The notes under the pieces were generated by a model. The model was given only the letters and a program-made list of their open reading frames with translations, was not told the origin of the DNA and did not search any database. A stretch of 34,980 bases of DNA. It comes from a virus. Shown here piece after piece: positions 1-34,980 of the stretch (position 1 is the first letter of the stretch; every line of letters starts with the position of its first letter). The translations under genes were made by a program, and so were the position numbers. The stretch is from the IMG/VR virus record IMGVR_UViG_3300020156_000465, positions 1 to 34,980 of that record, one strand, 5' to 3'.

Positions 1-372
1 ATGGCGAAGCGCATACAACCAAAACAGAGCCCCGGCCCGATCTACGTCATCGACACCGGTGCTATCGGCCGCCAGCACCTGGCGCTGTGCCTCGACCGCG
101 ACAGCCGCGAGGTGGTCGGCCTGCAGGTCGCCCATGACGTCGCCGACGCCGTCGCCATGGCGCTGGCCGAGGCGGTGGCCGCCTATGGCATCCCCGAGGT
201 CGTGATCGTCGCCAACGGTCCCGACTACCTGCCCATGGCGCGCCTGTGTCAGCGCCTGGGCATCGGCATCAAACACGTCCCGCCCTACAGCCCCGAGCCC
301 ACGCGGGCGGTCGAGCGCGCTTTCCGTGACCTGCGCGTCCACCTGACCGACCTGCAGGAGACCGCGCAATGA
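1..372 (+). CDS. DDE/RNase H-fold transposase-like protein, lacking a catalytic Asp
   Basis: Encodes 123 residues as seen. The ORF begins at the first base of the window, so the true start may lie further left. The sequence resembles the core of rve/DDE integrases and transposases: a first strand ending in VIDTG (D18), a middle strand VIVANGPDY (residues 68-76) where active enzymes read D-N-G, and a C-terminal PPYSPEPTRAVERAFRDL (94-111) matching the PYSP...VER.F glutamate motif (E105). The middle Asp is Ala71, so DNA strand transfer is unlikely. There is no N-terminal DNA-binding domain and no C-terminal beta-barrel. It overlaps the ParB-like gene by ATGA, so the two are probably co-translated. 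It could be a domesticated fragment modulating MuA, or a remnant. The fold assignment is by motif only. Confidence 0.65.
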   Translation: MAKRIQPKQSPGPIYVIDTGAIGRQHLALCLDRDSREVVGLQVAHDVADAVAMALAEAVAAYGIPEVVIVANGPDYLPMARLCQRLGIGIKHVPPYSPEPTRAVERAFRDLRVHLTDLQETAQ

Positions 373-1241
373 AGTCGCTGGGCCGGGAAGTCCTGAAGGT
401 CACCGACATCATCATCGGCGACCGCCTGCGCCAGATCGACGAGGCGCACGCCGAGCTGCTGGCGGTCAGCCTGCAGGAAACCGGGCGGCTGCGCCAGCCG
501 CCCGAGGTGCGGCGCCAGAAGAAGGGCGCCAAGGTCATTCACACCCTGATCGCTGGCGGCCACCGCATGCGCGCGGTGGAGATCGTCGGGTGGCCCGTGG
601 TCGAGGTCGAGGTCTACGAGGGCAGCGACGACGAAACGCGGCTGTGGGAGATCGACGAGAACCTGATCCGCCACGAGTTGAACCCGCTGGACCGTGCGGT
701 GTTCCTGGCCGAGCGCGAGGCTGTGTACCTGCGCCTGCACCCCGAGGCGGCGCATGGCGGCGACCGCAAGAGCGCGGAATTCAAGCGGAAAAATCAAGTC
801 GCCATCATGGCGGCTCGATCCTTCGCCGAGGATGTGCGGGAAAAGACCGGCCTGTCCGACCGCACCATTCAGCGCGCGGTGTTCATTGCCAGCAAGCTGG
901 CGCCCGACGTGCGCGCCGCCTTGCCGGGAACTGAGCTGGCCAAGAAGCAGTCCGAGCTGGTGGCGCTGGCCCAGCTGGGCCACGGCGAGCAACGCCAGGC
1001 GCTGGCGCTCCTGCTGAACGCCGAGGCCAAAGTCAAGAACGTGGCCGCCGCCGTCAAGCTGATGAAGGGCGTCCGTGCCCCCGGCCCGGCGGCCGACGAA
1101 GGCTTCAAGGCGCTGCTGTCCAAATGGACCCGCGCCACGCCGCGCGAGCGCCAGATGCTCCTGGAACACCTGTGGCTCCACAAGACCGACGACACCCTGC
1201 GGGCGTTCGTCGCCGGCCTTGAGCAAGAGGAGGCAGCGTGA
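369..1241 (+). CDS. ParB/Srx-fold nuclease-like DNA-binding protein
   Basis: 290 residues. The N-terminal part shows the ParB/Spo0J signature: GDRLRQID near residue 17, IAGGHRMRAVEIVGW (61-75, the GxxR box that binds nucleotide in ParB relatives) and ENLIRHELNPLDRAVFLAE (97-115). A helix-turn-helix is likely at about 155-175 (VREKTGLSDRTIQRAVFIA). The rest is alanine-rich and helical. ParB-family CTPases bind and slide on DNA; phage members can be regulators or nucleases and no ParA partner is visible here. The start ATG overlaps the upstream stop (ATGA), and the stop abuts the next start (TGATG). A role in plasmid-like partition, host-chromosome interaction or early regulation cannot be separated from sequence. 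Confidence 0.88.
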   Translation: MKSLGREVLKVTDIIIGDRLRQIDEAHAELLAVSLQETGRLRQPPEVRRQKKGAKVIHTLIAGGHRMRAVEIVGWPVVEVEVYEGSDDETRLWEIDENLIRHELNPLDRAVFLAEREAVYLRLHPEAAHGGDRKSAEFKRKNQVAIMAARSFAEDVREKTGLSDRTIQRAVFIASKLAPDVRAALPGTELAKKQSELVALAQLGHGEQRQALALLLNAEAKVKNVAAAVKLMKGVRAPGPAADEGFKALLSKWTRATPRERQMLLEHLWLHKTDDTLRAFVAGLEQEEAA

Positions 1242-1462
1242 TGCAGGCCAACCTGATCGTTCGCGTGCTCGCCCGACTGCTCAAGCCGGTGATCCGGGAG
1301 GCTATGCGCCAGGATTTCCACCCTGATCAGGTCGCCGAAGAAACCGGGAAAAGAGTTGCTCAAGCTCTTGAGCAATCTCGTCTTCGGTCGCTTGAGATAG
1401 CCACGTTTGGAGCGCGTTTTTCTGCTCGCTCCCCACGTCTGCGTGCAGAAGAGCCGAGGTGA
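1241..1462 (+). CDS. small hypothetical protein downstream of ParB-like gene
   Basis: 73 residues from ATG 1241, which shares its A with the TGA of the ParB-like gene (a GTG at 1238 is also in frame). The first 50 residues (MQANLIVRVLARLLKPVIRE..., then HPDQVAEETGKRVAQALEQSR) look like genuine amphipathic helix. The last 25 are basic and low in sense, and they lie antisense to the leftward gene at 1302-1724. Either the two genes truly converge with a 160-bp overlap, or the original 3' end was lost when the leftward gene was inserted. No family is recognised. Confidence 0.4.
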   Translation: MQANLIVRVLARLLKPVIREAMRQDFHPDQVAEETGKRVAQALEQSRLRSLEIATFGARFSARSPRLRAEEPR

Positions 1463-1724
1463 TCATGGCCTGCAACGGATCACTCTCGGGGCTTTTCGCC
1501 AGCGCATCCAAGAAGAAGATGCTGCTCCGCAGTGGCAAGGTCGCCACGCTCGTCTCCGTGTGCTCCACGTATGTGCTGACCACGGCAAAGGTTTCGCAGA
1601 CCTTTTGCAAGTCTATGGCCCCGGCTCGGTTCAGAGCCAACACCAGCCCTTTGACCAACCATCTCAGCCCTTCGACCTGGCCTTTCAGCATCGCCAGTTC
1701 GGTTCGCAGTTCGATTTCGTCCAT
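1302..1724 (-). CDS. leftward gene, hypothetical protein in lysogeny-switch position
   Basis: 140 residues on the minus strand, from the ATG whose complement is 1722-1724. The longer upstream reading frame is ignored because GGGGGA lies just 5' of this ATG and a plausible promoter at 1756-1784 would give a leader of about 25 nt. The protein starts MDEIELRTELAMLKGQVEGL, a likely short coiled coil, then an Ile/Leu-rich helix (WLVKGLVLALNRAGAIDL), a central Ser/Thr stretch and an acidic helix (TEDEIAQELEQLF). There is no clear helix-turn-helix, signal peptide or membrane segment. Two sampled 60-bp lines are about 53-57% G+C, against 70% in a sampled line of the CII-like gene, which suggests separate acquisition. 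It diverges from the A-B operon, where Mu keeps its c repressor, but the sequence does not identify it as one. No family recognised. Confidence 0.65.
   Translation of the reverse strand: MDEIELRTELAMLKGQVEGLRWLVKGLVLALNRAGAIDLQKVCETFAVVSTYVEHTETSVATLPLRSSIFFLDALAKSPESDPLQAMITSALLHADVGSEQKNALQTWLSQATEDEIAQELEQLFSRFLRRPDQGGNPGA
1356..1375. repeat. 20-bp perfect dyad, 9-bp arms
   Basis: Arms TTGCTCAAG (1356-1364) and CTTGAGCAA (1367-1375) are perfect reverse complements around a 2-bp centre. It lies inside the 3' part of the leftward gene and of the small rightward ORF. The loop is too small and no T-run follows, so it is not a good terminator. Its size and symmetry resemble a protein-binding site, possibly for the neighbouring ParB-like protein, but it also encodes AQELEQL in the leftward gene and may be coincidence. 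Confidence 0.4.
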
Positions 1725-1755
1725 GGGTTCCCCCGTCGGTTGTGTGGCAACGCCG

Positions 1756-1784
1756 ATGATAGGGGATGGTCGGCCGGCCGTCAC
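1756..1784 (-). promoter_or_regulatory. putative leftward sigma70-type promoter
   Basis: Read on the minus strand: -35 GTGACG (1784-1779), a 17-bp spacer, and -10 TATCAT (1761-1756, 5 of 6 to TATAAT). A start near 1749 would leave about 25 nt before the ATG at 1724. The spacer and the edge of the -35 contain one copy of the TGGTCGGCCGGCC repeat, so a protein bound there would block the promoter. Seen by eye only, with no scoring. Confidence 0.45.
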
Positions 1785-1817
1785 TGTCACCGCCATGGCT
1801 GTGGTGGTCGGCCGGCC
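1767..1817 (+). repeat. 13-bp direct repeat pair, possible operators
   Basis: TGGTCGGCCGGCC occurs at 1767-1779 and again at 1805-1817, 38 bp apart. Each copy has the palindromic core GGCCGGCC. Both lie in the 114-bp divergent gap between the leftward gene and the CII-like gene; the first sits in the leftward promoter spacer. GGCCGGCC itself recurs elsewhere in this GC-rich sequence (for example near 3173), so only the 13-bp identity and the position argue for function. Confidence 0.4.
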
Positions 1818-1838
1818 TCTGGCTGCGGAGGCCGCGTG

Positions 1839-2291
1839 ATGTCCCGGTCCCGCGACACCCGCACCTACGACCTGCTGGCCTGGGAGCCGCCGCAGCCGGC
1901 CAAGGCGTTCGCGCCCGAGAAGGTCCGCGCCGCCAGCTTGCGGTCCATGGTGTGCCGGGCGGTGGCCGCCGCGCTCAAGGAGTGCGGCAAGGACCGCGAC
2001 CAGGTGGCGGAGGAGATCGGTACCTATCTGGGTGAGCCGTGCGCCAAGACCATGCTGGACGCCTACGCCAGCGAGGCCCGCGAGGACCACACCATCCCGC
2101 TGATCCGCTTCCTGGGCCTGGTGCACGCCACCGGCGACATCCGGCTGCTGCAGGTGCTGGCCAACCAGTTCGGCTGGGCGGTGGTGCCGCAGAAGTACCT
2201 GCCGGCCATCGAGGAATCGATCATCGCCGACAAGATCGAGGAGCTGCAGCAGCGCCGCGTCTTGGCCCGCAAGACCTGGAAGGGGGCATGA
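1839..2291 (+). CDS. CII-like (Phage_CP76-type) early regulator
   Basis: 150 residues from ATG 1839, preceded by GGAGG about 8 nt upstream. A helical segment (QVAEEIGTYLGEPCAKTMLDAYASE, about residues 50-74) is followed by IPLIRFLGLVHATGDIRLLQVLANQFG, which resembles the conserved C-terminal part of phage CII/CP76 regulators, where a Thr-Gly-Asp turn separates two helices. It is the first gene of the transposition operon and its stop overlaps the MuA start (ATGA). A role in controlling early transcription or the lysis-lysogeny choice is likely by position; the family assignment is by pattern and only moderately sure. A Ner-like role is the main alternative. Confidence 0.7.
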   Translation: MSRSRDTRTYDLLAWEPPQPAKAFAPEKVRAASLRSMVCRAVAAALKECGKDRDQVAEEIGTYLGEPCAKTMLDAYASEAREDHTIPLIRFLGLVHATGDIRLLQVLANQFGWAVVPQKYLPAIEESIIADKIEELQQRRVLARKTWKGA

Positions 2292-4270
2292 CCATGCTCA
2301 AGGAGTGGATGTCGGCTGCCGAGATTGCCGCGCTGAAGCTGCGGGACATGCCGGAATCCGAAAGCGGTGTTTGGCGTATCGCCAAGCGCGACGGCTGGCA
2401 GCATCCCGAGCGCCAATGGAATGCTGTCACCAATCCCCTCGGTGTCTGGCGCAAGCGTGACAAGAAGCAGGGCGGCGGTGTCGAGTACTATTACTCGCTG
2501 CTGCCGGCCCGCGCGCAGTCCCAGCTGCTGGTCGTTTCCGCCGTGCCGCCGGAAGCCCAGCCCGCCACCGACGCCAAGCGCAGCCTGTCGGCCTCCGACA
2601 TGTGGGCGTGGTTCGACCGCCAGACCGACAAGGTGAAGGCCAAGGCGAAGGAACGGCTGGCCATCCTGTCGCTGGTCGAGGCGATGCTGCTGAACGGCCA
2701 GCGCAAGGAGATCGCCGTCGCGCTGATCGCGGCCGAGAAGGGCGTCGCCGGGTCGAGCATCTGGGGCTGGTACAAGCGCGTCGCCGGCCAGGACCGCGAC
2801 GACTGGTTGCCCTTTCTGGCCGACCAGTACGTGGGCCGCCAAGTGTCCGCCGAGTTCGACGACGACGCCTGGGAAGCCTTCAAGGCCGACTACCTGCGCC
2901 TGTCCGCCCGCCCCTTGAGCGCCTGCTATCGCGACCTCAAGCTGCTGGCCCAGCAGAAGGGCTGGGCCATCCCCTCGGAAAAGAGCGTCGCCCGCCGGGT
3001 GGAGCGGGACATCCATCCCACCGTGCAGGTGCTGACGCGCGAAGGGCCGGATGCGTTGAAGCGCATGTACCCGCCGCAGGAACGCGACCGCACCTGCTTC
3101 CACGCCTTGGAGGCCATCAACGGCGACGGCCACATCTGGGACGTCCGCGTGCTGTGGCCCGACGGCACCATCGGCCGGCCGGTGATGGTCGGGTTCCAGG
3201 ACCTGTACTCCAACAAGCTCCTGGCGTGGCGGGTGGCCCAGACCGAGAACCGCGAGGTGATCCGCCTGGCGCTGGGCGACGTCGTCGAACAGTACGGCAT
3301 CCCCGACTATGTGTGGTTCGACAACACCAGGGCGTTCGCCAACAAATGGCTGACCGGCGGTGCCGCCAACCGGCACCGCTGGAAGGTGCGCGACGAGGAC
3401 CCGCTGGGCATCTGCGAAACCCTGAACATGCAGGTGCGCTTCACGCTGCCCTATTCGGGGCAAAGCAAGCCCATCGAGCGCAGCTGGCGCGACATGGCCC
3501 AGGACATCGCCAAGGTCGCCGCCTTCGAGGGCGCCTACACCGGCAACAGCACCACCAACAAGCCGGCCAATTACGGCGAACGCGCCATTCCCCTGGACGA
3601 GTTCCTGCAGGTGATCGCGGTGGAGATCACCAAGTGGAACGCCCGCGAGGGCCGCCGCACCAAGATCGCCCAGGGCCGCTCGTTCGACCAGGTGTTCAAC
3701 GAGAGCTACGCCAAGGCGTCCAGCCAGGGCCTGATCCGCCGCGCCACCGCCGAGCAGGCCCGCCTGTGGCTGCTGACCGCCGACGGCGTCTCGGCCGACC
3801 GCGACAACGGCGCCATCAAGATCCTCGGCAACCGCTTCTGGTCCGAGTTCCTGGTGGAGCATCGCGGCGAGAAGCTGGTGGTGCGCTACGACCCCCAGAA
3901 CGTCTTGGACGGCCTGCACGTCTACGCCCTGTCGGGCGCCTATCTCGGCTTCGCCGACATCTGGGAGCCGGTGGGCTTCAAGAACGCCGACGCGGCACGC
4001 CAGCACGCCCAGGCGCGCAAGGCTTGGCTGAAGGCGGTTGCCGCCCAGGCCAAGGCCGAGCGCACCATGACCGCGGTCGAACTGGCCCAGATGGCGCCGG
4101 AAGTCGAGCCGGAACCCCCGGCCGACCTCGGCAACGTCCACCGTGCCGTTTTCGGCAACACCGCCCTCAAGCCCCGTCCCGCCGTCCAGCCGGCGGTCCA
4201 GTCCGCCCCCGACGCCGAGGCGTTCGGGCGCGGGGTGCAGCAGCTGTTCCGTCTCGTCACCGACAACTGA
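2288..4270 (+). CDS. A: Mu-type transposase MuA
   Basis: 660 residues, about the length of MuA. The N-terminal Mu-type HTH is visible (EWMSAAEIAALKLRDMPESESGVWRIAKRDGW, about 6-37), followed by an end-binding region and the RNase H-fold core. The DDE triad reads D280 (INGDGH), D345 (VWFDNTRAF) and E397 (SKPIERSWRD), with spacing close to MuA D269/D336/E392. A beta-barrel region follows (about 520-620), then a charged Pro-rich tail (VEPEPPADLG) where MuA contacts MuB and ClpX. The start ATG overlaps the upstream stop by ATGA; a second ATG lies two codons in. It acts with MuB in replicative transposition. The catalytic residues are intact, so the element could be active. Confidence 0.98.
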   Translation: MTMLKEWMSAAEIAALKLRDMPESESGVWRIAKRDGWQHPERQWNAVTNPLGVWRKRDKKQGGGVEYYYSLLPARAQSQLLVVSAVPPEAQPATDAKRSLSASDMWAWFDRQTDKVKAKAKERLAILSLVEAMLLNGQRKEIAVALIAAEKGVAGSSIWGWYKRVAGQDRDDWLPFLADQYVGRQVSAEFDDDAWEAFKADYLRLSARPLSACYRDLKLLAQQKGWAIPSEKSVARRVERDIHPTVQVLTREGPDALKRMYPPQERDRTCFHALEAINGDGHIWDVRVLWPDGTIGRPVMVGFQDLYSNKLLAWRVAQTENREVIRLALGDVVEQYGIPDYVWFDNTRAFANKWLTGGAANRHRWKVRDEDPLGICETLNMQVRFTLPYSGQSKPIERSWRDMAQDIAKVAAFEGAYTGNSTTNKPANYGERAIPLDEFLQVIAVEITKWNAREGRRTKIAQGRSFDQVFNESYAKASSQGLIRRATAEQARLWLLTADGVSADRDNGAIKILGNRFWSEFLVEHRGEKLVVRYDPQNVLDGLHVYALSGAYLGFADIWEPVGFKNADAARQHAQARKAWLKAVAAQAKAERTMTAVELAQMAPEVEPEPPADLGNVHRAVFGNTALKPRPAVQPAVQSAPDAEAFGRGVQQLFRLVTDN

Positions 4271-4278
4271 GGTTTATC

Positions 4279-5229
4279 ATGACCGTCGTCCTCGCAATCA
4301 CCCCCGACCACGACGCCTTGCGCGAGCAGTGCCTCGACCTGGCCCAGACCATCACCAAGAAGGCCATGGCCGAAGAGGCCGGCATCGCCTACGGCACCTT
4401 CACCAACTGGCTGGGCGGCACCTACCAGGGCGACAACGACGCCGTGGCCCGCAAGGTCAAGCTGTGGCTGGACAACCGCCAGCAGCGTTCGCAGGTCGCC
4501 CAGCTGTCGGTGGTGTCGCCGCCGTTCCAGCGCACCCCCACCGCCGTCGAGGCGCAGACGGTGTGCATGTACGCCCAGGCGCTCAAGGACTTCGGCGTCA
4601 TCGTCGGCCCGCCCGGCGGCGGCAAGACCTGGGCGCTGAAGGACTACCGCAAGAACAACCCCAACGTCTGGCTGGTGACCGTCGAGCCGCTGATCAAGAC
4701 CGCCACGGCCATCATGCAGGAGATCTGCACGGTGATGGGGATCGTCGAGAAGTCGGCCACCCGCCTGCCGCGCGCCATCAGCCGCTTCACCGAGGACAAG
4801 CAGGGCCTGCTGATCGTCGACGAGGCGCAGATCCTGGATGTGGCCGCGCTGGAGCAGCTGCGGGCGCTGAACAAGGACGGCGAGGGCCTCGCCATCGTCA
4901 TCTGCGGCAATATCGGCATCCTGTCCAAGCTGGAGGGGCTGTCCAAGTCCAATGCCCAGCTGTACAGCCGCGTGGGTGGCCGCAAGCTGATCGACGGTTC
5001 GACCCAGGAAGACATCACCGCCATCCTCGCCGCCTGGGGCGTCACCGACGCCGGCGAGGACCGCTTCCTGCGCGCCATCGCCGCCAAGCCCGGCCATCTG
5101 CGCAACATCGACAAGTGCATGAAGCGCGCCAACGTGCTGGCCAACGGCCAGGGCATGCCGCGCACGGTCGAGCACCTGAAGGCGGCCTGGTCGAACCTCG
5201 CCCCCGACGGGTCGGCCCGCTCGAACTGA
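4279..5229 (+). CDS. B: transposition target-selection ATPase MuB
   Basis: 316 residues. An N-terminal HTH is suggested by AQTITKKAMAEEAGIAYGTFTNWLGG (about 22-47), as in MuB. The AAA+ core has Walker A GPPGGGKT (110-117), Walker B GLLIVDEAQ (176-184, D181/E182) and a likely sensor 1 at IVICGN. MuB binds DNA with ATP, delivers target DNA to MuA and stimulates strand transfer. A GAGGT motif five bases before ATG 4279 supports the start; the gap after A is only 8 bp, so A and B are one operon. Length matches MuB (about 310). Confidence 0.97.
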   Translation: MTVVLAITPDHDALREQCLDLAQTITKKAMAEEAGIAYGTFTNWLGGTYQGDNDAVARKVKLWLDNRQQRSQVAQLSVVSPPFQRTPTAVEAQTVCMYAQALKDFGVIVGPPGGGKTWALKDYRKNNPNVWLVTVEPLIKTATAIMQEICTVMGIVEKSATRLPRAISRFTEDKQGLLIVDEAQILDVAALEQLRALNKDGEGLAIVICGNIGILSKLEGLSKSNAQLYSRVGGRKLIDGSTQEDITAILAAWGVTDAGEDRFLRAIAAKPGHLRNIDKCMKRANVLANGQGMPRTVEHLKAAWSNLAPDGSARSN

Positions 5230-5243
5230 GGGAGGGGAGAGCC

Positions 5244-5570
5244 ATGTCCCGCGCCTTGCCCCTCTTCGCCTACGCCCGCGAGCTGCGCCGCGTGCCGCCC
5301 GGCCTGACCGCCCACCCTGGCCTGCGCTCCTTCGAACTGCCGGCCGTCGCCCGCCGCCTCGGCAGCCTCGCCGACGAGCTGCAGGCGCTCTTCCCGCAGA
5401 CGGCCGTCCAGATCCGCACCGTCGCCGCCAAGCTGATCGCGCAGTACGGCGCCTGCGGCCTGACCGGCTCCGACTGCGTGGAGCTGTCCACCTGGCTGGC
5501 CATGGTGGGCGGTCACATCACCATCTTGGAGCCGGAGGCCGAGCGCTCGGCCGAGGCGGGTGCGGCATGA
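5244..5570 (+). CDS. hypothetical early protein after MuB
   Basis: 108 residues, soluble and helical, with no recognised motif. GGAGGGGAGA just before ATG 5244 is a very strong ribosome-binding site. The protein has a basic N-terminal third, a Leu/Ala-rich middle (FELPAVARRLGSLADELQALF) and an acidic end (EPEAERSAEAGAA). Its stop overlaps the start of the DnaA-like gene (ATGA), so both are probably made together. Function unknown. Confidence 0.75.
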   Translation: MSRALPLFAYARELRRVPPGLTAHPGLRSFELPAVARRLGSLADELQALFPQTAVQIRTVAAKLIAQYGACGLTGSDCVELSTWLAMVGGHITILEPEAERSAEAGAA

Positions 5571-6061
5571 ACGTGCTTGCCCCCAAGGCGCCGACCGTCC
5601 CGGTGCTGACCATCCGGTTCATCCAGCAGAAGGTGGCCGACCACTTCCGCCTGCCGGTCGAGGCGATGCGCTCCAAGCGGCGTTGCACCCGCATCGCCCG
5701 CCCGCGTCAGGTGGCCATGTATCTGGCCAGCGTGCTCCTGCCCATGCGCAGCCTGCCGGCACTGGGCCGCGCCTTCTCCCGCGACCACACCACGGTAATG
5801 CATGCCATCAACCGGGTGGGCGAGCTGATGAACAAGCACCCCGCGTTCCGCGAGGAGGTGCTTGAGCTGCGCCGGAGCTTGGTCGAAACGGCCGACATCG
5901 ATCCGACCCGCGAGATGGCCGACCAACTGGCCGAGGACACCGCCGCCGCCATGCGCGATGCACTCAAGGCCCACGCCGCTGCGGACCCCCGCGGCTTCGT
6001 CGCCAGCATTTGCGCCGCCACCGGCATCCCTGTCCGGAAATTCGACGAGACCGGCACATGA
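5567..6061 (+). CDS. stand-alone DnaA domain IV-like DNA-binding protein
   Basis: 164 residues. Residues 15-90 match the C-terminal DNA-binding domain of DnaA: ARPRQVAMYLASVLL (44-58) and the signature GRAFSRDHTTVMHAINRV (67-84), which in DnaA recognises the DnaA box through the DHTTV loop. There is no AAA+ ATPase domain, so it cannot form an initiator filament. The C-terminal 75 residues are helical and unassigned (EMADQLAEDTAAAMRDALKAHAA). A protein of this kind could compete with host DnaA, bind phage sites or regulate transcription. No full consensus DnaA box was noticed in the window. The family call is strong, the role inferred. Confidence 0.88.
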   Translation: MNVLAPKAPTVPVLTIRFIQQKVADHFRLPVEAMRSKRRCTRIARPRQVAMYLASVLLPMRSLPALGRAFSRDHTTVMHAINRVGELMNKHPAFREEVLELRRSLVETADIDPTREMADQLAEDTAAAMRDALKAHAAADPRGFVASICAATGIPVRKFDETGT

Positions 6062-6165
6062 CCTACCGCGCCCGCCGCCGCTTCCGCCGCGCCCAGCGCC
6101 TGCTGCGCACGGTCTTTCACTGGGCCGCCGCGCCGGCCCGCCTTCTGTCCCTGATCACCCTCTGA
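6058..6165 (+). CDS. 35-residue arginine-rich peptide
   Basis: A short ORF whose ATG overlaps the DnaA-like stop (ATGA) and which ends 13 bp before the next gene. The product begins MTYRARRRFRRAQRLLRTVF and continues with a short hydrophobic stretch (HWAAAPARLLSLITL). It could be a nucleic-acid-binding or membrane-active peptide. The coupled start and its fit in the gap support it, but length alone makes it uncertain. Confidence 0.4.
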   Translation: MTYRARRRFRRAQRLLRTVFHWAAAPARLLSLITL

Positions 6166-6178
6166 CCAACGAGGCACC

Positions 6179-6877
6179 ATGAGCGAGACCACCACCACCG
6201 AGATCCCCACCGGCGCCTTCGAGCTGCAGGGCAAGCTCTACATGCGCGACGCCAAGGGCCACCTGGTTCCCCTGGAGCTGGTCAAGCCCGTCGACCAGCT
6301 GGAGGACCAGATGGTCCGCAAGATCATCGGCTTCGCCGAGGAGCTGTCGGCGCAGATCGCCCGCTTCAAGGGCCACACCGCCGACGACATCGGCGCCTTC
6401 CAGGCCCTGATCGCCGAGCAGTACGGCGTCGAGCCCAAGGGCGGTACCAAGGGCAACGTCACCTTCACGGCCTACGACGGCACGCTGAAGGTCCAGGTGC
6501 AGATCGCCGACGACCTGACCTTCGGCCCCCAGCTGCAGGTTGCCAAGCAGCTGATCGACGAGTGCATCGCCGAGTGGGCGGCCGAGGCCAACGCGCCGAT
6601 CCGCGCCCTGGTCAACCACGCCTTCCAGGTCGACAAGGAGGGCCGGGTCAACCGCAACGCCATCCTGCAGCTGCGCCGTGTCGCCATCGAGGACGAGCGG
6701 TGGAAGAAGGCCATGGAGGCGATCACCGACAGCATCCGGGTGCAGGGCTCCAAGTCATACATCCGCTTCTACCGCCGCCCCTCGGCCAACGCCGAGTGGA
6801 CCGCCATCACCATCGACTTGGCCGCCGCCAAGGCCCCCGTGCGGGCCGAGGTGGTCGAGGCCATGGCAGCTGAGTGA
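6179..6877 (+). CDS. DUF3164 family protein
   Basis: 232 residues. The sequence matches the DUF3164 family found in the early region of many Mu-like phages: an N-terminal helix pair (LVPLELVKPVDQLEDQMVRKIIGFAEELSAQIARFKGH), a central beta segment (GNVTFTAYDGTLKVQVQIADDLTFGPQLQVAKQLIDECI) and a C-terminal part ending RVQGSKSYIRFYRR...W. The molecular function of the family is not known to me. Start chosen at ATG 6179; upstream purines are modest. It is followed after 10 bp by the MazG-like gene in the same operon. Confidence 0.88.
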   Translation: MSETTTTEIPTGAFELQGKLYMRDAKGHLVPLELVKPVDQLEDQMVRKIIGFAEELSAQIARFKGHTADDIGAFQALIAEQYGVEPKGGTKGNVTFTAYDGTLKVQVQIADDLTFGPQLQVAKQLIDECIAEWAAEANAPIRALVNHAFQVDKEGRVNRNAILQLRRVAIEDERWKKAMEAITDSIRVQGSKSYIRFYRRPSANAEWTAITIDLAAAKAPVRAEVVEAMAAE

Positions 6878-6887
6878 GGGGGCCGCG

Positions 6888-7394
6888 ATGGACGAGACCC
6901 AAGCCAAGATCGCCGCCTGGGCTGCCGCCGAGTTCGGCAGCTCGATGCCGATCCGCATCGCCGCCCGCGCCTTCAACGAGGTTGCCGAACTGCTGGCCGT
7001 CTACAGCGCACCGACGCTGAACCGTGACGCACTGATCGAGGAGGCGGCCGACATCGCCATCGTGCTGTCGCGCCTCGACCTGATCCTCAACGACGACGAG
7101 CCACAATGGGACAGCCTGGTGACTTCCGGCGAGACCCAGCTGACCACCGAGTACCTGGTCGGCAGCGTCGCCCAAGGCATCGCCGACATCATCCGGTTGC
7201 TGATCGAGCAGGACCGGGACGGGGCCGCGCTCGCCTGCGAGAGCGTCCTGTCGGATCTCGCCGACCTGGTCGCGTGGTTTGGCGGCGACCTTCCCACTGC
7301 CATCGACGCCAAGATGGCCGTCAATCGCAAGCGCGTGTGGAAGCGCTCCGCCGACGGGCACGGCTTCCACACCCACGAAGAGGCCGTGGCATGA
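6888..7394 (+). CDS. MazG-like all-alpha NTP pyrophosphohydrolase domain protein (putative)
   Basis: 168 residues, all helical. RIAARAFNEVAELLAVYS (18-35) followed by LIEEAADIAIVLSRLDLIL (49-67) fits the paired acidic helices (ExxE...ExxD) that bind magnesium in MazG-type enzymes. A second region (ALACESVLSDLADLVAWFGGDLPTAIDAKMAVNRKRVWKRSADGHGFH) ends in the Lys/Asn/Arg-x-W-K signature common at the end of MazG-like proteins. Such enzymes hydrolyse (d)NTPs or alarmone-type nucleotides. GAGGGGGC lies upstream of the ATG. The call rests on motifs; the split between the two acidic regions is unusual. Confidence 0.6.
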   Translation: MDETQAKIAAWAAAEFGSSMPIRIAARAFNEVAELLAVYSAPTLNRDALIEEAADIAIVLSRLDLILNDDEPQWDSLVTSGETQLTTEYLVGSVAQGIADIIRLLIEQDRDGAALACESVLSDLADLVAWFGGDLPTAIDAKMAVNRKRVWKRSADGHGFHTHEEAVA

Positions 7395-7546
7395 CCAGCC
7401 CTGATCAGCGCAAGAAGCTGCGCGAGACCATCGCCGCCCTCAAGGCCAAGACCACCGGCAACGGCTGCACCGAGGCCGAGGCCCTGGCCGCCGCGTCGAA
7501 GGTGGTCGAGCGCCTGGACCGGGCAGCCGGCCCCAGCTGCGACTAG
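7391..7546 (+). CDS. short DUF2786-like domain protein
   Basis: 51 residues starting by ATGA overlap with the MazG-like gene. Residues 8-45 (RKKLRETIAALKAKTTGNGCTEAEALAAASKVVERL) match the N-terminal helical DUF2786 motif and closely parallel the start of the 240-residue DUF2786 protein at 7920. Only the N-terminal domain is present. It is either a partial duplicate of that gene or a small stand-alone version; the coupled start suggests it is translated. Confidence 0.6.
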   Translation: MTSPDQRKKLRETIAALKAKTTGNGCTEAEALAAASKVVERLDRAAGPSCD

Positions 7547-7551
7547 GCGAA

Positions 7552-7581
7552 ACGCCCGGCGCCAGATCGGCGCCGGAGCGT
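7552..7581. repeat. GC-rich hairpin in early operon gap
   Basis: CCGGCGCC (7556-7563) and GGCGCCGG (7569-7576) form a perfect 8-bp stem with loop AGATC; outer ACGC/GCGT (7552-7555/7578-7581) could extend it with a bulge. There is no T-run, so it is not a standard terminator; it may slow RNA polymerase or protect mRNA ends. It occupies the one gap near 100 bp inside the early operon. Confidence 0.5.
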
Positions 7582-7641
7582 CGGCGAGGGACTGGCCGCC
7601 CCGCCCTGATGATGCCAGGCCGACGAGACGAGAGGATCGCC

Positions 7642-7917
7642 ATGGGCAAGCTGATCAGCACCTTCCTGGAAGCCGACACCGCGCTGCGCGCCTGGGTCCA
7701 TCGGGCCGGAAGAAACGAGGCGGCGCGCAAGGCGGCGAAGGCCATCACCGACCTACGACGCGCGGTCGCCGCGCAGGCCCTGGCCGAGGCCGCCGCCACC
7801 CCCGACCCCAAGGCTGACTTCGCCCAGCTGGTGGAAGTCGCCGCCACCGCCGGCGTCACCTGGCAGGACATGGCCGCCATCGTCAACCGCGCCGGCGAGC
7901 GCAACCCGAGGATCTGA
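7642..7917 (+). CDS. hypothetical early protein
   Basis: 91 residues from ATG 7642, preceded by GAGAGGATC; an alternative in-frame ATG at 7609 has poorer context. The product is helical and alanine-rich (AARKAAKAITDLRRAVAAQALAEAAA), with a C-terminal AGVTWQDMAAIVNRAGERNPRI that resembles a small helix-turn-helix. No family recognised. It lies two bases before the DUF2786 gene, so co-expression is likely. Confidence 0.65.
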   Translation: MGKLISTFLEADTALRAWVHRAGRNEAARKAAKAITDLRRAVAAQALAEAAATPDPKADFAQLVEVAATAGVTWQDMAAIVNRAGERNPRI

Positions 7918-7919
7918 CC

Positions 7920-8642
7920 ATGAGTGACCTGGAACGAGTGCGCGCCGTCCTGCGCGCGTTGAAGGCCAAGACGGTCGAGCACGGCTGCACCGAAGAGGAG
8001 GCCATGGCCGCCGCCGAGAAGATGGCCGAGCTGCTGTCCCGCCATAGCCTCTCCGAGGATGACCTGGTCGAGGCCGAGTACTGCGAGACCAGGGTCGGCA
8101 TCGGCCGTCGCTCGCCGCTCGACAGCGTCTGGGGCGCGGTTGCGCGGTTCGCCGACTGCAGGGGCTACTACGTGCGCGGCGGCAAGCTCTCCTATGCCTT
8201 CTTCGGCCGCGCCCAGGACGTGCTCGTCGCCGAGTACGTCTACCAGGTGCTGCGCGCCGCCTGTGACCAGGCTCTGGCCGCGTTCCGCCGCACCGACACC
8301 TACACCCGCCGCCGCACCGCCAAGACCCGCAATCACGCCGTCAAGGCATTCCTGGAGGGGCTTGCCGCCGGCCTGATCCACAAGCTCGATGCCGGTCTGT
8401 GGCGCCGCTACGGCGGCCCGGAGGACGGCGAGCGCGCCCTCGCTCTGGTGAAGGCCAACGCCCTGCAGTTGGACGTCGCCCTGGAGAACCAGGGCGTTGT
8501 GTTCAAGAAGAGCCGCGCCCTGGTGACCACCAGCGGCGCCTTCAAGAATGAGGCCCGCTCCCGTGGTCACCAGGCCGCACGTGGGATCGAGGTCAACGCC
8601 GGCGTCGCCGCCGGCAACAAGGTGGCGGGGGTGCTGGCATGA
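7920..8642 (+). CDS. DUF2786 domain protein
   Basis: 240 residues. The N-terminal 45 residues (VRAVLRALKAKTVEHGCTEEEAMAAAEKMAELLSRHSL) are a typical DUF2786 helical repeat, followed by a central domain with aromatic and basic residues (SVWGAVARFADCRGYYV, AYAFFGRAQDVLVAEYVYQVL) usual for the second domain of this family. The C-terminal region is basic. Family members are common in phages and plasmids; the function is not established to my knowledge. The stop overlaps the start of the DUF5131 gene (ATGA). The 51-residue ORF at 7391 carries a diverged copy of its N-terminal domain. Confidence 0.85.
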   Translation: MSDLERVRAVLRALKAKTVEHGCTEEEAMAAAEKMAELLSRHSLSEDDLVEAEYCETRVGIGRRSPLDSVWGAVARFADCRGYYVRGGKLSYAFFGRAQDVLVAEYVYQVLRAACDQALAAFRRTDTYTRRRTAKTRNHAVKAFLEGLAAGLIHKLDAGLWRRYGGPEDGERALALVKANALQLDVALENQGVVFKKSRALVTTSGAFKNEARSRGHQAARGIEVNAGVAAGNKVAGVLA

Positions 8643-9460
8643 GCGACACCACCAAGATCGCCTGGGTGCGCAACAGCGACGGCACGCCCGGAGCCACCTT
8701 CAACCCGTGGATCGGCTGCATTCGCGTCTCGGCGGGCTGCGCCGGCTGCTACGCCGAGAAGTTCGTGCGCCGCATGGACGCCAAGGTCCGGGTGGAATGG
8801 GGCAAGGGCAAGCCGCGCCGTCGCACCGCCAACGACAACTGGAAGAAGCCTCGCCGCTGGAACCGCGAGGCCGAGGCCAAGGGCATCCGCATTCGCGTGT
8901 TCACCGCCAGCCTGGCCGACGTGTTCGACGCCGAGGTGCCCGCCGAGTGGCGCGCCGACCTGTGGCAGCTGATCCGCGAGACGCCCAACCTCGACTGGAT
9001 CATCGTCACGCACCGGCCGGAGAACATCAGGGACATGCTCCCCGAGGACTGGGGCGATGGCTGGCCCAACGTGTGGCTGGTGGTGACCGTCGAGAACCAG
9101 AAGGCCGCCGATCATCGCATCCCCATCCTGCTGACGATCCCCGCCAAGGTGCGCGGCCTCTCGCTGGAGCCGCTGCTGGGGTCTGTCGACCTGGTGCCGT
9201 GGCTGCAGGGCCTGGACTGGGTCCTGATCGGCGGCGAGAGCGGCTCGGCCGAGGCCGCCCGCCCCATGGACATCCAGTGGGTTGGGAATCTCCTGGACGC
9301 TTGCGACGAGGCCGGCGTGCCGGCCTTCGTCAAGCAGCTCGGCCGCAATCCAGTCACCCTTGGTCTCGCCACTCCCAACCCTGCGAACGACGATGTCGGC
9401 GCCGACCCGGCCTATTGGCCGAAATGGCTGCGCGTCCAGCAGATGCCGAGGGTCGCATGA
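8639..9460 (+). CDS. DUF5131 (phage Gp37/Gp68-like) family protein
   Basis: 273 residues. The N-terminal motif FNPWIGCIRVSAGCAGCYAEKF (21-42) with three closely spaced cysteines is the hallmark of the DUF5131/Gp37-Gp68 family, which has a radical-SAM-like barrel. Later blocks also fit: VFTASLADVFDAEVPAEWR, WIIVTHRPENI, WLVVTVENQKAADHRIP, LSLEPLLG, WVLIGGESG and PAFVKQLG. Many phages and mobile elements carry it; a nucleic-acid or nucleotide modification role is suspected but unproven. It is coupled to its neighbours by ATGA overlaps at both ends. Confidence 0.9.
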   Translation: MSDTTKIAWVRNSDGTPGATFNPWIGCIRVSAGCAGCYAEKFVRRMDAKVRVEWGKGKPRRRTANDNWKKPRRWNREAEAKGIRIRVFTASLADVFDAEVPAEWRADLWQLIRETPNLDWIIVTHRPENIRDMLPEDWGDGWPNVWLVVTVENQKAADHRIPILLTIPAKVRGLSLEPLLGSVDLVPWLQGLDWVLIGGESGSAEAARPMDIQWVGNLLDACDEAGVPAFVKQLGRNPVTLGLATPNPANDDVGADPAYWPKWLRVQQMPRVA

Positions 9461-10089
9461 TGGCCACCCGCATCTCCCCCCAGCGCCGCGCGTTGATCGC
9501 CGCCGTCCACACCGCTGCCAAGGAGAAGGGGCTGGACGAGGATACCCGCCGCGACAAGATCGCCCTGGTGACCGGCGGCAAGCGGTCGGCCGCCGACTGC
9601 ACCGACGTCGAGCTGCGCAGGGTGCTGGACGCCATCAACGGCGCCAGCCGGCCTTCGGGCCGCAAGCCGGCCGACACGCCGGTCGCCAAGAAGGCCCGCG
9701 CCCTATGGCTGTCCCTGCACGCTCTCGGCCTGGTCGAAGAGCCCTCTGAGAGCGCCCTCAGGGCCTGGGTGCGGCGCCAGTACCAGGTGGATGATCTGGC
9801 GTTTCTTCCGCCAGCCGATTCCTTCGCCGTGGTCGAGGGTTTGAAGCGCTGGGCCACGCGGGCCGGTGTGGACTGGACCACCAGCACGGACCCGCGCCGG
9901 TGCGTCCTGACCGCCCAGTGGCGCCTGCTGGTGGCGGCCGGCGCCGCCCCGGCCATCGACCTGGGCGCCCACGCATATTCCAGGGTCGGCGCCGCCTTTC
10001 TGGCCCTGGCCACCACCAACCAGCTCGATCGGCTGATCGAGGATCTCGGCAGCCGCGTGCGGGCCTTGCCGCGAGGAGAAGGCCAGTGA
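9457..10089 (+). CDS. gemA: regulatory protein GemA (Mu gp16-like)
   Basis: 210 residues. It matches the GemA family: RRALIAAVHTAAKEKGLDEDTRRDKIALVTGGKRSAADCTDVELRRVLDAI (10-61) is the family hallmark, followed by a basic linker and a second helical domain (KARALWLSLHALGLVEEPSESALRAWVRRQY, about 78-108). In Mu, gemA (gp16) influences host gene expression and DNA topology. ATGATGG gives two possible starts, 9457 and 9460; the first overlaps the upstream stop. It sits just before the ASCH-like and Mor genes, as gemA and mor do in Mu. Confidence 0.92.
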   Translation: MMATRISPQRRALIAAVHTAAKEKGLDEDTRRDKIALVTGGKRSAADCTDVELRRVLDAINGASRPSGRKPADTPVAKKARALWLSLHALGLVEEPSESALRAWVRRQYQVDDLAFLPPADSFAVVEGLKRWATRAGVDWTTSTDPRRCVLTAQWRLLVAAGAAPAIDLGAHAYSRVGAAFLALATTNQLDRLIEDLGSRVRALPRGEGQ

Positions 10090-10436
10090 GCGGCGCCCTG
10101 TTCGTCCCCCTCAAGCGCCAGCCGTTCGAAGCGTTCGCGGACGGCTCCAAGCGGTGGGAAATTCGCCGCCAAGAGGGGCAGTGGGAGAAGGCCATGCCCG
10201 GCATGCAGGCGCGCCTGCGCCTGGGCTATAGCGGGCATGGCGAGCTGCGCCGTGTCGTCGGCCGCGTGGTTGTCGCGACGAATGCCGCTTCGCTTTTTGC
10301 CGAGGTGCCCTGGTACCATGCCGTCCCCTACGCCAATGGGCCGGCGCATGCGGCGGAGATCGTGCACATGCTGCTGCGGGGAAAGCCCGAGCATCAGGCG
10401 GCGCTGCTGGTCGCCATCGAGATGCTGGAGCCCTGA
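10086..10436 (+). CDS. ASCH/PUA-like domain protein (putative)
   Basis: 116 residues from GTG 10086, overlapping the gemA stop (GTGA). The start FVPLKRQPFEAFADGSKRWEIRR (6-28) resembles the ASCH-domain pattern in which a hydrophobic strand is followed by F-x-x-I/F-x-x-G-x-K-x-x-E-x-R. The next segment (MPGMQARLRLGYSGHGELRRVVGRVV) fits the RNA-binding beta-barrel. ASCH domains are thought to bind RNA or act on modified nucleosides. Only weak pattern evidence is available, so the name is tentative. Confidence 0.55.
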   Translation: MSGALFVPLKRQPFEAFADGSKRWEIRRQEGQWEKAMPGMQARLRLGYSGHGELRRVVGRVVVATNAASLFAEVPWYHAVPYANGPAHAAEIVHMLLRGKPEHQAALLVAIEMLEP

Positions 10437-10439
10437 CTT

Positions 10440-10796
10440 ATGACGACGTTGCCCGGCATCCTTGGTGATCTGGCCCGGCGCGGCTTCGGCGGCGAGGCGC
10501 TGAAGCTGGCCGCCGCCTGGGGCGGGACCAAGCGTTACATTCCCGCCCGCCCCACGGCCGACAGCGAGATCTGCAAGGTGATCAGCCTGGAGGCCGCCCT
10601 GGTGCTCGCCGAGGTTTACGGCAACCGCCACCACGACATCCCGTTGGCGGCGGGTTTGGGCAGCAAGAAGGCGGCGCTGCGCCGGGTCGAGGCGGCTGGC
10701 AACACCGACGCCGCCCGCGCCGTCGGCTGCTCGGCCCGCTACGTCCGCATGGTCCGCAACGGCAGCAAAGACCCCAGCCAGGGCGAGCTGCTGTAG
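10440..10796 (+). CDS. mor: Mor/C-family transcription activator
   Basis: 118 residues. The N-terminal dimerisation half (ILGDLARRGFGGEALKLAAAWGGTKRYIPARP, 7-38) and the C-terminal HTH (about 86-107, AAGNTDAARAVGCSARYVRMVRN) match the Mor transcription activator family, which includes Mu Mor and C. These dimers bind a dyad just upstream of -35-less promoters and recruit sigma70 polymerase. This is the only such gene in the window. It lies 61 bp before one copy of the GCGGAA-N3-TTCCGC dyad, and a second copy precedes the protease gene, so it may directly control late operons. Whether it is the Mor or the C equivalent cannot be told. Confidence 0.9.
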   Translation: MTTLPGILGDLARRGFGGEALKLAAAWGGTKRYIPARPTADSEICKVISLEAALVLAEVYGNRHHDIPLAAGLGSKKAALRRVEAAGNTDAARAVGCSARYVRMVRNGSKDPSQGELL

Positions 10797-10856
10797 GGGC
10801 ATTGACCGTCAGCCCGGCGGCATGCAATCGTTGCCCTGGCTGATGCGGCGCCACCA

Positions 10857-10902
10857 AGCGGAACACTTCCGCGCGGCCCATCCCAGGTGGGCACCCTACG
10901 CT
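10857..10902 (+). promoter_or_regulatory. putative activator-dependent late promoter of the lysis/packaging operon
   Basis: Dyad GCGGAA (10858-10863), CAC, TTCCGC (10867-10872), followed by GCGG, and a -10-like TACGCT at 10897-10902. The first 19 bp match those at 17974-17992 in 18 positions; in both copies the TAC hexamer is 39 nt after the dyad start and the ATG is 74 nt after it. If TACGCT is the -10, the dyad centre falls near -44, about where Mu Mor and C bind. No -35 is visible, as expected for this class. The binding protein is presumably the adjacent Mor-like activator. Confidence 0.62.
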
Positions 10903-10903
10903 G

Positions 10904-10930
10904 ACCCCCGGATTACGTCCGGGGGTTTTT
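10904..10930 (+). terminator. rho-independent terminator at end of early/middle operon
   Basis: Stem ACCCCCGGA (10904-10912) and TCCGGGGGT (10918-10926) with loop TTACG, followed by TTTT. It ends one base before the ATG of the lysis gene. The 3' arm contains the GGGGG that is the only candidate ribosome-binding stretch for that gene. The predicted late start near 10909 falls inside the 5' arm, so late RNA would not form the full hairpin. Confidence 0.8.
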
Positions 10931-10931
10931 C

Positions 10932-11669
10932 ATGGAAGATTTCGTTGTCGTTGCCGCGATCTTAAAAGTCGCCTATGCGCTGGCCGCCGCCGTCGGGTTG
11001 ATCGGTCTGTCCGCCTGGCTCGACCAGCGCGCCAAAAGAACGTTCGGCGACAGCATGAACCAGATGGCCCGCGAGCCTTTGGCCCTTGCTGTCTACTACG
11101 GTCTGCGGTTTGTCGCGCTCGGCCTGTTGGTCGGCCTGCTCGTCGGCTGCACCGCCGCCCAGGCGGGTACGGCCTTTCCCAGCAAGTACGACGGCGAGAT
11201 CCGCCGCGCCGTCGATACCTATTGGCCCGACTATCCCCGGCCGGCGTCGTGGAAGGCCCAGCTGTACCAGGAATCGCGCCTCGATCCCCGCGCCGTGTCG
11301 CCGGTCGGCGCCGCCGGCCTGGCGCAGTTCATGCCCGGCACCTGGGAGCAGGTGACGCGCGAGCTGCGCCTCGGCGCCGTCTCGCCCCATCACGATGTCG
11401 CCATCCAGGCCGGCGCCTACTACATGGCCAAGCAGCGCCAGGTCTGGCGCGCGGGCCGCGACCCCCACGACCGCCAGCCCCTGGCCCAGGCCAGCTACAA
11501 CGCCGGGGCGGGCAACATCATCAAGGCCCAGCGGGCCTGCGGCGGCGCCCGGCTGTGGGCCGGGATTGCCCCCTGCCTGGTTGACGTCACCGGCACCAAC
11601 AGCCGCGAAACCCTGACCTACGTCGACCGCGTCGCCCGCTACACCGTCATGATGGAGGCCGGGCTGTGA
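10932..11669 (+). CDS. holin-like membrane segment fused to lytic transglycosylase (endolysin)
   Basis: 245 residues. Two hydrophobic segments (about 5-30 and 50-72) separated by a basic loop (DQRAKRTFGDS) look like a small holin or membrane anchor. The second ends in LLVGC (C73), a possible lipobox. An SLT-type transglycosylase follows: the catalytic Glu is probably E114 in QLYQESRLDPRAVSPVGAAGLAQFMPGTW, with the later conserved blocks AYYMAKQRQVW and ASYNAGAGNI. Such enzymes cleave peptidoglycan glycan strands. In related phages the membrane part and the SLT enzyme are, I believe, often separate genes; here they are one frame. The start lies 74 nt after the dyad, exactly as for the protease gene, supporting ATG 10932. 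Confidence 0.85.
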   Translation: MEDFVVVAAILKVAYALAAAVGLIGLSAWLDQRAKRTFGDSMNQMAREPLALAVYYGLRFVALGLLVGLLVGCTAAQAGTAFPSKYDGEIRRAVDTYWPDYPRPASWKAQLYQESRLDPRAVSPVGAAGLAQFMPGTWEQVTRELRLGAVSPHHDVAIQAGAYYMAKQRQVWRAGRDPHDRQPLAQASYNAGAGNIIKAQRACGGARLWAGIAPCLVDVTGTNSRETLTYVDRVARYTVMMEAGL

Positions 11670-12238
11670 TCGCGCGGCTTGCCGCCCTGATCGGCGTGCC
11701 GGTGTCCGCCCTGGCCTGGGTCGGGTTCATCCTGGCGGTGGTCGGCTCTGCCGCCGTCTCGGGCGCCCTGGTCCACTCCTACGACCGCGCCCAGCACGAC
11801 AAGGTGGTCGCCGATCTGCGCCGTGACGCCGCCGAGGCCCTGGCCGAGGAGACCGGCAAGGTGCTGGCTCTGCTGCAGGCCGAGATCGACCGCAATGCCG
11901 AATTGGAGGCCAAGTATGCCCGTCTCGCCCAGGATACCGCCCGCGCCCAGGCTGATGGCGCCCGCCTGTCTGCTGACCTTGACGCTGCTCGCCAGCGCCT
12001 GCTCCAGTTCACCCGAGCCGGTGGGCGCGGTGGTGGTGGCGCCAAACGCCAAGCCGGCGCCGATGCCAGCGGCTGTGAGACTGTACGTGCCGCCCTCGCC
12101 CGGACCCTTGCAGCGCTGGAACGCCTCGAAAGAGGAGGCGATGAAGCTGCTGAACTCGGACAGCACGCCGTAGACGTGGCCACCATCGCCGCCCAGGCTG
12201 CCCAGGCCGCCCGCACCAAGGACGACGGCCGTGAGTGA
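11666..12238 (+). CDS. Rz-like inner-membrane spanin
   Basis: 190 residues from GTG 11666, overlapping the upstream stop (GTGA). One N-terminal membrane segment (about 13-37, SALAWVGFILAVVGSAAVSG) is followed by a long charged helix or coiled coil (about 45-115, with LRRDAAEALAEETGKVLALLQAEIDRNAELEAKYARL), the usual i-spanin architecture. It would span the periplasm and join the outer-membrane spanin encoded inside it in the +1 frame at 11916-12173. The C-terminal part is alanine-rich with no further motif. Position after the endolysin supports the assignment. Confidence 0.85.
   Translation: MIARLAALIGVPVSALAWVGFILAVVGSAAVSGALVHSYDRAQHDKVVADLRRDAAEALAEETGKVLALLQAEIDRNAELEAKYARLAQDTARAQADGARLSADLDAARQRLLQFTRAGGRGGGGAKRQAGADASGCETVRAALARTLAALERLERGGDEAAELGQHAVDVATIAAQAAQAARTKDDGRE
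11916..12173 (+). CDS. Rz1-like outer-membrane spanin lipoprotein, nested in Rz
   Basis: 85 residues, wholly inside the Rz gene in another frame. ATG 11916 has GGAGG (11905-11909) six bases upstream, an excellent site. The product begins with a basic n-region (MPVSPRIPPAPRLMAP), then a hydrophobic stretch CLLTLTLLASAC with a lipobox-like ASAC (C29), then SSSPEP and a proline-rich segment (PNAKPAPMP, YVPPSPGP). A lipid-anchored, proline-rich short protein nested in Rz is the classic o-spanin. The -3 position is Ala rather than Leu, a slightly relaxed lipobox. Confidence 0.85.
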   Translation: MPVSPRIPPAPRLMAPACLLTLTLLASACSSSPEPVGAVVVAPNAKPAPMPAAVRLYVPPSPGPLQRWNASKEEAMKLLNSDSTP

Positions 12239-12443
12239 TTTCGGCGACGAGGCTCTCTCGATCCAGGAACGGGATCTGGCCGACATCATGGCCGCCCGCC
12301 GTGTCGCCAACTCGGCGCCGACACCGGCCTCGGACATCTGCGCCAAGTGCGGTGGAACCATCGAGCCCGAGCGGCGCGAGGTGCTGCCCAAGACCAACGT
12401 CTGCGGCGATTGCGCGGCCGAACTCAACAGGGGAAGGCGATGA
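12231..12443 (+). CDS. TraR/DksA-type C4 zinc-finger protein
   Basis: 70 residues from GTG 12231, overlapping the Rz stop. Cysteines C37, C40, C58 and C61 (ICAKCGGTIEPERREVLPKTNVCGDCAAE) form the C4 zinc finger of the TraR/DksA family. An acidic N-terminal helix (FGDEALSIQERDLADIMAARR) resembles the short coiled-coil tip by which TraR-like proteins enter the RNA polymerase secondary channel. Mu and its relatives carry a similar small protein at this place. A role in tuning host transcription is likely. Confidence 0.87.
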   Translation: MSDFGDEALSIQERDLADIMAARRVANSAPTPASDICAKCGGTIEPERREVLPKTNVCGDCAAELNRGRR

Positions 12444-12760
12444 CCGTGCAGGTCGAATTCTGGCAGCTGCTGACCACTCTCGTTGGCCTGCTGATCACCT
12501 TCCTGGGCTTCGCCTTTGCGGCCGGCCGGCTGCTGCTGTCCCAGATCGACCGTCGACTGGACCTTCGGTTCTCGGCGGTGGAAAGCGCGGCCAAGGATCT
12601 CCAGCAACTGGAGAAGGACTTCCTGACGTGGCGAGCGGAGCTGCCGCTGCAGTACGTCCGCCGCGAGGACTACGTCCGCAACCAGACGGTTCTGGAAGCC
12701 AAGCTCGACGCCTTGGCGGTGCGGATCGACAACATGAAACTGCGCGAGGTCATGTCGTGA
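12440..12760 (+). CDS. Mu gp25-like membrane protein (DUF2730 type)
   Basis: 106 residues. One N-terminal transmembrane helix (about 7-33, FWQLLTTLVGLLITFLGFAFAAGRLLL) is followed by a charged coiled-coil region (LRFSAVESAAKDLQQLEKDFLTWRAELPLQYVRREDYVRNQTVLEAKLDAL). This layout and the location between the zinc-finger gene and the terminase genes fit the DUF2730/gp25 family of Mu-like phages. The function is not established. The start overlaps the previous stop by ATGA, and the stop overlaps the next start by TGATG. Confidence 0.75.
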   Translation: MTVQVEFWQLLTTLVGLLITFLGFAFAAGRLLLSQIDRRLDLRFSAVESAAKDLQQLEKDFLTWRAELPLQYVRREDYVRNQTVLEAKLDALAVRIDNMKLREVMS

Positions 12761-13071
12761 TGGAGCAAATCGACACCGCCAAGGTCCGCCGCGAAAGCCT
12801 GCGCTGGCTGATCCTGCTGGCGCTTTACAACGCCCGCCCCGCCGAGCTGGTGGAGAACGTGGTGCTGGTGACCGCCCAGGCCATCTATCCCGACGCCACG
12901 CCCCTGGAGATCCGCCGCGAGCTGGACTACCTGTCCGACCGCAAGCTGGTCGAGATCCGCAAGGACCCTGCCGGCCCGTGGTGGGGCAACCTGACCCGCT
13001 ATGGCACCGACATCGCCGAGTACACCGTCGACTGTGCCCCCGGCATCGCCCGGCCGGCCAAGTACTGGTGA
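12760..13071 (+). CDS. Mu gp26-like winged-helix protein (putative)
   Basis: 103 residues from ATG 12760 (GTG 12757 is an alternative one codon earlier). The pattern RWLILLALYNARPAELVENVVLVTAQAIYPDATPLEIRRELDYLSDRKLVEIRKDP (15-70) is a winged-helix fold: three helices, then a wing, then LTRYGTDIAEYTVDCAPGIARP, whose end recurs in homologues just upstream of the small terminase gene in Mu-like phages. It may help in packaging or regulation. Confidence 0.75.
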   Translation: MEQIDTAKVRRESLRWLILLALYNARPAELVENVVLVTAQAIYPDATPLEIRRELDYLSDRKLVEIRKDPAGPWWGNLTRYGTDIAEYTVDCAPGIARPAKYW

Positions 13072-13074
13072 CCC

Positions 13075-13638
13075 ATGGCCCGGCGTAGCGCCATCGACGG
13101 CCTGCCCGAAGAGGTGCGGCGCTGGCTGGACCGCGCCCTCTCGTCCAAGGGCTTCGCCCAGTACCAGCTGCTGGAACAGCATCTGCGCGACAAGGGCTTC
13201 AGCGTATCGAAGTCGGCCATCCACCGCTACGGCCAGAAGCTGGAGCGGCGCCTGGCCGCCATCAAGGCCAGCACCGAAGCGGCCAAGTTGCTGGCCGACG
13301 CCTCTCCCGATGATCAGGACGCGCGGTCGGAGGCCCTGACCGCCATGATCCAGACCGAGCTGTTCGAGACGCTGGTCAACCTGCAGGAGGCCACCGACGA
13401 TGACGTCGATGCGGCCGAGCGGGTCAAGATGCTGTCGGGTGCTGCCAAGAACATCGCCACGCTGACCAGGTCGAGCGTCAACCTCAAGCGGTTCCAGGCG
13501 GAGGTGCGCGAAGAGATGGCCAAGAAGGCCGCCGCGCTCGTGGACCGTGCCGCCAAGGACGCCGCGAAGGCCGGTGAAAAGGGGCTGTCGGCCGAGCGCA
13601 TTGCCCAACTGAAGCGCGAGTTGGCGGGGATGGCGTAG
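13075..13638 (+). CDS. small terminase subunit (DUF3486, Mu gp27-like)
   Basis: 187 residues. The DUF3486 pattern is clear: RRSAIDGLPEEVRRWLDRALSSKGFAQYQLLEQHLRDKGFSVSKSAIHRYGQKLERRL (3-60) contains the DNA-binding HTH, followed by a helical oligomerisation region and an Ala/Lys/Glu-rich C-terminal helix (VREEMAKKAAALVDRAAKDAAKAGEKGLSAERIAQLKRELAG). The protein recognises the phage end for packaging and acts with the large terminase gene three bases downstream. Confidence 0.9.
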   Translation: MARRSAIDGLPEEVRRWLDRALSSKGFAQYQLLEQHLRDKGFSVSKSAIHRYGQKLERRLAAIKASTEAAKLLADASPDDQDARSEALTAMIQTELFETLVNLQEATDDDVDAAERVKMLSGAAKNIATLTRSSVNLKRFQAEVREEMAKKAAALVDRAAKDAAKAGEKGLSAERIAQLKRELAGMA

Positions 13639-13641
13639 GCC

Positions 13642-15291
13642 ATGTCTGCCCTCAACTACGTCCCGCCCAGGTCCATTATCGACGAGATCTGGGACACCGA
13701 AGCACTCACCACCTTCGACCCGCTGGCCGATGGCCTACTCATGTCGCATCAGCGCGCATGGGTCGCTGATGAGAGCGAGCTGAAGATCGCCGAGAAAGGC
13801 CGCCGCACCGGCATCACCTGGGCCGAGGCGTATTCGTCGGTAATGACCGCTTCGGCCGCCAGGTCGGCTGGCGGCGACGATGTGTGGTACATCGGCGACA
13901 CCAAAGACAAGGGCCGCGAGTTCATCAACACCTGCCGGGGGTTCGCCGAGAAGATCGCCGGCGAGCTGGTGGAGGTCGAGGAGTTCCTGTTCGACGACGT
14001 CGAGGTCGACGCGGCCGGCAACGTCACCACCAAGCAGATCAGCGCCTGGCGTATCACCTTCGCATCGGGCTTCCGCATCTCGGCGCTGTCGTCCAACCCG
14101 GCCAATATTCGCGGCCTGCAGGGCGTCGTCATCATCGACGAGGCCGGCTTCCACAAGGACGTGGCCAAGGTGCTGGACGCCTGTCTGGCGCTGCTGATCT
14201 GGGGCGGCAAGATCCGCATCATCAGCACCCACAACGGCAAAGCGAACCCGTTCAATACCCTGATCAAGGAGGTGCGCGAGGGAACCCGCATCGGCCGCGT
14301 CCACACCATCCCCTTCGACCAGGCGGTGGCCGACGGCCTCTACGAGCGCGTCTGCGCCGTGCGCGGCTGGAAGATGAGCCCGGAGGGCAAGGCAGCCTGG
14401 TACAACAAAGTTCGCAAGTCCTATGGCTCGCGCACCGATGCCATGCGCGAGGAGCTGGATGCCATTCCCCGCGAGGGCGAAGGCACCATGATCCCGCTGG
14501 CGCTGATCGAGGCCGCGCAAACCGACAAGTACCCGCTGGTCCGTTGGACCAAGCCCGATGCCAGGGCCGGCAAGGACTTCGTCGACTGGACTGAGTTCGA
14601 CCGCCGCGAGCACATGCGGCAGTGGCTGGCCGAGTACGTCACTCCGCTGCTGGAAGCCCTGCCCGCGAACGCCGATTGCGCCGTTGGTGAGGACTTCGCC
14701 ATGCGGCAGGACCGTACCGACATCGCCGTCGGCTTCACCGACGAGCGCTTGGTGCGGCACGCCGCGTTTCTGGTTGAATTGCGTGAGTGCCCCTACGACC
14801 AGCAGAAACAGGCGCTGTTCCACATCTGCGACTTCCTGCGCGGCAAGCGCCGCTTCAGTCGTGGCGTGCTTGACGCCAACGGCAATGGCATGGTGCTGGC
14901 CCAGGAAGCCCGCCAGCGCTATGGCGAGGACCGCATCCTGGAGCTGATGCCCCAGGACAAGTGGTTGCTGCGAGAGATCACCCCGCTGTTCGCAGCTGCT
15001 TTCGTCGACCGTACCATCCTGATCCCGCTGCACAAGGACGTGCGCGACGACGTCCACCAGTTCCGCTTGGTCAACGGCGTCGGCAAGATCCCCACCGACG
15101 TCCGCACCGAGGGCACCGATGGCGGCCGGCGCCATGCGGATGCGGCGGTGGCCATCCTCAACTTCTACGCCGCCACCTTCGGCGCGGTGGTCGAATACGG
15201 CTACGAAGCGGCGCATCCGCACACCACCGATAACCCCCATACCGCCCCCGACGACGATGACGACGTCGGCTTCGGCGCTGGAGCCTATTGA
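13642..15291 (+). CDS. large terminase subunit (Mu gp28-like)
   Basis: 549 residues. The ATPase half has a Walker A-like K52-GRRTGIT-59 after the Q-motif-like LMSHQRAW, and Walker B GVVIIDEAG (161-169, D166/E167). A coupling motif IRIISTHNGKANPF follows near 191-204. The nuclease half shows AVGEDFAMRQDRTDIAVGF, SRGVLDANGNGMVLAQEA and GGRRHADAAVAIL, supplying the acidic residues of an RNase H-like nuclease. It cuts and translocates phage DNA into procapsids headful-wise, as in Mu. The acidic tail (DDDDDVG) is not conserved as far as I can judge. Confidence 0.95.
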   Translation: MSALNYVPPRSIIDEIWDTEALTTFDPLADGLLMSHQRAWVADESELKIAEKGRRTGITWAEAYSSVMTASAARSAGGDDVWYIGDTKDKGREFINTCRGFAEKIAGELVEVEEFLFDDVEVDAAGNVTTKQISAWRITFASGFRISALSSNPANIRGLQGVVIIDEAGFHKDVAKVLDACLALLIWGGKIRIISTHNGKANPFNTLIKEVREGTRIGRVHTIPFDQAVADGLYERVCAVRGWKMSPEGKAAWYNKVRKSYGSRTDAMREELDAIPREGEGTMIPLALIEAAQTDKYPLVRWTKPDARAGKDFVDWTEFDRREHMRQWLAEYVTPLLEALPANADCAVGEDFAMRQDRTDIAVGFTDERLVRHAAFLVELRECPYDQQKQALFHICDFLRGKRRFSRGVLDANGNGMVLAQEARQRYGEDRILELMPQDKWLLREITPLFAAAFVDRTILIPLHKDVRDDVHQFRLVNGVGKIPTDVRTEGTDGGRRHADAAVAILNFYAATFGAVVEYGYEAAHPHTTDNPHTAPDDDDDVGFGAGAY

Positions 15292-15293
15292 CC

Positions 15294-16859
15294 ATGGCCC
15301 AATTGCTTGACCAGTACGGCAATCCCATCGACACCTCGCGACTGACCGAGGAGGAGGCTGGGCCGACGGTGGCCGGCGTGCGCCAGGTCATCAGCGATCA
15401 CCCGTGGCAGGGCATGACGCCCAGGCGCTTGGGCCAGGTCATGCTGGCTGCCGAGGAAGGTGACGCCGACGCCTACTTGGAGGTGGCCGAGGAGATCGAG
15501 GAGAAGGATCTGCACTATCGCGCGGTCATGGGCACCCGCAAGCTGCAGGTCAGTCAGCTGCCGGTGACCGTCGAAGCCGCCAGCGACGAGCCGGCCGACC
15601 AGGAGGACGCCGATTTCGTGCGCGAACACCTGGTCGATACCGGCGTGGTGTCCGACTACCTGTTCGACCAGCTGGATGCCCTCGGCAAGGGTTACAGCGT
15701 TGGCGAGATCATCTGGAAGCGTGACCTGCTGTGGCTGCCCACCCGTATCGAGTGGCGCGACCCGCGCTGGTTTGAGTTTGCCCGCGACGGCCGCACCTTG
15801 CTGCTGAAAGGCGGTGTCACCGGCATCGGTGCGGCCGAGCCGCTCAAGCCCTATGGGTACGTTGTCCACTATCACAAGACCAAGTCCGGCCTGCCCATCC
15901 GGGGCGGCCTGGCCCGGCCGGCGGCCTGGCTGATCCTGTTCAAGGTGTTCGACGTCAAGTCCTGGGTCGAATTCCTTGAAGGCTTCGGCCAGCCGGTGCG
16001 CCTGGGCAAATACAAGCCCGGCGCCAGCAAGGAGGACAAGGCGGCGCTGCTGCGCGCGGTGCGGTCCATGTGGAAGGACTCGGCCGCTATCATCCCCGAC
16101 AGCATGCTGGTGGAGTGGCTGGAGGCCAAGGTCACCGGCAACACCACCTTGCAGCAGGATTTCGCCGACTGGGTCGACCGCCAGGTGTCCAAGCTGGTGC
16201 TGGGCCAGACCGGCACCACCGACGTGGGTCAGCACGTCGGCACGGCCAAGGCGCACGACAAGGTCAAGGATGACATCGAGCGAGACGACGGCAAGCAGTC
16301 GGCCAACAGCATCAACGACTGCCTGGTCCGCCCGACCATCGACCTCAATCGCGGCCCGCGCAAACGCTATCCCCGCGTGAAGATCGAGCGGCCCGACGCC
16401 GTCGACCTCAAGCTCTACATGGAGACGGTGGAGAAGTTCGTGAACCTGGGTGGCCGGGTCGAGGCTTCGGTGGTCGGCGACAAGATCGGCCTGCCCGATG
16501 CCCCCGAAGCCGGCAAAGACGGCAAGCAGGTCTACCTGCTGCGTCCCGCCGGCACCGCTCAGCCTAAGTTGGCCGGCGATGCCGGTACCGGCAGCGATCT
16601 GGTCGACCTTTCGACGGCCAACCAGCGGCCCGACGCCGGGAGCGATCCCATCGACGACATCGAGCAGACCGGCCTCGATGGCTGGGAAGAGCAGATGGCT
16701 CCAATGATCGACCCGGTGCGGGCGCTGATCGATGGCGCGTCCAGCTACGAGGAGGCCATCGCCGGTCTCAAGGGACTGAAGATGGACAACACGCGCCTGG
16801 TCGAGGCCCTGACCAAGGCCATGTTCCTGTCGCGCGCCGCCGGCGACCAGGTGGACTGA
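15294..16859 (+). CDS. portal protein (DUF935, Mu gp29-like)
   Basis: 521 residues from ATG 15294; a TTG at 15288 is upstream in frame but overlaps the previous stop and has no advantage. The family pattern is clear: LLDQYGNPI at the start, AAEEGDADAYLEVAEEIEEKDLHYRAVMGTRKLQVSQLPVTV, then LGKGYSVGEIIWKR, PYGYVVHYHKTKSGLPIRGGLARPAAWLILFK and KSWVEFLEGFGQPVRLGKY. The portal dodecamer forms the DNA channel at the head vertex. The stop overlaps the next start (TGATG). Confidence 0.95.
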   Translation: MAQLLDQYGNPIDTSRLTEEEAGPTVAGVRQVISDHPWQGMTPRRLGQVMLAAEEGDADAYLEVAEEIEEKDLHYRAVMGTRKLQVSQLPVTVEAASDEPADQEDADFVREHLVDTGVVSDYLFDQLDALGKGYSVGEIIWKRDLLWLPTRIEWRDPRWFEFARDGRTLLLKGGVTGIGAAEPLKPYGYVVHYHKTKSGLPIRGGLARPAAWLILFKVFDVKSWVEFLEGFGQPVRLGKYKPGASKEDKAALLRAVRSMWKDSAAIIPDSMLVEWLEAKVTGNTTLQQDFADWVDRQVSKLVLGQTGTTDVGQHVGTAKAHDKVKDDIERDDGKQSANSINDCLVRPTIDLNRGPRKRYPRVKIERPDAVDLKLYMETVEKFVNLGGRVEASVVGDKIGLPDAPEAGKDGKQVYLLRPAGTAQPKLAGDAGTGSDLVDLSTANQRPDAGSDPIDDIEQTGLDGWEEQMAPMIDPVRALIDGASSYEEAIAGLKGLKMDNTRLVEALTKAMFLSRAAGDQVD

Positions 16860-17728
16860 TGGCTGACCGTCCCCAGCGCGAGTTCACGCCCAAGCCGGGG
16901 TTCCGCTTCGGTGATCCCGCCGATGGCTCACCCCGCATCGGCCCGTCGCCGGAAGTGCTGGCCTACCTCAAGAACAAGGGCTGGAAGCCGGCCTTCAGCT
17001 ACAAGGACGTCTGGGGCGAAGAGCACGCCTTCGCCTTCACCGTCGCCAAGGCGATGGAGCTGGACGTGCTCACCACCATCCGCGAGGCCCTTGAGAAGGC
17101 CCTGGAAGAGGGCATCCCGTTCGAGCAGTTCAAGAAGGATCTGGAACCGAAGCTGCGCGAGCTGGGCTGGTGGGGCCGCAAGAACATGGTCGACCCGCTG
17201 ACCGGGGAAACCGTCTCGGCGCGCCTCGGCAGCCCCCGGCGCCTCAAGACCATCTATTGGGCCAACACCCGCTCGGCCCGCGCCGCTGGACAGTGGGAAC
17301 GGGCGCAGCGCACCAAGGACGCCCTGCCGTACTTCATCTATGAGCTGGGGCCGTCCGAGCGGCACCGGCCCGAGCATGCCAGCAAGTCCGGCCTGATCCT
17401 GCCCATCGACGATCCGTTCTGGGATCACTGGATGCCCCAGAACGCCTGGGGCTGCAAATGCAAGGTCCGCCAGATCGGCGAGGCCGAGGCGGGCCGGAAG
17501 GGCGGCGTCGGCACGGCGCCGCTGGTGCCCACCCGCACCTGGCGCAACAGCCGCACCGGCGAGGTGCTGCAGGTGCCCGAAGGAATCGATCCCGCCTGGG
17601 ACACCAACCCGGGCAAGCATCGCCAGCAGAACCTGGACCGCATGCTCGCCGGCAAGCTCAAGGAGATGCCCGCCGACCTGTCCGAGGTGGCGATCCGCGA
17701 CATGAAGGCGTCGGGACGGCACTCTTGA
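16859..17728 (+). CDS. head morphogenesis protein (Mu gp30/F, SPP1 gp7-like)
   Basis: 289 residues. The SPP1 gp7/Mu F-type signature is present: KPAFSYKDVWGEEHAFAFTVAKAMELDVL, then RRLKTIYWANTRSARAAGQWERAQR, RHRPEHASKSGLILPIDDPFWDHWMPQNAWGCKCKVRQI with the conserved W-G-C-x-C. It is a minor capsid protein needed for head assembly. The Mu order continues portal-F here, but the gpG-type protein that follows F in Mu is moved to 21549. A 319-bp gene-free stretch follows. Confidence 0.92.
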   Translation: MADRPQREFTPKPGFRFGDPADGSPRIGPSPEVLAYLKNKGWKPAFSYKDVWGEEHAFAFTVAKAMELDVLTTIREALEKALEEGIPFEQFKKDLEPKLRELGWWGRKNMVDPLTGETVSARLGSPRRLKTIYWANTRSARAAGQWERAQRTKDALPYFIYELGPSERHRPEHASKSGLILPIDDPFWDHWMPQNAWGCKCKVRQIGEAEAGRKGGVGTAPLVPTRTWRNSRTGEVLQVPEGIDPAWDTNPGKHRQQNLDRMLAGKLKEMPADLSEVAIRDMKASGRHS

Positions 17729-17825
17729 GCCCTCGCAACGCTGACCGAAATGGAAAGCCCGTAGGGCGGCCGAGGACGCCAGGAAGGCTCTCAGCCGCCA
17801 CCATGTTAGCGGCCATGACGTTCTC

Positions 17826-17855
17826 ACCGCTCTCAGGCGCTCTCAATCGCTCTTA
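17826..17855 (+). repeat. three tandem 10-bp repeats with CGCTCTCA core
   Basis: CGCTCTCA at 17828-17835 and 17838-17845 and CGCTCTTA at 17848-17855 are spaced exactly 10 bp, so each unit would face the same side of the helix. A related GGCTCTCA lies near 17788. This could be a protein-binding array upstream of the late promoter, or decay of an old coding sequence. Confidence 0.5.
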
Positions 17856-17937
17856 AACGGCTAATGAAGCCTCACCATTGGGAGCTATTCCATTGCGCCG
17901 GTAGAATGCCTCTTGCGAGGTAGCCAAGCCGAAGGCA

Positions 17938-17951
17938 GGATGCCGGCATCC
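17938..17951. repeat. 14-bp perfect palindrome
   Basis: GGATGCCGGCATCC is its own reverse complement. It ends 22 bp before the late-promoter dyad and lies in a gene-free region. A dimeric regulator site is possible; a chance palindrome of this size in a 35-kb window is also conceivable. Confidence 0.45.
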
Positions 17952-17972
17952 CCCACATAGCCAAGACCATAG

Positions 17973-18018
17973 AGCGGAAGACTTCCGCGCGGTCCCATTT
18001 GCGCCATCGCCATACCTT
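17973..18018 (+). promoter_or_regulatory. putative activator-dependent late promoter of the head/tail operon
   Basis: Dyad GCGGAA (17974-17979), GAC, TTCCGC (17983-17988), then GCGG and a -10-like TACCTT at 18013-18018. It matches the site before the lysis operon in 18 of the first 19 positions, with identical distances to the -10 (39 nt from dyad start) and to the start codon (74 nt). The predicted RNA start near 18025 leaves a leader of about 23 nt. Mu has a C-activated promoter at the same place. Confidence 0.62.
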
Positions 18019-18047
18019 TCCGGGGTATCTCCACCTCGGACCGGGTC

Positions 18048-19214
18048 ATGACGAAGGTCATCCATGATGTGACGGACGAACAGGGTACCGCGCTGGCCAC
18101 CGCCAGCGCGGTCGTCCTCCCTGAGGGCCAGGTGCCCGAGTGGGTCAAGCTGTTCGGCTATGGCACCGTCCTGGGCCGCGACGGTCGCGGTCCCTATACC
18201 GTGCGCGACCAGGCCCACGCCCAGCAGATCGTCGCCACCACCCTGACCTACCAGGCCGGCGCCGACGCCCCCGTCGATTACGACCACCAGACCCAGCGTT
18301 CCGAGAAGAACGGCCAGCCCGCCCCGGCCGCCGGCTGGTTCAAGGGCTTCGATGTTCGCCCCGACGGCCTGTACGCCCGCACGGACTGGACCGCCAAGGC
18401 TGCCCAGCACCTGGTGGACAAGGAGTTTCGCTACATCTCCCCGACCTTCACCCACACGAAGGACGGCACGGTGATCAGGATCGTCGGCGCGGGGCTGACG
18501 AACCTGCCCAACCTGGAAATCCCCGCCATTGCCTCTCAGACCATCACTGGAGATCCCATGGACCCCGAAGAGCTGCTCAAGCAGATCCGGGCGGCGCTGG
18601 GTATGGCGGCGGATGCGTCCGTCGAAGCCATCGCCACCCACTGCCAGAAGCTGACCGCCGGCGCCGGCACCGTTGCCAAGCTGCTGGGCCTGCCCGCCGC
18701 CACCCCGCCCGACCAGCTGGCCACCGCTGCCCAGGCCGCCGTGACCGCCCTGGCCAGCACCCTCAAGGTGACCGGCGACGCCACCATCCCGGCGCTGACC
18801 ACCGCCGCCCAGCAGCTGAACACCCAGCTGACCACGGCCAACCAGGTGGACCTGACCAAGTACGTTCCCATGGACGTGCACCTGGCGGTCGCCGGCCAGC
18901 TGACCGAGCTGCAGAAGTCCACCGCCACCAACGAGGTCGCCGCCGCCGTCGACCAGGCCATCAAGGACGGCAAGCTGATGCCGGCCATGAAGGAGTGGGG
19001 TCTGGCGCTGGCCAACCAGAACATGACCGCCTTCAAGGACTACGTCGCCAAGGCCCCGGTTCTGCTGTCCACCGCCAGCCAGACCCCTCACACCCCGGCG
19101 CCGCCGGCGGCCACCGCAACCCAGCGGATGGATGCGGACGTCCTGTCGATCTGCAACCAGCTGGGCACCGACGCCACCAAGGTCGCCGAGGGCCTGAAGA
19201 AGGAGGGCCTCTGA
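18048..19214 (+). CDS. phage protease/scaffold precursor (Mu gene I-like)
   Basis: 388 residues. The N-terminal 165 residues form the Mu I-type protease: EWVKLFGYGTVLGRDGRGPYTVRD (31-54), PVDYDHQTQRSEKNGQPAPAAGW (76-98, with a conserved Asp-His) and DKEFRYISPTFTHTKDGTVIRIVGAGLTNLPNL. The C-terminal 220 residues are Ala/Thr/Gln-rich helix typical of scaffold. The start lies 74 nt after the promoter dyad, as for the lysis gene. The protease matures the head after assembly. An internal start at 18558 probably gives the scaffold alone. Confidence 0.93.
   Translation: MTKVIHDVTDEQGTALATASAVVLPEGQVPEWVKLFGYGTVLGRDGRGPYTVRDQAHAQQIVATTLTYQAGADAPVDYDHQTQRSEKNGQPAPAAGWFKGFDVRPDGLYARTDWTAKAAQHLVDKEFRYISPTFTHTKDGTVIRIVGAGLTNLPNLEIPAIASQTITGDPMDPEELLKQIRAALGMAADASVEAIATHCQKLTAGAGTVAKLLGLPAATPPDQLATAAQAAVTALASTLKVTGDATIPALTTAAQQLNTQLTTANQVDLTKYVPMDVHLAVAGQLTELQKSTATNEVAAAVDQAIKDGKLMPAMKEWGLALANQNMTAFKDYVAKAPVLLSTASQTPHTPAPPAATATQRMDADVLSICNQLGTDATKVAEGLKKEGL
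18558..19214 (+). CDS. scaffold protein from internal start (Mu Z-like)
   Basis: 218 residues, in frame within the protease gene from codon 171. ATG 18558 follows GGAGA (18549-18553) and begins MDPEELLKQIRAALGMAAD just where the protease domain ends. Mu makes scaffold Z in the same way from inside gene I. The predicted product is nearly all helix, with repeats of Ala, Thr and Gln and a C-terminal QRMDADVLSICNQLGTDATKVAEGLKKEG that probably binds the capsid protein. Inferred from ribosome-binding site, position and analogy. Confidence 0.7.
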   Translation: MDPEELLKQIRAALGMAADASVEAIATHCQKLTAGAGTVAKLLGLPAATPPDQLATAAQAAVTALASTLKVTGDATIPALTTAAQQLNTQLTTANQVDLTKYVPMDVHLAVAGQLTELQKSTATNEVAAAVDQAIKDGKLMPAMKEWGLALANQNMTAFKDYVAKAPVLLSTASQTPHTPAPPAATATQRMDADVLSICNQLGTDATKVAEGLKKEGL

Positions 19215-19624
19215 TGGTCGCTCTGACCTCCGAACGTCCCAAGACCGTCGAGCGTGACGGCAAGACCCGCCACACGCCGGTGGCCGCCGGGGTCAAGCTG
19301 TTCGCCGGCGCCATGGCCGCCGTCAATGCCGCCGGCTTCGCCGTTCCGGTCACCGCCGCCGCCGGCCTCAAGGGCCTCGGCCGCGTCGAGGAGACCGTGG
19401 ACAACAGCGCCGGCGCCGACGGCGAGCAGATGGTGCGCACCACGCGCGGCGTGTTCGCCGTGGCCAACTCGTCGGGCGCCGACGAACTCACCCGCGCCGC
19501 CACCGGCAGCCCGGTCTACGGCGTCGACGACCAGACCGTCGCCAAGACCGATGGTGGCGGCACCCGTTCCGCCATCGCCACCCTGTTCGACGTGGACGCC
19601 GCCGGCGTCTGGGTCGAGTTCTGA
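19214..19624 (+). CDS. capsid cement/decoration protein (DUF2190-like)
   Basis: 136 residues starting by TGATG overlap with the scaffold stop. Beta-rich, with AAGVKLFAGAMAAVNAAGFAVPVTAAAGLKGLGRVEETVDNSAG and TRGVFAVANSSGADELTRAATGSPVYGVDDQTVAKTDGGGTRSAIATLFDVDAAGVWVEF. This fits small cement proteins encoded just before the major capsid gene in many Mu-like phages. They probably sit on the outside of the head and stabilise it. Confidence 0.8.
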   Translation: MVALTSERPKTVERDGKTRHTPVAAGVKLFAGAMAAVNAAGFAVPVTAAAGLKGLGRVEETVDNSAGADGEQMVRTTRGVFAVANSSGADELTRAATGSPVYGVDDQTVAKTDGGGTRSAIATLFDVDAAGVWVEF

Positions 19625-19636
19625 TCGGAGTACCCG

Positions 19637-20662
19637 ATGCGAAAGACCTTCCTCACCCTCTTCGGCCTGGCGGTGGTTCTCGGCTTGGCCGCCCTGTTCG
19701 GCGAGCCGTCGCACGCCGCCACCCTGGACTCCCGCGCGCTGGGCCTGATGGCGTTCGGCGGCATCAGCGTCAACGCCGCCAACATCCGCGCCCTGTCCGT
19801 GTCGTTCCGCGACATCTACAACTCGGTGAACGCTGCCACCCCCAACCGCGACCACTATCAGCGCCTGGCTACCGAGATCCCGTCCACGGCCAGGTCGAAC
19901 GAGTACGGCTGGCTGGGCGACAACTTCAAGATCCGCGAGTGGATCGGCGACCGCGTCCTGCAGAACCTGGCCACCCACAGCTTCACCATTCCCAACAAGC
20001 CGTTCGAGGGCACCATCGCCGTCGACCGCGATGACATCGAGGACGACAACCTGGGCGTCTACAAGCCCATGATCGGCCAGATCGGCGAGGGCGCGGCCAT
20101 CCACCCCAACGAACTGGTGTTCGACTGCCTGCGCCAGGGCGAGACCGCACTGTGCTACGACGGCCAGCCGTTCTTCGACACCGACCACCTGGGCTGGGAC
20201 GACCGGGGCAAGGAGATCTCGGTCTCCAACCACATGGGTGGCACCGGCGAGCCTTGGTTCCTGCTGTGCACCATGCGCCAGCTGAAGCCGCTGATCTTCC
20301 AGAAGCGCCGCAACTACCAGTTCGCCTACATGGACTCGCCGACCGACGAGTACGTGTTCACCGCGAAGAAGTTCCGCTACGGCGTCGACGCCCGCGTCAA
20401 TGGCGGCTTCGCCCTGTGGCAGATGGCGATCATGTCGCGCCAGCCGCTGACCCACGACAACTACGCCGCCGCCAAGGCCGCCATGACGGCGATCCGCAAG
20501 CAGAACGGCCAGCCCGCCGGCTTCGCCGCCGACACGCTGATGGTGCCGTCCACGCTGGAGGGTGCGGCCCGCAAGATCCTGATCAACGAGACCAAGCCGA
20601 ACGGTGAATCGAACGAATGGAAGGGCTCTGCCCAGCTGTTCAACACCGTCTGGCTGGGCTGA
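19637..20662 (+). CDS. major capsid protein (Mu gpT-like) with N-terminal signal-peptide-like extension
   Basis: 341 residues. From about residue 43 (ISVNAANIRALSVSFRDIYNSV...STARSNEYGWLGDNFKIREWIGDR) the protein matches Mu gpT-type major head subunits through to the C-terminal WKGSAQLFNTVWLG. The first 28 residues look like a Sec signal peptide: MRK, a hydrophobic core TFLTLFGLAVVLGLAALFG and SHA-A as a cleavage site. The start is supported by GGAG (19627-19630) six bases before the ATG; the next ATG at 19748 (M38) has no ribosome-binding site. The extension is not expected for a cytoplasmic capsid protein. Confidence 0.92.
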   Translation: MRKTFLTLFGLAVVLGLAALFGEPSHAATLDSRALGLMAFGGISVNAANIRALSVSFRDIYNSVNAATPNRDHYQRLATEIPSTARSNEYGWLGDNFKIREWIGDRVLQNLATHSFTIPNKPFEGTIAVDRDDIEDDNLGVYKPMIGQIGEGAAIHPNELVFDCLRQGETALCYDGQPFFDTDHLGWDDRGKEISVSNHMGGTGEPWFLLCTMRQLKPLIFQKRRNYQFAYMDSPTDEYVFTAKKFRYGVDARVNGGFALWQMAIMSRQPLTHDNYAAAKAAMTAIRKQNGQPAGFAADTLMVPSTLEGAARKILINETKPNGESNEWKGSAQLFNTVWLG

Positions 20663-20673
20663 GGGGGCGCAGC

Positions 20674-21018
20674 ATGACCATCAAGATCCGCATCACCGCC
20701 AAGCGCGAGGGCGCCCGTCGCGGTGGCCGAGCCCACCACGGCACCGCCATCCACCCGCTGACCGAGTTCACCGCCGAGCAGCTGGAGCAGCTGCGCGACG
20801 AAGGCAACAAGGGTTCTGCCGCCCTGGTGGTGGCCGAGCTGGTCAAGAAGGACGGCGACCTGCTGGTGGTCGGCCCGTGGCCCCAGACCCGCGAGGATCT
20901 GCAGAAGCTGCTCGACCACGTCACCGACGATACCGAGGAGGACGGCTCGGAAGGGGCCGCCTCGGCCGCCGGTCGCAGGTCCAGGAGCAGGCCCACCGGC
21001 GAGCCGGCCAAGGAATAA
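20674..21018 (+). CDS. Mu gp35-like small head-region protein (putative)
   Basis: 114 residues. TIKIRITAKREGARRGGRAHHGTAIHPLTEFTAEQLEQLRDEGNK with a helix that ends LVVAELVKKD resembles small proteins encoded after the capsid gene in Mu-like phages (gp35/HI1506 type), which have a helix-extended-helix motif. The C-terminus is acidic and then basic (DDTEEDGSEGA...RRSRSRPTGEPAKE). GGGGGCGC lies before the ATG. Role in head completion unproven. Confidence 0.6.
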   Translation: MTIKIRITAKREGARRGGRAHHGTAIHPLTEFTAEQLEQLRDEGNKGSAALVVAELVKKDGDLLVVGPWPQTREDLQKLLDHVTDDTEEDGSEGAASAAGRRSRSRPTGEPAKE

Positions 21019-21035
21019 CCCCCGAGAGCAGGGGG
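21019..21035 (+). repeat. small hairpin after gp35-like gene
   Basis: CCCCC (21019-21023) and GGGGG (21031-21035) around GAGAGCA, directly after the stop. No T-run, so weak as a terminator. The gap to 21120 also contains GCCGGC and GGCCGGC copies. It could slow ribosomes or polymerase, or stabilise the upstream mRNA. Confidence 0.4.
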
Positions 21036-21120
21036 CGGGACAGAACGTCGCCGCCCCACCAAGCCGAACGGCGGCGCCGGCAATCCGGCCGGCGTCGCCA
21101 TCCTGCCCAGAGGAACGTCC

Positions 21121-21549
21121 ATGGTCTACGCCTCCCAGTCCGACATCATCGACGCCTATGGCATCGACCTCCTGACCATCGTCGCCGACCGCGATGGTGA
21201 CGGCGAGATCGATGCCAAAGTCGTCGACCGTGCCCTGACATCGGCCTCGGCCATCATCGACGCCCATGTTCTCGGCCGTTATCCCGCGCCCTGGCCGGCG
21301 GTGCCCGACCTGGTGCGCGATGTCTGCGTGGACATCGCCATCTACAAGCTATCTGCGGAAGGCAACGGCCTGACCGACGAACGCCGGCGGCGCTACGAGG
21401 ACGCCCTGGCGCTGCTCAAGCGCATCTCCAGCGGACTGGCGGATCTGGACATTCCCGCCGCCACATCGGCGCCCGCCATTCCCGACAGTGGCGTGATGCT
21501 GGATGAAGCGCCGCGCATGTTCGGCCACAACGCCCTGCGAGGCTGGTGA
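21121..21549 (+). CDS. DUF1320 (Mu gp36-like) head-tail connector protein
   Basis: 142 residues from ATG 21121, preceded by AGAGGA. The family pattern is clear: YASQSDIIDAYGIDLLTIVADRDGDGEIDAKVVDRALTSASAIIDAHVLGRYPAPWPAVPDLVRDVCVDIAIYKL, ending with a Arg-rich RRYEDALALLKRI helix and PRMFGHNALRGW. The DRDGDGEID loop looks like a calcium-binding EF-hand loop but is common in this family. The protein probably lies at the head-tail junction. The stop overlaps the next start (TGATG). Confidence 0.88.
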   Translation: MVYASQSDIIDAYGIDLLTIVADRDGDGEIDAKVVDRALTSASAIIDAHVLGRYPAPWPAVPDLVRDVCVDIAIYKLSAEGNGLTDERRRRYEDALALLKRISSGLADLDIPAATSAPAIPDSGVMLDEAPRMFGHNALRGW

Positions 21550-21995
21550 TGACCAGCACCGCCATCGAGATCCGCCTCGACGGGCAGGCCGCCCTCCAGC
21601 AGCGGCTGGAGCTGCTGCCGGCCATGAACCTCGATCCGCTGCGCCACAATGTCGGTGCGCTGGTCGAGAGCCAGACCCGCCGCCGCATCCACGAGGAGAA
21701 GGAAAGCCCGGACGGCAAGGCTTGGGCGCCGTGGGGGCCGAACTGGGCCTCCAGCCGGCACAAGGGCCATGGCCTGCTGGAGGCCGAGGGCGATCTGCTG
21801 GACAGCATCCACTTCGTCGTCGCCGGCGGCGACATCCTGGTCGGCAGCGACCTGGTCTATGCCGCCATCCACCAGTTCAGCGGCGCCGAGGTGGGCATGG
21901 CCATTCCCGCGCGCCCCTATCTCGGCATGTCGGACGAGAACTGGGGTGAAGTGGTCGACCTGGCGGACGCCTTCGTCAATCGGGTGCTCCATTGA
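21549..21995 (+). CDS. virion morphogenesis/tail completion protein (Mu gpG-like)
   Basis: 148 residues. Matches phage virion morphogenesis proteins (Mu G/P2 S type): VGALVESQTRRRIHEEKESPDGKAWAPWGPNWASSRHKGHGLLEAEGDLLDSIHFVVAGGDILVGSDLVYAAIHQFSG, followed by IPARPYLGMSDENW. In Mu it follows gp30; here it lies after gp36, in the order seen where P2-type tails are attached. Needed for joining heads and tails. Confidence 0.9.
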   Translation: MTSTAIEIRLDGQAALQQRLELLPAMNLDPLRHNVGALVESQTRRRIHEEKESPDGKAWAPWGPNWASSRHKGHGLLEAEGDLLDSIHFVVAGGDILVGSDLVYAAIHQFSGAEVGMAIPARPYLGMSDENWGEVVDLADAFVNRVLH

Positions 21996-22504
21996 GCGCG
22001 GCCGTGCTGATCCCGCTGCGCCAGGCCATCACCGACCAGATCGGCCAGTGGTTCGACAAGGCCGACTGCGCCACCGGCCCCGGCCGCATGACCGAGGCCG
22101 AGATCAAGAGCATGGCGGTCAAGACCCCGGCCGTGCGCGTGGCCTGCCTGGGCCTGCCCAAGGCCGAGGCCGTGGGCGATGGTGAGGTGGACCGCGACGT
22201 GGCGTTCGCCGCCTACATCCTGACCACCGACAAGCCCAAGCTGCCGCGCGACACCGCCGCCCTGGCCATGGTCGAGGATCTGCTGCTGCGCCTGCCCGGC
22301 CAGCGCTGGGGCAAGGCCAACGTCCACGCCGTCGCCGAGAGCGCGGCCACCGCCGAGAACCTCTATTCCAGCAAGCTGGGCAACACCGGGGTGACGCTGT
22401 GGGCGGTGGTGTGGACCCAGAAGGTCCGCATGGGCGACAACGCCTATCCCAACGGCCCGGTGCTGTCGGCCGAGCTTTATGCCGGCGGGGAGGACGCGCC
22501 GTGA
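21992..22504 (+). CDS. DUF1834 (Mu gp37-like) tail terminator-type protein
   Basis: 170 residues from TTG 21992, overlapping the previous stop (TTGA). The beta-alpha pattern with KTPAVRVACLGLPKAEAVGDGEVDRDVAFAAYILTTDKPKLPRDTAALAMVEDLLLRLPGQRWG and NTGVTLWAVVWTQKVRMG fits gp37-type proteins, thought to cap the tail at the head. A TTG start is unusual, but no better ATG or GTG with a ribosome-binding site is close by. The stop overlaps the gpV start. Confidence 0.8.
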   Translation: MSAAVLIPLRQAITDQIGQWFDKADCATGPGRMTEAEIKSMAVKTPAVRVACLGLPKAEAVGDGEVDRDVAFAAYILTTDKPKLPRDTAALAMVEDLLLRLPGQRWGKANVHAVAESAATAENLYSSKLGNTGVTLWAVVWTQKVRMGDNAYPNGPVLSAELYAGGEDAP

Positions 22505-23094
22505 GCATGGCCGTGGTCCTCGAGGAGATGCGCCAGGACATCGGCGAGCTGTATCGCCGGCTGTCCAACATCGTGCTGCCCGGCCAGATCACCGCCGTGG
22601 ACGCCGCCAACCACCTCTGCCGCTTCACCCATGGCTCGCTGACCACGGGATGGGTGCGCTGGCTGACCACCCGCGCCGGCGCCGACCGCGACTGGTGGTG
22701 CCCGAGCGTGGGCGAGCAGGCCGTGCTGTTCTCGCCCGACGGCGAGCCCAACCAGGGCTGGGTGCTGCCGGCCGGCTACTCCAACGCCTTCCCGGCGCCG
22801 GACAACGACCCGGCGCGCCACGTCGTCGCCTACGCCGACGGCATGCGCATCGTGCACGAGCCGGGGCGCCTGGTGCTCGATGGCTGGGACGCCGGCGGCA
22901 CCATCGAGCTGCGCGCCAAGTCTATCGTCATCAAGACCGGCGACGGCGGCTACTACCACGTCGACCAGGCCGGCATGGCCACCCGCATCACCCACAAGGG
23001 CGGCAACCAGTTCGAGACCGAGAAATGGGTCGCCGGCTCGGTCGTCGTCGACAAGGGCGACCAGGGCTTTCATCCCCCGGAGGTAGAGGCATGA
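22501..23094 (+). CDS. V: baseplate assembly/spike protein gpV (P2-like)
   Basis: 197 residues from GTG 22501 (ATG 22507 is an alternative). Matches the gp45/V baseplate spike family: MRQDIGELYRRLSNIVLPGQITAVDAANHLCRFTHGSLTTGWVRWLTTRAGADRDWWCPSVGEQAVLFSPDGEPNQGWVLPAGYSNAFPAP (OB fold), then a beta-helix-like end with HVDQAGMATRITHKGGNQFETEKW. It forms the membrane-piercing spike. This is the first gene of the P2-type tail module. Confidence 0.92.
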   Translation: MSMAVVLEEMRQDIGELYRRLSNIVLPGQITAVDAANHLCRFTHGSLTTGWVRWLTTRAGADRDWWCPSVGEQAVLFSPDGEPNQGWVLPAGYSNAFPAPDNDPARHVVAYADGMRIVHEPGRLVLDGWDAGGTIELRAKSIVIKTGDGGYYHVDQAGMATRITHKGGNQFETEKWVAGSVVVDKGDQGFHPPEVEA

Positions 23095-23357
23095 GCACCA
23101 AGACCTACATCCTGCAGACCGACAGCCGGCAGTTCCCGACCAAGAAGGCCGGCGACCCCGTCGAGCTGCCGCCGACGGCGGCCAAGTACCTGGTGCAGGC
23201 CGGCGTGCTGGCCGATCCCGCCACCATCCAGCCGCGCGAGCTGGCGGACGGCGAGATGCTGACCGCCGCGCCCCTGCCCGAGGGCAGCACCGCCACCGAC
23301 GTCGGCGCGGCCGAGGCGCCGGCCGCCGGTAAGCGCCGCAAGGGCGCCGAGGGCTGA
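23091..23357 (+). CDS. small hypothetical baseplate-module protein
   Basis: 88 residues, start overlapping the gpV stop (ATGA). TKTYILQTDSRQFPTKKAGDPVELPPTAAKYLVQAGVLADP is similar in layout to short phage proteins that read VELTDAEAKYLLLAGLV, followed by a low-complexity Ala/Glu tail ending KRRKGAEG. The function is unknown. Its place between V and W suggests a virion or assembly role. Confidence 0.7.
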   Translation: MSTKTYILQTDSRQFPTKKAGDPVELPPTAAKYLVQAGVLADPATIQPRELADGEMLTAAPLPEGSTATDVGAAEAPAAGKRRKGAEG

Positions 23358-23361
23358 GCCC

Positions 23362-23700
23362 ATGCACGGCATGGATGCGGCCACGGGCAGGCGGCTGGGC
23401 GGCGTGAGCCACCTTCGCCAGTCGATCACCAAGATCCTGACCACGCGGATCGGCACGCGCAATCGTCGCCGCGCCTTCGGTTCGCGCCTGCCCGAACGCA
23501 TCGACAATCCCGCCGGCCCGGCGCTGGCCATCGACATCATCGCCGATACCGCCGCCGCCATCGACCAGTGGGAGCCCCGCTACCGGCTGGAGCGCGTCAT
23601 CGTCGACCAGTCCACCCAGGGCCGCTGCGTGCTGGACCTGGACGGCATCTACCTGCCCGAGGGCCGCCGCGTCACCCTGGATGGGATCGTCGTCGAATGA
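23362..23700 (+). CDS. W: baseplate protein gpW (P2-like, gp25 fold)
   Basis: 112 residues. GMDAATGRRLGGVSHLRQSITKILTTRIGTRNRRRAFGSRLPERIDNP (3-50) matches P2 W/T4 gp25-type baseplate proteins, including the R-x-x-x-F-G-S-x-L-P core. It forms part of the wedge that starts sheath assembly. The stop overlaps the gpJ start (ATGA). Confidence 0.92.
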   Translation: MHGMDAATGRRLGGVSHLRQSITKILTTRIGTRNRRRAFGSRLPERIDNPAGPALAIDIIADTAAAIDQWEPRYRLERVIVDQSTQGRCVLDLDGIYLPEGRRVTLDGIVVE

Positions 23701-24623
23701 GCCGCTTCGACGACATCGACTTCGCCAGCCTGCCGGCGCCCGACGTGGTCGAGACCCTCGATTACGAGGTGATCCTGGCCACCCTGCTGGCGCGCTACGA
23801 GGAAAAGGCCAGGGCCAAGGGGCTGGACGTGTCGGCCAGCACCATGCTGGAGAGCGACCCGGCGAAGATCCTGCTCGAAGTCGGCGCCGAGATGGTGGTG
23901 CAGGAGCGCCAGAAGCGTAACGACGCCGCCCTGGCCGTTCTGCTGGCCAAAGCCAAGGGCAAGGACCTCGACAACGTGGTCTCCCACTTCAAGGTCAAGC
24001 GCCAGGTCATCGACCCCGGCGACCCGACCGCCGTGCCGCCGGTGGCCCCGACCTATGAGGACGACGATTCACTGCGCCGCCGCGCCCATCTGGCCTATGA
24101 GGCTCTGAGCGTCGCCGGCCCGCGTGGCGCCTACATCTTCCACGCCCTTTCTGCCCACGCCAAAGTCAAGGACGCCTGGGCCGAAATGACCTCGCCCGGC
24201 CACATCCTGGTGACCGTGCTGAGCCATGAGGGCGACGGCACCCCCAGCGAGGAGGTGCTGCAGGCCGTCCGCGACAAGATCGCCCCGGCCGACCAGTCGC
24301 AGGAACTGCGCCCCGACAGCGACGATGTGACCGTCATCGGCGCCACCGTGGTGCATTACCGTATCGAGGCCGAGCTGGAGATGGAGAGCTTGCCCGATGC
24401 CGAGGCGGCGCTGGCGGCCGCGCGCACCGCGACTGCGACCTATGCCGGCAAACAGCATAAGCTGATGAAGCCGGTGGCCCATTCCGGCCTGGACGGCGCC
24501 ATGCATGTGGCCGCCGTGCGCGAGGTCCACATCATCGAGCCGCCCGCCACTCTGCCGGCCCAGTCCCGCACCGCGTACTACTGCGACGGCATCGACATCC
24601 GCGTGCAGGGGGCGTCGGCATGA
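23697..24623 (+). CDS. J: baseplate protein gpJ (P2-like)
   Basis: 308 residues. Matches baseplate J family: FASLPAPDVVETLDYEVILATLLARYEEKA, ESDPAKILLEVGAEMVVQERQKRNDAALAVLLAKAKGKDLDNVVSHFKVKR, DDSLRRRAHLAYEALSVAGPRGAYIFHALSAHAKVKDAWAEMTSPGHILVTVLSHEGDGTPSEEVLQAVRDKI. It is the main wedge protein connecting spike, fibre and sheath. Coupled at both ends by ATGA. Confidence 0.95.
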   Translation: MSRFDDIDFASLPAPDVVETLDYEVILATLLARYEEKARAKGLDVSASTMLESDPAKILLEVGAEMVVQERQKRNDAALAVLLAKAKGKDLDNVVSHFKVKRQVIDPGDPTAVPPVAPTYEDDDSLRRRAHLAYEALSVAGPRGAYIFHALSAHAKVKDAWAEMTSPGHILVTVLSHEGDGTPSEEVLQAVRDKIAPADQSQELRPDSDDVTVIGATVVHYRIEAELEMESLPDAEAALAAARTATATYAGKQHKLMKPVAHSGLDGAMHVAAVREVHIIEPPATLPAQSRTAYYCDGIDIRVQGASA

Positions 24624-25249
24624 CCCTGCAGCCCACCAACGCCACCCCCTTCGAGATCGCGCTGGAGCATGCGCTGGCGCTGATCACCGAGATCCCCAAT
24701 CCCATCGACACGTTGTGGGACCCCTGGAAGTGCCCGGCGCAGTTCCTGCCCTGGTTGGCCTGGCAATACAGCGTCGATCACTGGCGCTCGGATTGGCCGG
24801 AAACGGTCAAGCGCCAGGTCATCGCCTCGGCCTACGAGGTGCACCGCATCAAGGGCACGTTGCCGGCGATCAAGGCCGGGATCGCCGGCCTCGGCATCGA
24901 GGCCGACATCGTCCGCTGGTTCGAAACCGAGCCCAAGGGCGCGCCCTACACCATGACGGTGACCGCCTGGGCCAAGCCCGCCAGCGAGACGAACATCGTG
25001 CTGGATGCTGCCGGCCAGCAGGATCTGATCGAGATGGTAGGCGCCACCAAGGCCCTGCGCACCGATGCCGCCATCCGCATCGGATCGGTGCAGGCCGGCG
25101 CCTTGGGGCTCGCCGCCGTCGCCGCGCCTCACCAGACCGTGACAGCAGACACGCCGGCCGCCATGCGTGATGGCGCCGGCGCCTGCCTGGGGCTGGCCGC
25201 CGGCTCGCATGTCGCCCCCCGTTTCCGCGCCACCATGAAAGCCGCTTAG
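24620..25249 (+). CDS. I: tail protein gpI (P2-like)
   Basis: 209 residues. The P2 I pattern is clear: NATPFEIALEHALALITEIPNPIDTLWDPWKCPAQFLPWLAWQYSVDHWRSDWPETVKRQVIASAYEVHRIKGTLPAIKAGIAGLG (6-91), then WFETEPKGAPYTMTVTAW. It joins the fibre to the baseplate. The C-terminus carries an Ala-rich extension of about 60 residues with AALGLAAVAAPHQT that resembles a fragment of the repeats seen in tail-fibre bases. Confidence 0.93.
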   Translation: MTLQPTNATPFEIALEHALALITEIPNPIDTLWDPWKCPAQFLPWLAWQYSVDHWRSDWPETVKRQVIASAYEVHRIKGTLPAIKAGIAGLGIEADIVRWFETEPKGAPYTMTVTAWAKPASETNIVLDAAGQQDLIEMVGATKALRTDAAIRIGSVQAGALGLAAVAAPHQTVTADTPAAMRDGAGACLGLAAGSHVAPRFRATMKAA

Positions 25250-25252
25250 ACC

Positions 25253-26341
25253 ATGAGCGATCTGACGCTGACCATCAAACTCACCGATGCCGGCATGGCG
25301 GCTGTGGCCGCCGCCCATGGCCAGGGCATCCAGGCCAAGATCACCGCCGTGGCGGTGGGCGATCAGGGTTACGTCCCCACCGCCGACGCCACGGCCCTGC
25401 GCAACGAGCTGGCCCGCGTCGAGTTGACAGCCGGCGGGGCGGTGGCGCCCCAGCAGGTGCTGCTGCAAGGCATGATCCCGCCCGGAGAGACCGAGTTTTT
25501 CATCAGGGAGTTGGGGTACTATCTGGAGGACGGAACCCTGCTGGGCGTGTGGTCGGACCCCGCCACGCCCTTGGGCTGGATCGGCGGCGCCACGCCGTGG
25601 TTCTTCAAGCTGGCCTTTGCGTGGACAGCTTTGCCCGATGACGCCATCACCGTGCTGATCGCCGACGATGGCGGGCAAGCGGGTATGGCGCTCGACCTGG
25701 CGCAGCTGGACGGCAAGGTCCGCCACACCGTCGAGACCGGCGGCCTGGTGTGGGCGGCCACCGACAACACGCTGCTGACGGCGGCCATCCAAGCGATCGC
25801 CGCAATCAGCGGCTTCACCACCGGCGACGTCAAGTTGACGCTGAAGCCCTTTGCCGATGCCGGATGGGTCCTGGCGAACGACGGCACTATTGGCTCCGCC
25901 GCGTCCGGCGCGACGACGCGCGCCAACGCCGACACCCAGGCGCTCTATACGCTCCTCTGGAATCATGTCGCCGAGGCTTGGGCGCCGGTAACGGGTGGGC
26001 GCGGCGCGTCCGCCGCCGCGGACTTTGCGGCAAACAAGCCTCTGAAGCTGACGCGCATGCTCGGGCGTGCCCTGGCCATTGCCGGCGGCGGCGCGGGCCT
26101 CAGCGTCCGCGCCCTTGGCCAATTCGTGGGTGCCGAGACGCACACGCTGACCACCAATGAGCTGGCGTCGCACCAGCACAACACTTGGCCCGGCAACACG
26201 CCAAGCGGCGGCGGCGGCCAAGTGGCGGAGGGCGCGGGAGCGCCCTTCGACGCGCCGGCCCCGACGGAGGCCACGGGCGGCGGCGGCGCGCACAACAACA
26301 TGCAGCCGACCGTCTTCCTGAACGCCATGATCAAGCTGTGA
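25253..26341 (+). CDS. H: tail fibre protein gpH (P2-like) with collar-type tip
   Basis: 362 residues. The N-terminus (LTIKLTDAGMAAVAAAHGQGIQAKITAVAVGDQGYVPTADATALRNELAR...GETEFFIRELGYYLEDGTLLGVWSDP) is the P2 H/DUF3751-type domain that attaches to the baseplate. The C-terminal 80 residues (MLGRALAIAGGGAGLSVRALGQFVGAETHTLTTNELASHQHN, GGGGAHNNMQPTVFLNAMIKL) are a phage tail-collar tip in which His-rich turns (HQH) usually bind metal and the receptor. This short fibre likely sets host range. It would need an assembly chaperone, for which the next gene is a candidate. Confidence 0.9.
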   Translation: MSDLTLTIKLTDAGMAAVAAAHGQGIQAKITAVAVGDQGYVPTADATALRNELARVELTAGGAVAPQQVLLQGMIPPGETEFFIRELGYYLEDGTLLGVWSDPATPLGWIGGATPWFFKLAFAWTALPDDAITVLIADDGGQAGMALDLAQLDGKVRHTVETGGLVWAATDNTLLTAAIQAIAAISGFTTGDVKLTLKPFADAGWVLANDGTIGSAASGATTRANADTQALYTLLWNHVAEAWAPVTGGRGASAAADFAANKPLKLTRMLGRALAIAGGGAGLSVRALGQFVGAETHTLTTNELASHQHNTWPGNTPSGGGGQVAEGAGAPFDAPAPTEATGGGGAHNNMQPTVFLNAMIKL

Positions 26342-26351
26342 GGCCGATCCC

Positions 26352-27026
26352 ATGCAGTTCCACCACCACCCCGACAACCTGATCTACCTGCGCGGCGCCC
26401 GGACCTACATGGCGCAGGTGGCCGAGTTCGCGGCCGACCTCGTGGCCTGCGGCCTGCCGGCCTACGCCGGCCTGCCCGAGGGCGCGACCGAGCGCCGCTA
26501 CGACGGCGGCCGGCATCTGGTCGGCTACGGCGAGCGCGGCTTCGAGGACGCCGAGCCCTGGCCCGAGGGCGACGCCTACCTGGCCGCGCTCGACGCGCTG
26601 CTCGCCGCGCGCGCCGCGCGCCTGAACCCGGAGCCGCCGCTGGAAAGCGTCAAGGCGGCGGCGGAACGGTCGATCGACACGCGGGCGGGCGAGGCGCGGG
26701 CGGCGTTCGTCAGCGTGGGCGCCTATCTCGACGAGGAATACCAGCGCGTCGCCGCGCAAGCGGACGCGTGCCTATCCGGTGCCCCTGGACCGTTTGCGAC
26801 GCTCGAGGCGGACGTCGAGGCGGGGACGTTCGACCCGCGCCTCGGCCGCGCCGTCGAGACCGAAGCCGAGGCGGCGGATCTGGTGCGGGTCACCCGTGCC
26901 GCCTGGCTCACCAAGCTGGACGAGATTCGCCGCGTCCGTCTCACGGCAAAGGCGGACATCCGGGCCGCGCAGAGCGCCGAGGAGGTCGCCACCATCCTCG
27001 CCGGCCTGGAGTGGCCGCAGCCGTGA
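26352..27026 (+). CDS. putative tail-fibre assembly or accessory protein
   Basis: 224 residues. The start MQFHHHPDNLIYLRGARTYMAQVAEFAADL and the middle segment EPWPEGDAYLAALDALLAARAARL are not recognised with certainty. The position after the fibre gene is where P2-type phages keep G, the fibre chaperone. The remaining C-terminal half is Ala/Glu/Arg-rich helix (TEAEAADLVRVTRAAWLTKLDEIRRVRLTAKADIRAAQSAEEV). The codon choice is even more GC-rich than neighbours, hinting at exchange of the fibre module. Function inferred from position. Confidence 0.6.
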   Translation: MQFHHHPDNLIYLRGARTYMAQVAEFAADLVACGLPAYAGLPEGATERRYDGGRHLVGYGERGFEDAEPWPEGDAYLAALDALLAARAARLNPEPPLESVKAAAERSIDTRAGEARAAFVSVGAYLDEEYQRVAAQADACLSGAPGPFATLEADVEAGTFDPRLGRAVETEAEAADLVRVTRAAWLTKLDEIRRVRLTAKADIRAAQSAEEVATILAGLEWPQP

Positions 27027-27078
27027 TCATCCTCGCCGGCACCGCCGGCACCGTCTTCACAGAAAAGGGTTGTGCACC

Positions 27079-28503
27079 ATGGGTGAATACTTCCTGCACG
27101 GGTGCGAGGTCGCCGAAACCACCGACGGCATCCGCCCGATCCGCACCGTCAAGTCGTCGGTGATCGGCGTCATCGGCACCGCGCCCGAGGCGTCCGAGGC
27201 CGACTTCCCCTACCACACGCCGATCCTGCTGGCGAACAACCCGCGCAAGGCGGCCAAGCTGGGCAAGGCCGGCACGCTGTTCGACGCGGTCAGCGCCATC
27301 TATGCCCAGACCGGCGCCACCATCGTCATGGTGCGCGTGCCCGAGGGCGCCAACACCAACGAGACGCTGTCCAGCATCGTCGGCAACGTCACGCTGATGA
27401 CCGGCGTCCACGCCTTCCGGTCCGCCAACTCCATCTTGAGCGTCAAGCCCAAGATCCTGATCGCGCCCGGCTTCACCTCGGTGCGTCCGCAAGGCGTCAA
27501 GACCCTGGAGCTGACCACGCAGGGCGCCAACTACACCCAGGCCACCGTCACCATCGAGGGCGGTGGCGGCCAGGGTGCCACCGCCAAGGCGGTCATCGAG
27601 CAGGGCAAGATCACCGCCCTGCAGCTGACCCGCGCCGGCGTCGGCTACACCGCCGCTCCCACCGTCACCATCGCCGGCGACGGTGACGGCGCCACGGCCA
27701 CCGCCATCACCGGCACCACCGCCAATCCGGTGGTGGCCGAGCTGGTCGGCGTGGCGCCCAAGCTGCGGGCCTGCATCGTGGCCGAGGGGCCGAACACCAC
27801 CGACGAGGCGGCGGTGGCCTACCGCAAGGACTGGGGTAGCGCCCGCGTCTACGTGGTCGATCCCTTCGTCACCAAGTGGGACAGCACGCTCTCCATGACC
27901 GTGGTGCAGCCCGGCAGCGCCTGGGTGGCCGGCCTGATGGCCATGGTGGACAACGATCCGGCCAAGGGGTTCTGGTGGTCGCCGTCCAACCACGTCATCA
28001 GCGGCATCACCGGCACCGCGCGCCCCATCGACTTCGGCCTGTCCGATCCCGATTGCGTGGCCAACTACCTCAACGGCAACGAGGTGGCCACCATCATCCA
28101 GGAGGACGGGTACCGCCTGTGGGGCAACCGTACCTGCAGCGACGATCCGCTATGGGCGTTCCTCTCGGTCCGCCGCACCCACGACATGATCAACGACAGC
28201 ATCGAGGCCGGCTATCGCTGGATCATGGACCGCCCGTTCAGCGTCCAGGCGATCCTGGATTGCTGCGACAGCCTCAACCTCTACCTGGCCGGCATGAAAA
28301 CGCGCGGCGCCCTGCTGGGCGGCAAGGTGTGGATCGACCCCGATCTCAACACCAAGGACCGGCTGATGTCGGGCGAGTTCACCGTCGACTTCGACAACGA
28401 GGCGCCGGCGCCCATCGAGCACCTCACGTTCCGCATGCACCGCAGCGCCGACTACTACGAGGAGCTGATCACCGAGGCCAACACCCTGCTGGCCACCCAG
28501 TAA
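27079..28503 (+). CDS. FI: tail sheath protein FI (P2-like) with repeat insertion
   Basis: 474 residues. The core matches P2 FI: YFLHGCEVAETTDGIRPIRTVKSSVIGVIGTAP, TLFDAVSAIYAQTGATIVMVRVPEG, KPKILIAPGFTS, then VVAELVGVAPKLRACIVAEGPNTTDEAAVAYRKDW, IDFGLSDPDCVANYLNGNEVATIIQEDGYRLWGNRTCSDDPLWAFLSVRRTHDMINDSI. Between about residues 138 and 218 is an insertion of two similar beta repeats (GANYTQATVTIEGGGGQGATA and GVGYTAAPTVTIAGDGDGATA). AAAAGGG lies upstream of ATG 27079. It polymerises round the tube and contracts at injection. Confidence 0.95.
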   Translation: MGEYFLHGCEVAETTDGIRPIRTVKSSVIGVIGTAPEASEADFPYHTPILLANNPRKAAKLGKAGTLFDAVSAIYAQTGATIVMVRVPEGANTNETLSSIVGNVTLMTGVHAFRSANSILSVKPKILIAPGFTSVRPQGVKTLELTTQGANYTQATVTIEGGGGQGATAKAVIEQGKITALQLTRAGVGYTAAPTVTIAGDGDGATATAITGTTANPVVAELVGVAPKLRACIVAEGPNTTDEAAVAYRKDWGSARVYVVDPFVTKWDSTLSMTVVQPGSAWVAGLMAMVDNDPAKGFWWSPSNHVISGITGTARPIDFGLSDPDCVANYLNGNEVATIIQEDGYRLWGNRTCSDDPLWAFLSVRRTHDMINDSIEAGYRWIMDRPFSVQAILDCCDSLNLYLAGMKTRGALLGGKVWIDPDLNTKDRLMSGEFTVDFDNEAPAPIEHLTFRMHRSADYYEELITEANTLLATQ

Positions 28504-28515
28504 CAGGAGCGCCCT

Positions 28516-29019
28516 ATGTCCACCCTGCCCAAGGTTCTGAAAAACTACGTCGCCTACATGGACGGCGTCGGTTACGCCGGCAAGGTCCCCGAGGCCAAGC
28601 TGCCCACCATCGCCATCAAGACCGAGGATTACGACGCCGGCGGTCTGGCCGCCCCGGTGCCCATCGACACCGGCACCATGGCGAAGATGGACGCCGAGGT
28701 GACGTTTGCCGAGTACACCAGCGCGGTGCTCGGCCTGTTCGGCAACCCCAACGCCAGCCTGACCCTGCGCGGCGCACAGGAAGCCGACCTCAATTCGGCC
28801 GAGCCGGTCATCGTCACCATGCGCGGCCTGTTCGAGAAGATCGATCCCGGCTCGTGGAAGAAGGGCTCTCAGACCGCCGCCAAATGCACGGTGTCGCTGA
28901 AGTACCTCAAGATCACCGTCGGCGGCACCACGGTGATCGAGATCGACGCCCTCAACATGAAGCGGATCGTCAACGGCGTCGACCAGCTGTCCAGCATCCG
29001 CACCGCCCTGGGCATGTAA
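28516..29019 (+). CDS. FII: tail tube protein FII (P2-like)
   Basis: 167 residues with the P2 FII pattern: LPKVLKNYVAYMDGVGYAGKVPEAKLPTIAIKTEDYDAGGLAAPVPIDTGTMAKMDAEVTFAEY, SAEPVIVTMRGLFEKIDPGSWKKG and VSLKYLKITVGGTTVIEIDALNMKRIVNGVDQLSSIRTALG. Six copies per ring form the inner tube. CAGGAG precedes the ATG by 7 bases. It follows FI at once, as in P2. Confidence 0.95.
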   Translation: MSTLPKVLKNYVAYMDGVGYAGKVPEAKLPTIAIKTEDYDAGGLAAPVPIDTGTMAKMDAEVTFAEYTSAVLGLFGNPNASLTLRGAQEADLNSAEPVIVTMRGLFEKIDPGSWKKGSQTAAKCTVSLKYLKITVGGTTVIEIDALNMKRIVNGVDQLSSIRTALGM

Positions 29020-29030
29020 GGAGAACAGCC

Positions 29031-29351
29031 ATGCAGAAGATCATACTCGACTATCCGGTGGAGCTGGCGCCCCACCCCAGGGTGACCGAGCTGGTGATGC
29101 GCCGCCCGAAGGCCAAGGACGAGCTGGAAGCCAAGAAGCGGGCGCTGATCCCCGACGAGATCGAGATGCACCTGTTCGCCCTCCTGACCGGCCAGGCGTT
29201 CGACGTGATCGCCGAGGTGGACCTGGAAGGCGACTATCCGAAGCTGCAGGAGGCGTACAAAAATTTTCGCTCGAAGCCGGCGGCGACTGGCGCCGGCGCA
29301 GTTCCCTCGACCTCCGAAAGCAATGCCTCCGCGTCGCCGCCCACGGCCTGA
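29031..29351 (+). CDS. E: tail assembly chaperone gpE (P2-like, zero-frame product)
   Basis: 106 residues from ATG 29031 (AAGGAGAA before it). The first 75 residues (MQKIILDYPVELAPHPRVTELVMRRPKAKDELEAKKR...EMHLFALLTGQAFDVIAEVDLEGDYPKLQEAYKNF) match P2 E. The last part after the slippery site (SKPAATGAGAVPSTSESNASASPPTA) is low-complexity and typical of the zero-frame tail. The protein helps tape-measure folding. The ratio of E to E+E' is set by a -1 frameshift at 29261. Confidence 0.9.
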   Translation: MQKIILDYPVELAPHPRVTELVMRRPKAKDELEAKKRALIPDEIEMHLFALLTGQAFDVIAEVDLEGDYPKLQEAYKNFRSKPAATGAGAVPSTSESNASASPPTA

Positions 29352-29446
29352 GCCTGGGCGACGTGCTGGCGATGGATCTGCGGGAACTGAAGGAATGGAA
29401 AGAGGCGGCCGAGGAGGTGGCCGCCGAAATCAGGGACGTTCGTTGA
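29031..29446 (+). CDS. E': tail assembly chaperone gpE+E' (-1 frameshift product)
   Basis: 138 residues when ribosomes slip -1 on A-AAT-TTT (29261-29267). After residue 79 reading continues from 29267 to TGA 29444-29446, 59 codons without a stop. The new C-terminus (LEAGGDWRRRSSLDLRKQCLRVAAHGLSLGDVLAMDLRELKEWKEAAEEVAAEI) looks like the usual P2 E' domain, with the conserved LSLGDVLAMDLREL pattern. This strongly supports a real fusion. Frameshifting is known in P2 E/E' and lambda G/GT. Confidence 0.88.
29261..29297 (+). promoter_or_regulatory. -1 ribosomal frameshift signal
   Basis: Slippery heptamer A-AAT-TTT at 29261-29267, in the zero frame of gene E, fits X-XXY-YYZ. An 8-nt spacer is followed by a 7-bp stem GCCGGCG/CGCCGGC (29276-29282/29291-29297) with an 8-nt loop. 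The heptamer, spacer and stem are all in the usual range for programmed -1 frameshifting. Confidence 0.85.
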
Positions 29447-29669
29447 GCTTGCGGTCCAGGGTCCAGGGGAGGTTGGCGATCACGCCCAGCATCTTCAGGA
29501 CCCATAGGATGATGAACACGCCGAGGGCCAATGCGGTCAAGACCAGCATGCCGGTAACGATCCAGGTCCACATGGACGTGAACCAGTTCTCTGTCCCGCC
29601 CGCCAGCGCTGCCGCCCAGATGCCGGTTCCACCTATGAACACCCACTGAAGGATCTTGGCCGGTCTCAT
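29430..29669 (-). CDS. leftward small membrane protein (putative moron)
   Basis: 79 residues on the minus strand from ATG (complement of 29667-29669). Two hydrophobic helices (about 7-26, LQWVFIGGTGIWAAALAGGT; about 34-60, TWIVTGMLVLTALALGVFIILWVL) and a basic C-terminus (KMLGVIANLPWTLDRKLNERP) indicate an inner-membrane hairpin. A good ribosome-binding GAGGGA lies 9 bases upstream. The ATG overlaps the tape-measure ATG on the other strand, and the 3' end overlaps E' by 17 bp. Two sampled lines are about 58-62% G+C, lower than neighbours. Its leftward direction within the late operon suggests expression in the lysogen, perhaps for superinfection exclusion. No family recognised. Confidence 0.65.
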   Translation of the reverse strand: MRPAKILQWVFIGGTGIWAAALAGGTENWFTSMWTWIVTGMLVLTALALGVFIILWVLKMLGVIANLPWTLDRKLNERP

Positions 29670-32184
29670 GGATAAATCCCTCGCTCTATCTTTGGTGATT
29701 GGGGCTACCGTCGGCGCCAGCATGCGCACGGCCGTCGGTACAACCATAGCGCAAGTGGGGCGTTTAGGCCAAGCGGTGGTGGACGCCGAACGCCAGAAGG
29801 CCGAGGCGCTGAAGGAAACCGCCCGTCTGGATAAGACCGAACGGCAGGTCAGTGGCTATCGGCAACTGGGCCGCCAAGTGCTTGAGGCCGGGCGCGCCCA
29901 CCGCGAGGCCCAGGACAAGGTCAAGGCGCTGGCCCGCGAGATCGCCGCCAGCGAGGAGCCGACGAAGGCCCAAGAAAAGGCGCTGGCCGCCGCCCGGCGC
30001 GAAGTGGTGCGCGCCGCCGCCGCCGAGGAAGCCAAGAAGCAGCGCCTGGTCGCGCTGCGCGGCGAGCTGAACGCCGCCGGCGTCGATACCCGCAAGCTGG
30101 CCGATGCCGAGCGTAAGCTGGCCGCCGACATGGCGAATGCCAAGGCCAAGGTCGACCAGACCACCCAGGCCGTCGGCCGGCTGGGTGATGCCATGGCGCG
30201 GGTGGAAAAGCGCAAGGAGCTGGCCGGCGAACTCGGGCGCGAGGTGGTCAAGGTTGGTGCGGCCTATCTGGCGTTGAAGCAGCCGCTGAACCAAGAGGGC
30301 GACTTCGAGCACCACCTGCGCGCCTTTGGCAATACCGCCGGCATGACGGCTGGTGAATTGGAGGGGGTGCGCAAGCAGATCCGCGCCATGTCGGTCGATG
30401 TCCGCCAGTCTAACGAAGCGATCCTCGGCGGCGTCGAGGTGCTGGTGGGCAAGGGTATGGGCGCCAAGGAAGCGTTGCTGGCCAGCACCGCCATAGGCCG
30501 CGCCGCCACCGCCACCGGTGCCAGCATGGAGGACATGTCCAATCTGTCCTTCAGTGTCATGAGCAACCTGCATGTGCCGGTCGACAAGCTGGGCAAGGCG
30601 CTGGACATCATGGCCGCCGCCGGCAAGGAAGGCGGCTTCGAGTTGAAGAACATGGCGCAGCAGTTCCCGCAGCTGACCGCCGCCGCAGCCAGCCTGGGCC
30701 TGACCGGCACCGAAGCGGTGGCGTCCTTGGGTGCCGCCCTGCAGGTAGCGATGAAGGGCGCGTCGGACCCGTCGACGGCGGCGAACAACTTGGCCAACTT
30801 CCTCCAGAAGATCGCCAGCCCCGAGGCGAAGAAGAATTTCGAGAAGCTGGGCATCGACATCGCCCAGGAACTGGCCGACGGCGTGGCGGCCGGCCAGAAC
30901 CCGATGGAGGTGGCGATGCAACAGATCGCCGCCGCTACCGGCGCCGATCTCGACAAGGTGATGGCCGACGCCTTCGATGCCAACGGCAAGCTGATCGAGG
31001 GCGCCGCCGACAAGATCTCGGAGCGCTTCAAGCTGGGCGAGATCTTCGGGGACAAGCAGGTCCAGGACTTCATCGTCCCCATGCTGGCAGGCTACCAGGA
31101 CTACCTGAAGATCAAGAAAAAGGCGTCCGAGGCTACCGGCGTGGTCGACCAGGACTTCGCCAACATGGCCGAGACCTACAACGAGGCCGGCAAGAAGATG
31201 GGTCTGGCCACCGACAAGCTGATGGGGTCCATTGGCAAGGCGGTGCTGCCCATCATCACCCCGATCATCAACAAGGTCGCCGATGGCGTTGATGCCCTGG
31301 CGGACCTGGCGGACGCAGCACCCCACGCTACGGCGGCGCTGATCGGTGTGGTTGGTGCGTTCACGGTCTACAAGACTGCAGCCACTCTGGCCCGCTACGC
31401 CCTGACTTATTACCGGGGCGGCCTCGGCGGGGTGGTGCGTGAATCGTTGGGGATGGGGCGGGCCTCGGGCCAGGCCGCCGCCGGCGTCGGCCGCCTGGGG
31501 GCCAGCACCACCACCATGGGTGGGCGCCTGGGCGCCGCCACCGCCCGCCTGCGGCAGTACACCGCCGCCGCCAATTCCGCCGCCAACGCTTCCGGCCGGC
31601 TGGCCCGTTCACAGGCCGGCATCGGTGGTCTCGACGGTCTTGGCGATGGTCTCGGCAAGGGACTGGGCGGTGCCGGCAAGCTGGGCAAGGCCCTGCGCTT
31701 CGGCGGCAAGGCGCTGGGCGGTGCCGGCCTCGCCATCAGCGGCGTCATGGCTGCCAGCGACCTGATGGACCCCAACCTGTCGAAGGAAGAGAAAGGCGCC
31801 TCGGCCGGGAACCTGGCCGGCGGCCTGGCCGGCGCCGCCGCCGGCGCCGCCATCGGATCGTTCGTGCCGGTGATCGGCACGGCGCTGGGCGCCATCATCG
31901 GCGGCGCGCTGGGCGCGTTCGGCGGCGAGGCGCTGGGCGGTTGGCTGGCCAAGGACAAGAAGGGAGACAATGGAAAGCAGAACGCCCCGACGGCGCCCGA
32001 CGCGCCGGTCAGCCGCTCGGATGCCGCCGATAAGCCTGAGGCTGGCCCATCGAAAACCGTCTCCATCACCTTCGCGCCTGGCTCCATCGTCGTTCAGGCG
32101 GCGCCAGGAATGGATGTTCGGGCGCTGGCTGACCAGGTGGCCCAATTGATCGCCCAGCGCCAACGCGCGGCGCTCGCCGACTGA
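29668..32184 (+). CDS. T: tail tape-measure protein gpT (P2-like)
   Basis: 838 residues from ATG 29668; TTG 29656 in frame upstream is an alternative. The N-terminal third is coiled coil (to about 210, with ERQKAEALKETARLDKTERQ and many Ala/Glu/Lys heptads), the middle contains the tail tape family core (HLRAFGNTAGMTAGELEGVRKQIRAMSVDVRQSNEAILGGVEVLVGKGM...AAQFPQLTAAAASLGLTGTEAVASLGAALQVAMKGASDPSTAANNLANFLQKIASPEAKKNFEKLGID), and the C-terminal part is hydrophobic with Gly/Ala-zipper (GGLAGAAAGAAIGSFVPVIGTALGAIIGGALGAFGG). Length sets tail length. A 9-bp gap precedes gpU. Confidence 0.93.
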   Translation: MDKSLALSLVIGATVGASMRTAVGTTIAQVGRLGQAVVDAERQKAEALKETARLDKTERQVSGYRQLGRQVLEAGRAHREAQDKVKALAREIAASEEPTKAQEKALAAARREVVRAAAAEEAKKQRLVALRGELNAAGVDTRKLADAERKLAADMANAKAKVDQTTQAVGRLGDAMARVEKRKELAGELGREVVKVGAAYLALKQPLNQEGDFEHHLRAFGNTAGMTAGELEGVRKQIRAMSVDVRQSNEAILGGVEVLVGKGMGAKEALLASTAIGRAATATGASMEDMSNLSFSVMSNLHVPVDKLGKALDIMAAAGKEGGFELKNMAQQFPQLTAAAASLGLTGTEAVASLGAALQVAMKGASDPSTAANNLANFLQKIASPEAKKNFEKLGIDIAQELADGVAAGQNPMEVAMQQIAAATGADLDKVMADAFDANGKLIEGAADKISERFKLGEIFGDKQVQDFIVPMLAGYQDYLKIKKKASEATGVVDQDFANMAETYNEAGKKMGLATDKLMGSIGKAVLPIITPIINKVADGVDALADLADAAPHATAALIGVVGAFTVYKTAATLARYALTYYRGGLGGVVRESLGMGRASGQAAAGVGRLGASTTTMGGRLGAATARLRQYTAAANSAANASGRLARSQAGIGGLDGLGDGLGKGLGGAGKLGKALRFGGKALGGAGLAISGVMAASDLMDPNLSKEEKGASAGNLAGGLAGAAAGAAIGSFVPVIGTALGAIIGGALGAFGGEALGGWLAKDKKGDNGKQNAPTAPDAPVSRSDAADKPEAGPSKTVSITFAPGSIVVQAAPGMDVRALADQVAQLIAQRQRAALAD

Positions 32185-32192
32185 GAGGGATC

Positions 32193-32597
32193 ATGGCCGG
32201 GATCATGATGGCGCTGGGGGACTACCGCTTCTCGCTCACCACCGCCGCCTACCGCGAGCTGGACCGCACCAGCGAATGGCGCTGGGCCAAGCAGGAGCGC
32301 ATGGGCCGCAAGCCGGCCCGCCAGTTCACCGGACCCGATGGCGACACCATCACCCTGCCGGGCACGATCTATCCCCATTACTGGGGCGGCCTGGGCCAGA
32401 TCAACGCCATGCGCCGCGAGGCCGACAAGGGCAAGCCGCTGATCCTGGTGGACGGCACCGGCAAGGTCTGGGGCAAGTGGTGCATCGTCAAGGTGCACGA
32501 GCGCTGGACCAATTTCCTGCCCAACGGCGTGCCCCTCAAGATGGAGTTCGACCTCACGCTGGAGGAGTACGGCCCCGACGACGAGGGGAAAGCATGA
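32193..32597 (+). CDS. U: tail protein gpU (P2-like)
   Basis: 134 residues; MMALGDYRFSLTTAAYRELDRTSEWRWAKQERMGRKPARQFTGPDGDTITLPGTIYPHYWGGLGQINAMRREADKGKPLILVDGTGKVWGKWCIVKVHERWTNFLPNGVPLKMEFDLTLEEYG follows the P2 U pattern closely, including the conserved G-Y-R-F and IYPH-GG. AGAGGGATC precedes ATG 32193. It is needed for tail completion; its stop overlaps the gpX start. Confidence 0.95.
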   Translation: MAGIMMALGDYRFSLTTAAYRELDRTSEWRWAKQERMGRKPARQFTGPDGDTITLPGTIYPHYWGGLGQINAMRREADKGKPLILVDGTGKVWGKWCIVKVHERWTNFLPNGVPLKMEFDLTLEEYGPDDEGKA

Positions 32598-32806
32598 AGT
32601 ACATCACCCGCCAGGGCGACCAGGTGGATGCCATCTGCTGGCGCTATTACGGCCGCGAGAACGCCGCCGAGGCGGTGTTCGAGGCCAATCCCCGGCTGGC
32701 CGACCACGGTCTGATCCTGCCCGCCGGCATCGAGATCGAGCTGCCGGATCTGGAGGCGCCGACCGCCACCACCTCGGGCGCCGCCATCGTCAAGCTGTGG
32801 GACTGA
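32594..32806 (+). CDS. X: tail protein gpX (P2-like, LysM-like)
   Basis: 70 residues; YITRQGDQVDAICWRYYGRENAAEAVFEANPRLADHGLILPAGIEIELPDL is the short LysM-like domain of P2 X, with the usual QGDxxDxICWRYYG start. It probably binds peptidoglycan or the tail hub. Start overlaps the gpU stop (ATGA); gpD follows after four bases. Confidence 0.95.
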   Translation: MKYITRQGDQVDAICWRYYGRENAAEAVFEANPRLADHGLILPAGIEIELPDLEAPTATTSGAAIVKLWD

Positions 32807-32810
32807 GGCC

Positions 32811-33803
32811 ATGGAGCCGATCTGGAAGATCACCGCCGACGGTGCCGACATCACGGCGGCCTGCGCCAAGCGCCTGCTGTCGCTGACCATCACCGACGAG
32901 GCGGGGATCACCAGCGACACCATCGCCATCGAGCTGGACAACCGCGACCTGGCCATCGCCGCCCCGCGCAAGGGCGCCAAGCTGGAATGCTGGATGGGGT
33001 ACGAGGAGGCCGGCCTGGTGCACATGGGCCTGTTCGTGGTGGACGAGCTGGCGGCCAGCGGCCCGCCCCATGCCATCACCATCAGCGGCAAGGCCGCCGA
33101 CATGCGCAAGGAGATGAAGGAACAGAAGACGCGTGGTTGGGACGGCATCACCATCGGCGACCTGGTCAAGACCATCGCCGGCGAACACAACCTGATTCCG
33201 GTGGTCTCGCCGGCGCTGGCCGGCGTCGCCATCCCCAACCTGGCGCAGACCAACGAGAGCGACATGGCCTTGCTGACCCGCGTGGCCAAGACCTACGACG
33301 CCGTGGCGAAGCCCATGTCCGGGCGCCTGGTGTTCGTGCCGCGCGGCGAGGCCAAGAGCGCCACGGGCAGGGCCATGCCCAGCGTGTCGCTGGGACCGCA
33401 GGATCTGCGCAACTACAACGCCACCCAGGCGGATCGCGGCAAGTACGGCTCGGTGGTCGCCCAGTGGCACAACCCGGCCACTGGCCAGCCCGAGTCGATC
33501 AAGGTGGGCAACGGCGAAGGCCCCACCCACACCCTGCGCCAGAAATACCCCGACGCCGACCAGGCACAGCGCGCCGCCGCCGCCAAGCTGGACGCCCTGG
33601 CGCGCGGTGTCGGCACCTTCTCGGGTGACGTGGTGCCCGGCCGGCCGTCGCTGGGCGCCGAAGGCAAGATGGTGGTGTCAGGTCTGGGAGACATCGCCAG
33701 CGGTACCTGGGTGGTCACTCGCGCCGTCCACAAGCTGGCCAAATCGAGCGGGCTGACCACGAGCGTGGAAGGCGAGACGCCGAAGGGAGCGGCGGCCGAA
33801 TGA
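32811..33803 (+). CDS. D: tail hub protein gpD (P2-like)
   Basis: 330 residues. The P2 D pattern is clear: WKITADGADITAACAKRLLSLTITDEAGITSDTIAIELDNRD, CWMGYEEAGLVHMGLFVVDELAASGPPHAITISGKAADMRKEMKEQKTRGWDGITIGDLVKTIAGEHNLIPVVSPALAGVAIPNLAQTNESDMALLTRVAKTYDAVAKP, then AAAAKLDALARGVGTFSGDVVPGRPSLGAEGKMVVSGLGDIASGTWVVTRAVHKL. It forms the hub that holds the spike. This is the last gene of the tail operon. Confidence 0.95.
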   Translation: MEPIWKITADGADITAACAKRLLSLTITDEAGITSDTIAIELDNRDLAIAAPRKGAKLECWMGYEEAGLVHMGLFVVDELAASGPPHAITISGKAADMRKEMKEQKTRGWDGITIGDLVKTIAGEHNLIPVVSPALAGVAIPNLAQTNESDMALLTRVAKTYDAVAKPMSGRLVFVPRGEAKSATGRAMPSVSLGPQDLRNYNATQADRGKYGSVVAQWHNPATGQPESIKVGNGEGPTHTLRQKYPDADQAQRAAAAKLDALARGVGTFSGDVVPGRPSLGAEGKMVVSGLGDIASGTWVVTRAVHKLAKSSGLTTSVEGETPKGAAAE

Positions 33804-33855
33804 TCGGCCGCTTCATTCACACCGATACCCTTGTCGGCATCGGCCGGCGGGGGGT

Positions 33856-33895
33856 GGGACGTAGCAGCGTCCCGAACCGCGAGAGGGCATCTCGC
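33856..33895 (+). repeat. two hairpins between tail operon and com-like gene
   Basis: GGGACG (33856-33861) with CGTCCC (33868-33873), loop TAGCAG; and GCGAGA (33879-33884) with TCTCGC (33890-33895), loop GGGCA. Both are perfect 6-bp stems in a gap that would otherwise be unremarkable. They could be part of a structured leader or of a termination region. Confidence 0.5.
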
Positions 33896-33957
33896 ATGAC
33901 CCAACCCCGGCCGAGGCCGGGTCATCCCCGCACCCGTCGACCGGGCGGGGTTCTTGT
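33896..33957 (+). terminator. probable terminator or attenuator before com-like gene
   Basis: ATGACCC/GGGTCAT (33896-33902/33919-33925) enclose CCCGGCC-GA-GGCCGGG (33906-33921, partly mutually exclusive with it). Next, CCCCGC (33926-33931) pairs with GCGGGG (33945-33950), followed by TTCTTGT. The T content is modest, so termination may be partial. It would end the tail operon or control read-through into com-dam, whose first ATG is 9 to 15 bases downstream. Confidence 0.55.
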
Positions 33958-33971
33958 AGTGATCAATGCCC

Positions 33972-34172
33972 ATGGAGTCCATCCGTTGCGGGTGCCGCCG
34001 CCAGCTGCTCAAGGCGGCCAGCGGCCCGCTCGACATTGAAGTCAAATGCCCCCGCTGCGGGGCCGTCAACCGCATCCAGAGGGCCGCGAGCCCCCAGCCC
34101 GAGTGCCAGAGAGCGCCAAGGGAACAGCCCGATGATCGTCAACCCCAGCCACGAGCGCGTTACCCCGGTTAA
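33972..34172 (+). CDS. com: Com-like zinc-finger translational activator
   Basis: 66 residues from ATG 33972; ATG 33966 two codons upstream is equally possible. MESIRCGCRRQLLKAASGPLDIEVKCPRCGAVNRI matches Mu Com (MKSIRC...KLLFKA...IEIRCPRC), with four cysteines (C6, C8, C26, C29). The first pair is C-x-C rather than the C-x2-C of Mu. Com binds a hairpin in mom mRNA and opens its ribosome-binding site. The gene overlaps the next start by 41 bases, as com overlaps mom. The C-terminal tail is basic and proline-rich. Confidence 0.88.
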   Translation: MESIRCGCRRQLLKAASGPLDIEVKCPRCGAVNRIQRAASPQPECQRAPREQPDDRQPQPRARYPG

Positions 34173-34980
34173 GCCGGCGGTGGCCTATATCGGCGGCAAG
34201 CGCAATCTCTCCAAGGATCTGATCCAACTGATCCAGGCCACTCCCCACGATGTCTATGCCGAGGCGTTCGTGGGCATGGGGGGCGTTTTCTTCCGCCGTA
34301 CCGTGGTGCCCAAGGCCGAGGTGATCAACGACGCCTCGCGCGACGTGGCCACCTTCTTCCGCATCTTGCAGCGGCACTTCCCACAATTCATGGACACCCT
34401 CAAGTTCCAGCTGACCAGCCGCGCCGAGTTCGAGCGGCTCGCCCAGGTCGAGCCCGACACCCTGACTGACCTGGAGCGCGCCGCTCGGTTCCTATACCTG
34501 CAGGCGCTGTCGTATGGGGGCAAGGTGGCCGGGCGGACCTTCGGCGTCGACCCCACCAGGTCGGGCCGCTTCAACGTCACCATCCTCGCCCAGCGCCTGG
34601 CCGAGCTGCACGAGCGCATGGCGGGGGTGGTGGTGGAGTGCCTCGACTTCGAGCCCTTCATTCGGCGCTACGACACCAAGGGCACCCTGTTCTACTGCGA
34701 CAGCCCCTATGTCGGCACCGAGGACTACTACGACGCCGGCTTGTTCCAGGAGGAGAGCCTGTGGCGCCTGGCGGCCACCCTCAAGTCCATCAAGGGCAGG
34801 TTCATCGCCACCAACCTCGACCACCCCAAGGTCCGCGACGCCTTCCGGGGCTGCGAGATCCGCGAGGTCGGCGTTACCTACACCGCCGGCGGCAGGGGGA
34901 ACAGTAAGGAGGTGGGCGAGCTGATCATCATCGGTGGCGGTGGGCACTGCGAGGCCCGAACGGCGCCCCCGGCTGTTTGA
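34132..34980 (+). CDS. Dam-type DNA adenine methylase
   Basis: 282 residues from ATG 34132 (AAGGGAA upstream), ending on the last base of the window. Class D12 motifs: YIGGKRNLSKDLIQLI (19-34, SAM-binding F-x-G-x-K type), VYAEAFVGMGGVFFRR (41-56), ND at 67-68, and motif IV as FYCDSPYVGTEDYY (187-200). Motif IV reads D-S-P-Y rather than D-P-P-Y. Such enzymes methylate adenine N6, usually to block restriction. It replaces Mom behind the com-like gene. The start lies inside com, so Com may control its translation. A target sequence cannot be told. Confidence 0.88.
   Translation: MIVNPSHERVTPVKPAVAYIGGKRNLSKDLIQLIQATPHDVYAEAFVGMGGVFFRRTVVPKAEVINDASRDVATFFRILQRHFPQFMDTLKFQLTSRAEFERLAQVEPDTLTDLERAARFLYLQALSYGGKVAGRTFGVDPTRSGRFNVTILAQRLAELHERMAGVVVECLDFEPFIRRYDTKGTLFYCDSPYVGTEDYYDAGLFQEESLWRLAATLKSIKGRFIATNLDHPKVRDAFRGCEIREVGVTYTAGGRGNSKEVGELIIIGGGGHCEARTAPPAV

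Follow-up and report, generated by a model that had tools for sequence, protein, structure and literature searches.

Two copies of a palindromic dyad in a Mu-like transposable phage are very probably the operators of a Mor/C-family activator, whose gene lies just ahead of the first copy and through which the lysis and head operons would be switched on together. The window (the whole stretch of DNA analysed, 34,980 nt from an IMG/VR virus record) carries one dyad ahead of each operon, and one activator probably drives both of these late operons, which would shorten the Mu cascade to one step. In the mechanism we propose, the activator would bind as a dimer to each dyad, with its centre near −44, and replace a missing −35 element, after which host RNA polymerase would start transcription from a NANNNT −10 element 32 bp downstream, turning on the lysis/packaging operon (Plys-like promoter) and the head operon (PI-like promoter); the order of events would be early operon, activator, late promoters. 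The C-controlled late promoters of Mu are textbook knowledge. The features of the window that bear on this reading are as follows.

2039–4270: MuA-like transposase gene.
10440–10796, plus strand: Mor/C-family activator gene, 118 aa (phrog_836, E = 3.9e-13; the family profile matches Mor, 1rr7).
10737–10739 and 10746–10748: codons of R100 and R103, the predicted specificity residues in the recognition helix of the 118-aa activator (residues 99–106), from AF2 helices and covariation with the operator.
10858–10872, plus strand: putative operator 1, GCGGAA-CAC-TTCCGC, then GCGG at 10873–10876 (exact repeat; twin-site comparison).
10897–10902, plus strand: −10 element TACGCT of the Plys-like promoter, predicted +1 at about 10909 (fixed distance from the dyad centre in relatives).
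10904–10930, plus strand: predicted leader hairpin ACCCCCGGA-TTACG-TCCGGGGGT plus a T run (folding z −4.4; same layout in 7/7 clade members).
10932–11669, plus strand: SLT-domain lysozyme gene, first of the lysis/packaging operon (PF01464, phrog_669).
11666–17728, plus strand: rest of operon 1, namely Rz-like spanin, gp at 12235, gp27-like TerS, TerL, portal (gp29) and F-like minor head protein.
17974–17988, plus strand: putative operator 2, GCGGAA-GAC-TTCCGC, then GCGG at 17989–17992.
18013–18018, plus strand: −10 element TACCTT of the PI-like promoter, predicted +1 at about 18025 (fixed distance from the dyad centre in relatives).
18048–19214, plus strand: Mu I-like head maturation protease gene, first of the head operon (PF10123, E = 2e-79; phrog_328).

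Elsewhere in the window, an open reading frame at the left end (1–372) partially matches the MuA-type transposase family (phrog_310), besides the full-length transposase, and a DNA methyltransferase gene (34036–34980) runs off the right end. The early region holds uncharacterised genes, and baseplate and fibre genes (23568–32184) lie ahead of the tape measure gene, an order that differs from that of Mu. The 245-bp non-coding gap ahead of dyad 2 (17729–17973) occupies what we take to be the place of Mu's strong gyrase site, between G and I.

Across the whole window, GCGGAANNNTTCCGCGCGG occurred exactly at 10858 and 17974 only, and in none of 100 dinucleotide shuffles; both dyads lie in gaps, one before the lysozyme gene and the other before the protease gene. 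The figures given for this repeat in the preliminary description were all correct on recounting: the 19-mers of the two dyads differ at a single position (18/19 match; C or G in the spacer), the −10 hexamer lies 39 nt from the dyad start at both sites (TACGCT at 10897, TACCTT at 18013), and the ATG lies 74 nt from it (10932 and 18048). The accompanying claim that such a shared layout is unlikely by chance also held, with zero occurrences expected from the shuffles and a match between the two flanks that scored 18 against a cross-phage null mean of 9.1 (p = 0.004). A loose form of the dyad pattern (3 mismatches) gave four matches in the window compared with 1.7 expected, which is not significant alone, and 29 other perfect 6-3-6 dyads are present; the significance therefore rests on the exact repeat, its location and the comparative data. 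At neither site did a promoter scan call a sigma-70-like promoter, in line with the lack of a −35 hexamer, and a search of the window for a third matched operator, including counterparts of PP and Pmom, found none.

The distance between dyad and −10 element was assessed at 54 sites from 27 non-redundant phages, chosen without using the −10 hexamer. NANNNT lay exactly 32.5 bp from the dyad centre at 36 of these sites (18 on each side), compared with 0–7 sites, mostly 0–3, for each of the other offsets between 22.5 and 45.5 bp. The corresponding distance is 32 bp in the window, where the dyad spacer is 3 nt (4 nt in most relatives). Given that a sigma-70 −10 element depends chiefly on A at −11 and T at −7, the dyad centre would fall at about −44 relative to the predicted +1. 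This agrees with the position earlier likened to that of Mor/C sites, as Mor acts at Pm of Mu on a 16-bp element centred at −43.5, where it stands in for the −35 element (PMC4390567). A scan of Mu-like relatives for dyads spaced 74 nt from a start codon had been suggested as well; twin dyads did recur, but this spacing was not kept, and the 74-nt rule was dropped, as start codons range from +1 to about +25 while the −10 element stays fixed.

Being GC-rich inverted repeats, of which the first follows right after the activator gene, the dyads could instead act as intrinsic terminators, ending the activator operon and insulating the head operon, with their likeness incidental, and a T-rich stretch does follow the dyad in L003, L004 and RR1-B. 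However, neither window dyad has a T run after it or is called by a terminator scan, dyad 2 is 245 nt past the preceding gene and adjoins the following one, and terminators need no shared sequence, no −10 element at a fixed distance and no covariation with a helix-turn-helix (HTH) protein. We regard this alternative as highly improbable.

The operator reading was assessed further in more than 200 related loci gathered from viral and genome contigs, of which 56 non-redundant loci had both a Mor/C-family gene and a protease gene. For each phage, the stretch after the activator gene was compared with the stretch before its own protease gene, with the stretches of all other phages as the null. A score of at least 15 was reached by 22 of 56 own pairs but by only 26 of 3,080 cross pairs, most of which came from phages that share an operator. 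The dyad itself differs from phage to phage, with types including CCGGAA-N4-TTCCGG, CCTGAA-N4-TTCAGG, CCGCAA-N4-TTGTGG, GCCCGC-N4-GCGGGC, CCGTCCGATTTCGGACGG and others. Twin operators were present in the isolates RR1-B, PeaS-P1, ThpS-P1 and RC1, and no convincing operator pair was found in StopSmel, Aussie or Mwe-Yong1. About half of the 56 loci were without a matched pair by this method, whose recall is limited: Mu, used as a positive control, scored 10.5, near background, and a missing match in a phage is therefore not evidence of absence. Some of the relatives without a matched pair may use another layout.

Near-identical 20-mers 7.1 kb apart might also arise from a recent duplication or a mobile repeat without a regulatory role. 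This explanation is scarcely credible, given that the likeness of the two copies ends after about 20 bp and that many phages have the pair at these two positions, with the two sequences changing in step.

Two sets of relatives separate the operator from the genes around it. The regulator of L231 is 93% identical to that of the window, whereas its portal (49%) and protease (28%) are much less alike and its MCP is undetectable; GCGGAAGACTTCCGCGCGG stands ahead of both its lysozyme and protease genes. Loss of the dyad and its spacing in close relatives had been named in the preliminary description as an outcome that would speak against its reading; L231 keeps GCGGAA, and the 74-nt spacing is not conserved in relatives. 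Conversely, L170 and L169 resemble the window in TerL (85%), portal (79%), F (89–90%) and lysozyme (73–75%), whereas their regulator is only 30% identical or undetectable, and they carry CCTGAA dyads at both places. This double dissociation implies that the operator follows the regulator and not the structural genes; the genes between the two sites appear to have stayed alike while both sites and the regulator changed together.

Variations on the paired arrangement were also observed. L103 (at 20220) and L114 (at 16231) carry a third matched operator in the tail gene region, accompanied by a −10 element and a start codon at +1, like PP of Mu. Two operator copies 63 bp apart (3954 and 4017) precede the lysozyme gene of L231 and are possible tandem promoters. 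A single Rhizobium paknamense contig holds two related prophages (L003 and L004) with different operators (CCGGTC and CCGCAA types) and different recognition helices, as if the two were insulated from each other.

We assessed how the sequence of the activator associates with that of its operator. Membership of the Mor/C family is indicated by phrog_836 (late transcriptional activator; E-value as listed above) and by matches to PF08765 in 33 of 43 aligned relatives; the window protein alone did not match PF08765 at 0.01. An AF2 model of the protein (mean pLDDT 86.9) has a C-terminal HTH (helices 88–95 and 99–106), and a Foldseek search of this model against the PDB gave no significant fold match. 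Complexes of C and Mor are represented by the entries 9l0x and 9l0y. Across 31 phages, the columns of the regulator alignment were correlated one by one with operator half-site distance, and the best columns were 104 (R100 of the window; r = 0.66) and 107 (R103; r = 0.45), both within the predicted recognition helix. Permutation of the maximum gave p = 0.0003 for both columns in the 31 phages, and a partial Mantel test of the helix, controlling for the remainder of the protein, gave r = 0.22 (p = 0.0004); among regulators less than 50% identical (18 phages), only column 104 stayed significant (p = 0.003), and all of these p values are approximate because the phages are related.

Residue-to-base rules were read by eye and then tested on loci left out of that reading. 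According to these rules, Arg104 goes with GA, and residue 107 goes with the preceding base (Arg with G, aromatic residues with T, and Asp, Glu or Asn with C). Among held-out loci, GA was found in 11 of 12 with Arg104 compared with none of four lacking it, and the residue-107 rule was right in seven of eight (p = 0.008). Three loci fetched later (L232, L233 and L235) have Arg at both columns and CGGA operators, and Mor of Mu has Tyr at column 107, in agreement with the T found at the corresponding position (−5.5) of both Pm half-sites, AGTAA and ATTAA. In the window, the recognition helix would accordingly choose its operator through R100, paired with GA, and R103, paired with the G that comes before it in the half-site CGGA.

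Palindromic sites are common among HTH regulators, and the dyads could in principle be bound by some other protein, such as a phage repressor or a host regulator, with the activator acting elsewhere. We consider this very unlikely, as the operator follows the Mor/C gene in the swaps described above and its bases covary with the Mor/C recognition helix. Comparison with dozens of relatives indicates that one phage-encoded activator would work both switches, each phage's operator agreeing with the recognition helix of its activator.

A family-model search that detects both Mu proteins (Mor at 45 bits, C at 30 bits) found one gene each in the window, in the members of its clade and in seven isolates, and confirmed that the sole Mor-family gene of the window lies directly upstream of copy one, as previously described. 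No two Mor/C genes were found in one locus among the collected loci; an extra match on the minus strand of L167 (13.7 bits) was at noise level. The two-step cascade of Mu is characterised by two paralogous activators, and the window has one such gene. On the Mu map, the endolysin gene comes right after C, and gene I comes after G. C activates Plys, PI, PP and Pmom (PMC4461284), and the two sites of the window are therefore the counterparts of Plys and PI. The C dyads are related to the Pm dyad (PMC4287176). The suggestion that a single activator serves middle and late genes was therefore borne out as to the one Mor/C-family gene but not as to the middle genes, as both sites correspond to late promoters and no extra site was found. 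Both promoters in the window are late-type, and a middle promoter was sought there and not found.

A two-step cascade as in Mu, which has Mor and then C, would require a diverged second activator or a middle promoter, with the window protein as the C-like second step. The uncharacterised early genes leave room for such an activator, divergent paralogues could be missed, and the left end of the window may be incomplete. Still, we think this alternative rather unlikely, because the family model, which recognises Mor as well as C of Mu, gives one gene here, in complete relatives and in isolates, and because the window showed no dyad with a −10 element ahead of the activator gene. With no second Mor/C paralogue in the phage, the simplest and most likely reading is a cascade that passes from early to late in one step, in which the activator, occupying the genomic place of C, would also take its role.

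Two further findings concern the leaders of the late mRNAs. Of 27 non-redundant phages, 20 have an in-frame protease start codon at 44.5–46.5 bp from the dyad centre, i.e., at or next to the predicted +1, suggesting that their head mRNA is probably leaderless. This type includes L003 (9941), L004 (9944), L103, L107, L108, L120, L140, L151, L231 (11146) and others; the exceptions, with short protease leaders, are the window, L005, L008 and L089. Upstream of the lysozyme gene, the lysis leader folds more stably than its shuffles (mean z −2.0 in 27 phages, compared with +0.2 for the sequence upstream). The left arm of the window hairpin straddles the predicted +1, and its right arm covers a G-rich stretch before the lysozyme start. 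All seven of seven members of the window clade have an inverted repeat whose left arm falls in the −10/+1 region; the right arm, including the purine-rich ribosome site, lies 3–7 nt before the lysozyme ATG. The hairpin stands in the lysozyme leaders of the window, L172, L170, L169, L174, L167 and L168. We see an even chance that the ribosome site is hidden in read-through early RNA and free in late RNA. A comparison of ribosome-site accessibility between read-through and late RNA proved trivially biased and was rejected, so that the hairpin claim rests on the shuffles and the conserved placement.

On balance, we favour the view, drawn from genome comparison, that in single-activator Mu-like phages the recognition-helix code of Mor/C proteins is readable, two (sometimes three) operators change with the helix, and the head mRNA is usually leaderless. 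Neither this code nor the co-evolution of distant promoters was found described in the literature searched, which was poor in subscription papers on Mu promoters. Each relative couples its regulator to its own pair of operators, and together they form a natural library and hence a directly testable residue-to-base code. Our results further suggest that control of late genes in a single step is common within this Mu-like branch, and that late promoters of uncharacterised Mu-like phages could be predicted from the regulator sequence alone.

Among known systems, the hairpin before the lysozyme gene recalls the leader of T4 gene e (also a lysozyme), in which a hairpin reportedly hides the ribosome site only in read-through RNA, the late start removing its left arm. 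The logic is similar, but the phage and promoter are unrelated, and the evidence here is folding and conservation. A single Mor/C gene ending the early region also occurs in RR1-B, RC1, vB_ThpS-P1, vB_PeaS-P1 and the B3-like Fc02 (PMC9936078); the literature found on single-Mor transposable phages reports neither twin operators nor start sites nor a specificity code. Both vB_ThpS-P1 and vB_PeaS-P1 have been said to be without Mor (PMC5488378), whereas the family model finds a Mor/C gene in each (L227, 10962–11372, 87 bits; L224, 2844–3944, 71 bits). With Mor and Pm of Mu, the window shares the centre of the dyad element and the family shares the pairing of an aromatic residue 107 with T; however, Mor drives a middle operon, and the targets in the window are late operons. 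A close parallel is also that with Plys and PI of Mu. The window differs from these in its near-perfect palindromes, its single Mor/C gene and the lack of a detected PP or Pmom counterpart, but it shares with them an activator gene directly upstream of lys, a second promoter before the protease gene I, and at each promoter a dyad upstream of a weak −10 element, with no −35 element and a Mor/C-family activator.
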